Shown piece after piece: positions 1 through 64,000 of a stretch of DNA of 64,000 nt; positions within the stretch are counted from its first letter, which is position 1; the number at the start of each line of letters is the position of its first letter. This DNA is from Pycnococcus provasolii. Lineage: Eukaryota > Chlorophyta > Pseudoscourfieldiophyceae > Pseudoscourfieldiales > Pycnococcaceae. The DNA lies in assembly GCA_938743325.2 (NCBI GenBank), contig OW568883.1:372001-436000 (forward strand), written 5' to 3'. The position numbers and the translations under genes are program-made. The notes beneath the pieces are model-generated. The model made no database searches and had not been told where the DNA came from. It was given only the letters and a program-made list of their open reading frames with translations.

Positions 1-86
1 CGACGCTTGGCATAGCGCGTTCCTCCTCAACAACGATTTCCTCAACAACTGAGGTGACCTCAGTTGTAAAAAGGGCGAGGGTGGCG

Positions 87-398
87 ATGGCGGCGCAACG
101 CTATCCCCACCCTCGCCGGTTCAACGTTGACGAGCGATTAGTCCATAATCATATGTTCTGGATACCGGAGGAGGGGGAGCAGGGGACGACGACGACGGTG
201 AGGAGGAGTTACGACGCGGAAACGTTCGGCGCGTGGCTACGCGCGGCGATGAGCCTGTGCGATTACATGTACGTTCCTGCTTTGTTTCTGAAACGCTTGT
301 GGGATGGGGCGCCCCACGCGCGGATGGCGACCGCCCCCGTCTCAAGAAACGTCCTACCGGCGCGTGACGTTGTCGAATTCGTCCACGACGGACAATAA
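87..398 (+). CDS. Hypothetical protein, 103 aa
   Basis: An open frame with its first ATG at 87. The product is mildly basic, has no motif I recognise and no repeats, but its composition (aromatic residues spread along the chain, no homopolymers) is more protein-like than most random frames here. The frame at 2-52 just upstream ends in a stop and may be the tail of a gene entering from the left. It could also be an upstream exon of this one, which I cannot decide. No promoter element was recognised. The transposon insertion at 658 lies 260 bp downstream. Confidence 0.3.
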   Translation: MAAQRYPHPRRFNVDERLVHNHMFWIPEEGEQGTTTTVRRSYDAETFGAWLRAAMSLCDYMYVPALFLKRLWDGAPHARMATAPVSRNVLPARDVVEFVHDGQ

Positions 399-648
399 CC
401 ACGATACACGTGGAGAGGTTGTTGTGGCGAGGCGCAAGGCGCAGGCAAACGCGGTTTACCTCCGTACGACATTTGGTTGCGTGAAGATCTACCGAATAAC
501 TTCTCCTCACAGCACGAAATCCTACATCGGAGGTACGACCCAACCTCTCCGCATGCTCACACCAGGGTGTGACCGTGTGACGCGCGTAATACGTCACAGA
601 GGCAGGGGGGGCGGCGGGCCTGCGGGAACCCGGGGGTCGGGGGGACGG

Positions 649-657
649 GTCACGGGG
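649..657. repeat. Left copy of 9-bp target-site duplication
   Basis: The sequence gtcacgggg occurs immediately outside the left inverted repeat. Confidence 0.9.
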
Positions 658-724
658 ATTAGAAGGGTTCCCGGGGTCCACCGATTGGGGATTCTGGGGT
701 CCACGCCAATTCCTCCCCACCCTC
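658..724 (+). repeat. Left terminal inverted repeat of the MULE
   Basis: The 67 bp starting attagaagggttcccggg match the reverse complement of 3380-3446 base for base. Beyond 724 the two sides diverge. Confidence 0.95.
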
Positions 725-849
725 GTCCTTCATCCTTCATCTGGAGTTACCCGTGGCTGCCGACGCTGTGTGTTCGTTTCAGCCGCCTGCTGCTCCTACT
801 CCTGCTGCTGCCCGATGCCTATGCCTCCTTCCTAGTAAATCTGTGCTTC

Positions 850-3291
850 CTAGTCCTCGTCTTGATTGACAAGCGCCGGCAATGCTTGTGCTACACGGTG
901 CCCTCGTGGCCTCCCAACGACGCCGAGTTTCATGTCAGGAGGTACGTGCACCACGCCGGTGCGGATGCCGTGGCACAATACGTGCTTGCACTTTCCGAGG
1001 TGCTGATAGCATGTACGCCTCTTCTGTTGTGCACTCACGTTTGCACCTTTGCCACCCCACCCCACACACGTGCACGAATATACCAAGGGATCGGCGTTGA
1101 ACGCGGCAGCAGCCCCAGGCTGAAGCGGCGCGACAAGCCAAAACGCTTTGAGGAGTTTCATGGGCTCATCGAAGGTAAGCCTTGGCGTCGGACGCATCAA
1201 GAAGGTGCTGACCCACAAATGTGCACGCTCCGTGATTGCCTCACGCAGGAGCTCCTCCCACTTATCACTTCCAGGTATGGCGTCAGAGTCTGGCAGTGCC
1301 TCAAGATCCGCAGTGACGTGAGCGAACGTGTTCTGCGTCGGGTAGAGTACACCGAAAGGCGTCCGTACCTCGTACTTGACGTGCTCCTTCTTCAAGTGGA
1401 ATTGTGCTTCCCGCCAATCCTCCGCACTCACCGTTGGGACAAGCTGCCATGACTTCGTTTTCTCCTCGAGACTGCGCTGCTCAATGTACCTTACCACCTT
1501 CGTGCAGAAAGTCGCAAACGTGAATCTTTGTCTGTTGAGATCTTCTTTGAAGGTGCGGTTTTGCCGTTCTAAAGCTTGATTGTGGTGAGCAAAGCCGGGC
1601 AAGTTGAAGCCTCGCGTCCACACGACGTTCTCGCGCCAGTACCCCGTCAGCCAATCGCACCAGTCATTCTCGCCATAGGCAGGATCCTGCCACTTCATGA
1701 CCAACGCATCGAAGAGCGCATCCACAACGCCGTGCGCGAGACCTGCGGGAACATCGTGGAGCTGGAGAATGTCGTGCCGAATATCGTCGAAGTTCTCTGC
1801 GTTCACCAATTTCCCTTTATTGTTCCGGAGAGCGCCGTCTGGCCGTACGAGGTGCGTGTAGCATGTGAGGTGGCGGACATGCGATGGTTGCTCGTCCAAC
1901 TTCGCGAGCGAGGCGTCCAATCCGCGTTTGATGTTTCTCGCATTGTCGGACATTGTGAAAAGAGTTTTCTCCTTCAATGAGAATCCGCAGAGGTTTTCCA
2001 ACCCTTTCCACAGCCCGTCTCCCACGAATGTAAAATCATCCGTCACCTCGGATGTGCCGCTGATTAGAACGACACCGACGTCCCGGTAGTGCCTATCGGC
2101 GTCGAGCGTACCAACTGGTATCAAGGGTCGGCCTTCAAGGTTCACCTTGTACGTCCCGTCTGTAGCTATGAACATATTTCCGCCCGTTGCTCGCGTTTGT
2201 GCGTCGACGTTGCGGAGCAAACGAGGCGTTGTGAGGAACATGCGAAAATCCTCATTGGACGTCTCCGATGCGACGACGTAAGCTGAGTCTTCATTTGTCG
2301 GAATCGAAGAGTTTGACTGTATCCAATCCTTCAATTCGGCCATTGTATTGCCGAAAGCAGGCTTCTTCGCACCCCCCTTCGCCACAACTTTCGCGCAATT
2401 CGCCACCTGCTTAAGGGTCGGCAACCCTCCTGGTAGTTTCGACGGAGACACCGTTGTGCGTATCGATTTAAGGATTTCCGTTGGCGTCGAGTTTTGAGCA
2501 ACTCCCTTCCTAACCTCGGCTTTCGCCTCAACTGATAGGCCTTTCGACGACGTGGATTTTTCGTGAGCCTTCGGGTCATGGGATCCGGCAGAGGAGATGA
2601 CATACTCTCTCTCCTTCACCCTCCTCTCAATTTTCCCGCGGTATGGGCAGCCGCAACGAGTGTTGTGCAAACACTTATATTCAGTTACGGTATTGAACAA
2701 AGCGTTGCCATCCTTGTCGAGAAAGTCACTGGCTACTTTGCGCGTGCGCTTCTTGGTCAGCGCGTGCCCGCTTGAGCGCTTGAGCGCAGTTAGAGCGGCA
2801 TCATCACCCTTCGCCACGGGCATCCTCACGATCTCGACCCATGAAAGGGGTTTCTTCGAGGAGGAAGAAGTGGCTGTTACCGCGGCGAGCGTGTCAAGGC
2901 CCACAGGCGAGGTTTCTTGAGCGGCGTCACCACCACCAGCGGCGTCAACTCCGGTTGCGTCCGAAGCAGCGATTGCGCCCTCGCAAGTACCACCACCAGC
3001 GGCGTCAACTCCGGTTGCGTCCGAAGCAGCGATTGCGCCCTCGCAAGTACCACCACCAGCGGCGTCAACTACCGTCAATGCCGCTCCGCGCTTGCGCTTG
3101 GTTGGCTGTGCATGAGCGGCGTTGCCGGCGTTGCCACCTCCTGCGGTGATGTGCGGTGTGGCCGAGGCGCCACCGCCTGCACCTCCAACGCCAGCACCGT
3201 CGTCACATCCGCGCTTGCGAGCGCTGCGAGTCTGAGCTTTGCGAAGTGCGTTGACGCTGTTGGACGCAGCCGTCGTGCGCGTGCTCACCAT
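850..3291 (-). CDS. MULE transposase with N-terminal zinc finger and SWIM finger
   Basis: An 813-aa transposase. A low-complexity N-terminus (about residues 1-150) is followed by a zinc-binding region of the WRKY-GCM1/FLYWCH kind (a CLHNTRCGCP cluster, then an SHDPKAH histidine pair). The RNase H-like core has candidate catalytic acids in IATDGTYK, FTMSDNARN and NQALERQNR, plus the MULE-typical CYTHL motif. A SWIM finger (SCTC then CKHVLC) lies near residues 740-780. All parts are present without a stop or frameshift. The protein should bind the inverted repeats and carry out cut-and-paste transposition. The ATG at 3291 is 89 bp inside the right inverted repeat. Confidence 0.9.
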   Translation of the reverse strand: MVSTRTTAASNSVNALRKAQTRSARKRGCDDGAGVGGAGGGASATPHITAGGGNAGNAAHAQPTKRKRGAALTVVDAAGGGTCEGAIAASDATGVDAAGGGTCEGAIAASDATGVDAAGGGDAAQETSPVGLDTLAAVTATSSSSKKPLSWVEIVRMPVAKGDDAALTALKRSSGHALTKKRTRKVASDFLDKDGNALFNTVTEYKCLHNTRCGCPYRGKIERRVKEREYVISSAGSHDPKAHEKSTSSKGLSVEAKAEVRKGVAQNSTPTEILKSIRTTVSPSKLPGGLPTLKQVANCAKVVAKGGAKKPAFGNTMAELKDWIQSNSSIPTNEDSAYVVASETSNEDFRMFLTTPRLLRNVDAQTRATGGNMFIATDGTYKVNLEGRPLIPVGTLDADRHYRDVGVVLISGTSEVTDDFTFVGDGLWKGLENLCGFSLKEKTLFTMSDNARNIKRGLDASLAKLDEQPSHVRHLTCYTHLVRPDGALRNNKGKLVNAENFDDIRHDILQLHDVPAGLAHGVVDALFDALVMKWQDPAYGENDWCDWLTGYWRENVVWTRGFNLPGFAHHNQALERQNRTFKEDLNRQRFTFATFCTKVVRYIEQRSLEEKTKSWQLVPTVSAEDWREAQFHLKKEHVKYEVRTPFGVLYPTQNTFAHVTADLEALPDSDAIPGSDKWEELLREAITERAHLWVSTFLMRPTPRLTFDEPMKLLKAFWLVAPLQPGAAAAFNADPLVYSCTCVGWGGKGANVSAQQKRRTCYQHLGKCKHVLCHGIRTGVVHVPPDMKLGVVGRPRGHRVAQALPALVNQDED
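2941..3060 (-). repeat. Two identical 60-bp tandem units inside the transposase gene
   Basis: 2941-3000 and 3001-3060 are identical. They code for a duplicated 20-residue Ala/Gly/Thr-rich segment in the disordered N-terminus. The identity points to a recent slippage or duplication. Confidence 0.95.
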
Positions 3292-3379
3292 GGCTTTAAG
3301 CAGTAGTTGTGCAGTAGCTCTGCAAGGCGCTGCTCGCTCGGGATGGCGGGAAAAGATGGGATGGATGGCGGGAAATGAG

Positions 3380-3446
3380 GAGGGTGGGGAGGAATTGGCG
3401 TGGACCCCAGAATCCCCAATCGGTGGACCCCGGGAACCCTTCTAAT
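3380..3446 (-). repeat. Right terminal inverted repeat of the MULE
   Basis: This is the reverse complement of 658-724. The outermost bases (ending tctaat) are followed directly by the second copy of the target duplication. Confidence 0.95.
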
Positions 3447-3455
3447 GTCACGGGG
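3447..3455. repeat. Right copy of 9-bp target-site duplication
   Basis: The sequence gtcacgggg occurs immediately outside the right inverted repeat, identical to 649-657. Removing the element and one copy restores a continuous site. Confidence 0.9.
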
Positions 3456-3525
3456 GAGGGCGGGCATCCCCGAAAAAACTGAGTTCGCCGCCGCCACCAT
3501 ATCAAAATCAAAAATCCACTTCTCG

Positions 3526-4509
3526 ATGGTGAAGTTGTTTCGCACACCTCATGCGACGTCACAGGAGCTGAAGCGCCTCGCTCGCAATAAGAGACACGAG
3601 TTCAAGTCGTCAAAGAAGTCGTCGTCGTCGTCGTCGGGCTTCCCCTCTCAGTCTCGGGGGGATACTGGTCGTCGTGGTCGTCGTGGTCGTGATGGTGGTG
3701 GTGATGATGATAATTCTCAGATGAGACTGAATGACTTGAATGAGACTGGTGACTTGAGACCAAATAAGAAGCGAGCAGGCTCGTCGTTCGATTCTCGTCG
3801 TTCGCACTCAAGGCGCGAGACGCTTAACGAACGCGAAGGCGCTGCATCCTTGCCTGCTGGGAACAGGAATGGGACGACACAAATGCCGTCCAAACCTTTC
3901 TCGAGACAGCTGGAAACGAACGGGAAGCCTTCGAGGAAATACGATAAAAAGACGGAACGGCTGCCGAAGAGACAAGGCTTAGGGCTGGGGAGAGGATCGT
4001 CGCGCAACGCCATACCCGACTATTTAGTCGCTCTTGTTGAAAAACGTGATGCGAACACGATTCCAGATAACTACGTCGCCACAGTGCAAGACAAGCTGCT
4101 GCAGCCGCGACCCAAACACTACGGCGGTATGGGACTTGCGAAAGAGTCGCAGTTCGTGCGTCTCGATGACCCGCAATTCGCTGAAACGTTCGCCACGTTG
4201 TTCGCGGAACATGTGCAGGGCTGCTCAGGCGGGCGCGTGAAGCGAACGCACTCGAAGAATGCGCGCACGGCTGACCTCCCTCTTTGGAGGCAGAGGCTAA
4301 GGGCGTCCGAGCAAGCACGAGAGAAAATCTCGCGCGACGTGGCCGCCGCCGTGGTCGAGACCAAGCCCACTTCCGCGCCAAGTGCAGCTAACATACTGAT
4401 GGCGTCGAAAAAGGCGGAGGCGAAGGAGCTCGAGGCGACGCGCGAGCTGATGGTAGCACGTTACCGTGCGATTCGCGCAAGCAAGGGACGACCGTCCATG
4501 ACGTTGTAG
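3526..4509 (+). CDS. Hypothetical basic protein, 327 aa
   Basis: I do not recognise a family. The N-terminal third is Lys/Arg/Ser-rich and looks disordered (KKSSSSSSG, RRGRRGRDGGGDDD). The C-terminal half is more structured, with an acidic-aromatic stretch around LVALVEKRDANTIPDNYVA and a helical, charged tail. The basic composition would suit a nucleolar or RNA-binding protein, but that is inference. The ATG at 3526 was chosen because the frame upstream runs into the transposon's inverted repeat and has no ATG of its own outside it. TGTAA follows shortly after the stop. It converges on the next gene, with 61 bp between the stops. The MULE sits directly in its promoter region. Confidence 0.65.
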   Translation: MVKLFRTPHATSQELKRLARNKRHEFKSSKKSSSSSSGFPSQSRGDTGRRGRRGRDGGGDDDNSQMRLNDLNETGDLRPNKKRAGSSFDSRRSHSRRETLNEREGAASLPAGNRNGTTQMPSKPFSRQLETNGKPSRKYDKKTERLPKRQGLGLGRGSSRNAIPDYLVALVEKRDANTIPDNYVATVQDKLLQPRPKHYGGMGLAKESQFVRLDDPQFAETFATLFAEHVQGCSGGRVKRTHSKNARTADLPLWRQRLRASEQAREKISRDVAAAVVETKPTSAPSAANILMASKKAEAKELEATRELMVARYRAIRASKGRPSMTL

Positions 4510-4570
4510 CACAAATTGTAAGAACTATTGTATTGTACTATACAAGGGACTGTTAAGTTATTACATATGC

Positions 4571-5485
4571 TTATGGTAAAATGCGCGTTCCACGCACGCT
4601 GTCGACGCCGTTGCAAGCCGCCACCACGCGGTCTGCGTGATGGCCATTCACAATCAGCACGCGGACTCCGGCGGCTGCTACCAGAGCACCACTAGCTGCC
4701 TTATATCCGATGCCGCCGGTGACGTCAATTTTTTCGTCGTGCGATAATTCGGCAGCTTCGTTGTCGCGAGAAGACCACGTCTCGAGCAGATCGTCAGCGG
4801 TGGCACGTTCTGGAGGAACTTTCAGCACGCCGTCGACGTCTGTTGCAAACACTGCCGCGGTCACGCCTTGTGATTCGGTGGCGTACCTGACGAAAAGGTC
4901 GTCGCCTGATAGGATACCAAATTCCCTTTCGTCAGGCACGTCTACGACGTCACCATGTGTGACGGTGCATTCTCCTTTGGAGTACGGCAGCTCACCCTTA
5001 AAGTTTGGTCCCGTTCCTTTTGCCCACGAATGCGGCGCGTAGCTTTGTGCGTCTACATTGGAGTTTGCAAGAGCCTGCATGATGTGCGCGTTTAGCTTGA
5101 GCATGTCTTTTCGGACTTCGCGCACTGCGTTTCTCTGCGCATTTTGTTGTTCCGGGTCTGCTGGAATGAGTCCAAGGTTGAGTCGATATTTGCGCGCCTT
5201 GATGTGTCCGAATGAACCCGCACCGTGTATGAGAACGACGTGCGTGTGATATTGCGTGTCCAGAATCGTTTTCACTGATTGACATAATAATGTTAGAGTA
5301 CCAAAGTCCACCAAGAGCATATCATCATCACCACCACCACCACCACCACCACCACCACCACCACCACCACCACCAGTACTTTTGTTTGTGAGCAAACTGC
5401 CTCCGAGCTTTAGCACGATGACACGTCTGGAATGATGACGCGGAGGATGAGGCGGAGGATGAGGCGGCGGCACAACCATCACCAC
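4571..5485 (-). CDS. IPK: Isopentenyl phosphate kinase
   Basis: A 304-aa amino-acid-kinase-fold enzyme that phosphorylates isopentenyl phosphate to isopentenyl diphosphate with ATP, feeding the isoprenoid pathway. Visible motifs: VLKLGGSLLTNK near the N-terminus (nucleotide binding), LIHGAGSFGH near residue 88 with the family's catalytic histidine, HGDVV, ILSGDDL, ATDVDGVL, DVTGGIGYK and the C-terminal GTRILP. The set and order fit IPK rather than acetylglutamate or aspartate kinase. The unusual feature is a run of about 16 glycines, encoded by a GGT microsatellite, inserted between the first beta strand and the next helix, where slippage would change loop length. The first 20 residues are Pro/His-rich. 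Confidence 0.9.
   Translation of the reverse strand: MVMVVPPPHPPPHPPRHHSRRVIVLKLGGSLLTNKSTGGGGGGGGGGGGGGGDDDMLLVDFGTLTLLCQSVKTILDTQYHTHVVLIHGAGSFGHIKARKYRLNLGLIPADPEQQNAQRNAVREVRKDMLKLNAHIMQALANSNVDAQSYAPHSWAKGTGPNFKGELPYSKGECTVTHGDVVDVPDEREFGILSGDDLFVRYATESQGVTAAVFATDVDGVLKVPPERATADDLLETWSSRDNEAAELSHDEKIDVTGGIGYKAASGALVAAAGVRVLIVNGHHADRVVAACNGVDSVRGTRILP
5329..5374. repeat. GGT/ACC microsatellite coding polyglycine in IPK
   Basis: An uninterrupted cac/cca repeat on the plus strand, in frame as polyGly in the kinase gene. Confidence 0.9.
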
Positions 5486-5620
5486 ACCTGATGGATCACT
5501 AGCAGGATGGGTCTGGACAAAGAATGCCCTGGAAAAACGATTTCAAGGACGGAGAAAATGCAATGCAATTCGGGGTCACATTCAGGAAATTTCTTTGCCC
5601 CCCCCCTCCCTTGACTTCGT

Positions 5621-6150
5621 TTACAAGAGCACCGCGGCGGTGCGCGCGACCGGTAAAGACCCGCCGCGAGTCGAATCCTTCGATTTCACCGCCTTGGCGA
5701 GCGTGACTCCGTTGAGCGTCGACCACTTCCTATCCTGTAGGAGCGCGGCTTGCTCGACGGCCCCCTTCGTGGCCTCGTATGACGCGGCCTCGACGACCGT
5801 CCTATCACTCCTGGGCTCTTTGAACATCTCGGCTCGTTCCTTCTTCGAGTATTGCGTACCTTTTTTCTCGGCTCGGTACCTCTCGGTTTCGTATTTCTTT
5901 CGGTCTTGGGTTAGGGACTTAGGGTTAGGACGCAAGTCTTTGCCTTGCCTTCGTGGTCTACGCTAGCTCGTGGCTTCAGAGTCGCTGCAGCAAACGCTAA
6001 AGATCGCACAGTCGCGGCCTGCGCTTCTAGCATCTTCACGAGCTCTTTTTCTTTTCTTCGTCAACTCGGCAGGCGGCAGCTGCTTCGGCGGTGCAGTAGA
6101 CGTGCGAAGAGAAGCGCGAGAGGACGCGCCACAGACCCAGGTGCTCAAGA
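5621..6150 (-). pseudogene. Basic protein gene, degraded or with unresolved introns
   Basis: Two or three minus-strand frames here read as charged, Lys/Glu/Arg-rich protein but do not join. One covers 5621-5935 (KKYETERYRAEKKG, then KKERAEMFKEP) and ends normally. One covers about 5930-6070 (KELVKMLEAQAATVRSLAF). One covers 5963-6148 (KQLPPAELTKKRKRARED). None has its own ATG. The break near 5900-5930 carries CCCTAA-like repeats. Either this is a spliced gene whose short introns I could not place, or it is a pseudogene with frameshifts. I recognise no family. It would lie divergently from the oxidoreductase gene at 6328. Confidence 0.3.
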
Positions 6151-6327
6151 CTGTGCGACGTGCACAAGAAATAAGATTAAGGGTGGTGGGAATCGATAAC
6201 GCCCCCGAGCGGGATCCCCAAACGTAACTCCGTCCCCCTCACTGGGCTGAAAAACGAGCCTCCCTCCCCTTGATCAATCAGTTCCCACTCCATCACATCC
6301 CTCGCTCGCGATCGATCCAAGCGATCG

Positions 6328-7623
6328 ATGTTTGACATCGTGTTATTCGGCGTGACTGGCTTCACGGGTAAACTCGCGTTGGAGTACCTGCTGGAGAAGA
6401 AGTACGCTTCGGGCGGTGGTCCATCTTCTGCTTCTTCATGGTCGTCTTTGTCTCTCTGCGTCTGTGCGCGTTCGTCTGTGCGTGGTGATGCCGCCATCAG
6501 TCTTGTGAAGTCACGGCTTGTTACTCGTCTTGGGGATTCTTTCTCTTTTGGGGATTCCGTGCCTCTTGAAGTCGCTGACCTCGTGTGCAAGACGAAGGAA
6601 CAGGAAGATGCGCTACGTGCAATCGTCAAGAAAACGCGGGTTGTGATATCCACGGCGGGACCATTCGAGAAGTACGGACAAACGCTCGTCAAACTATGCG
6701 CCGAGGAGGGCGTGCATTACGCCGACATAACTGGCGAAAGCGACTTTGTGCGCACCAACATAGACAAGTACGACGACGTCGCACGCAAGTCAGGGTCCGT
6801 CATTGTCAGCCACTGCGGGAACGACTGCATACCTTGGGACCTCACCGTATTTGAGATCCACAAACTCGCCAAGTCAAAAGGCGGTGAACTGGTGAGTGCT
6901 TCCACGTTCACAGAACTCGCGCCAGGATCTGCAATGTCCGGCGGAACGGTCACGACTGCGATCTTCCAGGCGAAAAAGAGTCGACCAAAGTCACGCGGTG
7001 GAAGTGCCGGCGGCTTCGATCCTCTGCTGCGCGCAAAAGATGGATCAAAAAGCACATTCAGCTTGACGAACACAAGTCCAAAGACAACGCGATACTTCTC
7101 GGAATTCCAGCGAAGTGCTGGGCCGTGGATCATGGCACCGGTTATGGTCAACTGTGTGCGCCGTTCGAATGCGTTGCTCGGCATTTCGAAAGACTTGGCG
7201 TTTGGCGACTGCATGCTGCACAACCCGAGTTTGTGGCAGTGGATCAAAGACAAGGCGTACACTGGCCTCATTGCTGCATCCCTTCTCGCTCCGAGCATCT
7301 TCAAGAGCTTAGCCCTCGTGCCCTCGCCCGGTGAGGGTCCGTCGAGGGAGTTTATGGAGAATGGATGGTTAAAGCTGCACACGCGCGCCACGGTTAAGGA
7401 TGCGGGTGGCAAGGAGACGAAAGTGGAGGCGATGTACACCTTCAACGAAGATGTGGGCTACTTAGCCACCGCGAAGATGCTCGTCGAGTCGGGCCGTCTG
7501 CTGCTTGATATAGGTGATTCCATCGGCGGCGGCGTGCTAACTCCCGCCTCGGCATTTGGGAGCGCCATCGTGCAGCGTCTCGAGCAAGAGACGGGCGCAA
7601 AGCTCGAGATCAAGGAGCTGTAA
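6328..7623 (+). CDS. Saccharopine dehydrogenase-like oxidoreductase (SCCPDH/trans-acting enoyl reductase type)
   Basis: A 431-aa protein. It starts directly with a Rossmann nucleotide-binding motif, IVLFGVTGFTGKLALEYL (GxTGFTG, residues 8-14), and continues with VVISTAGPFEKYGQTLVKLC, GVHYADITGESDFV and SHCGNDCIPWDL. This order and length match SCCPDH and its bacterial and plant relatives rather than true lysine-pathway saccharopine dehydrogenase. Homologues associate with lipid droplets or membranes and have poorly known substrates. A Ser/Ala-rich insertion (about residues 31-60) separates the first helix from the second strand. A hydrophobic stretch near TGLIAASLLAPSIF could be membrane-associated. 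TGTAA overlaps the stop codon. Confidence 0.85.
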   Translation: MFDIVLFGVTGFTGKLALEYLLEKKYASGGGPSSASSWSSLSLCVCARSSVRGDAAISLVKSRLVTRLGDSFSFGDSVPLEVADLVCKTKEQEDALRAIVKKTRVVISTAGPFEKYGQTLVKLCAEEGVHYADITGESDFVRTNIDKYDDVARKSGSVIVSHCGNDCIPWDLTVFEIHKLAKSKGGELVSASTFTELAPGSAMSGGTVTTAIFQAKKSRPKSRGGSAGGFDPLLRAKDGSKSTFSLTNTSPKTTRYFSEFQRSAGPWIMAPVMVNCVRRSNALLGISKDLAFGDCMLHNPSLWQWIKDKAYTGLIAASLLAPSIFKSLALVPSPGEGPSREFMENGWLKLHTRATVKDAGGKETKVEAMYTFNEDVGYLATAKMLVESGRLLLDIGDSIGGGVLTPASAFGSAIVQRLEQETGAKLEIKEL

Positions 7624-7788
7624 CGTACATACTTGTTTTCTCTTTTTCCTTCATTTTCTTTTTTTGTGTGTGTGAAGGGGCGGAGGCACTGCACCACACA
7701 CTGCACCACACTACACTACACTACTTGAGAATCCGTCCGTCAAATGCGGCGAGCTTTTGCTTTACTATTCAAAAAAAGGTAAGGTGCT

Positions 7789-10700
7789 TCAACCCGTCAC
7801 GGCTTTCTCGAGGTGGAAGGGACTGTTGCTTCCAACCTCCACCAGAAAAAGGTCATCGGGACCCTCACCGCTCGCCTCCGCAGGTGCAAATCGCGTCATG
7901 ATGATGGTCGATACGCCCGCGGGCACATTCACCTCGTGCATGAGCGGGCACTCGCGGGAAAGAAACGCACTCTCGAAGAACACGCGCATGCGTACGTCAT
8001 TGGCGTTGTCCTTAGGGCTCGGTGGTTCGCCACGGAGCACGTAGAATCCAACAAGATTGTCAATCACGAACGGTACGCGTCTCGGCCTGGTGGGCGAGCG
8101 CGATCGAGGTCGACGCATGGATGGCATTTTGCTTAGTCCAGATGCCTGCACGTTGGCACCTGTGTCGGCACCACCCTCCGCCGCCTCGTCATCCTCATTG
8201 CCATCCGCCGAGGTGGCTGGCCTTCCACTGTCCGCCGCCGCCGAGGCGGAATTGCCGCCGGCAGCCGCTTCGGCAGCCTCTGCCTGCGATGGCGATGCGT
8301 GCAATGAGGACGCGCGGCGACGGTGCAGTGCGATGCGCACTCGAATTGGCACGTCCGTTTCAAGTCTGAAGCTTGGGTTCTGCAGCCAGCTTGAGTACGC
8401 TCGGCTGCCACCGCATCGGCCATCCACCCAACGCCCGTCGAGAAGGAACGAGCACGTTGCGGGGAATGTTGCCATGCCGACGGCACTGGAAGGATCCGCC
8501 GGTGCGTCCGTAATCACACTAACGAGCACAGCGCCCGTTGGCGCGGGGTTGCGCTGATACGCGATCACGGAGTAGTCGCCAGCTGGCAGCGTGGTGACGA
8601 GGCTTGCGTGCTGCGTTCCGTTGGTCGAGCTTGCCTCCGGCTTGCCCTCGACGGGACCTGCAACCACGTAACATGCGCTGCCATCCGAAGACGTCATGTC
8701 CAGGCAGTTGACGCGCCCTGGTCCATCCGAGGCACGATCGGCGGTTGCGATGAGCAATCCGTGGGCGCCTTCCGTCAGCTGCCCGGCGTTGTCACGTCCT
8801 TCGACGAGTAGCGCGACACGCGTTTTTCGTGGGATGCGCAGTAGCCACTGCGGATTAGACGCAAAGCGGACGGAGTCCACAGGGCCACCTATGTTGGCAA
8901 GGTTCCACGCCGCAGAACCTCGCAAGCCGATGGGCTGCGCGAGCCGGGTCATCTCGATTGGATTGGCGGAGATGACTCGAAGTGCGAACGCCCCCTCGCG
9001 CCCTCGCTCGCTGCAGAAGGGGACGCAGATGTAGGTCGCACCGGGCTCAGCCTCGAACGAACACCCAACCTCGCGGAAGGTGTCCGGTTCCGAAGCGGCG
9101 ATGCACTCTGAGGCGGTGACGCGCCAGACGCGATCCGGGCGACGGCGACGCCGATGCAGCACAACACAACCAAACTTGAGCGGCTCCTCGAAGCGATCTG
9201 GCACGGAATCTCGCGTCATGAGAGGTGGCAGCTTCACGCAGGTGTCGCGTGCGGAAATTGCCACGGTCACCGTGCCACCCTTGCGGACGGAGATTTGGAA
9301 GTGCGGGTTGGTGCAAAACGTCGCAGCTCCCGGCGGCCCGCCTGAGCAGTCTCCGATCCAAGCGGCGGCAACGCCGATGTGGTGGTGGTGCGGAGGCAGG
9401 AGGCAGCAGCACGTTACGAGGTCGAACGTTGCGCACAGTGCGCTCAGCGGCATCCACCACGTTCCATCGCCGGGTGCGAACTCGATGTCGAGCTCGTTCA
9501 GCGCCGCAGCGCCCGCCTCGCTCTGCGTCCACTCCTCGCCATTCCAGATGGAGGCGGTGAACGGATTGGCGAGGCGCACGAGGTATTCGGACGCACCCGT
9601 CTCACGCAGCTCGAGCACGGGGTACGCGCAGCCTGGCTCAAGGCCGGAGGCGATCAGGCTGTTCGCCCGCGCGCTCGTGACGTCGCACGTTACACACAGC
9701 AAGCTTCCCTGCGCCCACTGCTTGCGCAGAATCGGCCAGACGGCGTCGCCCTCGAGGCCGGTCTGCACGTCACTCAGGTCGACGTTAAGCAGCGTTCCGC
9801 CAGTCAGGTCGACGAGCGCGCACCTTGCGTCGACATTTTCGAGCGCGTGATATCCTCCGTGCAGCTTCGCGTACGCCTTCTCTAAGAGGGCAGGCCAGAG
9901 TTCGCCCTCCGCGCCGTGCATGAAGAGCGGCTCTCCGGTGACTGCGTCGACGGGTATGTCCGCGTCAACGGAGACGTCGTGCCATCGTCCGTGCTTGTAC
10001 AGCGTGAAGGTGAAGAGCCCTTGCGACGCGTAGTCGTCGCTGACGATGAGGTCAAGGATGAGGTCCTCGCGCGTCGCGACGGTGGCAAGCGCGCCGTGGA
10101 ATCCTCGTCCTCCAGGCGCGGACTCCTCCGCGGAGCTGACGAGTCCGCTCCCTCTCACGATGGGGTGCTCGTGTCGCTTGGCGTCGTACAGCACGCCGTT
10201 AAGTCGCGACCACGCCACCGGCGTGGCTCCCGGTGGTGTGGTGGCATTTCTGCCATACAGCGACTCTTCGCCAGCAGGGAAGTGTCCGTCGAAGAAGAGC
10301 GCGCCGTCGGCGGGCGCGAGCGTGCTCTCTGGCACGCCCGTTGGTGCAGGCAGTGCGAGCCAGCGTGCCGCCGCCTGCGCCTCCATAGTTTCTGACGGCG
10401 CGAGCGTGCTCGCGTACGTCAATTTCAGGTTCCTGATTGACGTGGACATGCCGTCCGTGATGTCTGCGTACTTGCGTCCTGAGCGCGTTCGCGACTGACG
10501 CGACGACGTCGTTGACCTCATGTACGATGGCTGGGAAGATTCCACCGTGGTATTATTCTCACCACCCCCACCCCCAAGGTTGTTGTTGTTGGCATTTGCA
10601 GCAGGGGCTGTAGAGGGTCGAAAAAGGCCGCCGGAAGGGACTGCGCCACCAGGGCCAGCGCCAGCACCGCCAGGAGGAGGAGCGAATCCAAATCCCTTTG

Positions 10701-10869
10701 CAAAGTTGGAAATGGAGCCGGAATCATGATGGCCGTTCTCCTCCTCCTCCACGCCCCCCATGGATAAGGATGAAAACGAAAGCTCCGACGCAGGTGGATG
10801 TGCCCGAGATGATGTGCCCGGACCACCACCACCGAGGCCACCACCACCATGGGACGTCGACGGGCGCAT
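7789..10869 (-). CDS. Calpain-fold protein with degraded catalytic triad (pseudo-protease)
   Basis: A 1026-aa protein with a disordered Gly/Ser-rich N-terminus (about 1-140), a calpain cysteine-protease domain and repeated C2-like (calpain domain III) beta modules, e.g. TFCTNPHFQISV and later LQNPSFRLETDV. Aligned by eye with calpains, GDCWLLAA becomes GRGFHGALA, so the nucleophilic Cys is Gly. GHAYSV becomes GCAYPV, so the His is Cys. Only the Asn of the NPW motif remains (LANPFTASIWNG). It is therefore probably a scaffold or regulator rather than a protease. The ATG at 10869 was preferred because the longer frame begins with GTG. An Ala/Ser/Glu-rich linker lies near the C-terminus. Confidence 0.8.
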   Translation of the reverse strand: MRPSTSHGGGGLGGGGPGTSSRAHPPASELSFSSLSMGGVEEEENGHHDSGSISNFAKGFGFAPPPGGAGAGPGGAVPSGGLFRPSTAPAANANNNNLGGGGGENNTTVESSQPSYMRSTTSSRQSRTRSGRKYADITDGMSTSIRNLKLTYASTLAPSETMEAQAAARWLALPAPTGVPESTLAPADGALFFDGHFPAGEESLYGRNATTPPGATPVAWSRLNGVLYDAKRHEHPIVRGSGLVSSAEESAPGGRGFHGALATVATREDLILDLIVSDDYASQGLFTFTLYKHGRWHDVSVDADIPVDAVTGEPLFMHGAEGELWPALLEKAYAKLHGGYHALENVDARCALVDLTGGTLLNVDLSDVQTGLEGDAVWPILRKQWAQGSLLCVTCDVTSARANSLIASGLEPGCAYPVLELRETGASEYLVRLANPFTASIWNGEEWTQSEAGAAALNELDIEFAPGDGTWWMPLSALCATFDLVTCCCLLPPHHHHIGVAAAWIGDCSGGPPGAATFCTNPHFQISVRKGGTVTVAISARDTCVKLPPLMTRDSVPDRFEEPLKFGCVVLHRRRRRPDRVWRVTASECIAASEPDTFREVGCSFEAEPGATYICVPFCSERGREGAFALRVISANPIEMTRLAQPIGLRGSAAWNLANIGGPVDSVRFASNPQWLLRIPRKTRVALLVEGRDNAGQLTEGAHGLLIATADRASDGPGRVNCLDMTSSDGSACYVVAGPVEGKPEASSTNGTQHASLVTTLPAGDYSVIAYQRNPAPTGAVLVSVITDAPADPSSAVGMATFPATCSFLLDGRWVDGRCGGSRAYSSWLQNPSFRLETDVPIRVRIALHRRRASSLHASPSQAEAAEAAAGGNSASAAADSGRPATSADGNEDDEAAEGGADTGANVQASGLSKMPSMRRPRSRSPTRPRRVPFVIDNLVGFYVLRGEPPSPKDNANDVRMRVFFESAFLSRECPLMHEVNVPAGVSTIIMTRFAPAEASGEGPDDLFLVEVGSNSPFHLEKAVTG

Positions 10870-11508
10870 GTCTCCGCTTAAGGTTAAGGTGAAACCAAAC
10901 AAAAAGGGCGTGATGGCCGGCCACCGAGTCACCGACCGGTCGGGAGAGTCGGGAGAAAAAAGTAAGTCGGGTCGGGAGAAAAGGAGTCGGGTCGGGCTGT
11001 CGGGAGAGTCCCTGGTAGAGTCCCTGGTGGGGATGGCCCTGTGAAGTGTGATGGCCGGCGCCGACTACATAAGAACTAGTTAGGGGAACGGGGACCTACC
11101 TTAGAGTCCCAGACGACCCCTTAAAGTTACACCTTGGAGACGCACACGCACACGCATACGATCTCGCATACGATCTCGAGACGCTCGGGACCCGATGATG
11201 GGTCCCACGATCTTTGGCTCCTCCGGCCTCGGGCTGTCGGGGGGTAGTATTCTTTGACCGGTAAAGTAAAAGTCTCCCAAAGTGTCTCCCAAAGTAGGCT
11301 TCCTACAGCCTACAGGTAAAGATTTACAGGGGAGTGGGCTGTTAGGGTTAGGGTTAATCCTAACCCTAACCCTTTGCGTTTTTGCCTCTCCTCTCCAGTT
11401 CCAGTTCCCACCACGTCATACCAACCGTGTCACTTCACTGCTTTTCGTCGCACCCCTGTCAGCCTGTCAGCCTGTGGAAACGTGTCCAGTAGTAGTACCC
11501 TACCCGAA
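10870..11508. other. Intergenic region with GTCGGG-rich tract and telomere-like repeats
   Basis: It separates the divergent genes at 10869 (minus) and 11509 (plus). It holds an imperfect gtcggga-type repeat (about 10940-11030) and the telomere-like inverted array annotated separately. I see no gene in it. Confidence 0.6.
11341..11373. promoter_or_regulatory. Head-to-head telomere-like repeats upstream of gene 11509
   Basis: TTAGGG units are followed directly by CCCTAA units (gttagggttagggttaatcc, then taaccctaaccct). This forms a palindrome that ends 136 bp before the ATG. Confidence 0.6.
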
Positions 11509-12441
11509 ATGTCTGCTTTCCAGGAGGATGACTTTGTCGCCTCGTCCAAGTTTACGGGCGCAAGGCCTGGGTATATTTTCCGCACCGGCTCGTCGGGTGT
11601 GGGATATTACCGCGACAATCCCTTGTCGTCTACATCGAGTCAGTGTAGGTGTCCCGCCCGTGAAATGTCGCGCACGTCGTATTCTCGTGCGTCGAAGACA
11701 TTGGCGCTAGCAGCTATCGCATCTCAGTCTCGTGCCGGTGCGTCTCGCAAAAGGAAGAATGTGAGTGACTCTTCCTTTGGCAACAACAACTCCTCCACCA
11801 GCAAGAAGAAGACTCGAAGTGATGATGGTGGAGTGGCTGCTTCATTGCCTTCATGGTGGAGTGACGAGAGGGTGATGCGACGCAGGGAGCTTGTCGACGC
11901 ACTCGAGATGAGTGGCATGATGCTTCGAAGTGACTCGAAGTTGTGCGATCGCTATGTCGACGACGGCGTTGTGGAGGGATATACACTCACGAAGGTTGTG
12001 AGGCGCATGGCAGAGATGAAGTACTTGCACGAGTACACGAACTACAAGCGCTACGCAGATCAGAACTTCCAAGCGTATCGGAGTGAGGTGCGCGACAGGC
12101 ACGAGGACATGTACTACGATGACTACGATGATGACTTGTACGATCCGTTTGAGTACGAAGACCGACACGAGGACCGAATGGCGGGCGAGAACGCGCGAGA
12201 AAAAGCAGAGCGCAGAGTGCTGCGCCAAAAAGGTGGGTGGCCTCATCGTTGGCCATGGCTGCGAAATAAGTGGACTAAGGAGAACTTGCATAAGCTGCCA
12301 CCCACGCTCAAGAAGCGAGCGCGTGAGCTACTTCTTTGTTTGCCGCGCGTTCTTAGCGTGAACGCCGCCACAGCGTCGAGCATTGCATACCGCGGGGGAC
12401 TTTTTCCATATCTCGCCATGGTGAGTATGGTAAACATTTGA
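11509..12441 (+). CDS. Hypothetical protein with FxGxRxGYxFxxGxxGxGYY motif, 310 aa
   Basis: Begins MSAFQEDDFVASSKF and then carries FTGARPGYIFRTGSSGVGYY (about residues 14-33). This short motif recurs in otherwise unrelated eukaryotic proteins and has no single function that I can assign. It is followed by a Ser/Lys-rich linker, a helical acidic-aromatic segment (residues about 175-240, DMYYDDYDDDLYDPFEYEDRH) and a C-terminal part with WTKENLHKLPPTLKKRAREL. The ATG at 11509 was chosen because upstream codons in frame are non-ATG and cross the telomere-like array. TGTAA lies about 80 nt after the stop. Function unknown. Confidence 0.6.
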   Translation: MSAFQEDDFVASSKFTGARPGYIFRTGSSGVGYYRDNPLSSTSSQCRCPAREMSRTSYSRASKTLALAAIASQSRAGASRKRKNVSDSSFGNNNSSTSKKKTRSDDGGVAASLPSWWSDERVMRRRELVDALEMSGMMLRSDSKLCDRYVDDGVVEGYTLTKVVRRMAEMKYLHEYTNYKRYADQNFQAYRSEVRDRHEDMYYDDYDDDLYDPFEYEDRHEDRMAGENAREKAERRVLRQKGGWPHRWPWLRNKWTKENLHKLPPTLKKRARELLLCLPRVLSVNAATASSIAYRGGLFPYLAMVSMVNI

Positions 12442-12611
12442 TGATGATTTGTTGTGACTTGTGAACTTTTGTTGATCTGACGGAGTGACGGCAGCGTTCC
12501 TTTTGATAGTTTTTTTTTTTGTAACTTCAAACACGAATAACTCAAATGGGACTTGACTTTATCTTGACCAACTAAGATACCTGACCAAGAACGGGTGGAG
12601 AGTCACTATAT

Positions 12612-13235
12612 TCAGGGTCCACTAATACCGCGTTCGCACACCGCATACAAAAACGCTTCCACAGCGTCTCCAACCTGCGGCTCAGGAATGTCGCGACCTT
12701 GCACGGAGAGTGTCACGGAGTACACCTTCGCAGCTCCTTTGCGTTTGGATACAGCCGTGGCGATGCGTGCGGCATGCGCCGCAACGCTCGGCGGCGCCGG
12801 CACCAGCGCGCCTTCCTCGTCCCGCGCGCGTTCCACCGGTGCAACGCCATTCGGCGCGAGCTGTACGACATCGACTTCGGGAGGAACCACCACAGGTTCA
12901 TCCGCGGCCGGCGACGGATCCTCCTCATCAGACTCCGAGGAAGATGAATCCTCCGATGGCGGCGGCGATGGCGACGTTGGAGCTTGCTCTTGTACTACGC
13001 GGCCGGCGCGGCGGCCACTGCCACGTGGCTTTGTGGCAGGTACGACGGACGGTACCGTGAAGGAACGGCGAGCAATCGATGATTGCGATCCTCCATCAGG
13101 CAAACTGTCATGGGCGGTTTGAAATGAGGGAGACATTCGCGACTCAGATTGGGCGGCTCGAGCCGCACGCTTGCGCACAGCACTAGTAGACTGCGACAGC
13201 GGTTTGCCCCCCGGAGGCGGCGGCACATCTGCCAT
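12612..13235 (-). CDS. Hypothetical protein, 207 aa
   Basis: No recognised family. The first 150 residues look disordered (Pro, Ser, Ala, Glu-rich, with SSSSESDEEDPSP). The last 50 (AAKVYSVTLSVQGRDIPEPQ and on to AVEAFLYAVCERG) look folded and may be the functional part. The ATG at 13235 is preceded, 72 bp upstream, by telomere-like repeats, as at several other starts in the window. It converges with the gene ending at 12441. Confidence 0.5.
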   Translation of the reverse strand: MADVPPPPGGKPLSQSTSAVRKRAARAAQSESRMSPSFQTAHDSLPDGGSQSSIARRSFTVPSVVPATKPRGSGRRAGRVVQEQAPTSPSPPPSEDSSSSESDEEDPSPAADEPVVVPPEVDVVQLAPNGVAPVERARDEEGALVPAPPSVAAHAARIATAVSKRKGAAKVYSVTLSVQGRDIPEPQVGDAVEAFLYAVCERGISGP

Positions 13236-13306
13236 GGGTGATCGGCGTGGTTAATCCCACCAAAATGTGACAACAAAAGGGAAAAAAACAGATATGTCGT
13301 TGCACT

Positions 13307-13323
13307 GGGTTAGGGTTAGGGTT
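13307..13323. promoter_or_regulatory. Telomere-like repeat upstream of gene 12612-13235
   Basis: Nearly three TTAGGG units, 72 bp before the ATG at 13235. Confidence 0.5.
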
Positions 13324-13335
13324 CTAGGTATCCCT

Positions 13336-13383
13336 ATTAGGGGTCACAACTGCACCGAATATGAAGCAGTTGTGACCCCTAAT
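13336..13383. repeat. Perfect 18-bp hairpin with 12-nt loop
   Basis: attaggggtcacaactgc (13336-13353) and its exact reverse complement (13366-13383) enclose accgaatatgaa. It is not followed by a T-run and is not next to a gene end. It may be a small mobile-element end or a structured RNA. Confidence 0.8.
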
Positions 13384-14286
13384 CCATTTGCGCCCAGACT
13401 CGCACGGCTTCGCCGTACTCGCCCTTTGCGCCCAGACTCGCACGGCTACGCTCGCGCTCGGGCCCGTCCCTCCCCCTCCCCCTCTCCCCCCCCTCCCCCC
13501 CCCCCTTTCCCTTCCCTGCCCCCCTCCTGGGATGTCCCACTTTGGTCGCGCACAAACAACGGGCAATTTGCATGTCCCACTTTGGTCGTGAGCCAACAGT
13601 GGCAAAATTTCCCACCCAAAAATCCCACTCAAAGTGGGACATGTGAGGAGCTTGCAAGCAAGCTCCCCGCCTTAAAATCCCCCACACAAATTGGGACATC
13701 CCCATTCCCCTTCCCTGAGTGTTTTGTTAAAGTATATGTAGTTCTCCGGCCTGCTTGATGAATGAGGAGTTCTGTTGATGAACGGTGCATAGGATGGTAG
13801 TACTACATAGACTATTAGTGGGAGCCGGCCGGTGAACTTGCTCGCCTTCCCAGTTCCATCCCGTAAAAAGTGGTACATAAACCTTGTTTTTTTAGTGCAT
13901 CTTTCCCGCGGGTTCCCCATCCCCATCAAACGGCTGTTTCTTTGGTTGCAAGACCTCGACTGCTCGAGGGTCCTTGAATGATTGATGGATTGATGCACGC
14001 GTTCCATGATGCTCAAACACACACAGACAGGCTCTCCCCATTTCACCAACAACTGCTGCTCCCATCAGTCTATTTATTCCAAGACCTGAGCTCATCATCA
14101 GGAAAGAAAAAGACACTTCTTGAGTTGTCCCCATCACATCACGGTATACACACATCAACGTTTGGCCATCACTAACCTGAGCTGCTTATAGTGAGTGTGC
14201 TAGCTGTGTGTGCGTGTCGGTGAACGGAAGCGTCTCTCATCTTGTCTCCGAAGTGCTTTCATCACACAACCTAGCTTTCAACAGCT
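13384..14286. other. Non-coding stretch with short repeats
   Basis: It contains two copies of a 'cgcccagactcgcacggct' block (about 13389-13450), a pyrimidine tract (about 13465-13530), and tgtcccactttggtcg twice directly (about 13533 and 13572), with an inverted aaagtgggacat near 13630. This looks like a decayed non-autonomous element. From 13700 to 14286 I see no gene. The last part is the leader of the spliced gene at 14287. Confidence 0.45.
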
Positions 14287-15458
14287 ATGGCGTCGGCAGG
14301 CGTCCTCTCGCTTCCCGCGCTGTCCGCAACGCAGTCGACGGCGCCCCTCTCACTCACGCACAGCCTCGCGCTGTCGGCGAGAAACGCCGGAAAACTGCCC
14401 AAGTCGTGCGCAAGTGCCGTCAACGGCGACGGCGGGCGCGTCAAGTACACCAAGTACGTCACAGGACAGACTTTTTTCCTGTCAAACTAACTATGCATAG
14501 GCCTGCAAAGTTGGCAATTCGATTTCACTCACAACGGAACATACACACAAACAAACAAACGCAATTCTTTCACAGTCGGGCTCTGTACGATAGCCCGAGC
14601 TATGCGGACAGCATGGACCTTACCACCTCGAGCATGCTGCGCTCCAGCTCGCTCGTGATGGCGTCAAGATTCCGCGAGAGGTTCGAGCACAGGCCTTGCA
14701 CGCTGACAAGGACAACCAGCGAGACTATCGTAGATACCAGCGCGGAGCAGCTTGGCTTTCCTAAGCGCCAGAGAACAGACGCTACCGTGAGCTACGGCAA
14801 GCTGCTGCCGAGCGCACGCGCAACGAAGGGCTACGTCGCAAACGCCGTTCCAAAACCTCCGAAAATTCTCTCGTTTTGGGGCAAGTGGTTCGAGCAAGCG
14901 ACGAGGCCGCACAAGGTTTTCATTGAGTACCACTGCTCGAGTCAGACGTTCCGCGTCACGAGCCAGAGCCTCTTTCTTCACGCACCTGTGCTGATGCGCT
15001 GCTACCGCGTCGAGAACGGACATCGCACGATGATCGTTACGGCAGACGATCTGCACGTCGGCGCGACGCTGGAGCTGCTTGGCAAGAAGGTTGTTCTGAA
15101 GCAGTGCGGCTCCCTCGAGACGCTGAACTGGATTGACTTCAAGGCGAAGACGCTGCTGCATGTGAAGAAGCGACTGGAGAAGGAGCTGGGCAAGTTCTGC
15201 GTCGTGAGCCACACGTCGACGTTCATGACGGGCAAGTCCGTCTCCGTGCAGAACAGCCACTACTTCGCGGGGTACTCGCTGCACGACTCGCACGTTCCTA
15301 TGGGCGGGCGGGCGCACATCAGCGGCTTACGTTTCGACGTCGGTCGTTTGAGCGACGCTTTGCGTCGATTTAGGTGGGACGAAGCGTCGATTCGGCGTGT
15401 GCAAAAACCACTTCTTGAAGTGATGTGGCCGCACGAAAAACGCGCGAAAACGAGTTAA
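14287..15458 (+). CDS. DM10-domain protein (spliced), 349 aa
   Basis: Two exons, 14287-14453 and 14576-15458, joined across a GTACGT...TTTCACAG intron of 122 nt; the join keeps frame (1050 nt). The Ser/Ala-rich N-terminus MASAGVLSLPALS is followed after a linker by a DM10-like domain (ILSFWGKWFEQ, VFIEYHCSSQTFRV, APVLMRCYRV, DLHVGATLELLGKKVVLKQC). The spacing fits the DM10 domains of EFHC1/Rib72-type microtubule inner proteins of cilia. Only one such domain is present, against three in Rib72. The C-terminus (KKRLEKELGKF to the end) is unassigned. This suggests a flagellate ancestry or stage. The DM10 assignment is by eye. Confidence 0.6.
14454..14575 (+). other. Intron of the DM10 gene
   Basis: Donor gtacgt, pyrimidine-rich 3' end, acceptor cacag. 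Splicing removes in-frame stops of the exon 1 frame and links the two coding frames. Confidence 0.75.
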
Positions 15459-15760
15459 GTGAACTCTTTTTTTTTAACTTTGAAAAAAAAGTTAGCTAGC
15501 TAGCTCCATATTATTGAGTAACAAAGTGTCTTGCATATACACACATACATACATGTTTAATTATATGGATTGCATGCCGTGCTGTATTTATTCGGTCAGT
15601 CGGTAAGTTTAAAGACTTGAGCGTTCGACGATTGCGTTGCGTTCGGGGTTTGGATTTACCTTTACCTTTCGGGGTTGGCCTTCGTGGGACTTTTCCGTTT
15701 TCCTGTTTTGTTTTCTTCGCTTGTCATTTTCACTTCACTCATTTGCCTCACGTGTGCCCC
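15459..15760. other. Intergenic, no gene seen
   Basis: AT-rich, with a small hairpin just after the DM10 stop (ttaactttg/aaaaaaaagttagc). It serves as 3' flank of the DM10 gene and 5' flank of the FtsJ gene. Confidence 0.5.
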
Positions 15761-16525
15761 ATGGCGCCTCAGCGCGCCAGCAGAGGCACGTCCGCGCCGC
15801 TGGTGGACCACTTTGCGCGCCGCGCTCGCGCACGTGGGTACCTCGCGCGATCCGCATTCAAACTGCTCGAGCTCGTCGAGAAGTTTCAAACCCTCCTTCC
15901 TTCGTCTTCTGGTTTGCCGCGCGTGCTTGACTTGGGCTGCGCGCCTGGCTCGTGGACGCAGGTTGTGCTCGAGCGCATGTCCCCAAAAGGCGTGGTGATT
16001 GGCGTCGACCTCGCACAAACACCGCTCGAACGGATACACGACGCGCGCGCCATCAGCGTGTGCTCAGATATGACGAAAACCAAGCGCACGCTCGTTAAGT
16101 GCGTGAGCGCATTAAACCTTAATAACAATACAGCCAAGCCATCCGCGCTCTTCGACTGCGTGCTGAGCGACGCAATGGCAAACACGACCGGTGCTCGCGA
16201 AGTCGACGCAGACAGAAGTCGTGAACTTGTGCGTGCTGCGCTGCGGCTGGCTCTCGGAGAGCAACACGCTGGCAGAGACGACTTTGGCGACGACGACGAC
16301 GAAGAAGAAGAAGGCGACGAGTTGGCACGGCACCTTGCTCAAGTGGGAAGTTTGAGAGCAAGAGGTAGTGTGGCCATCAAGCTCTTCGCGGGCGACCCGA
16401 AGGAGGAGAAGGCGATTTTGCAGCTGCTCAGAGACAACTTCACGCGAGCGCACCGAGTACGCCTATCCACAAGTCGAAAGGACAGCCGTGAGGAGTACCT
16501 CGTGGGGCTCGGACGACGAATGTGA
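15761..16525 (+). CDS. FtsJ/RrmJ-family 2'-O-ribose RNA methyltransferase
   Basis: A 254-aa SAM-dependent methyltransferase. The K-D-K-E catalytic tetrad is visible: K in ARSAFKLLEL (about residue 32), D in LSDAM (about 136), K in SVAIKLF (about 206) and E in REEYLVG (about 245). The SAM motif is VLDLGCAPGSWTQV. Length and the compact N-terminus match the RrmJ/MRM2 class, which methylates large-subunit rRNA in bacteria and organelles, rather than the longer Spb1 or Trm7 types. The ATG at 15761 is the first in frame; the frame upstream has only non-ATG starts. An Asp/Glu-rich insertion (DDFGDDDDEEEEGDE) lies before the third motif. TGTAA follows the stop. Confidence 0.88.
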   Translation: MAPQRASRGTSAPLVDHFARRARARGYLARSAFKLLELVEKFQTLLPSSSGLPRVLDLGCAPGSWTQVVLERMSPKGVVIGVDLAQTPLERIHDARAISVCSDMTKTKRTLVKCVSALNLNNNTAKPSALFDCVLSDAMANTTGAREVDADRSRELVRAALRLALGEQHAGRDDFGDDDDEEEEGDELARHLAQVGSLRARGSVAIKLFAGDPKEEKAILQLLRDNFTRAHRVRLSTSRKDSREEYLVGLGRRM

Positions 16526-16618
16526 ATATGACGAATAATTGTAATTATTGATTGAATTAAAAAAAATCGTTGATAACTAAGTAACTCGCAGCACAGTCAG
16601 TCGTCCAACCTTTTTTTT

Positions 16619-18784
16619 TTAGAAGCACAGTCGTTCGATAGCCTCGGCAACTCCACCTTGGTCGTTTGCCGAGACGCTGAGCACGTCTCGCTGACTGAGC
16701 GCATCGCGCAAAGTCGGCGCGGCATTAGCGACAAGAACCGGGCGTCCAGCCCAAAGCAGCATTTCTCGATCGTTCTCACCGTCGCCCACCGCGCCGATGC
16801 GCTCCACGGGAATGCCAAGCTGCGAAGCCACGGCTGACGCCGCCACCGCCTTGTTGAAGCCTCGAGGGACCACCTCTAGCATCGTGTCGATCGCCTGCAT
16901 CGTCGTTGCGGGCGATCCCTCGAGCGCCGCGTCCATCAGCGGTCGTAGAACGCGCGTGATGAGCTCTGGTTCTGCGAATATCAAGCCCTTCTTCCACGCG
17001 GCTTCCGACGCCGCGGCGGCGATCGCCTCCTCCGGCGAATCGAAGAGCTTGCTGAGTGGCTCGCGGTATCGCTCGTGCAGGTCCACAACCTCAGGGTGCG
17101 CTTCGGGACCTACGCTCACGCACGTGTCGCCGAGGAATCCCACCAGCGGAACGCCGGGAACCGAGCAGCTTGCCGCAATCTCCTCCAGCTCTTCCACCGC
17201 GCGAGCGACGTCAGCGGGCATGGGTCGCCCGTTGGACGCGGATTCCCACCACTTTGCCCATCCGCCGCGCGTGACCGCCATCGCCGCCTCGATGGCCGTG
17301 GTGGTGGTACGAACGTCAAGGAACGGGTCGCCGGGCAAGTTCTCCGTGATGCGGAGACCGCTCGCGCCAAACGCGTCGATGCCCTGCAGGAAGATGCCAG
17401 GACGGTCGTATCCCACGGCGGTGACTCGACCTGCGCTGGAGCTGTCGCTCGACGACAGTCCCACTTCCTCAAACAGCTCCAGCACGGCGGGCCTCGCCTT
17501 TCCCGTCGCGACGACGACGTGAATGCCCTCCAAGAGGGCCGCCTCGATGGCGTCGGCATTCTCCTCGGATAGGCGGCTGTTTGCGTCGAGCGTCGTGCCA
17601 TCCAGATCTAGGAAGAGGGCGTCCACCTTGCGGCGGCCGGGTGAGCGAGTGGATGGCGTGATGCTCTCGCCGATGCGTATTGTACTTGAAGCTTCGGTGG
17701 CTTTGGTTGACGCGCGGTCGAGCAGTCCGTCGCCACTCCACCCAAGCGAGGTGAGAACGGCACGCTCAGCCGCCGCCATGGCGGCGGCACGCTCGAGGTA
17801 CTCTACAGATTCGAGGCTGTCCATTTCTGAAATTCTGTCCATTTCTTCCAGATTGACATCCGGCGGTGGCTCGTGGTCGTATCCGAGCAGGTGCAAGATG
17901 CCATGCACGAGCAGAAGCTCTATTTCTGTGGTGAGAGAATGGTGTGCTTCGTCGGCTTGCCTCGAGGCTGTGGGAAGCGCGATGACGATGTCGCCGAGAA
18001 GATGTACTGGTGAGGAGGAGACTGATTCTTCTTCTTCGTCTGAGTAGTCTTCGTCTTCGTCTTCGTCCTCCATCAGGTATGTATCACTGACGTCATTATC
18101 GTACGGCATGACGGGCAAGTCGAGGTCGTCTCCGGGCACACCAACGGGGAACGCGAGTACGTCCGTCGTTTTGTCTTGTCCACGCCACTCGGCATTTAAA
18201 GCTTTCATGCGCGCGTCCGAGCACAGCATGATTGATACTTCAACCGGTTCGTCGAGAGGCGGCGTCGCGGCGGCGTAGCGAAAGAACTCGTCGTCCGAGG
18301 CGCGGGCGTGCGCGAGTGCCGCGTCTATTATTTGCTGTGTGCGTGATTCCAGCGCAGGCATGATATCTTGTGCGAGAGATGGGACATCTTGAGCGGAGGT
18401 TGAGGTTGAAGAGGAGCTTGGGTCGAGGCTTTCGTCGAGGACGATGGATGCGAAGGAGGAGGAGGAGGAGGAGGAGGAGGAGGAGGATGTGGAGAAGGTG
18501 GAGAACCTTCTAGAGAATGATGAGAATGTGTGATGATGACGACGTGATGATGATGGGGAAGACATGAAAGGGCTGAAATGAAAGCCCTGAAAGCTGTTGA
18601 TGAGCCTGGGAGAGGATGATGAAGATGTTGATGAGCGTATGATGCACGTACTACGAAACGGAGTTGATGAGGTGGAGCGTATGATGCCGAGACGACGAGG
18701 AGGAGGTGGAGGACGCATGCTGCAGGTCCACGAGTAGTGTCCAAGACTAGACGAAGACATGGGAATCAACGAAGGAGGAGGCAT
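16619..18784 (-). CDS. YBEY: YbeY endoribonuclease fused to Cof-type HAD hydrolase, plastid-targeted
   Basis: A 721-aa fusion. A long Ser/Pro/Arg-rich N-terminus (about 1-145) resembles a plastid transit peptide plus linker. The YbeY domain follows, with EWRGQDKTTDVLAFP and the zinc-binding LLVHGILHLLGYDHE (about residues 290-304). Its role is processing of plastid rRNA 3' ends. The second half is a HAD phosphatase of the Cof/IIB type (FLDLDGTTLD near residue 391, later VERIGAVGDGENDREML with the Asp pair of motif IV). The same fusion is known from Arabidopsis, which supports a green-lineage host. What the HAD half dephosphorylates is not known. Acidic insertions (MEDEDEDEDYSDEEEE) split the YbeY part. 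Confidence 0.88.
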   Translation of the reverse strand: MPPPSLIPMSSSSLGHYSWTCSMRPPPPPRRLGIIRSTSSTPFRSTCIIRSSTSSSSSPRLINSFQGFHFSPFMSSPSSSRRHHHTFSSFSRRFSTFSTSSSSSSSSSSSFASIVLDESLDPSSSSTSTSAQDVPSLAQDIMPALESRTQQIIDAALAHARASDDEFFRYAAATPPLDEPVEVSIMLCSDARMKALNAEWRGQDKTTDVLAFPVGVPGDDLDLPVMPYDNDVSDTYLMEDEDEDEDYSDEEEESVSSSPVHLLGDIVIALPTASRQADEAHHSLTTEIELLLVHGILHLLGYDHEPPPDVNLEEMDRISEMDSLESVEYLERAAAMAAAERAVLTSLGWSGDGLLDRASTKATEASSTIRIGESITPSTRSPGRRKVDALFLDLDGTTLDANSRLSEENADAIEAALLEGIHVVVATGKARPAVLELFEEVGLSSSDSSSAGRVTAVGYDRPGIFLQGIDAFGASGLRITENLPGDPFLDVRTTTTAIEAAMAVTRGGWAKWWESASNGRPMPADVARAVEELEEIAASCSVPGVPLVGFLGDTCVSVGPEAHPEVVDLHERYREPLSKLFDSPEEAIAAAASEAAWKKGLIFAEPELITRVLRPLMDAALEGSPATTMQAIDTMLEVVPRGFNKAVAASAVASQLGIPVERIGAVGDGENDREMLLWAGRPVLVANAAPTLRDALSQRDVLSVSANDQGGVAEAIERLCF

Positions 18785-19122
18785 AGTTTCTTGCTTGCTT
18801 GAAAGAAAGAGATTAAGCAGGATGTACTGGATGGAGCCTCTAGAGTGCTTGATGAATCCTCCTGAGAGATTCCTGAAAGAATGAGCACAGATTCTGTGAG
18901 CCTCTGAGAGTAACTGACAAGTGAGACGAGTGGACTCTAGAGATAGAGTTCAGTGCACTACTCGTAGACTAAGGTAGTGGCGGCGAGCGAGTGTTTCTTT
19001 CACAGGTACAGGTCTATGAAAGAAATGTCCGTCGGCGGCGACGACGACAGGAAAATGACGAAAAAAGCGGATAAGAAAAAGGAAGGGGAAAAATGACACA
19101 ACAGTGAACAGACCTGGGAGGA
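18785..19122. other. Divergent promoter region, no gene seen
   Basis: It lies between the starts of the YbeY-HAD gene (18784, minus) and the RCC1-repeat gene (19245, plus). It contains purine-rich stretches but no recognisable ORF with an ATG. Confidence 0.5.
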
Positions 19123-19190
19123 GGGTTAGGGTTAGGGTTAGGGTTAGGGTTAGAGGGTTAAGAATTAGGGTTAGAGGGTTAGGGGTTAGG
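19123..19190 (+). promoter_or_regulatory. Degenerate TTAGGG array upstream of RCC1-repeat gene
   Basis: Five contiguous ttaggg units, then three units interrupted by agagg and agaa. It ends 55 bp before the ATG at 19245. Read as protein it gives an artificial RVRVRV run, which is why the longer frame was not used. Confidence 0.6.
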
Positions 19191-19244
19191 CGCCTCAAGC
19201 CTTCTAGAGGTGCCACCATTTTCGGCTTGTCCATTCTCTGCCCC

Positions 19245-20228
19245 ATGTCAGCGGCGCATGCCAGCATGCCAGCGCCACGCCTACAAGGAGAGTTGGCGTA
19301 CGATGCGCTGCGCCTAGGAGTTTTTCCCTGGCAGCGTGAGCGACGCCTCGCCAAAGAACGTGAGCGAGTGAACGTCGCGCGGTTCTCGTCGAGAGTACTT
19401 ATCGCTGGTACTTCTCACTCGTTGGCATTGCGAATCGACGGCGGAATCGCGTGCTGGGGACACAACGGCTACGGCCAGGCGCCTCCTGACGGCGTCGACG
19501 GCGACTTTGTCGCCATCGCTGCGGGCCATGAACACTCGCTGGCGCTACGACGCGACGGCAACATCGCGTGCTGGGGTGACAACTTCTTCGGCCAGGCGCC
19601 TCCCGGCGGCGTCGACGGCGACTTCGTCGCGATCGCCGCGGGGCGCTTCCATTCAATTGCGCTTCGACGCGACGGCGACATCGCGTGCTGGGGACGCAAC
19701 AACCGCGACCAGGCGCCTCCCGGTGGCGTCGACGGCGACTTCGTCGCGATCGCCGCGGGACAATACCACTCGCTGGCGCTGCGACGCAACGGCAGGATCG
19801 CGTGCTTGGGAGACAACAGCTTCGACCAGGCACCTCCCGCCGGCGTCGGGGGAGACTTCATCGCGATTTCTGCAGGTTGGCGGCACTCGTTGGCGCTGCG
19901 AAGCAACGGCAACGTCGCGTGCTGGGGACGCAACCGTTGGGGCCAAGCACCTCCCGACGGCGTGGACGGCGACTTCGTCGCAATCGCTGCGGGTGGAAAT
20001 CACTCGCTCGCGCTACGACGCGACGGCGGCGTCACGTGCTGGGGATACAACGCCGAGGGCCAGGCGCCTCCCGGCGGCGTCGACGGCGACTTCGTCGCAA
20101 TCGCTGCGGGTGGAAATCACTCGCTCGCGCTACGACGCGACGGCGGCGTCACGTGCTGGGGACGCAACGACGACGGCCAGGCGCCTCCCAACGGCGTTGC
20201 TGGTCCATTCAAGACGCGAGAGTTGTAA
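19245..20228 (+). CDS. RCC1/BLIP-II-like seven-repeat beta-propeller protein
   Basis: A 327-aa protein. After about 55 basic N-terminal residues (FPWQRERRLAKERERVN) come seven tandem units of 39 residues (117 bp) of the form IAAGxxHSLALRRDG.IACWG, then a short N..GQAPP tail, ending in a KTREL tail. Seven units would close one propeller. The units are nearly identical except for the two residues before HS and those after WG, and units 6 and 7 are almost copies of each other. RCC1-type repeats bind other proteins, and BLIP-II is a bacterial inhibitor built this way; the ligand here is unknown. A broken copy of its 3' end lies at 34440-34576. TGTAA overlaps the stop. Confidence 0.8.
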   Translation: MSAAHASMPAPRLQGELAYDALRLGVFPWQRERRLAKERERVNVARFSSRVLIAGTSHSLALRIDGGIACWGHNGYGQAPPDGVDGDFVAIAAGHEHSLALRRDGNIACWGDNFFGQAPPGGVDGDFVAIAAGRFHSIALRRDGDIACWGRNNRDQAPPGGVDGDFVAIAAGQYHSLALRRNGRIACLGDNSFDQAPPAGVGGDFIAISAGWRHSLALRSNGNVACWGRNRWGQAPPDGVDGDFVAIAAGGNHSLALRRDGGVTCWGYNAEGQAPPGGVDGDFVAIAAGGNHSLALRRDGGVTCWGRNDDGQAPPNGVAGPFKTREL

Positions 20229-20646
20229 CTGACATGAGTAAGAACATACAAATAAAAAGAAAAACACAAAATGAAAATGTAAAAGGCGCCTCTGATCCTA
20301 TTCCGAGGTTGAATCATATGGCTGTATGGTGTGTGTTGTTGTTGCTGTTGTTGTATGTTGTATGTTTGTTGTATGTCGTTGTTTTTTTTTACAGATTTTG
20401 TAGTCGTACGGTACTTCTTTCCTCTTGTATACTGTAGTTAAGTAGAAGACTCTTGTAAATACTTACTTGTTGTTGGTGTTGTTGTTGTTGTAGCAATAGT
20501 GGATGTCAATGAGAAGCATGCATGGCGTCCCGTCGTCGTCGTCATGTCGTGTCATGTCGTGGTGGTGGTGGTGGTGGTCGTCGTCGTGTCGTGGTCCTAT
20601 ATGATACGCTCCGAAGATTTCAGATGCCTGTAAAGGTGTGCTAACT
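20229..20646. other. Intergenic, no gene seen
   Basis: It lies between the convergent ends of the RCC1-repeat gene and TBP. It has TTG- and GTC-type simple repeats (about 20333-20395, 20470-20590) and no credible ORF. Confidence 0.5.
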
Positions 20647-21234
20647 TCAGGCAGCTCCCGGCTTGCGGAACTCGCACAGAATCGGGTAGATGTTCTCAAA
20701 AGCTTTGTAAATCTGCTCGCACTTACGAGCACCCAACAAACGAACCTTGCCGCTCTGGTAAATCAACAGAGTCACCTTCGGATTCAGCATGCGGTACAAC
20801 GCATTCGGGCTGATTTCCGTGTCGTAGCTGACGTGCCGACCGTGCTTGTACGCCAAGCTCGCCAAGTTGAGCTGGTAACCCATGTCCGCCGTACCGTTGA
20901 TGTTGATGACGCGAAAGTCGTTCACCGACGCGGCGTAGTCAGCCTTCTTCACGTTTTTGGCAAACTTCGTCGCCGCGCGCTTCGCATCCGCCTCGCTCTT
21001 CGTGCCCGTGACGTTCACCTTCCCGCTCGCAAAGATGCACGCGGTGGAGTGCGGCTCTCGGATGCGCGAAACCACCGCCGGATATCTCTTCGGGTTGTAC
21101 TCGCAGTTCTTCGCGTGCAGCGTGACCTGCTTCAGATCCACCTCGCATCCCAGAGAAAACTGCGCGACGACGTTGTCAATGTTCGGAACGATCCCGGACG
21201 GGTGCAGGGAGAGGTCAGGGGCGGCTGATGACAT
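20647..21234 (-). CDS. TBP: TATA-binding protein (TBP)
   Basis: A 195-aa general transcription factor that binds the TATA element and nucleates TFIID/TFIIIB/SL1. The saddle domain is complete, with two symmetric repeats: IVPNIDNVVAQFSLGCEVDL ... SRIREPHSTACIFASGKVNV in the first, and YDTEISPNALYRMLNPKVTL ... SGKVRLLGARKCEQIY in the second. Two features depart from textbook TBP: the basic linker and first-repeat helix are less conserved (EADAKRAATKFAKNVKKADY), and the usual PELFPGL-type motif is replaced by EISPNALY. Its first 110 codons are duplicated in inverted orientation at 28936. The NACHT gene fragment starts 787 bp away on the opposite strand. Confidence 0.9.
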   Translation of the reverse strand: MSSAAPDLSLHPSGIVPNIDNVVAQFSLGCEVDLKQVTLHAKNCEYNPKRYPAVVSRIREPHSTACIFASGKVNVTGTKSEADAKRAATKFAKNVKKADYAASVNDFRVININGTADMGYQLNLASLAYKHGRHVSYDTEISPNALYRMLNPKVTLLIYQSGKVRLLGARKCEQIYKAFENIYPILCEFRKPGAA

Positions 21235-22021
21235 CTCTTCTATCTATCTAGCGCTGCTGTTGGTGGAGAGCAGAAGAAGAGGAGGAGAAACCAAAGGCAG
21301 ACAAGAAGAGAAGAACGGACACCACGAGTCAGTGAACACAGCAGCAGCTTACGGCATCATCGCGAACCAAAAAAGGGAAAGCGGCGCAGAAAGAGGCGGA
21401 GGCGCCATACCCCGCGAAGAATGAGAAGAACAACAAAGCGAGCGGCGGGGGCAAAGACCTTAGACCTCAGCAGCCAAGGCGCAGAGCTCGTCGACTGTAA
21501 CAATACTTGCATGCATCGAGGTTCATATGTTGTGTATTTTCATTAACTTCCATCAAACAATTTGATCGTCTCTATGGTGTACGTTTCCAATCAACATAAC
21601 CTTGGAACAACCACTGCGACACAGGTCTAATCTCGAACCTTAAATTTCACAGATAGTGGCAGCATACATCGTAAGTTTTCAAGAAAAACATTGCTCCAAG
21701 TCGATGACAACAAACCAGATCTAACCGAATCCAACCACAACAGTTTGCCAACATTCCGCAAAGAATTATTAAACCCTCAATGAGGATGAGACGGCGGTTC
21801 GATTCCGCCTGGAGACAGCTACAATATCATGTTCATCAAGACATTTTTTTTTGCCGTTTTTTGCATGAGGACTTTTTTTTGCATGCCGACAAACTTACTA
21901 ACCCTAACCCTAACCCGATGCAAGACAGGTACTTCCTACTACGTCCCGAACGACCACCTCAACTCTGCCACCTCTGCCACCTCCGCCATCACAACCAGCG
22001 CTCACAAGACACGGACCGGCC
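21235..22021. other. Divergent intergenic region, left arm
   Basis: The shared upstream region of TBP and the receptor fragment, repeated at 28150-28935. It holds a T-arm-like ggcgg-ttcgatt-ccgcc hairpin near 21793, two T-rich runs and a three-unit CCCTAA array. No gene seen. Confidence 0.6.
21898..21916. promoter_or_regulatory. Telomere-like repeat, left arm
   Basis: Three CCCTAA units ending 106 bp before the ATG at 22022. Confidence 0.5.
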
Positions 22022-23488
22022 ATGGGGTGCGCGGCGTCGACGGCGGCGCAGCAAGTACACGGCGCGGCGTCGACGTCAACATCAACGGCACGCAAGGAAG
22101 AACTCTGGCCGACGACGGTGCTGCCAGTCAAGCCAACGAGGCAAGACGTCGACGATGGGAAGACTCAGACCGAACATGCGTCAGAGTCGCCCGTCAGCCG
22201 CGCGGTGTCGCTCGCATGGCTTGCACAGTTTGTTAAGGCGCACGCCGGAACGACGCAGAGCTGGGACGTCGTCAAGGAGTTCATGGCTGAGGAGGATGGT
22301 GGTGGGAAAGATGCGGTCTTATTCGTGACGTCTGACAACCTAGAGACGCACCGCGATATGCGACGAGCTGCTGAAAAAACAAAGAGCGGCAAGCCGGTTC
22401 CGGTCGAGTATCGCGCCATCCCGTTCGAGCAGATGTACACGACGGACGTCGTCGAGTGCTTCGTGCGTTCGCTGGCACGCAAAGAGCACATGAGCTACGC
22501 GCAAGCCGAGAATCTTCCTGTTGGCGCGCCGACGTACTTCATTTCGCACGCGTGGAACAGCCTTTTCGTCGACCTCGTGGAGAGCGTGAAAGGGGCACTT
22601 GCAGGCGCTGCTCAAGCAGATACGTACGTGTGGCTTGACATATTCGCCATCAACCAGGACGATACGGGTGGCGTATCTTCAGCCATGAAAGAGCTCGACG
22701 ACGGCCGCACGCTCGCTGGTACGATAGCGACGTCTCGCGGAACGCTCGTCGTGCTGGATAAAGATCGCGTCATTCCGTTGACGAGGTTGTGGTGCCTGTA
22801 CGAGATTGGGTCGACACCACCGCAGAAGCTGCAGCTCGTCACGCACGGCTTCTCGGAAAAGGACGTGTCGCAGCATATTCGTAATATCGACGCGGAGACG
22901 GCGCTGTGCTTTTCGGAAGACGATAAGAAGATGATTCGCGGCGAAATCACGGGCAAGTTTGGGTTTGCGAGCATGAAGCACTTCACAGAGGAGCTCAAGC
23001 TGCGTTTTATGCTCCGCCCGATGAGCTACGAGTCGGATTTGCAGGCGCTGCGAGAGCGGGGACAGAGCAACAAGTACCAGTTCGAGGCGCTGCGTGCACA
23101 CGTGACGTCGACTGGTGGACGTCTTGCATGCGTCGTTGGCGGACCAGGAGAGGGCAAGTCGAGTGTGGCTGCGGCGGCCCTCGACTTGGTTCACGCGGCT
23201 CACTTCTGCAAACGTGCGGACGTCAGGCGCCAGGACGTGCTTGAGATGGTGAGGTCGCTTGGCTTTCAGCTTGGTCAGCAGTCTGATGTCGTTAGGAAAT
23301 GCCTGATTGATCTGGATGAAGACACCGCTGCGAAGGCGCTCGTCGACCCGGATGTTGCTGTGAATGCGGTTTTGGTGGGACCGTTAAAAGAGCTTGCTAA
23401 AATGAGAACGCACGCCGTGATTTTGCTGGATGCGCTCGACGAGGCGGACGATGAGTTGCACACGTCCAATGCTGCGGTGGGGTTGTAA
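22022..23488 (+). pseudogene. Truncated copy of TIR-like/NACHT receptor (duplication arm)
   Basis: 488 residues, identical to the first 486 of the receptor at 23701-28149: myristoylation-type start MGCAAS, TIR-like domain (YFISHAWNSLF about residue 172, RLWCLYEIG about 257) and NACHT with Walker A GGPGEGKSS (about 372) and Walker B ILLDALDEAD (about 466). At the duplication breakpoint (23485) it runs into a stop after two more codons, losing the rest of the NACHT domain and all WD40 repeats. It could still be expressed as a TIR-like/NACHT short form, which in plant and animal immunity sometimes acts as a helper or decoy. Here that is only a possibility. Confidence 0.85.
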
Positions 23489-23700
23489 TATTGAATATGA
23501 CGTGTAGCTATCAAATTTAGTTTAGCAACACAGGTAATGTTTCTTACGGCGGCGTGACGCTCGCCCACACCGCCTCGGTGCTCTCCACGACGTCCCACCT
23601 GCCGGTCCACCCATCAGCAAGCACGACGGTTCGCCGGCTCAAATGCGGCGTGCAAACCCAGATATCGCAGCTAATCAACGCATCCCAAACAGTGTTTTGT

Positions 23701-26700
23701 CTATGCACCATTCGCGCTTGTCGCAATCGCGTCCCACACGCGAACGGTCGAGTCATTACTCGCGGAGACGATGCGTGTACCATCCGCGGAATACGAGGCG
23801 GAGGAATACGATGCAGAATGCACATCAGAAGAATGGCCTTCCAGCACAGATAGACACGCGCCCGTCGTCGCGTCCCAGACGCGTACACTCCTGTCCCAGC
23901 TCGCGGAGACGATGCGCGCACCATCCGCGGAATACGAGGCGGAATGCACATCATCAGAATGGCCTTCCAGCACGGATATACACGCGCCGGTCATCGCGTC
24001 CCACACGCGAACGGTCGAGTCACCGCGAGCGCTCGCGGAGACGATGCGCGTCCCATCCGCGGAATACGAGGCGGAAGTCACATCATCAGAATGGCCTTCC
24101 AGCACAGATATACACGCGCCGGTCGTCGCGTCCCACACGCGAACGGTCTTGTCCCAGCTCGCGGAGACGATGCGCGTACCATCCGCGGAATACGAGGCGG
24201 AAGTCACCGCATTAGAATGGCCTTCCAGCACAGATATGCACGCGCCGGTCGTCGCGTCCCACACGCGAACGGTCTTGTCACCGCTCGCGGAGACGATGCG
24301 CGTACCATCCGCGGAATACGAGGCGGAAGTCACACCACCAGAATGGCCCTTCAGCACCGATATACACGCGCCGGTCGTCGCGTCCCATACGCGAATAGTC
24401 TTGTCACCGCTCGCGGAGACGATGCGCGTACCATCCGCGGAATACGAGGCGGAATGCACACCACCATAATGGCCTTCCAGCACCGATATACACGCGCCGG
24501 TCATCGCGTCCCATACGCGAATAGTCTTGTCCTCGCTCGCGGAGACGATGCGCGTACCATCCGCGGAATACGATGCGGAAAACACCCTACCAGAATGACC
24601 TTCCAGCAACACAGATAGACACGCGCCGGTCGTCGCGTCCCAGATGCGAATGGGTGCGCCATAGCTAAATGATGATACGCTCGCGGAGGAGACGATGCGC
24701 GTCCCATCCGCGGAATACGAGGCGGAAGTCACCGCATCAGAATGGCCTTCCAACACAGATATGCACGCGCCTGATTTGGCGTCCCAGACGCGAACGGTTT
24801 TGTCCTCGCTCGCGGAGACGATGCGCGTACCATCCGCGGAATACGATGCGGAAGTCACACCATCAGAATGGCCCTTCAGCACACGCACGCGCCAACCCGT
24901 AATGGCGTTCCAGACGCGAACGGTCTTGTCCCAGCTCGCGGAGACGATTCGCGTACCATCCGCGGAATACGAGGCGGAAGTCACACCATCAGAATGGCCC
25001 TTCAGCACACGCACGCGCCAACCCGTAATGGCGTTCCAGACGCGAACGGTCTTGTCCGTGCTCGCGGAGACGATGCGCGTACCATCCGCGGAATACGAGG
25101 CGGAAGTCACACCACCATAATGGCCTTCCAGCACAGATATGCACGCGCCGGTCAACGCGTCCCATACGCGAACGGTATTGTCACCGCTCGCGGAGACGAT
25201 GCGCGTCCCATCCGCGGAATACGAGGCGGAATGCACACCACCAGAATGGCCTTTCAGCACAGATATACACGCGCCGGTCGTCGCGTCCCACACGCGAACG
25301 GTCTTGTCACCGCTCGCGGAGACGATGCGCGTCCCATCCGCGGAGTACGAGGCGGAAGTCACACCACCATAATGGCCTTCCAGCACCGATATACACGCGC
25401 CGGTCGTCGCGTCCCAGACACGAACGGTATTGTCACTACTAAAGAAGTCCCCGCTCGCGGAGACGATGCGCGTACCATCCGCGGAATACGATGCAGAATT
25501 TACTTCACTAGAATGGCCTTTCATGTTGTTCAATATCGTAGCATCAATATCCACACGAGCAGGCAAGCAAGCATTAGGCGCACCCATGAACACCGATTGT
25601 CCTTGACTCTGATACCATGCACTAGTACACGGCACATTCGCCGCAATCACTCCAGCCTGCGAATACGTCCCAACTCCCCATCGAAGCACGCGAAAAAAGG
25701 CATGCAGCGATTCCACAGTCGCCACCAACCCAGTAACATAATCTGCCAACTTCTCCTTCGCTTCCAAAAGCGCCTTTTCGAGGCGCAGCAATTCCACCAC
25801 GAGCACGCCTCTTCGACCTGCATCCATCTGACGCTTCAACCACAGACCCGCAAATCGTGTCGCACACCAACGTGACGCCTTGTATCCCTTAGGCACCATC
25901 GCCGCAGTCTTTTCCTTGCGCTCAACCATGAACGCGTCAGACCACTCCTTCATGACATCTATCGCCAACGTCTCATCACCACCATGCAGCATCTTCTCAA
26001 CCGCCTCGGTCAAGTGCATGTGTGCATGTCGCAAGGAATACGCCACTGCCGGCCCCTTCTCGTCGTCACCACGTTTCAGAACGTCCAGGCAAGATCGCGT
26101 CAGCTCACAACGTCCACGAGACACGTTAGCTGCGTGCTCGCCTGATCGCTTCGTATCTCCCAAAAACTCACGCAGCGACAAGTGCAACGTCTGCAGCAGG
26201 TGATCACGCTCCTCGAACAGCAATCCCCAGCCAGGTAGCCGCTCGCACGTCTCCCGCAAACGCAATCTATCAACATGCACCGACGAGAGAGGTTCGCGCG
26301 AAGCAAGCACAATGTCAATCAGCCGACGAACATCCTCGTCATCCTTCGCTGCGCGATCAAACCAAAGCTTATACGCGGCATCAATATCCGCAGGTGGCTC
26401 CAAACTTGTGCCGTATCGCTTGACAAACTCGCGAGCAACAATCTGGTACACCTTTGAGCTCTGCATGTTGCGCATCGCCTGTTCCCAGGCTTCCGGCAAA
26501 CGACTGTCCTCCTCCTTATCTTCCACCGCCTTCGATCCCAAGACCTGTGCAGGCTCAAATACTTGCATGCCACCTTCCCAATCATACTCCAGCACGCGTC
26601 GACGAGGATAGTCACCATCCGCATCTGGGCGCGTCGTCACAAGCACAGAGACGCCATTGCGCGCCTTGCGAGCCAGAATCCGCAGCAACCCCACCGCAGC

Positions 26701-28149
26701 ATTGGACGTGTGCAACTCATCGTCCGCCTCGTCGAGCGCATCCAGCAAAATCACGGCGTGCGTTCTCATTTTAGCAAGCTCTTTTAACGGTCCCACCAAA
26801 ACCGCATTCACAGCAACATCCGGGTCGACGAGCGCCTTCGCAGCGGTGTCTTCATCCAGATCAATCAGGCATTTCCTAACGACATCAGACTGCTGACCAA
26901 GCTGAAAGCCAAGCGACCTCACCATCTCAAGCACGTCCTGGCGCCTGACGTCCGCACGTTTGCAGAAGTGAGCCGCGTGAACCAAGTCGAGGGCCGCCGC
27001 AGCCACACTCGACTTGCCCTCTCCTGGTCCGCCAACGACGCATGCAAGACGTCCACCAGTCGACGTCACGTGTGCACGCAGCGCCTCGAACTGGTACTTG
27101 TTGCTCTGTCCCCGCTCTCGCAGCGCCTGCAAATCCGACTCGTAGCTCATCGGGCGGAGCATAAAACGCAGCTTGAGCTCCTCTGTGAAGTGCTTCATGC
27201 TCGCAAACCCAAACTTGCCCGTGATTTCGCCGCGAATCATCTTCTTATCGTCTTCCGAAAAGCACAGCGCCGTCTCCGCGTCGATATTACGAATATGCTG
27301 CGACACGTCCTTTTCCGAGAAGCCGTGCGTGACGAGCTGCAGCTTCTGCGGTGGTGTCGACCCAATCTCGTACAGGCACCACAACCTCGTCAACGGAATG
27401 ACGCGATCTTTATCCAGCACGACGAGCGTTCCGCGAGACGTCGCTATCGTACCAGCGAGCGTGCGGCCGTCGTCGAGCTCTTTCATGGCTGAAGATACGC
27501 CACCCGTATCGTCCTGGTTGATGGCGAATATGTCAAGCCACACGTACGTATCTGCTTGAGCAGCGCCTGCAAGTGCCCCTTTCACGCTCTCCACGAGGTC
27601 GACGAAAAGGCTGTTCCACGCGTGCGAAATGAAGTACGTCGGCGCGCCAACAGGAAGATTCTCGGCTTGCGCGTAGCTCATGTGCTCTTTGCGTGCCAGC
27701 GAACGCACGAAGCACTCGACGACGTCCGTCGTGTACATCTGCTCGAACGGGATGGCGCGATACTCGACCGGAACCGGCTTGCCGCTCTTTGTTTTTTCAG
27801 CAGCTCGTCGCATATCGCGGTGCGTCTCTAGGTTGTCAGACGTCACGAATAAGACCGCATCTTTCCCACCACCATCCTCCTCAGCCATGAACTCCTTGAC
27901 GACGTCCCAGCTCTGCGTCGTTCCGGCGTGCGCCTTAACAAACTGTGCAAGCCATGCGAGCGACACCGCGCGGCTGACGGGCGACTCTGACGCATGTTCG
28001 GTCTGAGTCTTCCCATCGTCGACGTCTTGCCTCGTTGGCTTGACTGGCAGCACCGTCGTCGGCCAGAGTTCTTCCTTGCGTGCCGTTGATGTTGACGTCG
28101 ACGCCGCGCCGTGTACTTGCTGCGCCGCCGTCGACGCCGCGCACCCCAT
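23701..28149 (-). CDS. TIR-like/NACHT/WD40 receptor (NLR-like), 14 WD repeats
   Basis: A 1482-aa, single-exon STAND NTPase. Order: MGCAAS (candidate N-myristoylation with adjacent Cys, so membrane anchoring is likely); TIR-like domain about residues 165-300 (YFISHAW, TYVWLDIFAINQ, RLWCLYEI, with the Glu that in plant TIRs is catalytic); NACHT about 360-520 (GGPGEGKSS, ILLDALDEAD, VSVLVTTRPD); a helical/winged region about 530-870; then 14 WD40 repeats of 42 residues (about 875-1478), i.e. two seven-bladed propellers. The repeats share an almost fixed backbone (SASYSADGTRIVSAS, TVRVWDATTGACISV) with variation concentrated at a few positions. This is the layout of HET-E/HNWD-type recognition proteins. 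Downstream, about 23544-23700 carries another frame with a WD-like TVWDAL remnant, perhaps an older C-terminus. Confidence 0.9.
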   Translation of the reverse strand: MGCAASTAAQQVHGAASTSTSTARKEELWPTTVLPVKPTRQDVDDGKTQTEHASESPVSRAVSLAWLAQFVKAHAGTTQSWDVVKEFMAEEDGGGKDAVLFVTSDNLETHRDMRRAAEKTKSGKPVPVEYRAIPFEQMYTTDVVECFVRSLARKEHMSYAQAENLPVGAPTYFISHAWNSLFVDLVESVKGALAGAAQADTYVWLDIFAINQDDTGGVSSAMKELDDGRTLAGTIATSRGTLVVLDKDRVIPLTRLWCLYEIGSTPPQKLQLVTHGFSEKDVSQHIRNIDAETALCFSEDDKKMIRGEITGKFGFASMKHFTEELKLRFMLRPMSYESDLQALRERGQSNKYQFEALRAHVTSTGGRLACVVGGPGEGKSSVAAAALDLVHAAHFCKRADVRRQDVLEMVRSLGFQLGQQSDVVRKCLIDLDEDTAAKALVDPDVAVNAVLVGPLKELAKMRTHAVILLDALDEADDELHTSNAAVGLLRILARKARNGVSVLVTTRPDADGDYPRRRVLEYDWEGGMQVFEPAQVLGSKAVEDKEEDSRLPEAWEQAMRNMQSSKVYQIVAREFVKRYGTSLEPPADIDAAYKLWFDRAAKDDEDVRRLIDIVLASREPLSSVHVDRLRLRETCERLPGWGLLFEERDHLLQTLHLSLREFLGDTKRSGEHAANVSRGRCELTRSCLDVLKRGDDEKGPAVAYSLRHAHMHLTEAVEKMLHGGDETLAIDVMKEWSDAFMVERKEKTAAMVPKGYKASRWCATRFAGLWLKRQMDAGRRGVLVVELLRLEKALLEAKEKLADYVTGLVATVESLHAFFRVLRWGVGTYSQAGVIAANVPCTSAWYQSQGQSVFMGAPNACLPARVDIDATILNNMKGHSSEVNSASYSADGTRIVSASGDFFSSDNTVRVWDATTGACISVLEGHYGGVTSASYSADGTRIVSASGDKTVRVWDATTGACISVLKGHSGGVHSASYSADGTRIVSASGDNTVRVWDALTGACISVLEGHYGGVTSASYSADGTRIVSASTDKTVRVWNAITGWRVRVLKGHSDGVTSASYSADGTRIVSASWDKTVRVWNAITGWRVRVLKGHSDGVTSASYSADGTRIVSASEDKTVRVWDAKSGACISVLEGHSDAVTSASYSADGTRIVSSASVSSFSYGAPIRIWDATTGACLSVLLEGHSGRVFSASYSADGTRIVSASEDKTIRVWDAMTGACISVLEGHYGGVHSASYSADGTRIVSASGDKTIRVWDATTGACISVLKGHSGGVTSASYSADGTRIVSASGDKTVRVWDATTGACISVLEGHSNAVTSASYSADGTRIVSASWDKTVRVWDATTGACISVLEGHSDDVTSASYSADGTRIVSASARGDSTVRVWDAMTGACISVLEGHSDDVHSASYSADGARIVSASWDRSVRVWDATTGACLSVLEGHSSDVHSASYSSASYSADGTRIVSASNDSTVRVWDAIATSANGA

Positions 28150-28935
28150 GGCCGGTCCGTGTCTTGTGAGCGCTGGTTGTGATGGCGGAGGTGGCAGAGG
28201 TGGCAGAGTTGAGGTGGTCGTTCGGGACGTAGTAGGAAGTACCTGTCTTGCATCGGGTTAGGGTTAGGGTTAGTAAGTTTGTCGGCATGCAAAAAAAAGT
28301 CCTCATGCAAAAAACGGCAAAAAAAAATGTCTTGATGAACATGATATTGTAGCTGTCTCCAGGCGGAATCGAACCGCCGTCTCATCCTCATTGAGGGTTT
28401 AATAATTCTTTGCGGAATGTTGGCAAACTGTTGTGGTTGGATTCGGTTAGATCTGGTTTGTTGTCATCGACTTGGAGCAATGTTTTTCTTGAAAACTTAC
28501 GATGTATGCTGCCACTATCTGTGAAATTTAAGGTTCGAGATTAGACCTGTGTCGCAGTGGTTGTTCCAAGGTTATGTTGATTGGAAACGTACACCATAGA
28601 GACGATCAAATTGTTTGATGGAAGTTAATGAAAATACACAACATATGAACCTCGATGCATGCAAGTATTGTTACAGTCGACGAGCTCTGCGCCTTGGCTG
28701 CTGAGGTCTAAGGTCTTTGCCCCCGCCGCTCGCTTTGTTGTTCTTCTCATTCTTCGCGGGGTATGGCGCCTCCGCCTCTTTCTGCGCCGCTTTCCCTTTT
28801 TTGGTTCGCGATGATGCCGTAAGCTGCTGCTGTGTTCACTGCTCGTGTCCACTGCTCGTGTCCGTTCTTCTCTTCTTGTCTGCCTTTGGTTCCTCCTCTT
28901 CTTCTGCTCTCCACCAACAGCGCTAGATAGAAGAG
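28150..28935. other. Divergent intergenic region, right arm
   Basis: Inverted copy of 21235-22021 with the same hairpin, T-runs and telomere-like units. It contains a short extra repeat (cactgctcgtgtc twice, about 28838-28862) that is absent from the left arm. No gene seen. Confidence 0.6.
28255..28273. promoter_or_regulatory. Telomere-like repeat upstream of the intact receptor
   Basis: Three TTAGGG units 106 bp before the ATG at 28149, the mirror copy of 21898-21916. Confidence 0.5.
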
Positions 28936-29307
28936 ATGTCATCAGCCGCCCCTGACCTCTCCCTGCACCCGTCCGGGATCGTTCCGAACATTGACAACGT
29001 CGTCGCGCAGTTTTCTCTGGGATGCGAGGTGGATCTGAAGCAGGTCACGCTGCACGCGAAGAACTGCGAGTACAACCCGAAGAGATATCCGGCGGTGGTT
29101 TCGCGCATCCGAGAGCCGCACTCCACCGCGTGCATCTTTGCGAGCGGGAAGGTGAACGTCACGGGCACGAAGAGCGAGGCGGATGCGAAGCGCGCGGCGA
29201 CGAAGTTTGCCAAAAACGTGAAGAAGGCTGACTACGCCGCGTCGGTGAACGACTTTCGCGTCATCTGGGGTTCCATGCTTTGCAACATGAGCCAATCAAA
29301 AGAGTAG
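28936..29307 (+). pseudogene. Truncated TBP copy
   Basis: The first 110 residues equal TBP at 20647-21234, ending at NDFRVI. The frame then leaves the duplication at 29265 and adds 13 unrelated residues before a stop. The second half of the DNA-binding saddle is missing, so it cannot work as a normal TBP. If expressed it might only interfere. Confidence 0.9.
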
Positions 29308-30122
29308 AGTTCAAAGAGGAACGGTCGAAGGGAGAATGTCGACATGCATGTGCAATCCATGCCTCGCAACATATAACCATAAAATATAACCATGAAGAAA
29401 ATCACGTGATCTAAGAGACAATCACGTGATCCACCCTTACATTCAATAACGAGAAAATATAACCAAAGCAAAAAGAGATTCTCAACAAGACCTTATCAAC
29501 AAAGATAGCAATAAAGATCTTGTCCAACCATAAAACCAAAAGAAAGTATGTTTGAGTGGTCCAGTCGCAGGGCGGTAGAGACTCCGTCCAAGAGTGGATC
29601 CAGAAACCAAAAGAAGTAGAAACCAAGAAAAAGAAAAAGAAAAAGAAAAAGGTAGGGTTAACCATTACCAGTATTAGGGTTAGGGTTACCCGTAATACAT
29701 TCGAACTTCGAAGCGATATCAGGTTTTCATTCGAAGCGATATCAACGATGACATGGTTTGAACAGATTTGAATATGTTCCGGCAAGCCGCGCCTTGCCGG
29801 AACAAGCGAGGAATAAGACACCGCTGTGGAAGAAAACGCACGTGAGCTGCAATTGAGAGATGCAGCTCTAGAAGATGCAAATCGCATTCACCATGCGGAT
29901 AAACATGCCATAATTTAGGTGTATCCGTCTATGTGGTGAAGCCTCTTAAGCAACGCCGCATACATAAAACCCGCACAGATGCGTTCTTCTCACAATCCAT
30001 CGCAGCAAAACACATGTCATCCAAGTAAGTAAATCGACAACGAACATTCTTTCCCGCTTTTCATTAGACCATTCATCCATACACAATAATAAAGCGCTCA
30101 CTCTAAAGCCTTTCCTTTTACA
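29308..30122. other. Intergenic, no gene seen
   Basis: AT-richer than its surroundings. It has a GAAAAA-type purine run (about 29610-29650), a telomere-like tract (29652-29690) and no ATG-started frame with protein-like composition. Confidence 0.5.
29652..29690 (+). repeat. Interrupted TTAGGG tract
   Basis: tagggttaaccattaccagt is followed by attagggttagggttacc. Unlike the other arrays it is not just upstream of a recognisable start. Confidence 0.6.
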
Positions 30123-30813
30123 TTAGGTTACACCTGCGAAGAACCGCCTTGCGATGTCGCCGTTGTTCACCCTAATCTGCTCGCGAAATGTCACCCCCAA
30201 GACGCACGCAAGCTGAAGTTGCGTCGCCTCCACGACTCTCCTGAAGCCGCTCTCCTTCGCAATCAGCGTCGCCTCCTCCGGCAACAAATCCACGCCGGCG
30301 ATGGCAAAAGGGTCGTAATACGCATACGGAACGATGTCCGCGCCTGCGGCAAGTGGGCCGTCGAAAAGTTTACGCAAGCCAGGTGGCAGAAAACGAATGC
30401 CAGTCGCACCAATCACAGGCGCCGTCATGTCAAGTGCGCCCGCGAGTGGCTTGTGCACCGGACGTATAGTCAACGTAAGTTGTGCGTCGAAACTTGGACG
30501 AGTGTTGCGCAGCTGCTTGCGAATCTCTTCAGCCCACACCTCGTCATCTTTCAAGTCGATCATCTCTCTCATGTCCAGTGGGAGGAGTGTTTTCCACATC
30601 CCGCTCTTCGCGAGATCGCGAACGTCGTGAACGAGACGATTCACCCGAAAGTCTGGTATATCTCGTATGTCAGAGGAATCGGATTCGCGTACGAGCTCCA
30701 GCCAGTCTTGCAGTGTGGCTGATGCGTTTTGATAATTCGCGTCAGTGCTTGTGGGAGGAGGGTTCTCCACGACATCCATGAGCGTTTCGTTCAGCTTGCT
30801 GATGATGAACGAT

Positions 30814-30847
<34 letters not shown>

Positions 30848-31607
30848 GGAGGAGCCTTCTTCTTCTTCTCCTCCTCCTCCTGCTCCTCCGCCGCCCCGCC
30901 TGCGCAACTTCTTCCGCCTCGTCAATAGGTGGTGGTGGTTCGTCCGCCGGTTCTCCGCGAAAGCGCCTCGCGAGCTCCTGTCTCAGTCGAATTCCCTCGA
31001 GATAGGCTGGCGTGTTGACGATAACTCTCGTCGCGATAGCGTACGTTTGGATGAACCCCGCCGCCGCCTGTACGATGGGCAACGTAGGCTCGCCACCCGG
31101 CGTAAGCCTAGGTGCGGGAGGCTCAGGTTGCGGTGGGTACACGTCGAGTTCGTTGAGCACGCCAGCAGTTGATACGAGTTTCGAGTTGCGCGACTTCGCA
31201 ATGAAGCTCTTTGTGACGATGGACAAGAAGAGTTTGTCGTATTCGAACTTCGGCTCAGGGCCTTCGTCATCAAGCACGTAGTTGACCGCGCCGCGGAACG
31301 CCTGTTCTGTTGTGAGATTACCACCACCAGTAGACGGCGATTCTGCTGCTGCCACATCTGTCGTATCATCTGGCGGCAAGCCAGAACCATTTATCATGCC
31401 GGAATTGTCGTACTGACTCGAACCGGCGTGCTGCAATGGTGGCGTCTGCGCGAATGCCACTCCCAAGAGAGAGATACTTACCAAAGACAAAGAGAGAGAG
31501 ACACCGCTCCGAAGCCCAAGCCACCGCACTCTACTCCTGATTAACGCAGACACCATTAGCACATTCGAAAACATTAGAAAACGCCATACAAAAGTGCCAT
31601 ATGCCAT
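30123..31607 (-). CDS. Secreted or organelle-lumen protein of unknown function
   Basis: 494 aa from the ATG at 31607; internal ATGs at 31574 and 31556 are equally possible. A hydrophobic signal-like segment, SGVSLSLSLVSISLLGVAFA, is followed by Q, a good signal-peptidase site. The mature part starts with a Ser/Gly/Thr-rich spacer. It has a low-complexity centre with an Arg run followed by an Asp run (from a CGT/GAC microsatellite at about 30815-30850) and a C-terminal folded-looking region (RNTRPSFDAQLTLTIRPVH, GIRFLPPGLRKLFDG). I do not recognise the family. A TGTAA motif lies just past the stop on the minus strand. Confidence 0.6.
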
Positions 31608-31971
31608 ATGACACTGTCGTACACTACAGGAAAAGAATAGGATACAATACCAAATACAATCAAATACACATGGCAAAAAAGGCGGGGGGCACCATGCCAA
31701 GCCAAGCCATGCAGCTCACACCCACACCACACACATGCGCAGCATTATGGAGTTGGAAATGGAACGACCGGGAACTTCGAGGGGACCTATTCTGAGGGAA
31801 CGATAACACGCGTCGTCGGGATGAAATCCGGGATCCGCCGTGGTATGGAGGTCCCTGGCCCTGGGGCCTGGGGCCTGGGGGGAGGTCCCTTTTCGAGGTT
31901 TGGGGATCCCGGTCGGGCGGGATCCTGCGCACTTTCGACACAGTGCGGCGCAGACGTCGTGCTCGGTTGGC
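31608..31971. other. Intergenic, no gene seen
   Basis: Includes an imperfect ggggcctggggcctgggg repeat near 31862-31882. Confidence 0.4.
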
Positions 31972-32253
31972 ATGCCGGCAAGGACGCCGCCAGGCAAGGC
32001 TTACGCGGCGATCCGCGACGCGTGCGCGGTGCGGGCGGGGCAGGTCGCCGGTGCGGATGTGGCAAAGCATTGCCATGGAGGCGTCATCGCCTGTCTGTGC
32101 TTAGGATACTACGGTGACCGTGATTTTGAGAATGGTGTTCATGTGGAGGCTGTGAGGAGGGATGGCAGCCACTGCAGCTCGCCGGAACTGACAGCTGTTG
32201 GTTTCGGGTTTGAATATGTTGAGAAACGCTGTCCAAACGTTACTGTAACCTAA
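31972..32253 (+). CDS. Small hypothetical protein, 93 aa
   Basis: Frame from the ATG at 31972. The second half (HCHGGVIACLCLGYYGDRDF, then GFGFEYVEKRC) has six cysteines and regular composition and could be a small folded domain or the remnant of a larger gene. No family recognised. Confidence 0.3.
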   Translation: MPARTPPGKAYAAIRDACAVRAGQVAGADVAKHCHGGVIACLCLGYYGDRDFENGVHVEAVRRDGSHCSSPELTAVGFGFEYVEKRCPNVTVT

Positions 32254-32563
32254 AAGACTTGACCACTCCTTGACTCTCCTCGGCTCCCACGTTAGCAGCA
32301 CACGAACACTCCTAGAACGCGTACCTTAAGTACGTAAAAGCTTGCCCGAGTGACGTCGACCGGTTCGACCGGGCGACCCCTGACTTAAGCCAAAACCGGG
32401 CACCGGGCCCTTCCCCCAGCACCACCTTATTCCATCGGGCTCTCTCCTCCCCTCTCTTTCTATCGGCCACCACCGTTCCCTTCCTCCTTCTCCCTCTCCG
32501 TCCTGGGTCCCTCTTCGTGGGGTTCCCTTCTTGGACGTGACACTTACCAGCCCTCATTTTCTC

Positions 32564-32863
32564 ATGATGAGTCCCGGTGCTCCTCCGCCGCCGCCTCTCG
32601 ACGAACATCCCAATGTTCGGAAGCGGCGCCGCGACGCCGAGTATGCGCGCACGCGCTATTGGGCGCTGCGCGCACCACCACCACCATCGGTGAATTTGTG
32701 GAGCTCGTCACCATTCCGTGCAATTTGCACATCTCAATTCTCAAATCTCATAGATGTCTCGACGTCAAGGGCGCTGAGGGAATTGGATAAGGCGGAAGGT
32801 GTGCAGGATCTTCCTACATCCAGCGGCGGTGTGGAGAGTGTCATGGATTCCGTAACATTGTGA
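32564..32863 (+). CDS. Small hypothetical protein, 99 aa
   Basis: Frame from tandem ATGs at 32564. Proline run, then VRKRRRDAEYARTRYWALRA (basic) and an acidic, Ser-rich tail. No family recognised. It could be a leader exon or a chance frame. Confidence 0.28.
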   Translation: MMSPGAPPPPPLDEHPNVRKRRRDAEYARTRYWALRAPPPPSVNLWSSSPFRAICTSQFSNLIDVSTSRALRELDKAEGVQDLPTSSGGVESVMDSVTL

Positions 32864-32947
32864 TCTCGTGCCGGCGAGGGACTGCCCGAGTGCCCGGCCG
32901 GGCCAAGGCCCAAGGGGCCCAGGGAGAAAATCGATCGTTGAACGGTT

Positions 32948-32970
32948 GTTAGGGTTAGGGTTAGGGTTAG
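32948..32970 (+). promoter_or_regulatory. Telomere-like repeat upstream of PCIF1-like gene
   Basis: Nearly four TTAGGG units ending 79 bp before the ATG at 33049. Confidence 0.55.
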
Positions 32971-33048
32971 TTTTTGATGATTTTTTTTTGTGTGTTTCTG
33001 TCAATTGTTATTCGCCATCATACATACCTCTATTAGCAAAGAAGAAGA

Positions 33049-34410
33049 ATGGCGGCGGCATCAAAGAAGTCGGCGTCGTCAACAAAGAAGTCGAAGTCCC
33101 ATGGACCTGCGTCCTCTGCGTCACTCCATCACCACCACCAGCTTGTTTCTCCTCCCCTGCTCTCCCAGGCACTTTCCTTCGAAATCGCACGGTCTTCTTC
33201 ATTACAGTCTCTGAAACGTCACTTGGACTCTTTCGTCACGAAAGATAGAACAGCACCTCCACTCACAAACGCGGCACGGTGGCGTATCCTCGAAAGATGG
33301 ACCATGGCGCCTCATTCCATACTCGCGTTTAACAGCCCATCTACTACTGCTTCTTCTCCTCCCTCTTCATCATCCATCACATTACTATCCGCAATTCTAC
33401 GCGACGCTGGACTCGGCCTCAAGAGCTCGAAGAAGCTTGCGGCACTGCTTGCCAAAGCCGCGGAAAAAATAATACTCGCACTGTCCACAAACTCGCAGCA
33501 AACTTGCAGCTCTCTCAACAAAACGCAAAACGCCAAGTCAGTTTCACTCAGCTGCGACGGTGTCGCCGTATCGCTCGACACAACGTCGTACGAACGCATG
33601 CGCGTCGCATACCAACACCAGGATAAAAAAACTTTCGACGAGGCGCTCTTCCGCCTCACGCTGCGGTACAAGTCACTGCAAGGGTCAGGAGCAAGACGCA
33701 TGGGAAGCCAGGCGGCGGTGCCACGCTCAGCCATGCAGGTGCTCGTCGAAGACTTTGGCGTCGACACGGAGTCCTTCGCAAGCCCGTGGAACCACGCATG
33801 CAACGGCGGGCAGTCAGCACCTCGGCGATTTTTCAGCGCCTTCCCAGACACGGACACACACTTTGGAAGCTGTGGCAACTTCCTCGAGCTCGATGCGAGC
33901 GGCGAGCTCGCCGCATCCTTCCAAGGATTGGAAGTGAATCCACCATTCTACGTCGAGGTGAGCGACGCCGCGTGCCGCATGTGCCGTGACCTGCTCGAGT
34001 CAGCGGAGACGAATGGACGCGCGCTGACGGTGGTGGTGGTGGTACCGAGCCGTGCGAACGAGGAGGGTGTGCGCTGGTGCGCGACGAGTCCATTCCACGT
34101 CGCAGAGCTCTTCTTTGAGCCAAGGCAGTCGAGCTTCATCATGGCAACCAATTGCGCGGCACCGTCATCTGGCGCTGGACGTGCGGCGGCTGGAGCACGT
34201 CGGCGGAGCAGCCACCCTTTGAGCGTGTTCATTTTGCAAACGCAGAATGGCCAGGTGAAATGGCCTTGTACCGTCGCGAAACTGCAGAGACTGTACAAGG
34301 CTTTCATGGCGGATGAGAAGGAGGAAGACGAGGAGGAGGAGGAGGAGGAGGAGGAGGAGGAGGAGGACAGCAAAAGAAAGAATGTCGCCAAACGTCAGCG
34401 CGTTGAATAG
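33049..34410 (+). CDS. PCIF1/CAPAM-like mRNA cap N6-methyladenosine methyltransferase
   Basis: A 453-aa protein. The catalytic signature of PCIF1 is visible: FFSAFPDTDTHFGSCGNF (about residue 261) followed by the N6-adenine motif NPPF in EVNPPFYVEV (about residue 297), then a beta-strand LTVVVVVPS and a C-terminal VAELFFEPRQ. In animals PCIF1 makes m6Am at the first transcribed base after the cap. The WW domain that tethers vertebrate PCIF1 to RNA polymerase II is not visible here. The N-terminus is Lys/Ser-rich and the C-terminus has a long acidic Glu run followed by KRKNVAKRQR, a likely nuclear localisation signal. TGTAA lies just after the stop. Confidence 0.78.
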   Translation: MAAASKKSASSTKKSKSHGPASSASLHHHHQLVSPPLLSQALSFEIARSSSLQSLKRHLDSFVTKDRTAPPLTNAARWRILERWTMAPHSILAFNSPSTTASSPPSSSSITLLSAILRDAGLGLKSSKKLAALLAKAAEKIILALSTNSQQTCSSLNKTQNAKSVSLSCDGVAVSLDTTSYERMRVAYQHQDKKTFDEALFRLTLRYKSLQGSGARRMGSQAAVPRSAMQVLVEDFGVDTESFASPWNHACNGGQSAPRRFFSAFPDTDTHFGSCGNFLELDASGELAASFQGLEVNPPFYVEVSDAACRMCRDLLESAETNGRALTVVVVVPSRANEEGVRWCATSPFHVAELFFEPRQSSFIMATNCAAPSSGAGRAAAGARRRSSHPLSVFILQTQNGQVKWPCTVAKLQRLYKAFMADEKEEDEEEEEEEEEEEEDSKRKNVAKRQRVE

Positions 34411-34439
34411 TTGTAAATTGTATTGTTTTTTTTTATTTG

Positions 34440-34576
34440 TACGTTCTTACTGTACACGTGTCAGTGACAACTCTTGCATCTTGAATGGACCAGCAACGCC
34501 GTAGCGAGGCGCCTGGCCGTCGTCGTTGTGTCCGTTGTGTCGCGATGCCGACCGTCGCGTCGAAGCGCGAGTGAAT
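34440..34576 (-). pseudogene. Fragment of an RCC1-repeat gene 3' end
   Basis: Read on the minus strand, it matches the last repeat and 3' flank of the gene at 19245-20228 (NDDGQAP and GVAGPFK shared, then the homologous flank with gtaagaac). A frameshift precedes the matching part and the stop codon is changed (ttgtaa to ttgtca). It sits beside a telomere-like array, as the intact gene does. Confidence 0.8.
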
Positions 34577-34615
34577 GACAGAGTGAATGTGACACCAACG
34601 GCGCGTTCGGGTTCG

Positions 34616-34657
34616 GGTTAGGGTTAGGGTAGAGTGGTTAGGGTTAGGGTTAGGGTT
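34616..34657 (+). promoter_or_regulatory. Telomere-like array upstream of gene 34754
   Basis: Two groups of TTAGGG units separated by tagagtgg, ending 97 bp before the ATG. Confidence 0.55.
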
Positions 34658-34753
34658 ACGGTCGTTTCCGTTTTTTTCAGTCTTTCTTCTTCTTCTTCCC
34701 GTGTTGTTTGTTGTTCTTGAATCCCGTGTTGTTTTTGTCAAAGTCGGAGCGTC

Positions 34754-35305
34754 ATGGGCGCGTCGCAGTCTGATGTTAGTGACTCTGGTGACTCCACCGT
34801 CGGTGGTAATGTCGGTGGAATCGTCACGGTGTCCCCCTCACCTTTATCACTCCATGGTGGTGGTGGTGGTGGCCACAATGCGCCAAGACGTGTAGGGAAG
34901 ATTTCTCCGGAGCCGACAGAGCTCATCACCGAGCTGTCTGCGCTCACGCCGCACACGCCGATTTTACACCCTGGGTCTGGTGCAGGTTCCCCTGAAGTGC
35001 GTGCGCCGCCGCGCCTGTCAAGAGAGACGTGCGGGTCTGCGTTCAACGGCTTCTCCGCGAGCGCGAGGACGTACCTGTCTGGTGCGAAGGCGGCGCAGGA
35101 GGATGCACAACAGCGTATCACCGCGGCGAACAAGCTCGCGGCGTCGACGTCGTCGCGCGTCGACGTGCTAACGCGAACGCTGGACACCGCGGGCGCACGG
35201 CTGGAGTCTGTGGACAGCCTCACCGTGGAGGTTGCACGGCTGAGGTCGCGTCTTGATATGGCTCTAGCCGCCGCGCAGAAACTTGCGAACCGTCTGGATG
35301 CGTGA
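34754..35305 (+). CDS. Putative myristoylated coiled-coil protein (possibly BORCS5-like)
   Basis: A 183-aa protein. It starts MGASQSDVSDSG, a good N-myristoylation context, followed by a disordered Ser/Gly/Pro stretch. From about residue 85 it is entirely helical with heptad-like hydrophobics (NKLAASTSSRVDVLTRTLDT, VARLRSRLDMALAAAQKLA). A myristoylated start plus C-terminal helices resembles BORC subunit 5 (lysosome positioning), but the sequence similarity is weak and I offer it only as a possibility. Confidence 0.55.
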   Translation: MGASQSDVSDSGDSTVGGNVGGIVTVSPSPLSLHGGGGGGHNAPRRVGKISPEPTELITELSALTPHTPILHPGSGAGSPEVRAPPRLSRETCGSAFNGFSASARTYLSGAKAAQEDAQQRITAANKLAASTSSRVDVLTRTLDTAGARLESVDSLTVEVARLRSRLDMALAAAQKLANRLDA

Positions 35306-35507
35306 ACCACAACTGTGTACATTTTGTATTTCAAAAAGACCCGAAAGGAGTTTACCAAGTTAGTTAACACTGTCACTTCTCGTCCACACCAGACTGCTGA
35401 ATGAGGTCTCCGATGCTTTTCTGTTGTTATTGTGAAAGGTGTGGGGAGGTTTTGTGAAGGTGTGAGCACATCCGCCGAAAACCTTTTGTTGTATTGAGCT
35501 GTTCGTT

Positions 35508-35921
35508 TCAAGCTTTTACCTCGAGTTCGTCGATACGCGTTCCCATTTCGTCGATCCGCCCAATAATCGAGTCGGACATTTGCTGGAATCGGCTTTGCAT
35601 CTGCTGGAGCAGGTTTGTGATCTGTAGAAAGAATAAACCAACATAACATGGTGGTGTGAGTTGGTAAATCTAAACCAAAGTCACCAAAAGTCAACAAAAA
35701 AAGTACAAAACCCACCACAAAAAAGAAACACAAGACACAAAGTAAACCAAGAAGACACAAAAAAGTGAAAAACCCAAATGAAGAAGAAGAAGAAGAGTCA
35801 AAGCAACATCAAAGCAACATCAAAGCAACACACGTACGAAAGCGGTAAGGTCAGCGGTATTCTGCGGCTCGGCATCCGCACCACCTGCAGCTTCTCCGAC
35901 TTCAAGAGATGCGTCCGCCAT
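35508..35921 (-). CDS. HSBP1: Heat shock factor-binding protein 1 (spliced, 65 aa)
   Basis: Two exons on the minus strand: 35838-35921 (28 codons, ends ADLTAF) and 35508-35621 (37 codons plus stop, starts [20 protein letters not shown] and continues [13 protein letters not shown]). The 216-nt intron has donor gtacgtgt and acceptor tttctacag. The joined product is a single amphipathic coiled coil with the family's hallmark residues. HSBP1 forms trimers or hexamers and modulates heat shock factor trimers and WASH complex assembly. Its normal length is about 70-80 aa, so this is complete but short at both ends. Divergent from FolD, sharing a telomere-like-repeat-rich promoter region. Confidence 0.88.
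35622..35837 (-). other. Intron of HSBP1
   Basis: gtacgtgt ... tttctacag on the minus strand. It is A/T-rich with several caaagcaac repeats at its 5' end. Confidence 0.8.
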
Positions 35922-36019
35922 GATGAAGCGAGGGAAACGAATGGGGGGAGCGTTGGGTCGGGCAGTCTGGGTCCCTCCCGCGGGAAAAGACGACACCACG
36001 TCGAGGAGGTAAGGTCAAC

Positions 36020-36122
36020 GAACCCTAACAACGAACCCTAACAACGAACCCTAACGTCGGGTTAGGGTTTCTCCCTGTTAGAGGTTAGGGTTAGGGTTAC
36101 ATCTAGGGTTACGTTAGGGTTT
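36020..36122. promoter_or_regulatory. Telomere-like repeat cluster in HSBP1/FolD divergent promoter
   Basis: CCCTAA units spaced by acaacgaa, then TTAGGG units in the opposite orientation, i.e. a head-to-head arrangement. It lies 99 bp from the HSBP1 ATG and 151 bp from the FolD ATG. Confidence 0.6.
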
Positions 36123-36272
36123 GTTCTCCCGGGAGCCTCCCCCGCCTCCCCCGTTGAACGAAGTTCGTTGAAAGTTTGGCGGCACCTGGCGGCGGCGGCG
36201 GCGCACCTTTTCAAATTCGAATTCTTCCACAACAACCTTGACTTCTTTTGTTTTGTTAGAAAGAAACTGACT

Positions 36273-37301
36273 ATGGCACTTCATCCTACCCTTCATCATC
36301 AACAACAACTTCAACTTCACGCTCGTGCTCGTGCTCCTCCTCGTGTTCATGGTGGTGGTGTTCAGCTTCAGCGTCCATGTCTTCCTCATAGGCGAAATGC
36401 GACGAGGATTCGAGCGTCATCATCAGGAGCCGCATCCATCATTGATGGCAAATTTACAGCTGGTCAAATTCGGCAAGAAGTTGCTTTAGCTGTCTCTGCA
36501 CTGACATCCAAGGGACTTCGACCACCGGGACTAGCGGTTGTTCTCGTGGGAGAACGTAAGGACTCCGCGACGTACGTGCGAAACAAAAAACTCGCGTGTG
36601 AAGAGGCGGGTATCGTCTCGTTCGGAACCGACTTGCCAGACACGGCGACGCAACAGCAAGTCATTGACGCAGTCAAGGCGTTCGCCGATGACCCGAACGT
36701 CGACGGCATACTCGTGCAGCTTCCACTCCCCGATGGCATGGACGAACGCGCAGTGCTCTCCGCCGTTCCCATCGAAAAGGATGTCGACGGCTTCGACCCG
36801 CTCAACCTGGGCATGCTCGCTACAAGGGGAACGGAACCTCTGTTCGTGCCGTGTACCGCCGCCGGATGCCTCGAGCTGCTGCAGCGCTACGACGTTCCCA
36901 TACGAGGGAAGGTCGCCGCCGTTGTTGGACGAAGCAATATCGTCGGAACGCCAACCGCCATGCTGCTGCAGAATGCAGGAGCCACCGTCACCGTCGTGCA
37001 CTCGCAGACGCCTGATGCCAAGGCTGTCTGCGCAAACGCAGACATCGTCGTCGCGGCGTGCGGCGTGCCTGAGATGGTGCGCGGCGACTGGATTAAACCT
37101 GGAGCGGCGGTCATTGACGTCGGCATCAACGCGAAAGACGACCCCACGAAGAAGCGTGGCTATCGGCTCGTCGGCGACGTTGCATTCGACGAGGCGAAGG
37201 AGGTGGCTGGCGCCATCACGCCCGTTCCGGGAGGAGTTGGGCCGATGACGATTGCTATGCTCCTCAAGAATACGCTAGATGCGCGCATGCGATCCAGCTG
37301 A
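36273..37301 (+). CDS. FOLD: Methylenetetrahydrofolate dehydrogenase/cyclohydrolase (FolD), probably plastid
   Basis: A 342-aa bifunctional folate enzyme interconverting 5,10-methylene- and 10-formyl-tetrahydrofolate with NADP. Motifs: SATYVRNKKLACEEAGI with the catalytic Tyr and Lys (YVxxKxxxxxxxGI), GILVQLPLP, EKDVDGFDPLNLG, VVGRSNIVGTP (nucleotide binding) and the C-terminal TPVPGGVGPMTIAML. The first 55 residues are His/Gln/Arg/Ser-rich without acidic residues, fitting a plastid or mitochondrial transit peptide. The ATG at 36273 was chosen because the frame upstream has only a TTG start. It converges on the WD40 gene, 38 bp between stops. Confidence 0.93.
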   Translation: MALHPTLHHQQQLQLHARARAPPRVHGGGVQLQRPCLPHRRNATRIRASSSGAASIIDGKFTAGQIRQEVALAVSALTSKGLRPPGLAVVLVGERKDSATYVRNKKLACEEAGIVSFGTDLPDTATQQQVIDAVKAFADDPNVDGILVQLPLPDGMDERAVLSAVPIEKDVDGFDPLNLGMLATRGTEPLFVPCTAAGCLELLQRYDVPIRGKVAAVVGRSNIVGTPTAMLLQNAGATVTVVHSQTPDAKAVCANADIVVAACGVPEMVRGDWIKPGAAVIDVGINAKDDPTKKRGYRLVGDVAFDEAKEVAGAITPVPGGVGPMTIAMLLKNTLDARMRSS

Positions 37302-37339
37302 TTTGTTGTGTTATGACATAATAAAAATTACAAAATGAA

Positions 37340-40300
37340 TTACAATTGAGGTAGTCCGCCACCACCACCACCACCACCACCATTCTTCTTCTTCTTCGAC
37401 TCCAGCACGCCAAGGGATGTCGCACTCCTCACAACTAAACTTTGCTCGCCGGTGTACTCTTGAATCGCCTCGCGGATCGTAGGAATGGACGAGCGTCGCA
37501 GCGCCACCTCCGTGGGTACCCAACTTTTTTGCTTGCGCTCGACGCGCCTTTTTCGACGATCCTCCTTCGCGCGCTTCTTCGCAGCCTTCTTCTGCTCTTC
37601 GCCCACCCGCTTCCACAAATCGAGCGCGGAAATGTCAGGAAGCAGCTCGGGCTCAATGTCAATACCCGGAATGTCCTCGAGCGGCACACTGCCACTCTCG
37701 TATGGGCGATTTGGTTGCCAAGGACGCGAGGGTGCAACCGCACGCTCCTCAGCTTCGTTCACCGCATCGGCATCACGCAGTGGCGACAGCGCGTTGATTT
37801 TGTTCTGCTCTTTCGCGCGGGCAAGGGAACCGCCCCATGGAAGCATTTCCGACACCGATCCGCGAGCCTCGACGAAGCTTTCCTTGTCGACGCGCTCCAA
37901 CTGCGACGCGATATCCTCAGCCTCGGGAGCAAAGCCAAGGAGAGATGATGCATCCTGGAATGTCCAGTGTGGCACGACTTCCAGCGAGCCTCCCAAGGAC
38001 ACGAACACGTCGCCGTTGTGCTGCGGCGAGAATGCCACGCACCTTGCAGGCTCCGCAAGCGTGAGCGAGCGCAGCAGATTGCGCTCGCCGTCAAAAACGC
38101 TAACCGTGCCATCAGCTCCCGCAGAGGCGAAGCGAAACAGGCGAGGCGACACCGCCAGCGCCACCACCGGTCCGAGGTGGTCGCCGGGCAGCGCGGAGGA
38201 GAAGAATGCCCGGCGGTTGCCATCCAGCGAACAGCTCGTCGGCGACACCTGGCCCATGCGAAGGTCAATGGTACGCACGGACCCGCGCGTTCCGCCCAGG
38301 ACGAGCTGCGCATTCATGGCGCCTCCAGATGCGCGCTTGCGTCCAAATGTGTGGTGAGACGAAGCTTGGACGTTGGGAAGGCTGCCCGGTGAAACGACGA
38401 GTATCGCACCTCGGGAAAATGGCTCATGCAGCGCGCATCGCATGCGAAGCTGAAATGTGCCCCAGTCCCAGCTTCGCACCTCGCTCTCGCAGGCAGTCAC
38501 GACGAGACCGAGCTCGGGGACGCCAGCAACGAAGAGAATGGGCGTGTTGCGATGACACTGCACGCGCCTGACGACGTTGTGCAGCGGATCGTGCGCATCG
38601 AAGATGTACATGTCGCCCGTCGAAGAACCGGATGCTAGAACCAGTGTTGCCGTGTCGTCGTCCTCTTCGAAGCTGTTATCGTCACCGGCATTATCCTCAG
38701 GCGACGACATCTGCGTTGGCGACGGCGATAACATCTTCGACGGTGGCGACGATGGCTGCGGGGTCGTAGGACTTGAGCTACGACCCCAGGTTTCACCTGG
38801 TGAGCTGAAACCACCGCTCGCGGTGCTAAGCCGCGACATCGACCGGTCCAAGAATGCTGGCTCCGGCGCGCGGTACGTTGCAAAAGCCACGGGGCGCATC
38901 ACCGTGCTCGCCGATATCCAGTGTGCAAGATGCTCACCGCGCTCCAGGTAGCGCGTATTGTCGGGCGTGCGCGTGCTCCAGATGTGCACGGAGTAATCGG
39001 TGAGGCGCGCGTACACGTCGCCCGTAATCTCGTCTAAGCTCGTATCCAGCAGGCTTCGCGTCGACGGCTGCGGGCCCATTGTGCTGATGACGTCGCCGCT
39101 CGACGAGACGAGTCGCAATGTGCCATCCTCGTGCTCGAGCCTCACGACGTCGCCGTGAACGAGCTTGCCTTCGCTGTTCTCTCGTCCTCCGGATGTGTCA
39201 GACATGCGAGTGATGGGCGAGCTAAACAGCGCGAGCTTGCGACTCAGTCGCACGAGTCTCAGGCACAGAACGTCTGTGCCGAATGCCACGAGGGAGAACG
39301 GGCCGTTCATGGGCAGGAAGCACGACACCTCGGCAAGGTGCTGCTTCGCACCTCTCGGCAGGTTGCTGTCCTCGCCCTTCGTTCCGAGCTTCATGCGGTA
39401 GGTGCTCGTGCACGTGGCAAGGTCCCACAGCTCGATCGAGCCATCGCGACTCACGGTGTAGACGTCCTTCTCGCCCGGGTGCAGCGTGACCGCGGCGAGC
39501 GGCGCGCTGTACTTGCCAATGTCGCCGGCATGAACCAGATTCCAGGTGGCATGGCTCATGTCGAGCGGTTTGCTCGGATCGCGTCGCGACGACGTGAGCG
39601 CAAGGCGCCACGCCTTGGCCTCGCCGGCCATCGAGCCGGTGAGCATCATGCCCACATCGTGCTTCCAGGCGATGCAGGTGATAGACGACGTGTGCAGGTC
39701 GGCGAATGTGTGGAGCATGTTGCCCGTGTCGAGGTCGAACACGTACACATCCGAGCGAACGGCGGCGAACACCCAGTCGCCGTTTTTTGGGAGGTGTATT
39801 GTGTCGCACCACTTTCCGTCGCGCTTCACGCCGGGTAGGTGCAGGTGGTGCTCGCTCCTAAGTTCTGCGAACTTCCCATACCTCCAGCTGACACCTTGAA
39901 AGCTTCTCAGCCATCGGTCGCGCCTGATGGCGGCGTCCGGGTCGTCGTCGAGGAGAGGAGGTGTCTCGCCTATGCAGCTCCAGCAGTCGACGCCGCTCGC
40001 TCCGGCTGTGACGAGCCTGTCTCTCTTGTTGTCGAATGCGATGGTGAGCACGGCGTCAAGCTTCCACGAAACGGTGGACACGATATCCATCTTCTCGTCG
40101 TACACCTTGAGTGCGCCGTCGGCGGCAGCTGCAAAGTAGAGTCCGTGCAGTTCGCAGTAGCAGAGGCTTGTGAGGTAGCACGGCATAGGCCCACGGTTCG
40201 CCTCCTTGGACGGGAAGTATCGCGTGTCGACGTGCACGGAAGTGTACTTCGCTGGTTTTGCCGCACGTGTAATATTTTGTGCCCTTGCCTCCGCCGCCTC

Positions 40301-40696
40301 CGCCGCCTCTTTCTGGTTTTCTGGCGTCATGCGAAAGCACTTCACGCACCTATCATCCATGGACGCGAATATGCCCGTATGTTGGGAGTGCACGAGGTGT
40401 CGTACAGCTGACTTGTGTTGTCCGTACGTGCCGACGAGGTGAAAACCCGCACGAAGGGGGGCAGGAGCAGGCGGCCCGGCCGACGACGACGACGACGACG
40501 AAGGAGGAGCCATAGCCGGAGTACTACTATTCCGTGAGTTCGAGTTCTCACCACCACCACCACCTCCTAACAAAGCACTTGCACTTGCACTTGCACTTGC
40601 ACGAGGTGGAGGAGGAGGCGACATGATGCGTCGACGAGGTTGATGCGATTGATGAGGAGGAGGATGAACCTGATGGCCGCGACCCCCCGATTCCAT
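37340..40696 (-). CDS. Large WD40-repeat protein
   Basis: 1118 aa from the ATG at 40696; an ATG inside the upstream tandem repeat (40771) and one at 40624 are alternatives. After a Pro/Ser/Gly-rich N-terminus come many degenerate WD40 units (e.g. TGIFASMDDRCVKCF, DVYTVSRDGSIELWDL, TGDVYARLTDYSVHIW, LFRFASAGADGTVSVF), enough for two propellers. A basic helical region (EEQKKAAKKRAKEDRRKRR) precedes a polyglycine tail. The divergent repeats and length recall cilia-associated WDR proteins, but I cannot assign an orthologue. The protein probably acts as a scaffold. Confidence 0.75.
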   Translation of the reverse strand: MESGGRGHQVHPPPHQSHQPRRRIMSPPPPPRASASASASALLGGGGGGENSNSRNSSTPAMAPPSSSSSSSAGPPAPAPLRAGFHLVGTYGQHKSAVRHLVHSQHTGIFASMDDRCVKCFRMTPENQKEAAEAAEARAQNITRAAKPAKYTSVHVDTRYFPSKEANRGPMPCYLTSLCYCELHGLYFAAAADGALKVYDEKMDIVSTVSWKLDAVLTIAFDNKRDRLVTAGASGVDCWSCIGETPPLLDDDPDAAIRRDRWLRSFQGVSWRYGKFAELRSEHHLHLPGVKRDGKWCDTIHLPKNGDWVFAAVRSDVYVFDLDTGNMLHTFADLHTSSITCIAWKHDVGMMLTGSMAGEAKAWRLALTSSRRDPSKPLDMSHATWNLVHAGDIGKYSAPLAAVTLHPGEKDVYTVSRDGSIELWDLATCTSTYRMKLGTKGEDSNLPRGAKQHLAEVSCFLPMNGPFSLVAFGTDVLCLRLVRLSRKLALFSSPITRMSDTSGGRENSEGKLVHGDVVRLEHEDGTLRLVSSSGDVISTMGPQPSTRSLLDTSLDEITGDVYARLTDYSVHIWSTRTPDNTRYLERGEHLAHWISASTVMRPVAFATYRAPEPAFLDRSMSRLSTASGGFSSPGETWGRSSSPTTPQPSSPPSKMLSPSPTQMSSPEDNAGDDNSFEEDDDTATLVLASGSSTGDMYIFDAHDPLHNVVRRVQCHRNTPILFVAGVPELGLVVTACESEVRSWDWGTFQLRMRCALHEPFSRGAILVVSPGSLPNVQASSHHTFGRKRASGGAMNAQLVLGGTRGSVRTIDLRMGQVSPTSCSLDGNRRAFFSSALPGDHLGPVVALAVSPRLFRFASAGADGTVSVFDGERNLLRSLTLAEPARCVAFSPQHNGDVFVSLGGSLEVVPHWTFQDASSLLGFAPEAEDIASQLERVDKESFVEARGSVSEMLPWGGSLARAKEQNKINALSPLRDADAVNEAEERAVAPSRPWQPNRPYESGSVPLEDIPGIDIEPELLPDISALDLWKRVGEEQKKAAKKRAKEDRRKRRVERKQKSWVPTEVALRRSSIPTIREAIQEYTGEQSLVVRSATSLGVLESKKKKNGGGGGGGGGLPQL

Positions 40697-40718
40697 TCTT
40701 TCTTCGACCAAACTCTCC

Positions 40719-40962
40719 GTTATGAGGCGCCTCATCCTCCGACCTAAAATCTCCGCTATGAGGCGCCTCATCCTCCGACCTAAATCTCCGTTATGAGGCG
40801 CCTCATCCTCCGACCAAAACTCTCCCTTAAAATATGAGGCGCCTCATCCAGTCATCCTCCGACCAAAATCTCCGTTATGAGGCGCCTCATCCTCCGACCA
40901 AAATCTCCGTGATGAGGCGCCTCATCCTCCGACCAAAACTCTCCCTTTATTATGAGGCGCTG
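40719..40962. repeat. Tandem repeat carrying a 12-bp palindrome
   Basis: About seven units of roughly 34-42 bp, each with tatgaggcgcctcatcctcc followed by gacc and aaaatctccg-like spacers. tgaggcgcctca is a perfect palindrome. The array lies in the 5' leader or promoter of the WD40 gene and supplies a false upstream ATG in each unit. Confidence 0.9.
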
Positions 40963-41142
40963 GAGAGGGTCGGAGAGGGTCTCTGAGCGCCTGGGAGCTC
41001 AGGACCACCTTGGAAGTTGGAGCGCCTTGGAGCTGAGAGGAGGGATGGTCCCCCTTGGAACGTAACAACGTTCAGCCGTTCCAACGCTGGCTGGCTGGGT
41101 CGTCTTACACATGCAAGAGCTTGGTTTCAGAATACGACAGTC

Positions 41143-41477
41143 TATGACATTTCCGTGTAAACCTAGCACAGCAAAAAAGTTTGCCCGTTTTTGGTCGGCG
41201 CGAATGGTCGGCGAAAAAAAGTTTGCAGAAAGTTTTTGAAAAGTTTGGTCGTAAAAATGGTCGAGAAAAAAAAAGTTTTTGAGGATCCACTCTAGGACCA
41301 ACTTTCTGCAAACTTTTTTTCGTCCTAGAGTGGATCCTCAAAAACTTTTTTTTTCTCGACCATTTTTACGACCAAACTTTTCAAAAACTTTCTGCAAACT
41401 TTTTTTCGCCGACCATTCGCGCCGACCAAAAACGGGCAAACTTTTTTGCTGTGCTAGGTTTCGGTGGAAATGTCATA
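41143..41477. repeat. Long foldback (inverted-repeat) element
   Basis: Arms of about 156 bp (41143-41298 and 41322-41477) are near-perfect reverse complements around a 23-nt loop (41299-41321) whose sequence repeats part of the arm. The only mismatches I see are near the outer ends. It has no ORF of its own. This is a MITE/foldback-type structure, with no clear target duplication. Confidence 0.9.
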
Positions 41478-41906
41478 CCTTATGTAGACTTCTTTTTTAA
41501 GGCTTACCACTAGGATATTTCCGTTCGAACGGTATTGTGCACACGTGTTCTGTGATTTCCCCTCTTCCGCCGCGGCCGCGCCTTGGAGTGTTCTTTTTAG
41601 GGTTACACCAAGGGCATATTAATCCGCCCTTGGTTACACAGCAAGAGGAACTAAAACATCCCAGTGGGGGGATGTTAGTTCCTCTTGGTTACAGAGAAAG
41701 GAGAGCACTCCGAACCTTTTCCCCTCTTTCTCTTTCTTCTCCGAGTCGCCCCTCCTCTCCTTCCGGCCAATTGGCCGCTCCTTCGCCCCATCCATCTTTG
41801 GCTTAAGTGGGAAGATCTCGATCGTACTGTATTTGGATACGAGCTTACACTTAAGGTACATATTTATTTCCCGATCAGATCAGATCAGATCAAGTATACT
41901 TAAGGT
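41478..41906. other. Leader/promoter region of kinase gene with small hairpins
   Basis: Two short inverted repeats, accaagggcatattaa with cgcccttggt (about 41608-41632) and aggaactaaaacatccc with ggatgttagttcct (about 41648-41682). A gatca repeat (41875-41890) precedes the ATG. No gene seen. Confidence 0.5.
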
Positions 41907-43355
41907 ATGTTCGGCGACGATGACGACCCTCTCTCCTCGGCCTTGGGAGGAAACTATGGCGCGATAGGGGGATTTCGACAAAACGCAGCAACTTCTGCGG
42001 CGAACCGAGAACGGGTCACGGCCGCAGCCTCGCGAGCTCGCGAAGCCTCAAAGGACTGGTGGGTCTCATTAGCACCGCCGTCCAAGGAGGAACGGGAACT
42101 GCAGAGAAAGCAGGAGAAGTTCGAGGCGGGTGTGCAAAACGGTACCATCATCGGCGTGTCCAACCTCAGAGTGCGCAAGCGCGTGCTAACACGGAAAATG
42201 TACCTGCAAGCACCGGGGAATAACGACGCACCACCCGTCGCGGGAAACGGAAAAGCCAACGCACATGATGCCGACGCTCCCACGCGAGACGTCGCGACGA
42301 AGCCGTTGCCCATATCAGACGGGTACCTCGAAAGGCGAATCAAAGTCGCACAGCTTGTGACAAGCCTGAGGCACCCGAACGTGCTCGCGCACTTCGGGGT
42401 GGTACGTGGAGAGCAGCAGAAGGCTAGCCAGGGCTTGCCGTCCCTGGAACTCGTCATGGAGTGGTGCGTGGGAGGCAGCCTTGCAGGACACATGAGTGAA
42501 AAGGCGCCACCAAAGAGTCGGCGGTTACGCTGGTGTGTGGAGACCGCGTGGGCAGCCGCGGCTATGCACAGCGTCGGGCTTGCACACCGCGACTACAAGC
42601 CTAGCAACCTCCTCCTCATTACGGCGCCACCGAACCCGCGCACGCTGCAGGATACCGCCGCGCCGAATGCCGAGGAGCGTGCGAAGCTCGCCGCCGCCGC
42701 TGAACCCGCGGTCGCGGCGCTGGAGAAGCGGGATCCCCCAGCACCAGACGGCAAGAGCGCGTGGTGGACGGCTCGCATGGTTGTCAGCGACTTTGACGTT
42801 GCTGTGGAGCCGGCGAAGAAGACGAACAAGTGCACGACGCCGCGCACAGGCACATTCAAGTACATGGCACCTGAGGTATTCCAGATGGAGGACTCGGTGT
42901 CGCATGCGCTCTTCGGGTCGGGTGCCTCGTCAGACGACAGCGACGCAGGAGGCTACGATGCCTACGCGATCGACGTCTTCTCGTTTGGCGTCGTCATGTG
43001 GGAGCTGCTTGAGTGGAAGAGCGCCTACCAGGACCGATACATGATGGCGGAAGACATCGCGCACGGCGTCGTGCGCAGCTCATCCTTCAGGCCTTCACAG
43101 AAGCAGGAGATTGGTGGTCTTTCGGACTTGCCAAGTAGGGTGTCAAGCCTCCTGCGGCCGTACCTCGGATTCCTGCTTCCTCCCGAGCCGGAGCCCGTGC
43201 CAAAATCGCTGCTGGAGCTCTGCGAGAAGTGCTGGCATGCCAACCCTGAAAAGCGGCCTACGATGAGCGCGGTGCTCACAGAGCTCGTGAAGCTTGTGCA
43301 GGAAGACGAAGACGTGATTGCGTGGAGCTCGAGATCCTTTACGACGAAATCATGA
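41907..43355 (+). CDS. Atypical protein kinase (TKL-like) with DFD instead of DFG
   Basis: A 482-aa protein. Kinase landmarks: HPNVLAHFGVV (strand 4), LELVMEWCVGGSL (hinge), HRDYKPSNLLL (catalytic loop near residue 227), VVSDFDVAV (metal-binding loop near 295, normally DFG), TGTFKYMAPEV (activation segment) and DVFSFGVVMWELL. There is no glycine-rich loop and no clear VAIK lysine in the N-lobe. The Asp and Asn of the catalytic loop are intact, so weak activity or a pseudokinase role are both possible. An Ala-rich insertion (about residues 240-285) separates the catalytic and metal-binding loops. Its stop codon overlaps the next gene's stop on the other strand. Confidence 0.82.
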   Translation: MFGDDDDPLSSALGGNYGAIGGFRQNAATSAANRERVTAAASRAREASKDWWVSLAPPSKEERELQRKQEKFEAGVQNGTIIGVSNLRVRKRVLTRKMYLQAPGNNDAPPVAGNGKANAHDADAPTRDVATKPLPISDGYLERRIKVAQLVTSLRHPNVLAHFGVVRGEQQKASQGLPSLELVMEWCVGGSLAGHMSEKAPPKSRRLRWCVETAWAAAAMHSVGLAHRDYKPSNLLLITAPPNPRTLQDTAAPNAEERAKLAAAAEPAVAALEKRDPPAPDGKSAWWTARMVVSDFDVAVEPAKKTNKCTTPRTGTFKYMAPEVFQMEDSVSHALFGSGASSDDSDAGGYDAYAIDVFSFGVVMWELLEWKSAYQDRYMMAEDIAHGVVRSSSFRPSQKQEIGGLSDLPSRVSSLLRPYLGFLLPPEPEPVPKSLLELCEKCWHANPEKRPTMSAVLTELVKLVQEDEDVIAWSSRSFTTKS

Positions 43356-46300
43356 AATCCCTTTGGGACTGCTACATATTGCTACTACTCTTTTTTTTTG
43401 TAACGACACGATCGCTCCCTTCCATACAATGCGCACTTCAGTAGGTACGTTGTCGTCGCTCCCTGGTGCTTCCCATGCTCCGCGTACCGCTTTCACGCCC
43501 GAACCGACGACGTCGAATCCACCGCCTGGTGCGAGATGCGGCGCCTCCGCACTGACGGAGAAACTGTACGACGTGCACGACTCGCCGTGCTTGCCGCTGG
43601 GCGCGCATCCTGTGAGCTGCAACGCAAGCGATGCATCCCCGTTCGAGGTCGTTTCGAGTCGCATCGCGCCAAGCCTTCCATTGCGCAGCGACACAAACAG
43701 GCCGACGGAGGCGACGTAAACCCTACGACGCAGCATGTCGCGCGGCGCTGCAACGACGGCGCCACTGTCGGTGTCCTGCTGGATGTCACATCCGTAGCAG
43801 AGCCACGTGCGCAAGTCAGTGTCGTAGTGCAGGTAGCTCGCCGCCTCCGCAAAGTGGCCAAAGAAGCCTAGTCCAAAGTCGCCGGATCGCGGGTCGTGGT
43901 CGAGCACGAATGGAACGGAGTGCAACATCATTCCCGCAGCCCCAGACTCGGAGTCGATGCCAAGCACGTTTCCAGCCCACGCGCCTGACGAGAGCTCGAG
44001 AAGGCTGACGTCCGAGGGGTCGTGACGATACGCCTCGGACGTTACGATGGCGTTCAGCCCAGCGCGGTAGTGGAAGCTTCCTCGCGAAACGCCCTTGTTC
44101 ACGAACCACTTGCCATTGTTGCCCAGGTCGCCGTAGCTTCGTGCCGCGCCGTTGTAGAGGTAGCTGGGAAATCGTCGCATGTAGCTGCGCACGCTGAGCA
44201 TCGTGTCATGCGCAAGCGACGTATAATTAAAGTAGTGCAGCCAGACGTACACCTCCTCCTGCCCTGTAGAGTCAAAGTTGAACTCGCTGCCGTAGGGAAA
44301 CGTCATCGCCGCAAACTGCTGCGCACGACTCTTCATGTTCGCCGTGAGCTGGTCAGCGAGCGTTTGCCATTGTGTCACGTTGCCGTCGCCGCGCGCTTCC
44401 TCCTGCAGAGCTTCCAGCACGAATCGGAAAATCGTGCCGTCCATTAGCCCAACGTTCGGCGTGCCAAGCGCCACGGCGGTGTGACCGGCACGGTACAAGT
44501 ACGTTTCCCAGTCGTGAGGCAGCTTCGCCGCGACGTGCTCGTTGAAGCGCGCTGCGGTGTAGAGAGCGTAGTGCACAGCCGTCTGATGGGGAACGTTGTA
44601 GCCACGGTACGTCATGTTTGCCATATCCTCCGTCATGCACCAGATGGGACCTCCGAGAACCGGCTGGCCGCACTTCGGCATTTCTGTGTAGTTGTGCTCG
44701 AAATACGACGTGTTATAGTGCGCCTTGCACCACGGGCTCGGATTTTTAGGATCCTGCACTTTGCATGTGTAGTAGAACATCGTCATGCGCACCGTCCAGT
44801 CCTCCTCTTGGAGCGACCGCAGCGGACCGCGGCCGACATCAGGCTTGACTCCGAGGAGCGTGTTTTCGGCATACTCGCTCAGCCGAGCCGCCTCGTCGGC
44901 ATTCGCAGCCCCGGCGACGCGCGTCGCGAGGGCGAGCGTCTGCCCGGCTCCTGCGTCGTCAGACAAACCCACGTCGTACGCTCGGCTGTCGTCGAGCACG
45001 ATCGCGCGATCCTCGCGATCGTACGGCATTGCCGAGGCGGACCGTCCGAAAGGATCGGGGTAGTGGCGTGGCAGCCAGGCATCGTTCGCGAGGTGCTTCC
45101 CGTACGCCGCCGCGGCATCAACCTGCGCAATGATTGTCGCGAGCTGCACGGCAATGCTCGATCCGTCGGTGAAATTCAGCACGACGCGAACGCGTGCATC
45201 GGGGCGCTGCGCCTGCATGGGAATCTTGACAAATCCGGAGGCTGAGAGGGTGGCGTGAGGAGAGCCCAGAGCGATGGCCCCGGTCGGCGAGGCTTCTGCG
45301 GAGGTCAGCTTGGCGTTCGCCGGCGGTGCTACGTAGAGCGCGGCGGTGCTGACGTCGACGGGCACAATGAATCCGGGCACCGCGCGCACGACGGCGGCTC
45401 CGTTTGCGTGCATTGCGTCGTTCGTTTTTTGGGGGGAATCGTTCGTGGGAACGAGAGACACGCTGTACGACGCAGTCTGTCCTGGCGCGAGCGTCACTCC
45501 GGTGGGCGGGTTGAGCGGGCGCACCGTGGCACGAACGGTGCCATGGCCATGCCAGTTGGGCCACGGGCTGTAGTGTGGCTCAGGCCAGATTCCCGTTTTG
45601 TTGAGCGCCTCATCCATGGTCGTGAATGGATGCTGCGTGTTTCTCTGCCACTCTTCCGCCCACGCCTCGCTGTGCACGACCCACTCGCTCATGCTTCCGC
45701 TGAAGCCGCAGTCCTCCATGACGGGTCGCCACGCCTCAAGCGGCGCACCGCCTTTCTTTGGATTGGGGATGACTAGCAACGTTTCGTTGCCCACCACACG
45801 CACCCACTCTGCGTACCCGCCGCCTGCATTCGGCGAAGCCTCGACGAACGAGTTCGTCGCGGCGATTTGAGGAAGCTGCATGCCGCCCGTGTCGTCATCA
45901 GCCGCTACCACGAACCCGAATCCTCCGACACGGATCGCAGATGTTGCCGTTTGAGGATTTTCCAGCGTCCACGTCATGGCTAAGTTCTTGTTATCGTCGA
46001 GGGAGAATTCGCGCGTGACTTTGAGCGGAAATGGCATAGAGCTCTGGAGTGGCTGTGGCATGCACTCGCTGACTCGCGTCGTTTCGAAATGGGGCGAGTC
46101 GCTGTTTTGCGATCGTGTGAGTCGCGTCGGCGTGCGTATGCCATAGGGGCATGCTTCTGTCGTCGTCGTCGTGTCCTCCGTGAGCGCGTTCGTGATATCG
46201 TCGCGTGCAAACACTCCCGCAGGAAGCTGTGACGGCGGCGTGGGTACGGCGGCGTTGGGAGCTTGTGAGCCCCACGCGCTCGCGTACGTATGCCAGGAGG

Positions 46301-46955
46301 AGGAGGAGGAGGAGGAGGAGGAGGAGGAAGAAGATACATGTTTCAGTCGCAGCGTGATGTCGCCGAGGTGCTGGCACAGGCTGCTCGATCGGTCTGGACG
46401 ATTCCACCCGCTGAGTGGTGGTACCCACGAGAAGTTGGTTTTGCACGACGACGGGTGCAATATTTGAACAGTTCTCGAGTTTTCTCGCAGTCCGACGTCA
46501 AGGTTACCTGCGGTGAAGTTGTATGACGGCGACGAGTCTGGTGCGGTTTTGATGTACGAGACCCACGACGCGTCGGCGTTATGATTTTTCGACGACTTGA
46601 GGTAGAAGGTGGCTGACTTGACACGAACGTTGTGCGTGATTCCAACGCACGTGGGTATACGATCGCACAAGGTCTGAGCTGAGGAAAGGGAAGCATTTTG
46701 GAGAGGGGCGTGTGCGTCGTTTCCCGCGGCGAGCGCACCAAAACTCTGCTTGTAAGACGAGGTTGACGACGACGAATCAGATGAAAATGATGTCGAGGAG
46801 TGAGCGAACCTTACCTCCCCTGCTCCTAGAGAGCTAGAGGGCAAACGAGCATCATCCACCAAAGGAGAAGCTGAAACCACCACCACGTCAACCAAACCAA
46901 ACCATAACGTTGTTAAGGATACCGCCATAAGAAAAATAATCCTCCATGAAAACAT
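43350..46955 (-). CDS. Large secreted protein, DUF5695-like (putative glycoside hydrolase fold)
   Basis: 1201 aa from the ATG at 46955, which gives a clean signal peptide (WRIIFLMAVSLTTLWFGLVD, cleavage after VSA). A Ser-rich region with a serine run (from a GGA/TCC microsatellite, about 46295-46330) precedes a long domain with many Asn-x-Thr/Ser sites, beta-rich in its first half (VTREFSLDDNKNLAMTWTLE) and helical in its second (NVPHQTAVHYALYTAARFNE, YLYRAGHTAVALGT). That fits the secreted DUF5695 proteins of fungi and bacteria, which resemble alpha/alpha-barrel glycosidases. The assignment is from memory of the domain's appearance and is tentative. It is expected in the secretory pathway or cell wall. 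Confidence 0.6.
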   Translation of the reverse strand: MFSWRIIFLMAVSLTTLWFGLVDVVVVSASPLVDDARLPSSSLGAGEVRFAHSSTSFSSDSSSSTSSYKQSFGALAAGNDAHAPLQNASLSSAQTLCDRIPTCVGITHNVRVKSATFYLKSSKNHNADASWVSYIKTAPDSSPSYNFTAGNLDVGLRENSRTVQILHPSSCKTNFSWVPPLSGWNRPDRSSSLCQHLGDITLRLKHVSSSSSSSSSSSSSWHTYASAWGSQAPNAAVPTPPSQLPAGVFARDDITNALTEDTTTTTEACPYGIRTPTRLTRSQNSDSPHFETTRVSECMPQPLQSSMPFPLKVTREFSLDDNKNLAMTWTLENPQTATSAIRVGGFGFVVAADDDTGGMQLPQIAATNSFVEASPNAGGGYAEWVRVVGNETLLVIPNPKKGGAPLEAWRPVMEDCGFSGSMSEWVVHSEAWAEEWQRNTQHPFTTMDEALNKTGIWPEPHYSPWPNWHGHGTVRATVRPLNPPTGVTLAPGQTASYSVSLVPTNDSPQKTNDAMHANGAAVVRAVPGFIVPVDVSTAALYVAPPANAKLTSAEASPTGAIALGSPHATLSASGFVKIPMQAQRPDARVRVVLNFTDGSSIAVQLATIIAQVDAAAAYGKHLANDAWLPRHYPDPFGRSASAMPYDREDRAIVLDDSRAYDVGLSDDAGAGQTLALATRVAGAANADEAARLSEYAENTLLGVKPDVGRGPLRSLQEEDWTVRMTMFYYTCKVQDPKNPSPWCKAHYNTSYFEHNYTEMPKCGQPVLGGPIWCMTEDMANMTYRGYNVPHQTAVHYALYTAARFNEHVAAKLPHDWETYLYRAGHTAVALGTPNVGLMDGTIFRFVLEALQEEARGDGNVTQWQTLADQLTANMKSRAQQFAAMTFPYGSEFNFDSTGQEEVYVWLHYFNYTSLAHDTMLSVRSYMRRFPSYLYNGAARSYGDLGNNGKWFVNKGVSRGSFHYRAGLNAIVTSEAYRHDPSDVSLLELSSGAWAGNVLGIDSESGAAGMMLHSVPFVLDHDPRSGDFGLGFFGHFAEAASYLHYDTDLRTWLCYGCDIQQDTDSGAVVAAPRDMLRRRVYVASVGLFVSLRNGRLGAMRLETTSNGDASLALQLTGCAPSGKHGESCTSYSFSVSAEAPHLAPGGGFDVVGSGVKAVRGAWEAPGSDDNVPTEVRIVWKGAIVSLQKKRVVAICSSPKGIS

Positions 46956-47021
46956 CAAAACGACAAACAAACGGCCGCGACATGGCCGGCTGTGAAAGAC
47001 GAGCTTGCATGCGGCCATCAC

Positions 47022-47639
47022 GCACGCAAATGCTTTTTGTTAAGGCAAATAATAAAATGCGGCCGGGAAAAACGCATAAACGGCAGTTCCAAGGTCCGGG
47101 GTCCAAGGGGGGAGGGACACCTGGCAGCCTAGGTGGGTCCATCATGCCTTGTAACCCTAACCGGTTCTCTGGAAACCCTAACCTTAACTACGGTACGATA
47201 GGTCTGCTGGTAAGAACACTGCTGGTAAAGTTTACCCTTAACTTTTCACCTGAAAGGGGATCCCGTCATACTGTACCATCCTCCTTCTACCCGGGTACAA
47301 TACTTTACCATGGACTCATGGAGGCGCGCGCTTTACTGTAGCCGTACAGTACCACCCCTACGATAGAGTCCCCGTAAAAAGAGCAGACTCTCTGATCCGT
47401 GAGTGCAGTCCCCTAGGAAGGTCCCTTCCTACCCGGTAGTTCGACTTGCTCAATTCTAATTCTAATTCTGTTAACTTGTTGAGGGTTATGTATGGCTTCA
47501 TGCGAGCCATTGGAGGAGGCCGTTGGGAAAAAAGAAGTGCCCACAACACAAGTGACAAGACTTGCAACAAGCAGACAAGAGAAAAAAAATGAGAAAAAAC
47601 AAGAGAAACAAAGAGGGCAGAAAGAGCGCAGAGGGGCCA
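47022..47639. other. Intergenic, no gene seen
   Basis: It has a few scattered CCCTAA units (about 47153-47185), an aattctaattctaattctg repeat (about 47452) and a ggtaaag/ctttacc-rich stretch. Confidence 0.4.
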
Positions 47640-47945
47640 TCATGGAGGCACAACCCTGAAAGAGCCCTGGGAGAGGAGGCAACCCGGAAAGAGCCCTGGG
47701 AGAGGAGGCCACCCTGAAAGAGGGGAGAGGAGGCCACCCCTGGAAGAGGGGAGAGAGAGAGGCCCTGGTGGAGCCATATGAGGCAACCCTGAAAGAGGGG
47801 AGAGGAGGCCACCCTGAAAGAGGGGAGAGAGAGGGGAGAGAGAGGGGAGAGAGAGGGGAGAGAGAGGCCAGAGGGGCCCCTGGGGGAAGGTGGGCATGGA
47901 GGCCACCCTGAAAAGAGGGGAGAAAGAGGGGGGAAAGAGCCCCCG
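47640..47945. repeat. Purine-rich tandem repeat array
   Basis: Variants of ctgaaagaggggagaggagg and ccaccctgaaag, plus an inner gagaggggagagagagggga block (about 47820-47865). It gives repetitive frames in all three minus readings, none of them convincing. Confidence 0.8.
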
Positions 47946-48140
47946 GCACCCCCCGGGGCCCCGAAAACGCGTTTGGAACCACACACTCCTGTTCTGTTTC
48001 TTTCCCCCTTCTTGTTGCAAGCCAGCCTCTTCAAGCTTCTTCTCCTAAGGTTAGCCGCCTCCCTGCCTTCCAATTCCATTTCTGCACTCCCCCCTTCTCT
48101 TGCTTGTCATTCATTCTTCGAAAACTGAAGTGGTGGAAGC

Positions 48141-49133
48141 ATGTCACTTGCACCCGCTTCTTCTTCTTTTGGGTCTCGTGGTCGTCCGTCTCCTCTTGGT
48201 GTTCAGTCTTCTCGGGCTCTTTGGGACGCTCGTGGTGGTGTCCTTGGTGGTGGTGCTCTCACTCCCAAGCCAGTGGCAGGTGTGTGTCATGCGAGACCTG
48301 GCAGCACGTCTTTTGCCTCTCGAGGGAAGTCTTTGTTGTGTCGTGCGTCGTCTCAGTCGTCTCAGGAAGAAATGGCGTCGTCGGACTCGCAGCAGTCGCA
48401 GCAGTCGCAGCAGCAGCGTGGAGGAACGTGGCTTCGCAACGGCGTCGACTTCGAGGTGCCTGCCGTAGACTGGTCGCGCTACTACCTCAACGTCCTCTTT
48501 GTCGACCGAGACCACACAACCTCGAGGCTCGCCGAGGGACTCACCCAGCGCATGTTAGACTGGCGTGGGTACGCGCGAGCCATATACCCGCTCAGCTGCG
48601 GCACGCAGCACGCCGAACCCATGGAGCTCGAGCAGACGGCTGGGCTCATTTCCGTGCTCTCCCCGTTGAACATTTCAAAGCAGACCGTTACCACACCACG
48701 CAGAAGCTTCGAGGTGACCGACTTAGACGCGCACGACCTCGTGCTCGCGCTCGACGAGGAGGCGCGTGACGACATACTTGCCACCGTGCGCTGTGCTGAC
48801 GACCAGACAGGACACTACGCCTCGTTGGCGGAGGAGCGTGTCTGGCTGCTTGGTCACTTTGTGCGCTATCACGACTGGGATGCGATTCTCGCGGAGAAGG
48901 GTGGAAGTGCGCAGCTTGACCGTCGCCTGCGCGAGCTGATATCCGCGCGCAAGTCGAGCACGCTTGCCCGCGACGCCGTCACGCGTGACATTGCGATGCC
49001 GAACCTCAAGGAGTGCTCGAAAAGCGACTACGACGACGTGGTTGCGCACACGCTCATGGCATGCGGTGGACTGAGCAGCTACCTTGTGGACAGCTCGAGC
49101 AGTATGCCGTACGAAAGTTGGCTCGAGTACTAA
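48141..49133 (+). CDS. LMW phosphotyrosine-phosphatase-like protein without catalytic Cys, plastid-type N-terminus
   Basis: A 330-aa protein. The first 75 residues are Ser/Arg/Ala-rich with no early acidic residues (MSLAPASSSFGSRGRPSPLG), like a plastid transit peptide, followed by a Gln/Ser linker. The folded part follows the low-molecular-weight phosphatase pattern: LNVLFVDRDHTTSRLAEGL (normally VCxGNxxRSPxAE), AIYPLSCGTQH, then DLDAHDLVLALDEEARDDIL (aspartate region). The P-loop nucleophile Cys and its neighbours are replaced, so phosphatase activity is unlikely. Such plastid LMW-PTP-like proteins exist in plants with unclear roles. TGTAA lies about 60 nt past the stop. Confidence 0.7.
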   Translation: MSLAPASSSFGSRGRPSPLGVQSSRALWDARGGVLGGGALTPKPVAGVCHARPGSTSFASRGKSLLCRASSQSSQEEMASSDSQQSQQSQQQRGGTWLRNGVDFEVPAVDWSRYYLNVLFVDRDHTTSRLAEGLTQRMLDWRGYARAIYPLSCGTQHAEPMELEQTAGLISVLSPLNISKQTVTTPRRSFEVTDLDAHDLVLALDEEARDDILATVRCADDQTGHYASLAEERVWLLGHFVRYHDWDAILAEKGGSAQLDRRLRELISARKSSTLARDAVTRDIAMPNLKECSKSDYDDVVAHTLMACGGLSSYLVDSSSSMPYESWLEY

Positions 49134-49327
49134 GAACCACCATCATCCGATCGTTGATCTTTTCTCTTTTTAAAAATCCTACACATCCGTAATTTTTGTA
49201 ATAGCACAACCCGTTAAACTTTTACCTTGAACTTATTACGCTATTCTGAGGTAAAAACGTATTTGTTGTGTGATCCTTGTTGGTAGTGAGTGACTTATCA
49301 CCCTACTGCAGTTTTATCACGTGAGAG

Positions 49328-49355
49328 CGGCGGCGGCGGCGGCGGCGGCGGCGGC
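49328..49355. repeat. (GGC)n microsatellite
   Basis: About nine uninterrupted ggc units in a non-coding region. Confidence 0.9.
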
Positions 49356-50092
49356 TTTCATTCCGTCTGACGACGACGACTATTCTTTTTATCGTAGTTC
49401 AATCACGTCGCTGTGAGCACTCTTATCCGTGATTCGAAAAAGGTTCCAACGTTCACGCACGAAGTTGCGTCTATGGCCACATCCTGTTGTCAGTTGTGTG
49501 CGTCTGCGATGAAGTGGTAGAAGTAGGATGGAGAGCGTGGTATGAAACAGTCTGACAGTGCTTTATGAAGGCACCTGACGGTAAATCAAGGTACATATTC
49601 CTGACACATGAAGACCGTCTGTCTGATACCGTTGATGGGGCGAAAACGACGACGGCCTATCCTTGCCCGCACCAAATTACCCATTGTCGTCGCCCACTGA
49701 CCCACTGCCCATTGCCGTTATACAGGATGGTATTAAAAAAAACAAATGGACCAACCAACTTCCCCGGCCGCAAACCCCTTCCGGGTGGCGCCTCATCACA
49801 CGCCATCATCACCGCTCCCAATCACACGCCAGCGTCGCCGGCCATCACACCAACGTCACGTCACGCCGCTGGCGTGAGTCTGCTTGCCTGTTGCCTGGTT
49901 CTCGTTCGCGCGAATCATACCTTTAGTATAGGTAGGCAATACATTTTACACGTATTCAGATTAGCTCAGGACTTGACTCTGGGGCTTCTACTAGCCATAG
50001 GCCTTGCTGCTCTTCTTACTTCGAGTTATACTTTAATTATTCGATTCGTTCTCCTTACAGGCTCCGTGCGTGGACCACAATTATTGGCCAAC

Positions 50093-50131
50093 ACGTCACG
50101 TCACGTCACGTCACGTCACGTCACATCACAT
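50093..50131. repeat. cacgt pentanucleotide repeat
   Basis: About seven tandem units of acgtc, the last two degenerate. Confidence 0.85.
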
Positions 50132-50315
50132 CAAGCTTGCTTGCTTGCAAAACTGAAACGTTCGGCTTGAATACATGTACCGTGTCGTGCTGTGAGTGCT
50201 ACTGTTCAGTACTGCTGGATTTGATGCGATAACTAAGTAAGGTGTGGTTGGCCTTGCTCTATTGGTTACGTACAAAGACGTCTCCTGATACACGTATTTT
50301 CGCGTTTCGTTTGTC

Positions 50316-51608
50316 ATGGGCTTGGGCCTCGTGGGATGCAATTCCAAGCGTCTCCGACGAGGTCGTTCATTCTCATTATTACGACGAAACACGTTCGTTG
50401 CGCCTGAACCTTCAAACGCTGATGACGATGGTGATAACGTTGAGACGGACTCACATGGTGGTGGTGGTGGTGGTGGTGGTGGTGGTGGTGGTGGTGACTT
50501 GAGCCAAAATTCACCCTCGCGGACGCAGAGCGGGGATGACAGCGACGGCGTGATGACTGGCACTTCACAACGTCTTAGCCAAGGAACCATATCATCTGGC
50601 AGCAGAAAACCACTCTCGCTACCACCGCTCATGCGCGAGGACAAAAACAAGACAAACGTGAATAGCGCGTCGGCAACGTCGATGAACACCACACCTGCAA
50701 CGAACAGCAAACCTGCAAAATGCCTATTCGAGTGCAGAGGACACACGTCGGAGATTCGACACGCTTGCTACAGCCCTGACGGAACATATTTCGTTTCCGC
50801 AAGTGCAGACCACACCGCGCGCATCTGGGACGCGTCTACAGGCACATGTACAGCTACGCTGGAGGATGATGGCATGGAGATCGTGACATCGGTATCATGC
50901 AGTCAAGAAGGCCAGCGCGTCGTGTCCGCGAGCTCCGACGGCAATGTTCGCTTGTGGGATATGCAAACGGGCAAGCTGATCGGAACGTTCAAGGGGGCGC
51001 ACAACTTTGGCGTCAACTCCGCCATTTTCACGGAAGGTGACGCGCACATCATGAGCGCTGGAGAAGATGGCACGATCTGTACATGGGATGCCGCCACTCT
51101 CTCTCGCTCGTCCACGGTGAAAGCGGACAACGGAATCTTTCTCACATCAGCAAGCTTGCACCCGGATGGAACGCGCGTCATCACGTCGCGCAAGGATAGC
51201 GCGTTGCGCGTGTCGTCGCGAAGCGGCAGTGTGGATAGTGCGATGATAATGGACGGGCACAACGGGTTTGTGAACTCTGCATGTTACAGCTCAGATGGAT
51301 CGCGTGCCTTGTCCGCGAGTGTCGACAATACAGCACGAATCTGGGATGCTTCCACGGGCGAGTGTCTGCTCACGTGCCTTGGTCATGGCGACGCGGTGCA
51401 CGATGCGTCGTTCAGCGCAAACGGCAGACGATTTGTAACTGCGAGTGCAGACCGCACCGCACGCATCTGGGATGCTTCGACGGGCGAGTGCCTGCTCACG
51501 TGTCTTGGTCACGACGACGTCGTGAGCTCGGCATGCTTCAGTCCTGATGGCAGTCACGTCGTGTCATCCAGCTGGGACACGTCGCTGTGCGTCTGGGAAT
51601 GTATTTAG
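50316..51608 (+). CDS. Seven-repeat WD40 protein
   Basis: A 430-aa protein. A disordered N-terminus with a polyglycine run (GGT microsatellite, about 50457-50495) is followed by seven WD40 units from residue about 140, e.g. GHTSEIRHACYSPDGTYFVS and TARIWDASTGTC. The last two units share a near-identical ARIWDASTGECLLTCLGH block, showing recent internal duplication. One propeller is complete. The units resemble those of the NACHT receptors (SADGT/SPDGT, RIWDASTG), so the propeller may share ancestry with them, but there is no NTPase domain. It converges with the RING gene, 73 bp between stops. Confidence 0.82.
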   Translation: MGLGLVGCNSKRLRRGRSFSLLRRNTFVAPEPSNADDDGDNVETDSHGGGGGGGGGGGGGDLSQNSPSRTQSGDDSDGVMTGTSQRLSQGTISSGSRKPLSLPPLMREDKNKTNVNSASATSMNTTPATNSKPAKCLFECRGHTSEIRHACYSPDGTYFVSASADHTARIWDASTGTCTATLEDDGMEIVTSVSCSQEGQRVVSASSDGNVRLWDMQTGKLIGTFKGAHNFGVNSAIFTEGDAHIMSAGEDGTICTWDAATLSRSSTVKADNGIFLTSASLHPDGTRVITSRKDSALRVSSRSGSVDSAMIMDGHNGFVNSACYSSDGSRALSASVDNTARIWDASTGECLLTCLGHGDAVHDASFSANGRRFVTASADRTARIWDASTGECLLTCLGHDDVVSSACFSPDGSHVVSSSWDTSLCVWECI

Positions 51609-51681
51609 TATACGGAAAAAAAATGTACAATGCATGTATGTATGTAACAAGGAATAGTAATTTGAGAAAAATGGCGCTTTG

Positions 51682-52902
51682 TCAAATATCGTCGTTGTCA
51701 ACGCCGTCAAGCTCGCCAAGCCTCTCCGGTGCCATCGCCTCCACCATGTATCGTGCCTTGGCAAGCTCGTCGTCGAGCGGGGCGAGCGTTCGTTGCAGCA
51801 GCTCGACACGCGCCTCCACCTCGGACATCTCCGTTTGCACGGCGCGCTGCGTCTCCTCCTGTCGCTGCAGATGGCTGCGCACGAGCTCAAGTTCCTCCTG
51901 CGCATGTCTCACTCGATCGAGAGCCGCCGCCTCCTCTTCCGCTAGGTGTGCCGACACCACGGCTGACGCGTCGAGCCGTCGTCGAAGCTCGCCAAGCTGC
52001 ACCGAAGAGTCTGTGTGCTCGTTGGCGAGAATGCGGCGCCGCATTGTTAGCGTTCTGTGCTTGCGAACGTACGACGCGGCGTCTGGGTTGGGATCGCCGT
52101 CGTCGTTGTTTTTTGTGTCGGTGGTTCCTCCTGGCGACCTTTCTCCAGTCACGCCACGTGCCGAGAGCATAGGTGCCGCCTGTACCGCAGGTCTGACGCG
52201 GTTTCTCTCGCTGGCGTAGCTCTGTATGAGCTGCTGCAGCGGCACGTTCGCCGCGCGCGAGGCGATGGACTTGCGGCACACCGGGCATCGTCCCTTGCCG
52301 TGTACGTCGATGTGCTGCCTGAGGCACGCGTCGCAGAACGTGTGTCCGCACGGAAAGAGCAGCACTGGTGTCCGTGTTGGCGCGAGCATGAGCTCGAAGC
52401 ATATCGGGCACGTGTGACTTGCGATTTCGCTCGCTAAGTAGGACTCCATGGACGCGTTGACTTGGCTTTCATTTTTCTGATATGTTGCCGTGGCAGTTTC
52501 CAGTTCTGACTTGAGTTCGAGTCGCATGCGCGACGCGAGCCGTTCTGTGATTTTGTCAAGGATCGCTGACGGGTCTGCTGCTGCCGCTGATGCAGACGGA
52601 GGAATTGCTGAATGGGATGCAGAAAATGCTGATGCCTGAGAAACGACGACGTGTTGCTGTGGTTGTTGTGGTGCTGCTGATGGCATGGATGCTGACACAT
52701 GATTTGCGTTTGCGTTTGATGCAGCCGGTGCAAGTTGTTGGTATTGCTCTCCTCCAAATCCGAGTTCCTCCAAAGCACCTCGTCTTTCTAGTGAAGCTGC
52801 CCGTTCGTCGAACCACTTCTGCTGACGCTGTCTTAACTGCTCGCGGAGTCCTCCTTGAGCTGCAGATGCAGATGCAGATGAGGAGGAGGAGGAGGACGCC
52901 AT
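51682..52902 (-). CDS. RING-finger protein (putative E3 ubiquitin ligase)
   Basis: A 406-aa protein with a C3HC4 RING near residues 168-205: CPICFELML, then FPCGHTFCDACLRQH, then GRCPVCRKS, all eight zinc ligands present. The N-terminus is Gln/Ala/Ser-rich. The C-terminal third is a coiled coil (LGELRRRLDASAVVSAHLAE, then VRHAQEELELVRSHLQRQEE), suggesting dimerisation. RING plus C-terminal coiled coil is common in E3 ligases. The substrate is unknown. The ATG at 52902 is 51 bp from a nine-unit telomere-like array. Confidence 0.85.
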   Translation of the reverse strand: MASSSSSSSASASAAQGGLREQLRQRQQKWFDERAASLERRGALEELGFGGEQYQQLAPAASNANANHVSASMPSAAPQQPQQHVVVSQASAFSASHSAIPPSASAAAADPSAILDKITERLASRMRLELKSELETATATYQKNESQVNASMESYLASEIASHTCPICFELMLAPTRTPVLLFPCGHTFCDACLRQHIDVHGKGRCPVCRKSIASRAANVPLQQLIQSYASERNRVRPAVQAAPMLSARGVTGERSPGGTTDTKNNDDGDPNPDAASYVRKHRTLTMRRRILANEHTDSSVQLGELRRRLDASAVVSAHLAEEEAAALDRVRHAQEELELVRSHLQRQEETQRAVQTEMSEVEARVELLQRTLAPLDDELAKARYMVEAMAPERLGELDGVDNDDI

Positions 52903-52952
52903 GTTTGACGAAGAAAAAAGTGGGGGGGGGGGAAGGGTGAAAACTGGGAAAT

Positions 52953-53006
52953 CCTAACCCTAACCCTAACCCTAACCCTAACCCTAACCCTAACCCTAAC
53001 CCTAAC
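52953..53006. promoter_or_regulatory. Nine-unit telomere-like array upstream of the RING gene
   Basis: CCCTAA repeated about nine times without interruption, the longest such array in the window, 51 bp from the ATG at 52902 on the opposite strand. Confidence 0.6.
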
Positions 53007-53817
53007 TCTGGGAACCCTTTGCCCCGGGGGGCATACTGTAAGTACTACCACTGAACCAATCCCACTGTTCAGAGTGTTCAGACAGTGTGATATATTTTTC
53101 TATCTGTCAATTTCTTTCTCCCCATAGGGCGCATTTGGTCCAAAGGCCATTTGGGGAAATTCAAATTCAACGAGGTTTTTGGTCGGGTGTCGGGGATGGT
53201 TTTTGTTTTTGGTCGAGGTTTTTTATGGGAGAAGACTTCTACTGTAGAGTCCCTGTTTGTTCCCTCTCCTTTGGTCTCCGAAGTCCGAACCTTAATAGTG
53301 TTGGGGAACCCGTGACGGTTCGTCTGACCCCTCACCTCAGGCTCCCTCGTCCACCTCGTGGTCTTGGACGGCCTCACACACTGGTTTGCGGTCTCAGTGG
53401 TCATGGCGGCCTCTTCATCTCTCTGCTTACTCACTTATTCAATAAGACACTGGTGAATATACACAACTCTCATGCTACATATGTGCCTCTTTGACTCGCT
53501 CTATGCGAGAGAGAGAGAGCCTTGTTATTCTCTTGACGCGCTGCTTTTCTTCGTCGTCGTCGTCGTACTTATCATATCTTAACAACTTTGTTGGGCGTGT
53601 GTGATGCTCTCTTGCTTCGTGATGCACAGTATTGGTGGTGGTGGTCCTCGCACTGCAGACTGCTGGACACCAGGTGGTTGGTGCTCTTATTAGCTTTGAA
53701 AGAAGAGAAATAAAATAACGCTCACGCTCAAGCTCCTCTGCTTCTTCGCCTTTCATTCTCAACTTTCATTCGTCCATTGTCATTTTTCCATTCAAAAAGT
53801 CAGCACAGCACAAAGCA
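53007..53817. other. Intergenic, no gene seen
   Basis: A plus-strand frame at 53087-53494 has no family resemblance and was not called. The last 100 bp are the leader of the carrier-protein gene. Confidence 0.4.
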
Positions 53818-56800
53818 ATGTCCACCGCAACAATCACGAAGCAGTTCTTCCAAGACAACTTCCCCGACGCCATAAGCGCGCCTGACACGGGATTCATGGC
53901 GCTCGGCGCTGACAGCTTGGACCTTGAGCGCTGGGCACTCGACCTCGCGAAGTGTTTGCCGGAAGATGCGGACGTGAGCGCCATGACGTTCACGGAGTAC
54001 CCAACTTACAACGAACTTCTCGAATACCTCGTCGAGGAACTGCAAGACGAGGAGGAAGCCAACGAGGAGGATGACGTGCCACGAGGTGTCGGCGAAGAGA
54101 GTGACGATGAGGCGGAAGTATCCACCTCCACTCACATTCTCGCAGAGACGCAGCAGCTTCCCGACCACCAACAACACCACGCAGAGCTTGCAGACTCATC
54201 GTCGAAAAGCGTCATCTTCAAGGTCCTGCACGACTTCTTTTCGAAGGAGCTGCCTGTAGCCCTGAAGCAGCCGGACGTGCCGTTCACGGAGCTCTGCGGC
54301 GGCGAAACGCAACTCCCGTTCGCACGCTGGGCGCTGAGCCTTGGGCGAAGTCTGCAGGAGTCCAGCCTGTGCCTTCCGGTGCACACCGACGTGCTTGACG
54401 ACGTGGTCATACGTAAGTGTGCCACACTGAACCAGCTCGAACAACACCTCGAACGACTGATGGGCATCACAGACACTCGTCGCACACTCGCTCCCGCTGG
54501 CTCCGACGATCATCACAGCTCGGAGAGGCTCGAAGGAGCAGCCATGCGCGAAGCTGTGCAACGTCGTGGTGTGACCATCGCGCCAGTCGTGCTTGCGTTC
54601 GTCGACTGCGGCGTCTTTGACTACATCTGCCGCAACGAGTGGAGCACGCTTCAGATGGTGCAGTCAACACGATCCGGCTTCTGCATTCCGCATGGCGTCC
54701 TTCACGCGGGGATGCACATCATGATGAGCCTTGGGTGGATGGACACGCGATCGGGTCCTGGTGGCGAGGCGCAGTACCGTCTCACCGAAAGCTTTCCGTA
54801 CGACGACATGTTCGGCAAGGGTGCCGCGCTCGGCGCGCACACCGTAGAGGCGACATTCTTTCGCGCCAAGTACGCGGAGATGCTTCTTGCATACGCACTG
54901 CTGCTCTCGAGCATTGACGATGCACGCCTTGACTGGGCGTCGAAGCTGGCAAGCGACATGGGAACGGTGTTCCGCTGTCTCGACAATAGCGTCGTCAAGG
55001 ACAAGCGCGTCTGCAGGCCGATTGCTGGCAATCAGCTTGAGGATTTCGACATGGTCAAACACATGCGGCAGATTCGCAACCCGATCTTGCGCGAGCTCAT
55101 GCTTGGAGGTGTCGTAGTGCCGCTGCTCGTGACGCTCAAGGCTGCGTGCAAATGCTGCGCTTCTGAGACTCACATCAACGACACGACATTCGCCACGATG
55201 CTCCCGATGGCGGCGCCTGACGCGCTCGCCGTGCAGACGATGCGCAGGTTCCTTGAGGACGCTGATGCGAGCGTCTCGAGTGCCAGCAGCACCGCGCGTG
55301 CTCTCCTCGAGGAGACTGGCGTTCTTGCTCCTCGCGTGAAGTTTGGATCGGACGCGTCTCCCACAATCTTCACCGTGGAGGGCAAGGTGAGCTGGTGTCG
55401 CGCCTTCCACGCGTGCTCTGCTGTGGCAAATTTGCCACAAATCCTGCGACGCTGCTTCCTTGTGCCACCGGGATCAAAGCTGCTGAACGCAACTTCACGC
55501 AATACCCCACTGCACAAGCTCGCGTACCACATGAAGTACAGCTGTTTCTTGAAGGCATTCGGACATCACCACTGCGGTGGCGTAGATGAGATTCAAGATC
55601 GGCGATATCACATGAGATCGGCGATCGTGCAGGACGAGGACGATACTGCTCCGATGAATCTTCTGCAGCTGCGCGCGTCGGATCTGCGCACCTTCGCAAT
55701 GGAGGAGGACTGCGGCAGCTTAGCGCTGCCGTGGCTGACGAGGGCTTGCTCGAAGCCGGGCATGTTTGCACTAGACGACGATGGCGCAACCTTCGACCCC
55801 CTTGAGATGGGCCGTGGACTCGTCGCGATGATGCGTCGTGCCGCTCGCGACACGGCTGATGAAGTCCGCGCCTTGCCCGTGTTCGTGGCTATCGCACATC
55901 AGCTCGGAATCGTGGCACACGACGACGACGACGACGACGACGACAAGCCTCGTCGCGTCTACGCGCCGAGCGTTTACGACGAAGCACTGCACGGCTCCCT
56001 GCTGATGGATGCGCACACATTTTATTCCTGTGCGATGATGGCTGGCTTGTTTCCCCGCGGCCTGCACGCGGACGTGTACCCCCTTCCGACGTCGCTGTTC
56101 AGTCCACGCCCGACCGCGCACGTGTCCATGACGCGGCTCGTCACGCACAACGGGATTGCGCTGCGCATCCTGCGTCCCGACGATACCGTTCTTGTGGAGG
56201 TGACGCCGCAGCAGCACCTCGCAGCGCGACGCTTTCTCCCGGACTTTCCTCAGGACGTCACAGATTCCGCTTTCATGACGCGTGCACCCGTGCTGTCCGT
56301 GGCACGCTTCTGGGAGTACATCCACTGGGGCAAAGATGAGATGTGCACGCCGGAGGAGACTGTACGCCTACGCTACTCGAACCATCCGTCCGGGCAGTAT
56401 GGACTCGTGGATACGCAGACTGGCGAGCTGCTTGCCATGCTTTTCACCCAGCGCATCAACACGCCTTCCATGTACCTGCGCGACTTCCCGAACCAAGCGA
56501 AATGGGCGACGAAGGAAACATTCCACGTCGCGGGTGGTCGATACGTGCAGCTGCTTGACATATTCAGCGCAAAGTCGGGCGGACGAGTCGTGCGCGATGA
56601 GAAAACATCAGGCGTGGGATCTTACCTGCGCTATGTGGCCAAGATGTTGCTTGGGATGTCGCCTGACTGCGAGGGTGTTTACGCGGTAACGCGCGGCCGC
56701 GACTACTATCGGAAGGCGGCTGCAGAGGGTGTGAGTTACGCTGATTACGTGCGTCAGGTGGCATCTGGGAAGATTCGTGACACCGGCATTAACTTTCATA

Positions 56801-56898
56801 CCGATGGCGGTGCGGAGGTTGTGCGCGAGGTTCCCGACTGGCGAGCTGCGGATGAGGTGAACGACGGTTTTGGGGTGCTGATCAAGTACACAAAGTGA
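53818..56898 (+). CDS. Multidomain protein: two carrier-protein-like domains, winged-helix region, GNAT-like C-terminus
   Basis: A 1026-aa, single-exon protein. Residues about 1-75 look like an acyl/peptidyl carrier protein, with FMALGADSLDLERWALDLAK and the serine that normally takes phosphopantetheine (about residue 33). Residues about 130-220 look like a second carrier domain whose motif is FTELCGGETQLPFARWAL, i.e. the Ser is missing. From about 245, VVLAFVDCGVFDYICRNEWS and HIMMSLGWM ... YRLTESF resemble the winged-helix dimerisation part of O-methyltransferases, and a related-looking block follows (LLEETGVLAPRV, then TVEGKVSW). The C-terminus (about 830-1000) has a GNAT-like look (YGLVDTQTGELLAMLF, then YVQLLDIFSAKSGG and GVYAVTRGRDYY). 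It may be a stand-alone piece of polyketide/non-ribosomal-type chemistry. No ketosynthase or adenylation domain is in the window. Confidence 0.6.
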   Translation: MSTATITKQFFQDNFPDAISAPDTGFMALGADSLDLERWALDLAKCLPEDADVSAMTFTEYPTYNELLEYLVEELQDEEEANEEDDVPRGVGEESDDEAEVSTSTHILAETQQLPDHQQHHAELADSSSKSVIFKVLHDFFSKELPVALKQPDVPFTELCGGETQLPFARWALSLGRSLQESSLCLPVHTDVLDDVVIRKCATLNQLEQHLERLMGITDTRRTLAPAGSDDHHSSERLEGAAMREAVQRRGVTIAPVVLAFVDCGVFDYICRNEWSTLQMVQSTRSGFCIPHGVLHAGMHIMMSLGWMDTRSGPGGEAQYRLTESFPYDDMFGKGAALGAHTVEATFFRAKYAEMLLAYALLLSSIDDARLDWASKLASDMGTVFRCLDNSVVKDKRVCRPIAGNQLEDFDMVKHMRQIRNPILRELMLGGVVVPLLVTLKAACKCCASETHINDTTFATMLPMAAPDALAVQTMRRFLEDADASVSSASSTARALLEETGVLAPRVKFGSDASPTIFTVEGKVSWCRAFHACSAVANLPQILRRCFLVPPGSKLLNATSRNTPLHKLAYHMKYSCFLKAFGHHHCGGVDEIQDRRYHMRSAIVQDEDDTAPMNLLQLRASDLRTFAMEEDCGSLALPWLTRACSKPGMFALDDDGATFDPLEMGRGLVAMMRRAARDTADEVRALPVFVAIAHQLGIVAHDDDDDDDDKPRRVYAPSVYDEALHGSLLMDAHTFYSCAMMAGLFPRGLHADVYPLPTSLFSPRPTAHVSMTRLVTHNGIALRILRPDDTVLVEVTPQQHLAARRFLPDFPQDVTDSAFMTRAPVLSVARFWEYIHWGKDEMCTPEETVRLRYSNHPSGQYGLVDTQTGELLAMLFTQRINTPSMYLRDFPNQAKWATKETFHVAGGRYVQLLDIFSAKSGGRVVRDEKTSGVGSYLRYVAKMLLGMSPDCEGVYAVTRGRDYYRKAAAEGVSYADYVRQVASGKIRDTGINFHTDGGAEVVREVPDWRAADEVNDGFGVLIKYTK

Positions 56899-57082
56899 TG
56901 TGTGACTGCTGAAGGCTGATTGCTTAAGTCTCTGAAGAGAAGAAGAGAAGAAGAAGATTGTGTGTTTGTGTTTGTGTTTTTTGTGGTGGCACAAGAAAAA
57001 CGAACGCGGCACCTGTGAGGCTTTGTGTGTGACGGTTGTGTGTGTGTGACTCTTTGATGGGAAGGGAGTGCTTTTTTGGTGA

Positions 57083-58198
<1,116 letters not shown>

Positions 58199-58958
58199 GC
58201 CACCTGCCAGACTTCTTCTTAGGTGAGAGTTCCTTTTTTCAATCTTCATCTGCCGGCGCGCATAGATTTCAAGAAGATTTATATGCATCATTGCGCGACC
58301 TGCGAGTAATGACAAAACTTACGGCGGCCTGCCATCGTGGGCTCCTGTTCCAAAAAAAATATAAAACCAAATCATCAAAAGACACACATGAGTAGTCACA
58401 CATTCCTTCGCACACTCGGTCGCCCAACGACTCCGATTTGTCGACGCGCGGTACTCACTACTAACTTGCTGGAATGCATCCGGCCGCGAGCTTGCAAGAG
58501 TGCAAGTTCGCGGCCGCTGACCGCTGTTTTTGTACGTTGATTCGGGTGGTCAAGAGACCGCCCGCTCACTTGTGACGATCTGTGAATACAAACTGGTGTT
58601 ATTTTAACACCGCCTATATTCTCTCTCCAGAGCTCTCTTCCTACTTTGGTTTCGGTTTTGCTTTGTTTTGGTTGTGGAGTGTCTGTGACTCTCTCGAGCA
58701 TGGAACAAGTGGGTGGTGAGAGGCGGAGAGTGTGACGTTTTTATGTAGTACTGAGATTACCATGACAATATACTGGGGGGAAAAGTCCTGAGAACCCCGG
58801 AATTCTGAGGTTTTGAACGGGAGGTTTGGTCGAGAAAACGCCATTCTTGAGCGTGCTGGTTTCCCACTATCGGTGCTCTCCACAAGTGATAGGTACTCCC
58901 TATTGGTCCCGAACGTCCACCCTGCCAGCGCCCTCACAAGTGACATACGGGACCGGCC
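58199..58958. other. Intergenic, no gene seen
   Basis: The last 100 bp (ggtcccgaacgtccaccctg ... gggaccggccatgg) are homologous to the leader of the receptor genes at 22022 and 28149, so the second receptor copy brought its own upstream sequence. Unlike those, it has no telomere-like array. Confidence 0.55.
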
Positions 58959-60839
58959 ATGGGGTGTGCGGCATCGACGTCAACGGCGCGCAAGGAAAAA
59001 CTCTGGCCGACGACGGTGCTGCCAGTCAAGCCACCTAGGCAAGACGTCGATGATGGGAAGACTCAGGCCGAATATGCGTCCGAGTCGCCCGTCGGCCGCG
59101 CGGTGTCGCTCGCATGGCTTGCACAGTTTGTTAAGGCGCACGCCGGAACGACGCAAAGCTGGGAGGTTAACAAGGAGTTCATGGCTGAGGAGGATGGTGG
59201 TGGGAAAGATACGAGCTTGATCGTGACGTCTGATAACATAGAGATGCACCGCGATAAGCGACGCGCGGCTGAAAAAACAAAAAGTGGCAAGCCGGTTCCG
59301 GTGGAGTACCGCGACATCCCGTTCGAGCAGATGTACACGACGGATATCGTCGAGTGCTTCGTGCGTTCGCTGGCACGCAAAGAGCACATGAGCTACGCGC
59401 AAGCCGAGAATCTTCCTGTTGGCACGCCGACGTACTTCGTTTCGCACGCGTGGAACAGCCTTTTCGTCGACCTCGTGGAGAGCGTGAAAGGGGCACTCGC
59501 AGGCGCTGCTCAAGCAGATACGTACGTGTGGCTTGACATATTCGCCATCAACCAGGACGATACGGACGGCGTATTCTCGGCCATGAAAGAGCTCGACGAC
59601 GGCCGCACGCTCGCTAGTACGATAGCGACGTCTCGCGCAACGCTCGTCGTGCTGGATAAAGATCGCGTCATTCCGTTGACGAGGTTGTGGTGCCTGTACG
59701 AGATCGGGTCGACACCACCGCAGAAGCTGCAGCTCGTCACGCACGGATTCTCAGAAAAGGACGTGTCGCAGCACATTCGTAATATCGACGCGGAGACGGC
59801 GCAGTGCTTTTCACCCGCGGATAAGGAGATGATTCACGGCGAGATCACGGGAAAATTTAGGTTTGCAAGCATGCGGCACTTCACGGAGGAGCTCAAGCTG
59901 CGTTTCATGCTCCGTCCGATGAGCTACGAGTCGGATTTGCAGGCGCTGCGAGAACGTGGACAGAGCAACAAGTACCAGTTGGAGGAGCTGCGTGCACATA
60001 TGACATCGACTGGTGGACGTCTTGCATGCGTCGTTGGCGGACCAGGAGAGGGCAAGTCGAGTGTGGCTGCGGCGGCCCTCGACTTGGTTCACGCGGCTCA
60101 CTTCTGCAAGCGTGCTGACGTCAGGCGCCAGGATGTGCTTGAGATGGTGAGGTCGCTTGGCTTTCAGCTTGGTCAACGCTTTGACGTTGTTCGCGAATGC
60201 CTGATTGATCTGGAGGAAGATACCGCCGCGAAGGCGCTCGTCGACCCAGATGTCGCGGTGAACGCGCTTTTGGTGGATCCGCTGAAAAAGCTTTCTAAAA
60301 TTCAAAAGCATGCGGTGATTTTGTTGGATGCGCTCGACGAGGCGGACGATGACCGGCACATTTCCAATGCTGCAGTCGGGTTGCTTCGGCATCTCGCTCG
60401 TGATGTGCGCTCGAGTGTTTCTGTGCTTGTGACGACGCGCCCAGATGCAGATGGTGACTATCCTCGTCGACGCGTGCTGGAGCACGATTGGGAGAGCGGC
60501 ATTCGCGTGATGGAGCCTGCACAGGTTCTTGGACCGGCCCCGGTGGAAGTGGAAAAGGAGGAGAGTCGCCTTCTAGGACCCTGGGAAGAGGCGATGCGCA
60601 ACATGCAGAGCATAAAGGTGTACCAGATTGTTGCTCGCGAGTTTGTCAAGCGATACGGCACAAGTTTGGAACCACCTGCGGATGTCGATGCCGCGTATAA
60701 GCTTTGGTTTGATCGCACACCGAAGGATGACGAGGAAGTTCGTAGGCTGATTGACATTGTATTAGCTTCGCGCGAACCTCTCTCGTCGGCGCATGTTGAT
60801 AGATTGCGTTTGCGAGAGACGTGCGAGTGCCTACCTGGT
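58959..60839 (+). pseudogene. Second TIR-like/NACHT receptor, truncated before the WD40 repeats
   Basis: About 627 residues parallel to the receptor at 23701-28149, roughly nine tenths identical by eye: MGCAAS start (with a shorter linker), YFVSHAWNSLF, RLWCLYEI, Walker A GGPGEGKSS, Walker B ILLDALDEAD, VSVLVTTRPD, and on to RLRETCECLPG. Homology stops at about 60839. The frame then runs 46 codons through the start of the COG0523 gene in the wrong frame to a stop at 60977. No WD40 repeats follow in this orientation. It may be transcribed as a TIR-like/NACHT-only protein or be a relic. Confidence 0.82.
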
Positions 60840-60928
60840 TGTCTTCTCCAGCTTCGAAGAAGCAAAAGCGCGACGTCGACGAAGAAGAAGGACCACCAGG
60901 AGTGTCGTCGTCCAAGGATAACAACAAT

Positions 60929-61948
60929 ATGGTTGCGTCCGAAGGAGAAGATGCGCGCGTTCCCGTCACCATTTTGACGGGTTTCCTCGGTTCAGGGAAA
61001 ACGACGCTCCTCAACCACCTGCTCACCGCACAGCACGGGAAAAAACTTGCCGTCATTGAAAACGAGTTCGGCGAAATCGGAATCGACGACGAACTCATCA
61101 ACACCGTCGTGCAGTCAGAAGAGAATGTCATCGAGATGATGAACGGGTGCATCTGCTGCACAGTCCGCCTCGACCTTATACAAGTGCTCGGGAAACTCGC
61201 CAAGAAGGTGAAGAGCGGGAAACTGAAACTCGACGGAATCGTCATCGAAACCACCGGACTCGCCGATCCCGCACCCGTCGCTCAGACTTTCTTTGTCGAC
61301 GAAGAGGTCAAGGGATTCGCGAGACTCGACGGAATCGTCACGCTCGTCGACGCCAAGCACGTCGAGCAGCACCTCGACGAGGAGAAACCTGAAGGCGCCG
61401 AGAACGAGGCGGTGGAGCAGGTGGCGTTCGCAGACAGACTCTTGCTCAATAAGACGGATCTCGTGAGCGCCGAAGACCTCGAACGCGTCGAGAAGCGTCT
61501 GCAATCCATCAACAGCCTTGCGCCGATTGTCCGTTGCCACAAGGCGAACGTGTCTCCCGACAACGTGCTCAATATCTGCGGCTTTGACTTGAATCGCACG
61601 CTCGAGATGGACCCGGAGTTCCTCAACACGGAAGGTGAGCACGAGCACGACAGCACCGTCACGAGCGTCGCCATTTCGCAACCCGGCGACGTGGACTTGA
61701 AGTCGATCGAAGCCTGGATTGGTACACTGCTGCAAGAGAGGGGCGCCGACATTTTCCGGATGAAGGGCGTTCTATCTGTGGCAGGTTCGGAGAAAAAGTT
61801 CGTCTACCACGCCGTGCACATGACGTTCAACAGCGAATTTTCGCAGGAGTGGAAGAAGGGCGAGGAGCGTGGGAGCAAGCTCGTCTTCATTGGCAAGAAG
61901 CTAGATGACAAGGAGCTGAGGGAAAGCTTCAAGGCGTGCTTGGCCTAA
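60929..61948 (+). CDS. COG0523 (CobW/ZNG1-type) metal-chaperone GTPase
   Basis: 339 aa from the ATG at 60929. Motifs: TILTGFLGSGKTTLLNHLL (Walker A), ENEFGEIGIDD, GCICCTVR (metal-binding CxCC), ETTGLADPAPV, LLLNKTDLV (guanine specificity) and a C-terminal CobW domain ending HMTFNSEF ... RGSKLVFIGKKLD. ZNG1-type members deliver zinc to methionine aminopeptidase, and other members serve cobalt or iron enzymes. Protein-like sequence continues upstream of the ATG in frame (WLSSPASKKQKRDVDEEEG) to the junction with the NACHT fragment at about 60839 without another ATG, so the original start may have been lost when the receptor copy arrived. Confidence 0.9.
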   Translation: MVASEGEDARVPVTILTGFLGSGKTTLLNHLLTAQHGKKLAVIENEFGEIGIDDELINTVVQSEENVIEMMNGCICCTVRLDLIQVLGKLAKKVKSGKLKLDGIVIETTGLADPAPVAQTFFVDEEVKGFARLDGIVTLVDAKHVEQHLDEEKPEGAENEAVEQVAFADRLLLNKTDLVSAEDLERVEKRLQSINSLAPIVRCHKANVSPDNVLNICGFDLNRTLEMDPEFLNTEGEHEHDSTVTSVAISQPGDVDLKSIEAWIGTLLQERGADIFRMKGVLSVAGSEKKFVYHAVHMTFNSEFSQEWKKGEERGSKLVFIGKKLDDKELRESFKACLA

Positions 61949-62202
61949 CCTGGTGGTGGCGTGTCTGATGATGTTGTGCGTGATGTGGAAAGCAGGGGAG
62001 ATGGTTGATGATGATGAAGCAAATAACGAAGTAAAAGAAGTAAATAAGAATAAGACGTACGTAATAAGTTTTCACTTTGCAGGAGGAGTCCATCATAATA
62101 GATTGATGATTAGTCTTCTGCTCAGCCAATCGCTTGCGAGTGAGAAATGTTGCTATTGATGCAATAAGTGGTGTTTGTTACAGTTTACAGTCTGCAATGC
62201 GC
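61949..62202. other. Short convergent intergenic region
   Basis: 3' flanks of the COG0523 gene and of the receptor gene on the minus strand. AT-rich; no gene seen. Confidence 0.5.
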
Positions 62203-64000
62203 CTATCGTACATCCCAGACGCGAATGGTCGAGTCCCAGCCCGCGGAGACGATGCGCGCACCATCCGCGGAATACGATGCGGATGCCACCCCACTTGAAT
62301 GACCTTCCAGCATAGATAAACACGCGCCGGTCGTCGCGTCCCAGATGCGAACGGTCTTGTCGTAGCTCGCGGAGACGATGCGCGTCCCATCCGCGGAATA
62401 CGATGCAGAAAACACCGCACCAGAATGGCCTTCCAGCACAGATATACACGCGCCGGTCGTCGCGTCCCAGATGCGAACGGTCTCGTCCCCGCTCGCGGAG
62501 ACGATGCGCGTCCCATCCGCCGAATACGATGCGGAAGTCACCACACTGGAATGGCCTTTCAGCACAGATATGCACGCGCCGGTCGTCGCGTTCCAGACGC
62601 GAACGGTCTTGTCCTGACTCGCGGAGACGATGCGCGTCCCATCCGCGGAATACGAGGCGGATCTCACATAATTAGAATGGCCTTCCAGCACAGATATGCA
62701 CGCGCCGGTCGTCGCGTTCCAGACGCGAACGGTCTTGTCGTAGCTCGCGGAGACGATGCGCGTACCATCCGCGGAATACGAGGCGGAAGTCACCCAATTA
62801 GAATGGCCTTTCAGCACAGATATGCACGCGCCGGTCGTCGCGTCCCACACGCGTACACTCTTGTCGTAGCTCGCGGAGACGATGCGCGTCCCATCCACGG
62901 AATACGATGCGGAAGTCACATAATTAGAATGGCCTTCCAGCACAGATATGCACGCGCCGGTCGTCGCGTCCCAGACGCGAACGGTCTTGTCGTCGCTCGC
63001 GGAGACGATGCGCGTCCCATCCGCGGAATATGATGCGGAAGTCACCACATGAGAATGGCCTTCCAGCACAGATAGACACGCGCCGGTCGTCGCGTCCCAG
63101 ATGCGAACGGTCTCGTCCCCGCTCGCGGAGACGATGCGCGTCCCATCCGCCGAATACGATGCGGAAGTCACCACACTGGAATGGCCTTCCAGCACTGATA
63201 CACACGCGCCGGTCGTCGCGTCCCAGACGCGAATGGTCGAGTCCCAGCCCGCGGAGACGATGCGCGTCCCATCCGCGGAATACGAGGCGGAAGTCACCGC
63301 TTCAGAATGGCCTTCCAGCACAGATACACACGCGCCGGTCGTCGCGTCCCACACGCGAACGGCATTGTCCTGGCTCGCGGAGACGATGCGCGTCCCATCC
63401 GCGGAATACGATGCGGATCTCACATAATCAGAATGGCCTTTCAGCACTGATACACACGCGCCGGTCGTCGCGTTCCAGACGCGAACGGTCTTGTCAAAGC
63501 TCGCGGAGACGATGCGCGTCCCATCCGCCGAATACGATGCGGATCTCACCCAACTAGAATGGCCTTCCAGCACAGATATACACGCGCCAGTCGTCGCGTC
63601 CCAGACGCGAACGGTCTTGTCAGAGCTCGCGGAGACGATGCGCGTCCCATCTGCGGAATACGAGGCGGAATACACCCGACCAGAATGGCCCTCCAGCACA
63701 GATAAACACGCGCCAGTCGTCGCGTCCCACACGCGAACGGTCTTGTCCTCGCTCGCGGAGACGATGCGCGTACCATCCGCGGAATACGAGGCGGAAGTCA
63801 CCGCTTCAGAATGGCCTTCCAGCACAGATAGACACGCGCCCGTCGTCGCGTCCCATACGCGAACGGTCTTGTCATCGCTCGCGGAGACGATGCGCGTCCC
63901 ATCCGCGGAATACGATGCGGAAGTCACCCAACTAGAATGGCCTTTCATGTTGTTCAATATCGTAGCATCAATATCCACGCGAGCAGGTATGCAAAGGCTC
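62203..64000 (-). CDS. 3' part of another receptor: 14 WD40 repeats, runs off the right edge
   Basis: The frame is open to the window end. The residues before the first repeat (PARVDIDATILNNMKGHSS) match the same place in the receptor at 23701-28149, so the TIR-like and NACHT parts should lie beyond 64000. Fourteen WD40 units of 42 residues follow, ending STIRVWDVR. As in the other array the backbone is nearly constant (SASYSADGTRIVSAS, VRVWDATTGAC) and variation sits in the two residues after GHS, the one after the next V, and the residues around the D of SASxD. The C-terminal end is shorter than in the other receptor. Confidence 0.88.
   Translation of the reverse strand, partial: SLCIPARVDIDATILNNMKGHSSWVTSASYSADGTRIVSASDDKTVRVWDATTGACLSVLEGHSEAVTSASYSADGTRIVSASEDKTVRVWDATTGACLSVLEGHSGRVYSASYSADGTRIVSASSDKTVRVWDATTGACISVLEGHSSWVRSASYSADGTRIVSASFDKTVRVWNATTGACVSVLKGHSDYVRSASYSADGTRIVSASQDNAVRVWDATTGACVSVLEGHSEAVTSASYSADGTRIVSAGWDSTIRVWDATTGACVSVLEGHSSVVTSASYSADGTRIVSASGDETVRIWDATTGACLSVLEGHSHVVTSASYSADGTRIVSASDDKTVRVWDATTGACISVLEGHSNYVTSASYSVDGTRIVSASYDKSVRVWDATTGACISVLKGHSNWVTSASYSADGTRIVSASYDKTVRVWNATTGACISVLEGHSNYVRSASYSADGTRIVSASQDKTVRVWNATTGACISVLKGHSSVVTSASYSADGTRIVSASGDETVRIWDATTGACISVLEGHSGAVFSASYSADGTRIVSASYDKTVRIWDATTGACLSMLEGHSSGVASASYSADGARIVSAGWDSTIRVWDVR

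Follow-up and report, generated by a model that had tools for sequence, protein, structure and literature searches.

A family of TIR-like/NACHT/WD40 proteins with hypervariable repeat positions in the green alga Pycnococcus provasolii

Why should a single-celled green alga carry a protein with 14 WD40 repeats that share most of their backbone and differ at a handful of positions? The question is raised by C23a, a gene on the minus strand (23701-28149) of the window, that is, the whole stretch of 64,000 nucleotides analysed here. That it encodes a single protein starting MGCAAS, as a sequence-only reading had proposed, is borne out by one intact open frame of 1482 amino acids, by Pfam and by its paralogues.

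Architecture of C23a and its family

The NACHT-type NTPase core of C23a (26629-27060, minus strand) matches the Pfam family NPHP3_N (E 3.1e-13; E 1.5e-10 on an inverted copy corresponding to the first 488 amino acids) and has, as claimed earlier, its Walker A (GGPGEGKSS) and Walker B (ILLDALDEAD) motifs intact. The C-terminal sensor-type array (23704-25524, minus strand) is recovered by Pfam as 14 WD40 stretches, the number first counted. The near-invariant 42-residue backbone ascribed to these units holds across 136 clean units of the family, but C23a repeats 1, 7, 12 and 14 carry insertions. A comparison of the full protein with PADLOC gave a HEAT/ARM model match in the WD40 region, which is uninformative.

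The N-terminal domain (residues 51-345; 27115-27999, minus strand) is called TIR-like on the basis of predicted structure, since a Pfam TIR match is absent from residues 1-345 at E<=10, within HMMER filter passage. Nor did Pfam yield a HET domain in these residues at E<=10; NCBIfam and PADLOC returned nothing for them, and a PDB sequence search with this domain was likewise uninformative. Genome-wide, PF01582 produced one partial match, which lies elsewhere. The AlphaFold2 model (pLDDT 82.4) has an extra N-terminal alpha/beta cap and, at about residues 167-335, a core with the flavodoxin-like fold of TIR domains, which are also its best matches in VIA-align and Foldseek, at modest scores. Within the WCLYE motif (27367-27381, minus strand), W257, C258 and the putative catalytic glutamate E261 are invariant in 36 aligned sequences, C23a included, and we take E261 to be the equivalent of SARM1 E642. 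Thus, of the proposed TIR-like domain with a WCLxE glutamate, the glutamate and the predicted fold have stood, whereas a Pfam TIR match is absent. We infer that the domain is a TIR-like effector with putative NADase activity. The leader that precedes it (residues 1-50; 28000-28149, minus strand) is variable, with a dN/dS of 0.59 as against 0.19 for residues 51-345, and its MGCAAS start is presumably an N-myristoylation/palmitoylation-type signal. Among 13 family genes, ten start with MGC and three (L017, L019 and L020) with an EF-hand-like pair.

The genome holds 12 TIR-like/NACHT/WD40 genes, 11 with long arrays and one broken, together with an ankyrin form (C7b, excluded from the WD40 counts). 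All 12 WD40-type genes exceed the NPHP3_N cut-off, and a six-frame search of the genome found no match to NB-ARC. Nine of the 11 long arrays have 14 units, the other two having 12 and about 11; the array of C30 is irregular, and C33 (L012) breaks off after roughly one repeat. Decay is ruled out for 11 of the 12 WD40 members by their open frames and by the dN/dS of the heads, which at 0.19-0.26 over the TIR-like and NACHT regions indicates purifying selection. Other sensor repeats occur as well, namely ankyrin in the relative P0022 and TPR, matching TPR_NPHP3, in two sister genes (represented by L029 and L030 only). Among the best 120 of 132 matches to the TIR-like part of a sister gene with TPR are sequences from Salpingoeca, chytrids, oomycetes and Cymbomonas, and the relatives P0035-P0040 from Chlamydomonas and Edaphochlamys share the TIR-like domain, two of them starting MGCAAST.

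Directly downstream of C23a lies an inverted truncated copy (22022-23488, plus strand), a frame of 488 amino acids that is 100% identical to the 5' part of C23a and has the TIR-like domain and Walker A/B, with no WD40. Two inverted-repeat arms (20905-23485 and 26686-29265) pair with each other, the latter comprising the 5' part of C23a, the sequence upstream of it and the beginning of a TBP gene; stretches of 2156 nt and 342 nt are 100% identical, and the arms are 99.2% identical overall, gaps included. A second member, C23b, continues past the window end; its C-terminal part (62203-63999, minus strand) carries 14 WD40 units, the last shortened by the protein end, and its inverted partner is a truncated N-terminal copy with a frame of 672 amino acids (58959-60977, plus strand). 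Inverted 5' duplications surround the arrays at five of the 12 WD40 loci, with arm identities of 97.6-99.9% at the other loci. An assembly error behind the inverted repeat is unlikely because HiFi coverage is 444-fold, according to PMC11130579, and the same pattern recurs at other loci.

Selection on a few positions of the WD40 unit

The variation was mapped on 136 clean units from 11 paralogues, out of 144 found; the eight that scored <90 were dropped (four of C23a, two of C30 and one each of C33 and C7a). The most variable unit positions are 6, 7, 9, 25 and 27, with an entropy of 2.3-3.5 bits, as against <0.5 bit at 27 of the 37 others, a contrast well in excess of chance. Relative to the overall pS of within-gene pairs (0.166), pN reaches 3.67, 4.04 and 3.32 at positions 6, 7 and 9, and 3.95 and 2.28 at positions 25 and 27. 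The sequence-only reading had located the differences at 6, 7, 9, 25, 27 and 28, and only the last of these fails, with T in 116 of the 136 units and a pN/pS of 0.81. Variation at position 40 (mostly I/L/V) is conservative. Repeats of the relatives vary at the same unit positions.

The site-wise check of selection that had been proposed for the aligned repeats was carried out as a FEL-type test, in which identical DNA units were merged and 127 of the 136 used. It identified codons 6 (p 6e-8), 7 (1e-4), 9 (7e-5), 25 (7e-5) and 40 (0.004) as positive, of which 6, 7, 9 and 25 survive correction for 42 sites. Codons 6, 7, 9 and 40 had p <0.05 in all five model runs and codon 25 in two, confirming the expected signal most firmly at the first three. 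Codon 27 reached this level in none; it is variable, yet its silent rate is high too, and it is not counted as positively selected.

Unit positions 7, 9 and 25 are standard top-face contacts of WD40 propellers. The model of the C23b array has a pTM of 0.56, and its top Foldseek match is 2ymu, a highly repetitive propeller. Together with the 14 units, this match favours two closed seven-bladed propellers, in a model that leaves the pairing of blades unfixed.

Turnover between related algae and exchange between loci

If the variable positions form a sensing surface, how stable is it between close relatives? Reciprocal best matches with related algae paired six of the 11 long-array genes, leaving out C21 (whose mutual best, P0002, has two units only) and C23a, C23b, C32 and C30 (no comparable mutual best); the comparison used a looser unit cut, with 144 units, short last units included. 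In all six pairs, N-terminal identity is 91.1-96.9%, whereas variable-site identity is 8-27%. The five variable sites agree in 72 of 390 cases, which is chance level (shuffled 76.6 +- 6.4; paralogue-pair mean 22%), and one of 78 five-residue codes is kept at the same position. Repeat number is 12 in C12 and 14 in its partner, and 13-14 in the remaining pairs. Strain-to-strain variation in the repeat residues, whose absence would have spoken against the earlier reading, is present: in these six pairs, turnover of the putative sensing surface between close relatives is complete, with the remainder of the protein nearly unchanged. According to PMC11130579, the strains or species compared have identical 18S rRNA.

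Shuffling of units from a shared pool seems insufficient as the sole cause of these differences, because the sampled pools, which cover the other genomes' repertoires incompletely, share only four and two of 120 codes, where 1.5 and 0.6 would be expected by chance. This small excess (P 0.06 and 0.12; 0.04 between the two other-genome pools) is due to codes such as EYTQK and NWTYK.

Exchange between loci takes place within the genome. The arrays of C21 and C32 are 96-100% identical in seven of nine DNA windows, whereas their first 2.4 kb are only 90-96% identical; one unit of 126 nt recurs unchanged in C41 (twice) and C7a, and 53 of 136 units have their most similar unit within their own gene, where chance would give about 9%. 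Arrays have thus been exchanged between loci in at least one pair, units are sometimes duplicated inside an array, and the repeats undergo concerted evolution within and between loci. One could go further and imagine a dedicated receptor-diversification system in which contact residues (WD40, ankyrin or TPR) are rewritten by strain, arrays are swapped, and inverted 5' duplications and Mutator-like elements carrying receptor pieces re-pair heads and arrays, but we hold this to be a speculative and rather unlikely extension.

A receptor reading and its rivals

We consider it probable that these proteins are intracellular receptors of the NLR type and that the family evolves under diversifying selection. 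An algal counterpart of the HET-E/HNWD-type diversifying receptors had been suggested at the outset, and the selected sites, the turnover and the repeat exchange all support it. The blades would form two closed propellers of seven blades each, and the variable top faces would bind a ligand that changes fast; a protein of a virus, bacterium or other parasite is the most likely candidate, a conspecific self marker a less likely one. Ligand binding would let the NACHT ATPase oligomerise and bring the TIR domains together, and these may then use E261 to cleave NAD+ or to produce a nucleotide signal. Acylation of the MGC start, or in some members an EF-hand, would place or gate the complex at a membrane, and the infected cell would die or arrest.

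The same type of receptor might instead recognise a conspecific marker and serve allorecognition (incompatibility), as HET-D and HET-E do against HET-C. The selected positions overlap those reported for HET-D/HET-E (PMC1805685, PMC2873952), and the turnover occurs between strains or species whose 18S rRNA is identical (PMC11130579). However, the alga is single-celled and pathogen pressure would give same-looking sites, and we regard a self marker as unlikely. It seems less probable still that the array serves as a generic scaffold or has become obsolete, its repeats held alike by concerted evolution while loop residues drift neutrally. The variable sites do fall in loops or where a strand begins, and highly repetitive WD40 proteins occur in bacteria and lower eukaryotes, as described in PMC5587647, but amino-acid rates exceed synonymous ones several-fold at positions 6, 7 and 9 in every run, the other loop positions (14-18 and 35-38) have an entropy of 0-0.72 bit, and the heads are under purifying selection.

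Could the diversity be made by locus-directed hypermutation rather than by ordinary mutation and selection? Most of the change in the variable codons falls on bases 1 and 2 (the last base at position 6 is T in 122 of 136 units), the adjacent codons hardly vary, silent sites included (codon 8 is GTG in 130 and codon 26 GAC in 134 of 136), and a targeted form has been reported for putative antigen sensors of multicellular bacteria (PMC10907252). Yet selection with recent homogenisation yields the same picture, base 1 of positions 6, 7, 9 and 25 shows all four bases, and by a rough estimate (assuming a silent divergence of ~0.1 and a beta/alpha of ~5-8) only ~5% of codes should be shared in any case, which is close to the 4 of 120 observed; such a mechanism is very improbable. 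A signalling or scaffold function without an immune role, for example in stress-triggered cell death that is calcium-gated via the EF-hand forms, would suit the EF-hand-like members L017, L019 and L020 and the presence of relatives in Chlamydomonas species, but it leaves the positive selection on contact positions and the total strain turnover unexplained, and we give it little credence.

If the proteins are NLR-type receptors, they combine traits of several known systems. Plant TNLs and TIR NLRs such as RPP1, ROQ1 and RUN1 have a TIR effector with WCLxE, a STAND ATPase and C-terminal sensor repeats. The algal proteins resemble them in the predicted TIR-like fold with WCLxE, a STAND-type ATPase and C-terminal repeats, and differ in that the ATPase is of the NACHT/NPHP3 type instead of NB-ARC, the repeats are WD40 instead of LRR, and a Pfam TIR match is absent. 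With Nephrocystin-3 they share the NTPase family NPHP3_N and, in the sister genes, a TPR matching TPR_NPHP3, whereas the N-terminal domain and repeats of C23a differ. The same evolutionary mode is known from fungi (PMC1805685, PMC2873952, PMC12222747, PMC4986451), where codons 7, 9, 25 and 27 of Podospora anserina HNWD are reported to be under strong selection (PMC1805685, PMC2873952). Like HNWD (HET-D, HET-E, HET-R), the algal proteins join NACHT to an array of near-identical 42-residue WD40 units, with overlapping variable positions, a top-face location and repeats exchanged between loci. Unlike HNWD, they have a TIR-like head in place of HET, an MGC or EF-hand-like leader and a single-celled green alga as host; site 6 is among the strongest and 27 is not selected, and 14 repeats are found in nine of 11 long arrays where HNWD repeat numbers vary widely.

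According to PMC4986451, fungal NLRs are enriched in repeats that are nearly identical to one another yet hypervariable at selected contact sites, whereas repeats of such high internal identity are very rare (0.4%) in Viridiplantae. C. reinhardtii has four NACHT candidates in PMC4773052, and the NACHT-WD40 proteins described there are similar in these two domains; the available part of that paper does not mention a TIR-like domain or hypervariable sites. Repeat likeness is 0.42-0.54 in the three Chlamydomonas/Edaphochlamys relatives with enough units, as against 0.76-0.85 in P0003-P0011. The brown-algal LRR-ROCO proteins are likewise candidate algal receptors with positive selection at repeat positions, but, as presented in PMC11378527, they have a ROCO GTPase, shuffled LRR exons and multicellular hosts. 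Other work on green algae concerns NACHT (PMC4773052), a Ulva NB-ARC/WD40 gene (PMC8891106) and algal NB-LRR (PMC7145615). In a literature search, with most subscription papers and all preprints outside it, no paper joined Pycnococcus and NACHT, and among the papers listed none had a title or opening of the abstract that dealt with green-algal hypervariable repeats or TIR-like heads.

That overlapping unit positions are selected on a TIR-like head suggests either convergence on one surface or an older origin of this mode of evolution, and the unicellular host suggests that fast-evolving NLR repertoires need no multicellularity. Since Pycnococcus, a marine picophytoplankter, can be grown in culture and several of its genomes have been sequenced, the relation between strain codes and susceptibility to viruses or bacteria is directly testable.

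The variable sites of the WD40 unit and their predicted place on the propeller

Variability was counted over 136 clean 42-codon units of the 144 listed, drawn from 11 genes. When the pN of a site is divided by the overall pS of within-gene pairs, the ratio is 3.67 at position 6, 4.04 at 7, 3.32 at 9, 3.95 at 25 and 2.28 at 27, but 0.81 at 28, so that position 28 drops out of the six named as variable in the sequence-only reading while the other five stand. At position 40, occupied mostly by I, L or V, the ratio is 1.94. A FEL-type codon likelihood test in our own implementation, applied to 127 distinct units of repeats that recombine, gives positive selection at 6, 7, 9, 25 and 40. In four further runs (with the variable codons excluded from tree building, with the genes C32 and C30 left out, and with each half-array singly) codons 6, 7, 9 and 40 stay positive every time, whereas codon 25 is positive only in the second half-array and is not robust; codons 5 and 29 appear once each, near p 0.05. 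Codons 27 and 28 are positive in none of the four. The diversifying selection proposed for these paralogous units holds throughout at 6, 7 and 9 and in part at 25, and is not supported at 27 and 28. At position 6 bases 1 and 2 vary, but the third base hardly does (T in 122 of 136 units); at 7, 9 and 25 two or three different third bases occur. The adjoining codons 8 and 26 scarcely change, silent sites included.

In the WD40 model of C23b, the family member at the window's end (pLDDT 84.1, pTM 0.56), strands span positions 8-13, 19-24, 28/29-33 and 39-42 with 1-2. Sites 6 and 7 are predicted to lie in the d-a loop, 9 would start strand a, the b-c loop would hold 25 and 27, and 40, in strand d, is the exception among selected sites. 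The passages of PMC3419727 on WD40 contacts in general describe top-face residues R1-2, R1 and D-1, spaced 2 and 16, which fall at positions 7, 9 and 25 if the tetrad Asp is taken to be D26. The WDR5 pocket residues A47, S49 and A65, as described in the relevant part of PMC6859963, have the same spacing. The modelled placement agrees with the supposition that the variable residues occupy the propeller surface. In Podospora HNWD proteins the strongly selected codons are 7, 9, 25 and 27, according to sections of PMC1805685 and PMC2873952, and a portion of PMC12222747 gives seven high-dN/dS positions in another register (10, 11, 12, 14, 30, 32 and 39). An offset of 5 maps 7, 9, 25 and 27 onto 12, 14, 30 and 32, and five of the seven fungal positions then coincide with the alga's five variable positions, the registers being matched from these spacings rather than by direct alignment.

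Turnover between strains and exchange between loci

The closest protein relatives bear the species names P. provasolii and Pseudoscourfieldia marina, whose 18S rRNA is identical according to the part of PMC11130579 that also describes the P. provasolii CCAP 190/2 assembly (HiFi, 444-fold coverage). Six genes with comparable arrays were paired as reciprocal best matches by their N-terminal region (870-904 aligned residues): C6/P0003, C12/P0008, C41/P0005, C44/P0007, C7a/P0009 and C3/P0010, the partners being named P. marina in four cases and P. provasolii in two. Identity is 91.1-96.9% over the N-terminal region and 90-93% over the unit backbone, but 18, 27, 23, 20, 8 and 15%, in pair order, over the five variable sites. 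The five-residue code is retained at the same index in 1 of 78 cases, and pooled variable-site residues match at 72 of 390 places vs 76.6 ± 6.4 with shuffled units. The comparison leaves aside C21 (mutual best P0002, 2 units only) and C23a, C23b, C32 and C30 (no comparable mutual best). The genome's 144 units have 120 distinct codes. Of these, 4 recur among the 85 sampled P. marina units, where chance would give 1.5, and 2 in the other P. provasolii sample of 51 units, where it would give 0.6; both pools are incomplete. As a yardstick, an ordinary neighbour gene (53818-56898) is 98% identical to a metagenome relative, from strains other than those of the array comparison.

C21 and C32 are 90-96% identical over their first 2.4 kb; their arrays are 96-100% identical in seven of nine windows, and the other two reach 86% and, in the final window, 83%. 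An identical 126-nt unit occurs in C41 (two copies) and C7a. The mean backbone similarity of units within genes hardly exceeds that between genes, yet 53 of 136 units have their closest match within their own gene (chance about 9%). Of the close relatives, 11 have 12 or more units (P0003-P0013); their seven most variable positions include 6, 7 and 25 in every case and all five sites in nine. The distant P0020 shows four of the five, and P0031 all five. Three Chlamydomonas relatives have sufficient units for the comparison, and their arrays are far less repetitive.

The receptor family, its flanks and related repeat genes

The genome (46 contigs, 32.3 Mb), whose contig C23 contains the window at 372001-436000, holds 12 TIR-like/NACHT/WD40 genes (C23a, at 23701-28149 on the minus strand, C23b, C21, C32, C33, C30, C6, C12, C41, C44, C7a and C3); the array is long in 11 of them. 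From the relatives P0022 and P0023, which are 84-87% identical to it, C7b is probably an ankyrin-repeat member, and a further NPHP3_N frame lies at C3:515915, outside the 13 fetched genes. Ten of these 13 have an MGC start and three an EF-hand-like pair; P0022 has an EF-hand Pfam match. A six-frame, exon-by-exon search of the genome gave no NB-ARC match. Over 66 gene pairs, dN/dS is 0.19 for the TIR-like domain, 0.26 for NACHT, 0.38 for residues 541-875 and 0.59 for the leader; the receptor heads are conserved. Fold-match scores of the predicted TIR-like structure are modest.

At no fewer than five of the 12 loci (at least C23a, C23b, C32, C3 and C33) the gene's upstream region is copied, inverted, beyond its own 3' end, with the array between arms that are 97.6-99.9% identical (window 20905-29265 and the fetched stretches L010, L011, L005, L019 and L012). 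By coordinates, all but the C33 copy, which is upstream sequence only, also extend some 85-627 codons into the gene. No inverted copy accompanies the ankyrin gene C7b; only about 2-3 kb of flank was inspected, so further copies may be missed. The duplication at C23a also takes in the beginning of a TATA-binding protein gene (28936-29307 and 20905-21246).

Four 4.2-kb elements (L021:1273-5491, L023:1211-5442, L024:744-4972 and L025:3837-8068), 98.2-99.6% alike, have terminal inverted repeats of about 345 bp and 9-bp target-site duplications; the latter are evident in three and, once the end is shifted by one base, in the fourth. They carry a receptor N-terminus piece with a start like that of C33 and other gene-like stretches, and resemble Mutator-type elements that have captured parts of genes; no transposase was identified in the four. 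In the window, an 813-aa open frame (850-3291, minus strand) has no Pfam match at E<=0.001 and by eye is transposase-like, with a zinc-finger-like stretch at its C-terminus.

Both sister genes examined (L029:590-2674 and L030:998-3406) combine TIR-like and TPR parts, and NACHT is absent among the best 25 of 30 families listed. Across 69 TPR units from 10 proteins, variation is focused at positions 33, 40, 2, 20 and 30 (entropy 2.1-3.3 bits) and most other positions are nearly fixed; by this entropy pattern, the proteins would form a second sensor with hypervariable repeats, joined to the same type of effector. The window also holds an RCC1-type propeller gene (19104-20228, plus strand; 117-bp repeats about 80% alike) and, between both receptor loci, a small WD40 protein (50316-51608, plus strand) with an MGLGLVGC start, 44% identical to the array. 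Elsewhere in the genome, receptor-type unit arrays, 61-80% identical, lie at C25:216398-217261, C8:255935-256792 and C27:143882-144625; the open frames that contain them, 419-502 aa long, leave no room for a receptor head.

A probable sensor of non-self

The receptors carry a contact surface under diversifying change on a conserved TIR-like/NACHT head, and this surface undergoes some exchange and turns over between strains. The array would sense a ligand, the receptor may then oligomerise, and the TIR-like domain could signal as an NADase, perhaps under acyl or calcium control and with cell death as the outcome. The family is best explained, and quite probably so, as a sensor of non-self, mostly of pathogens.
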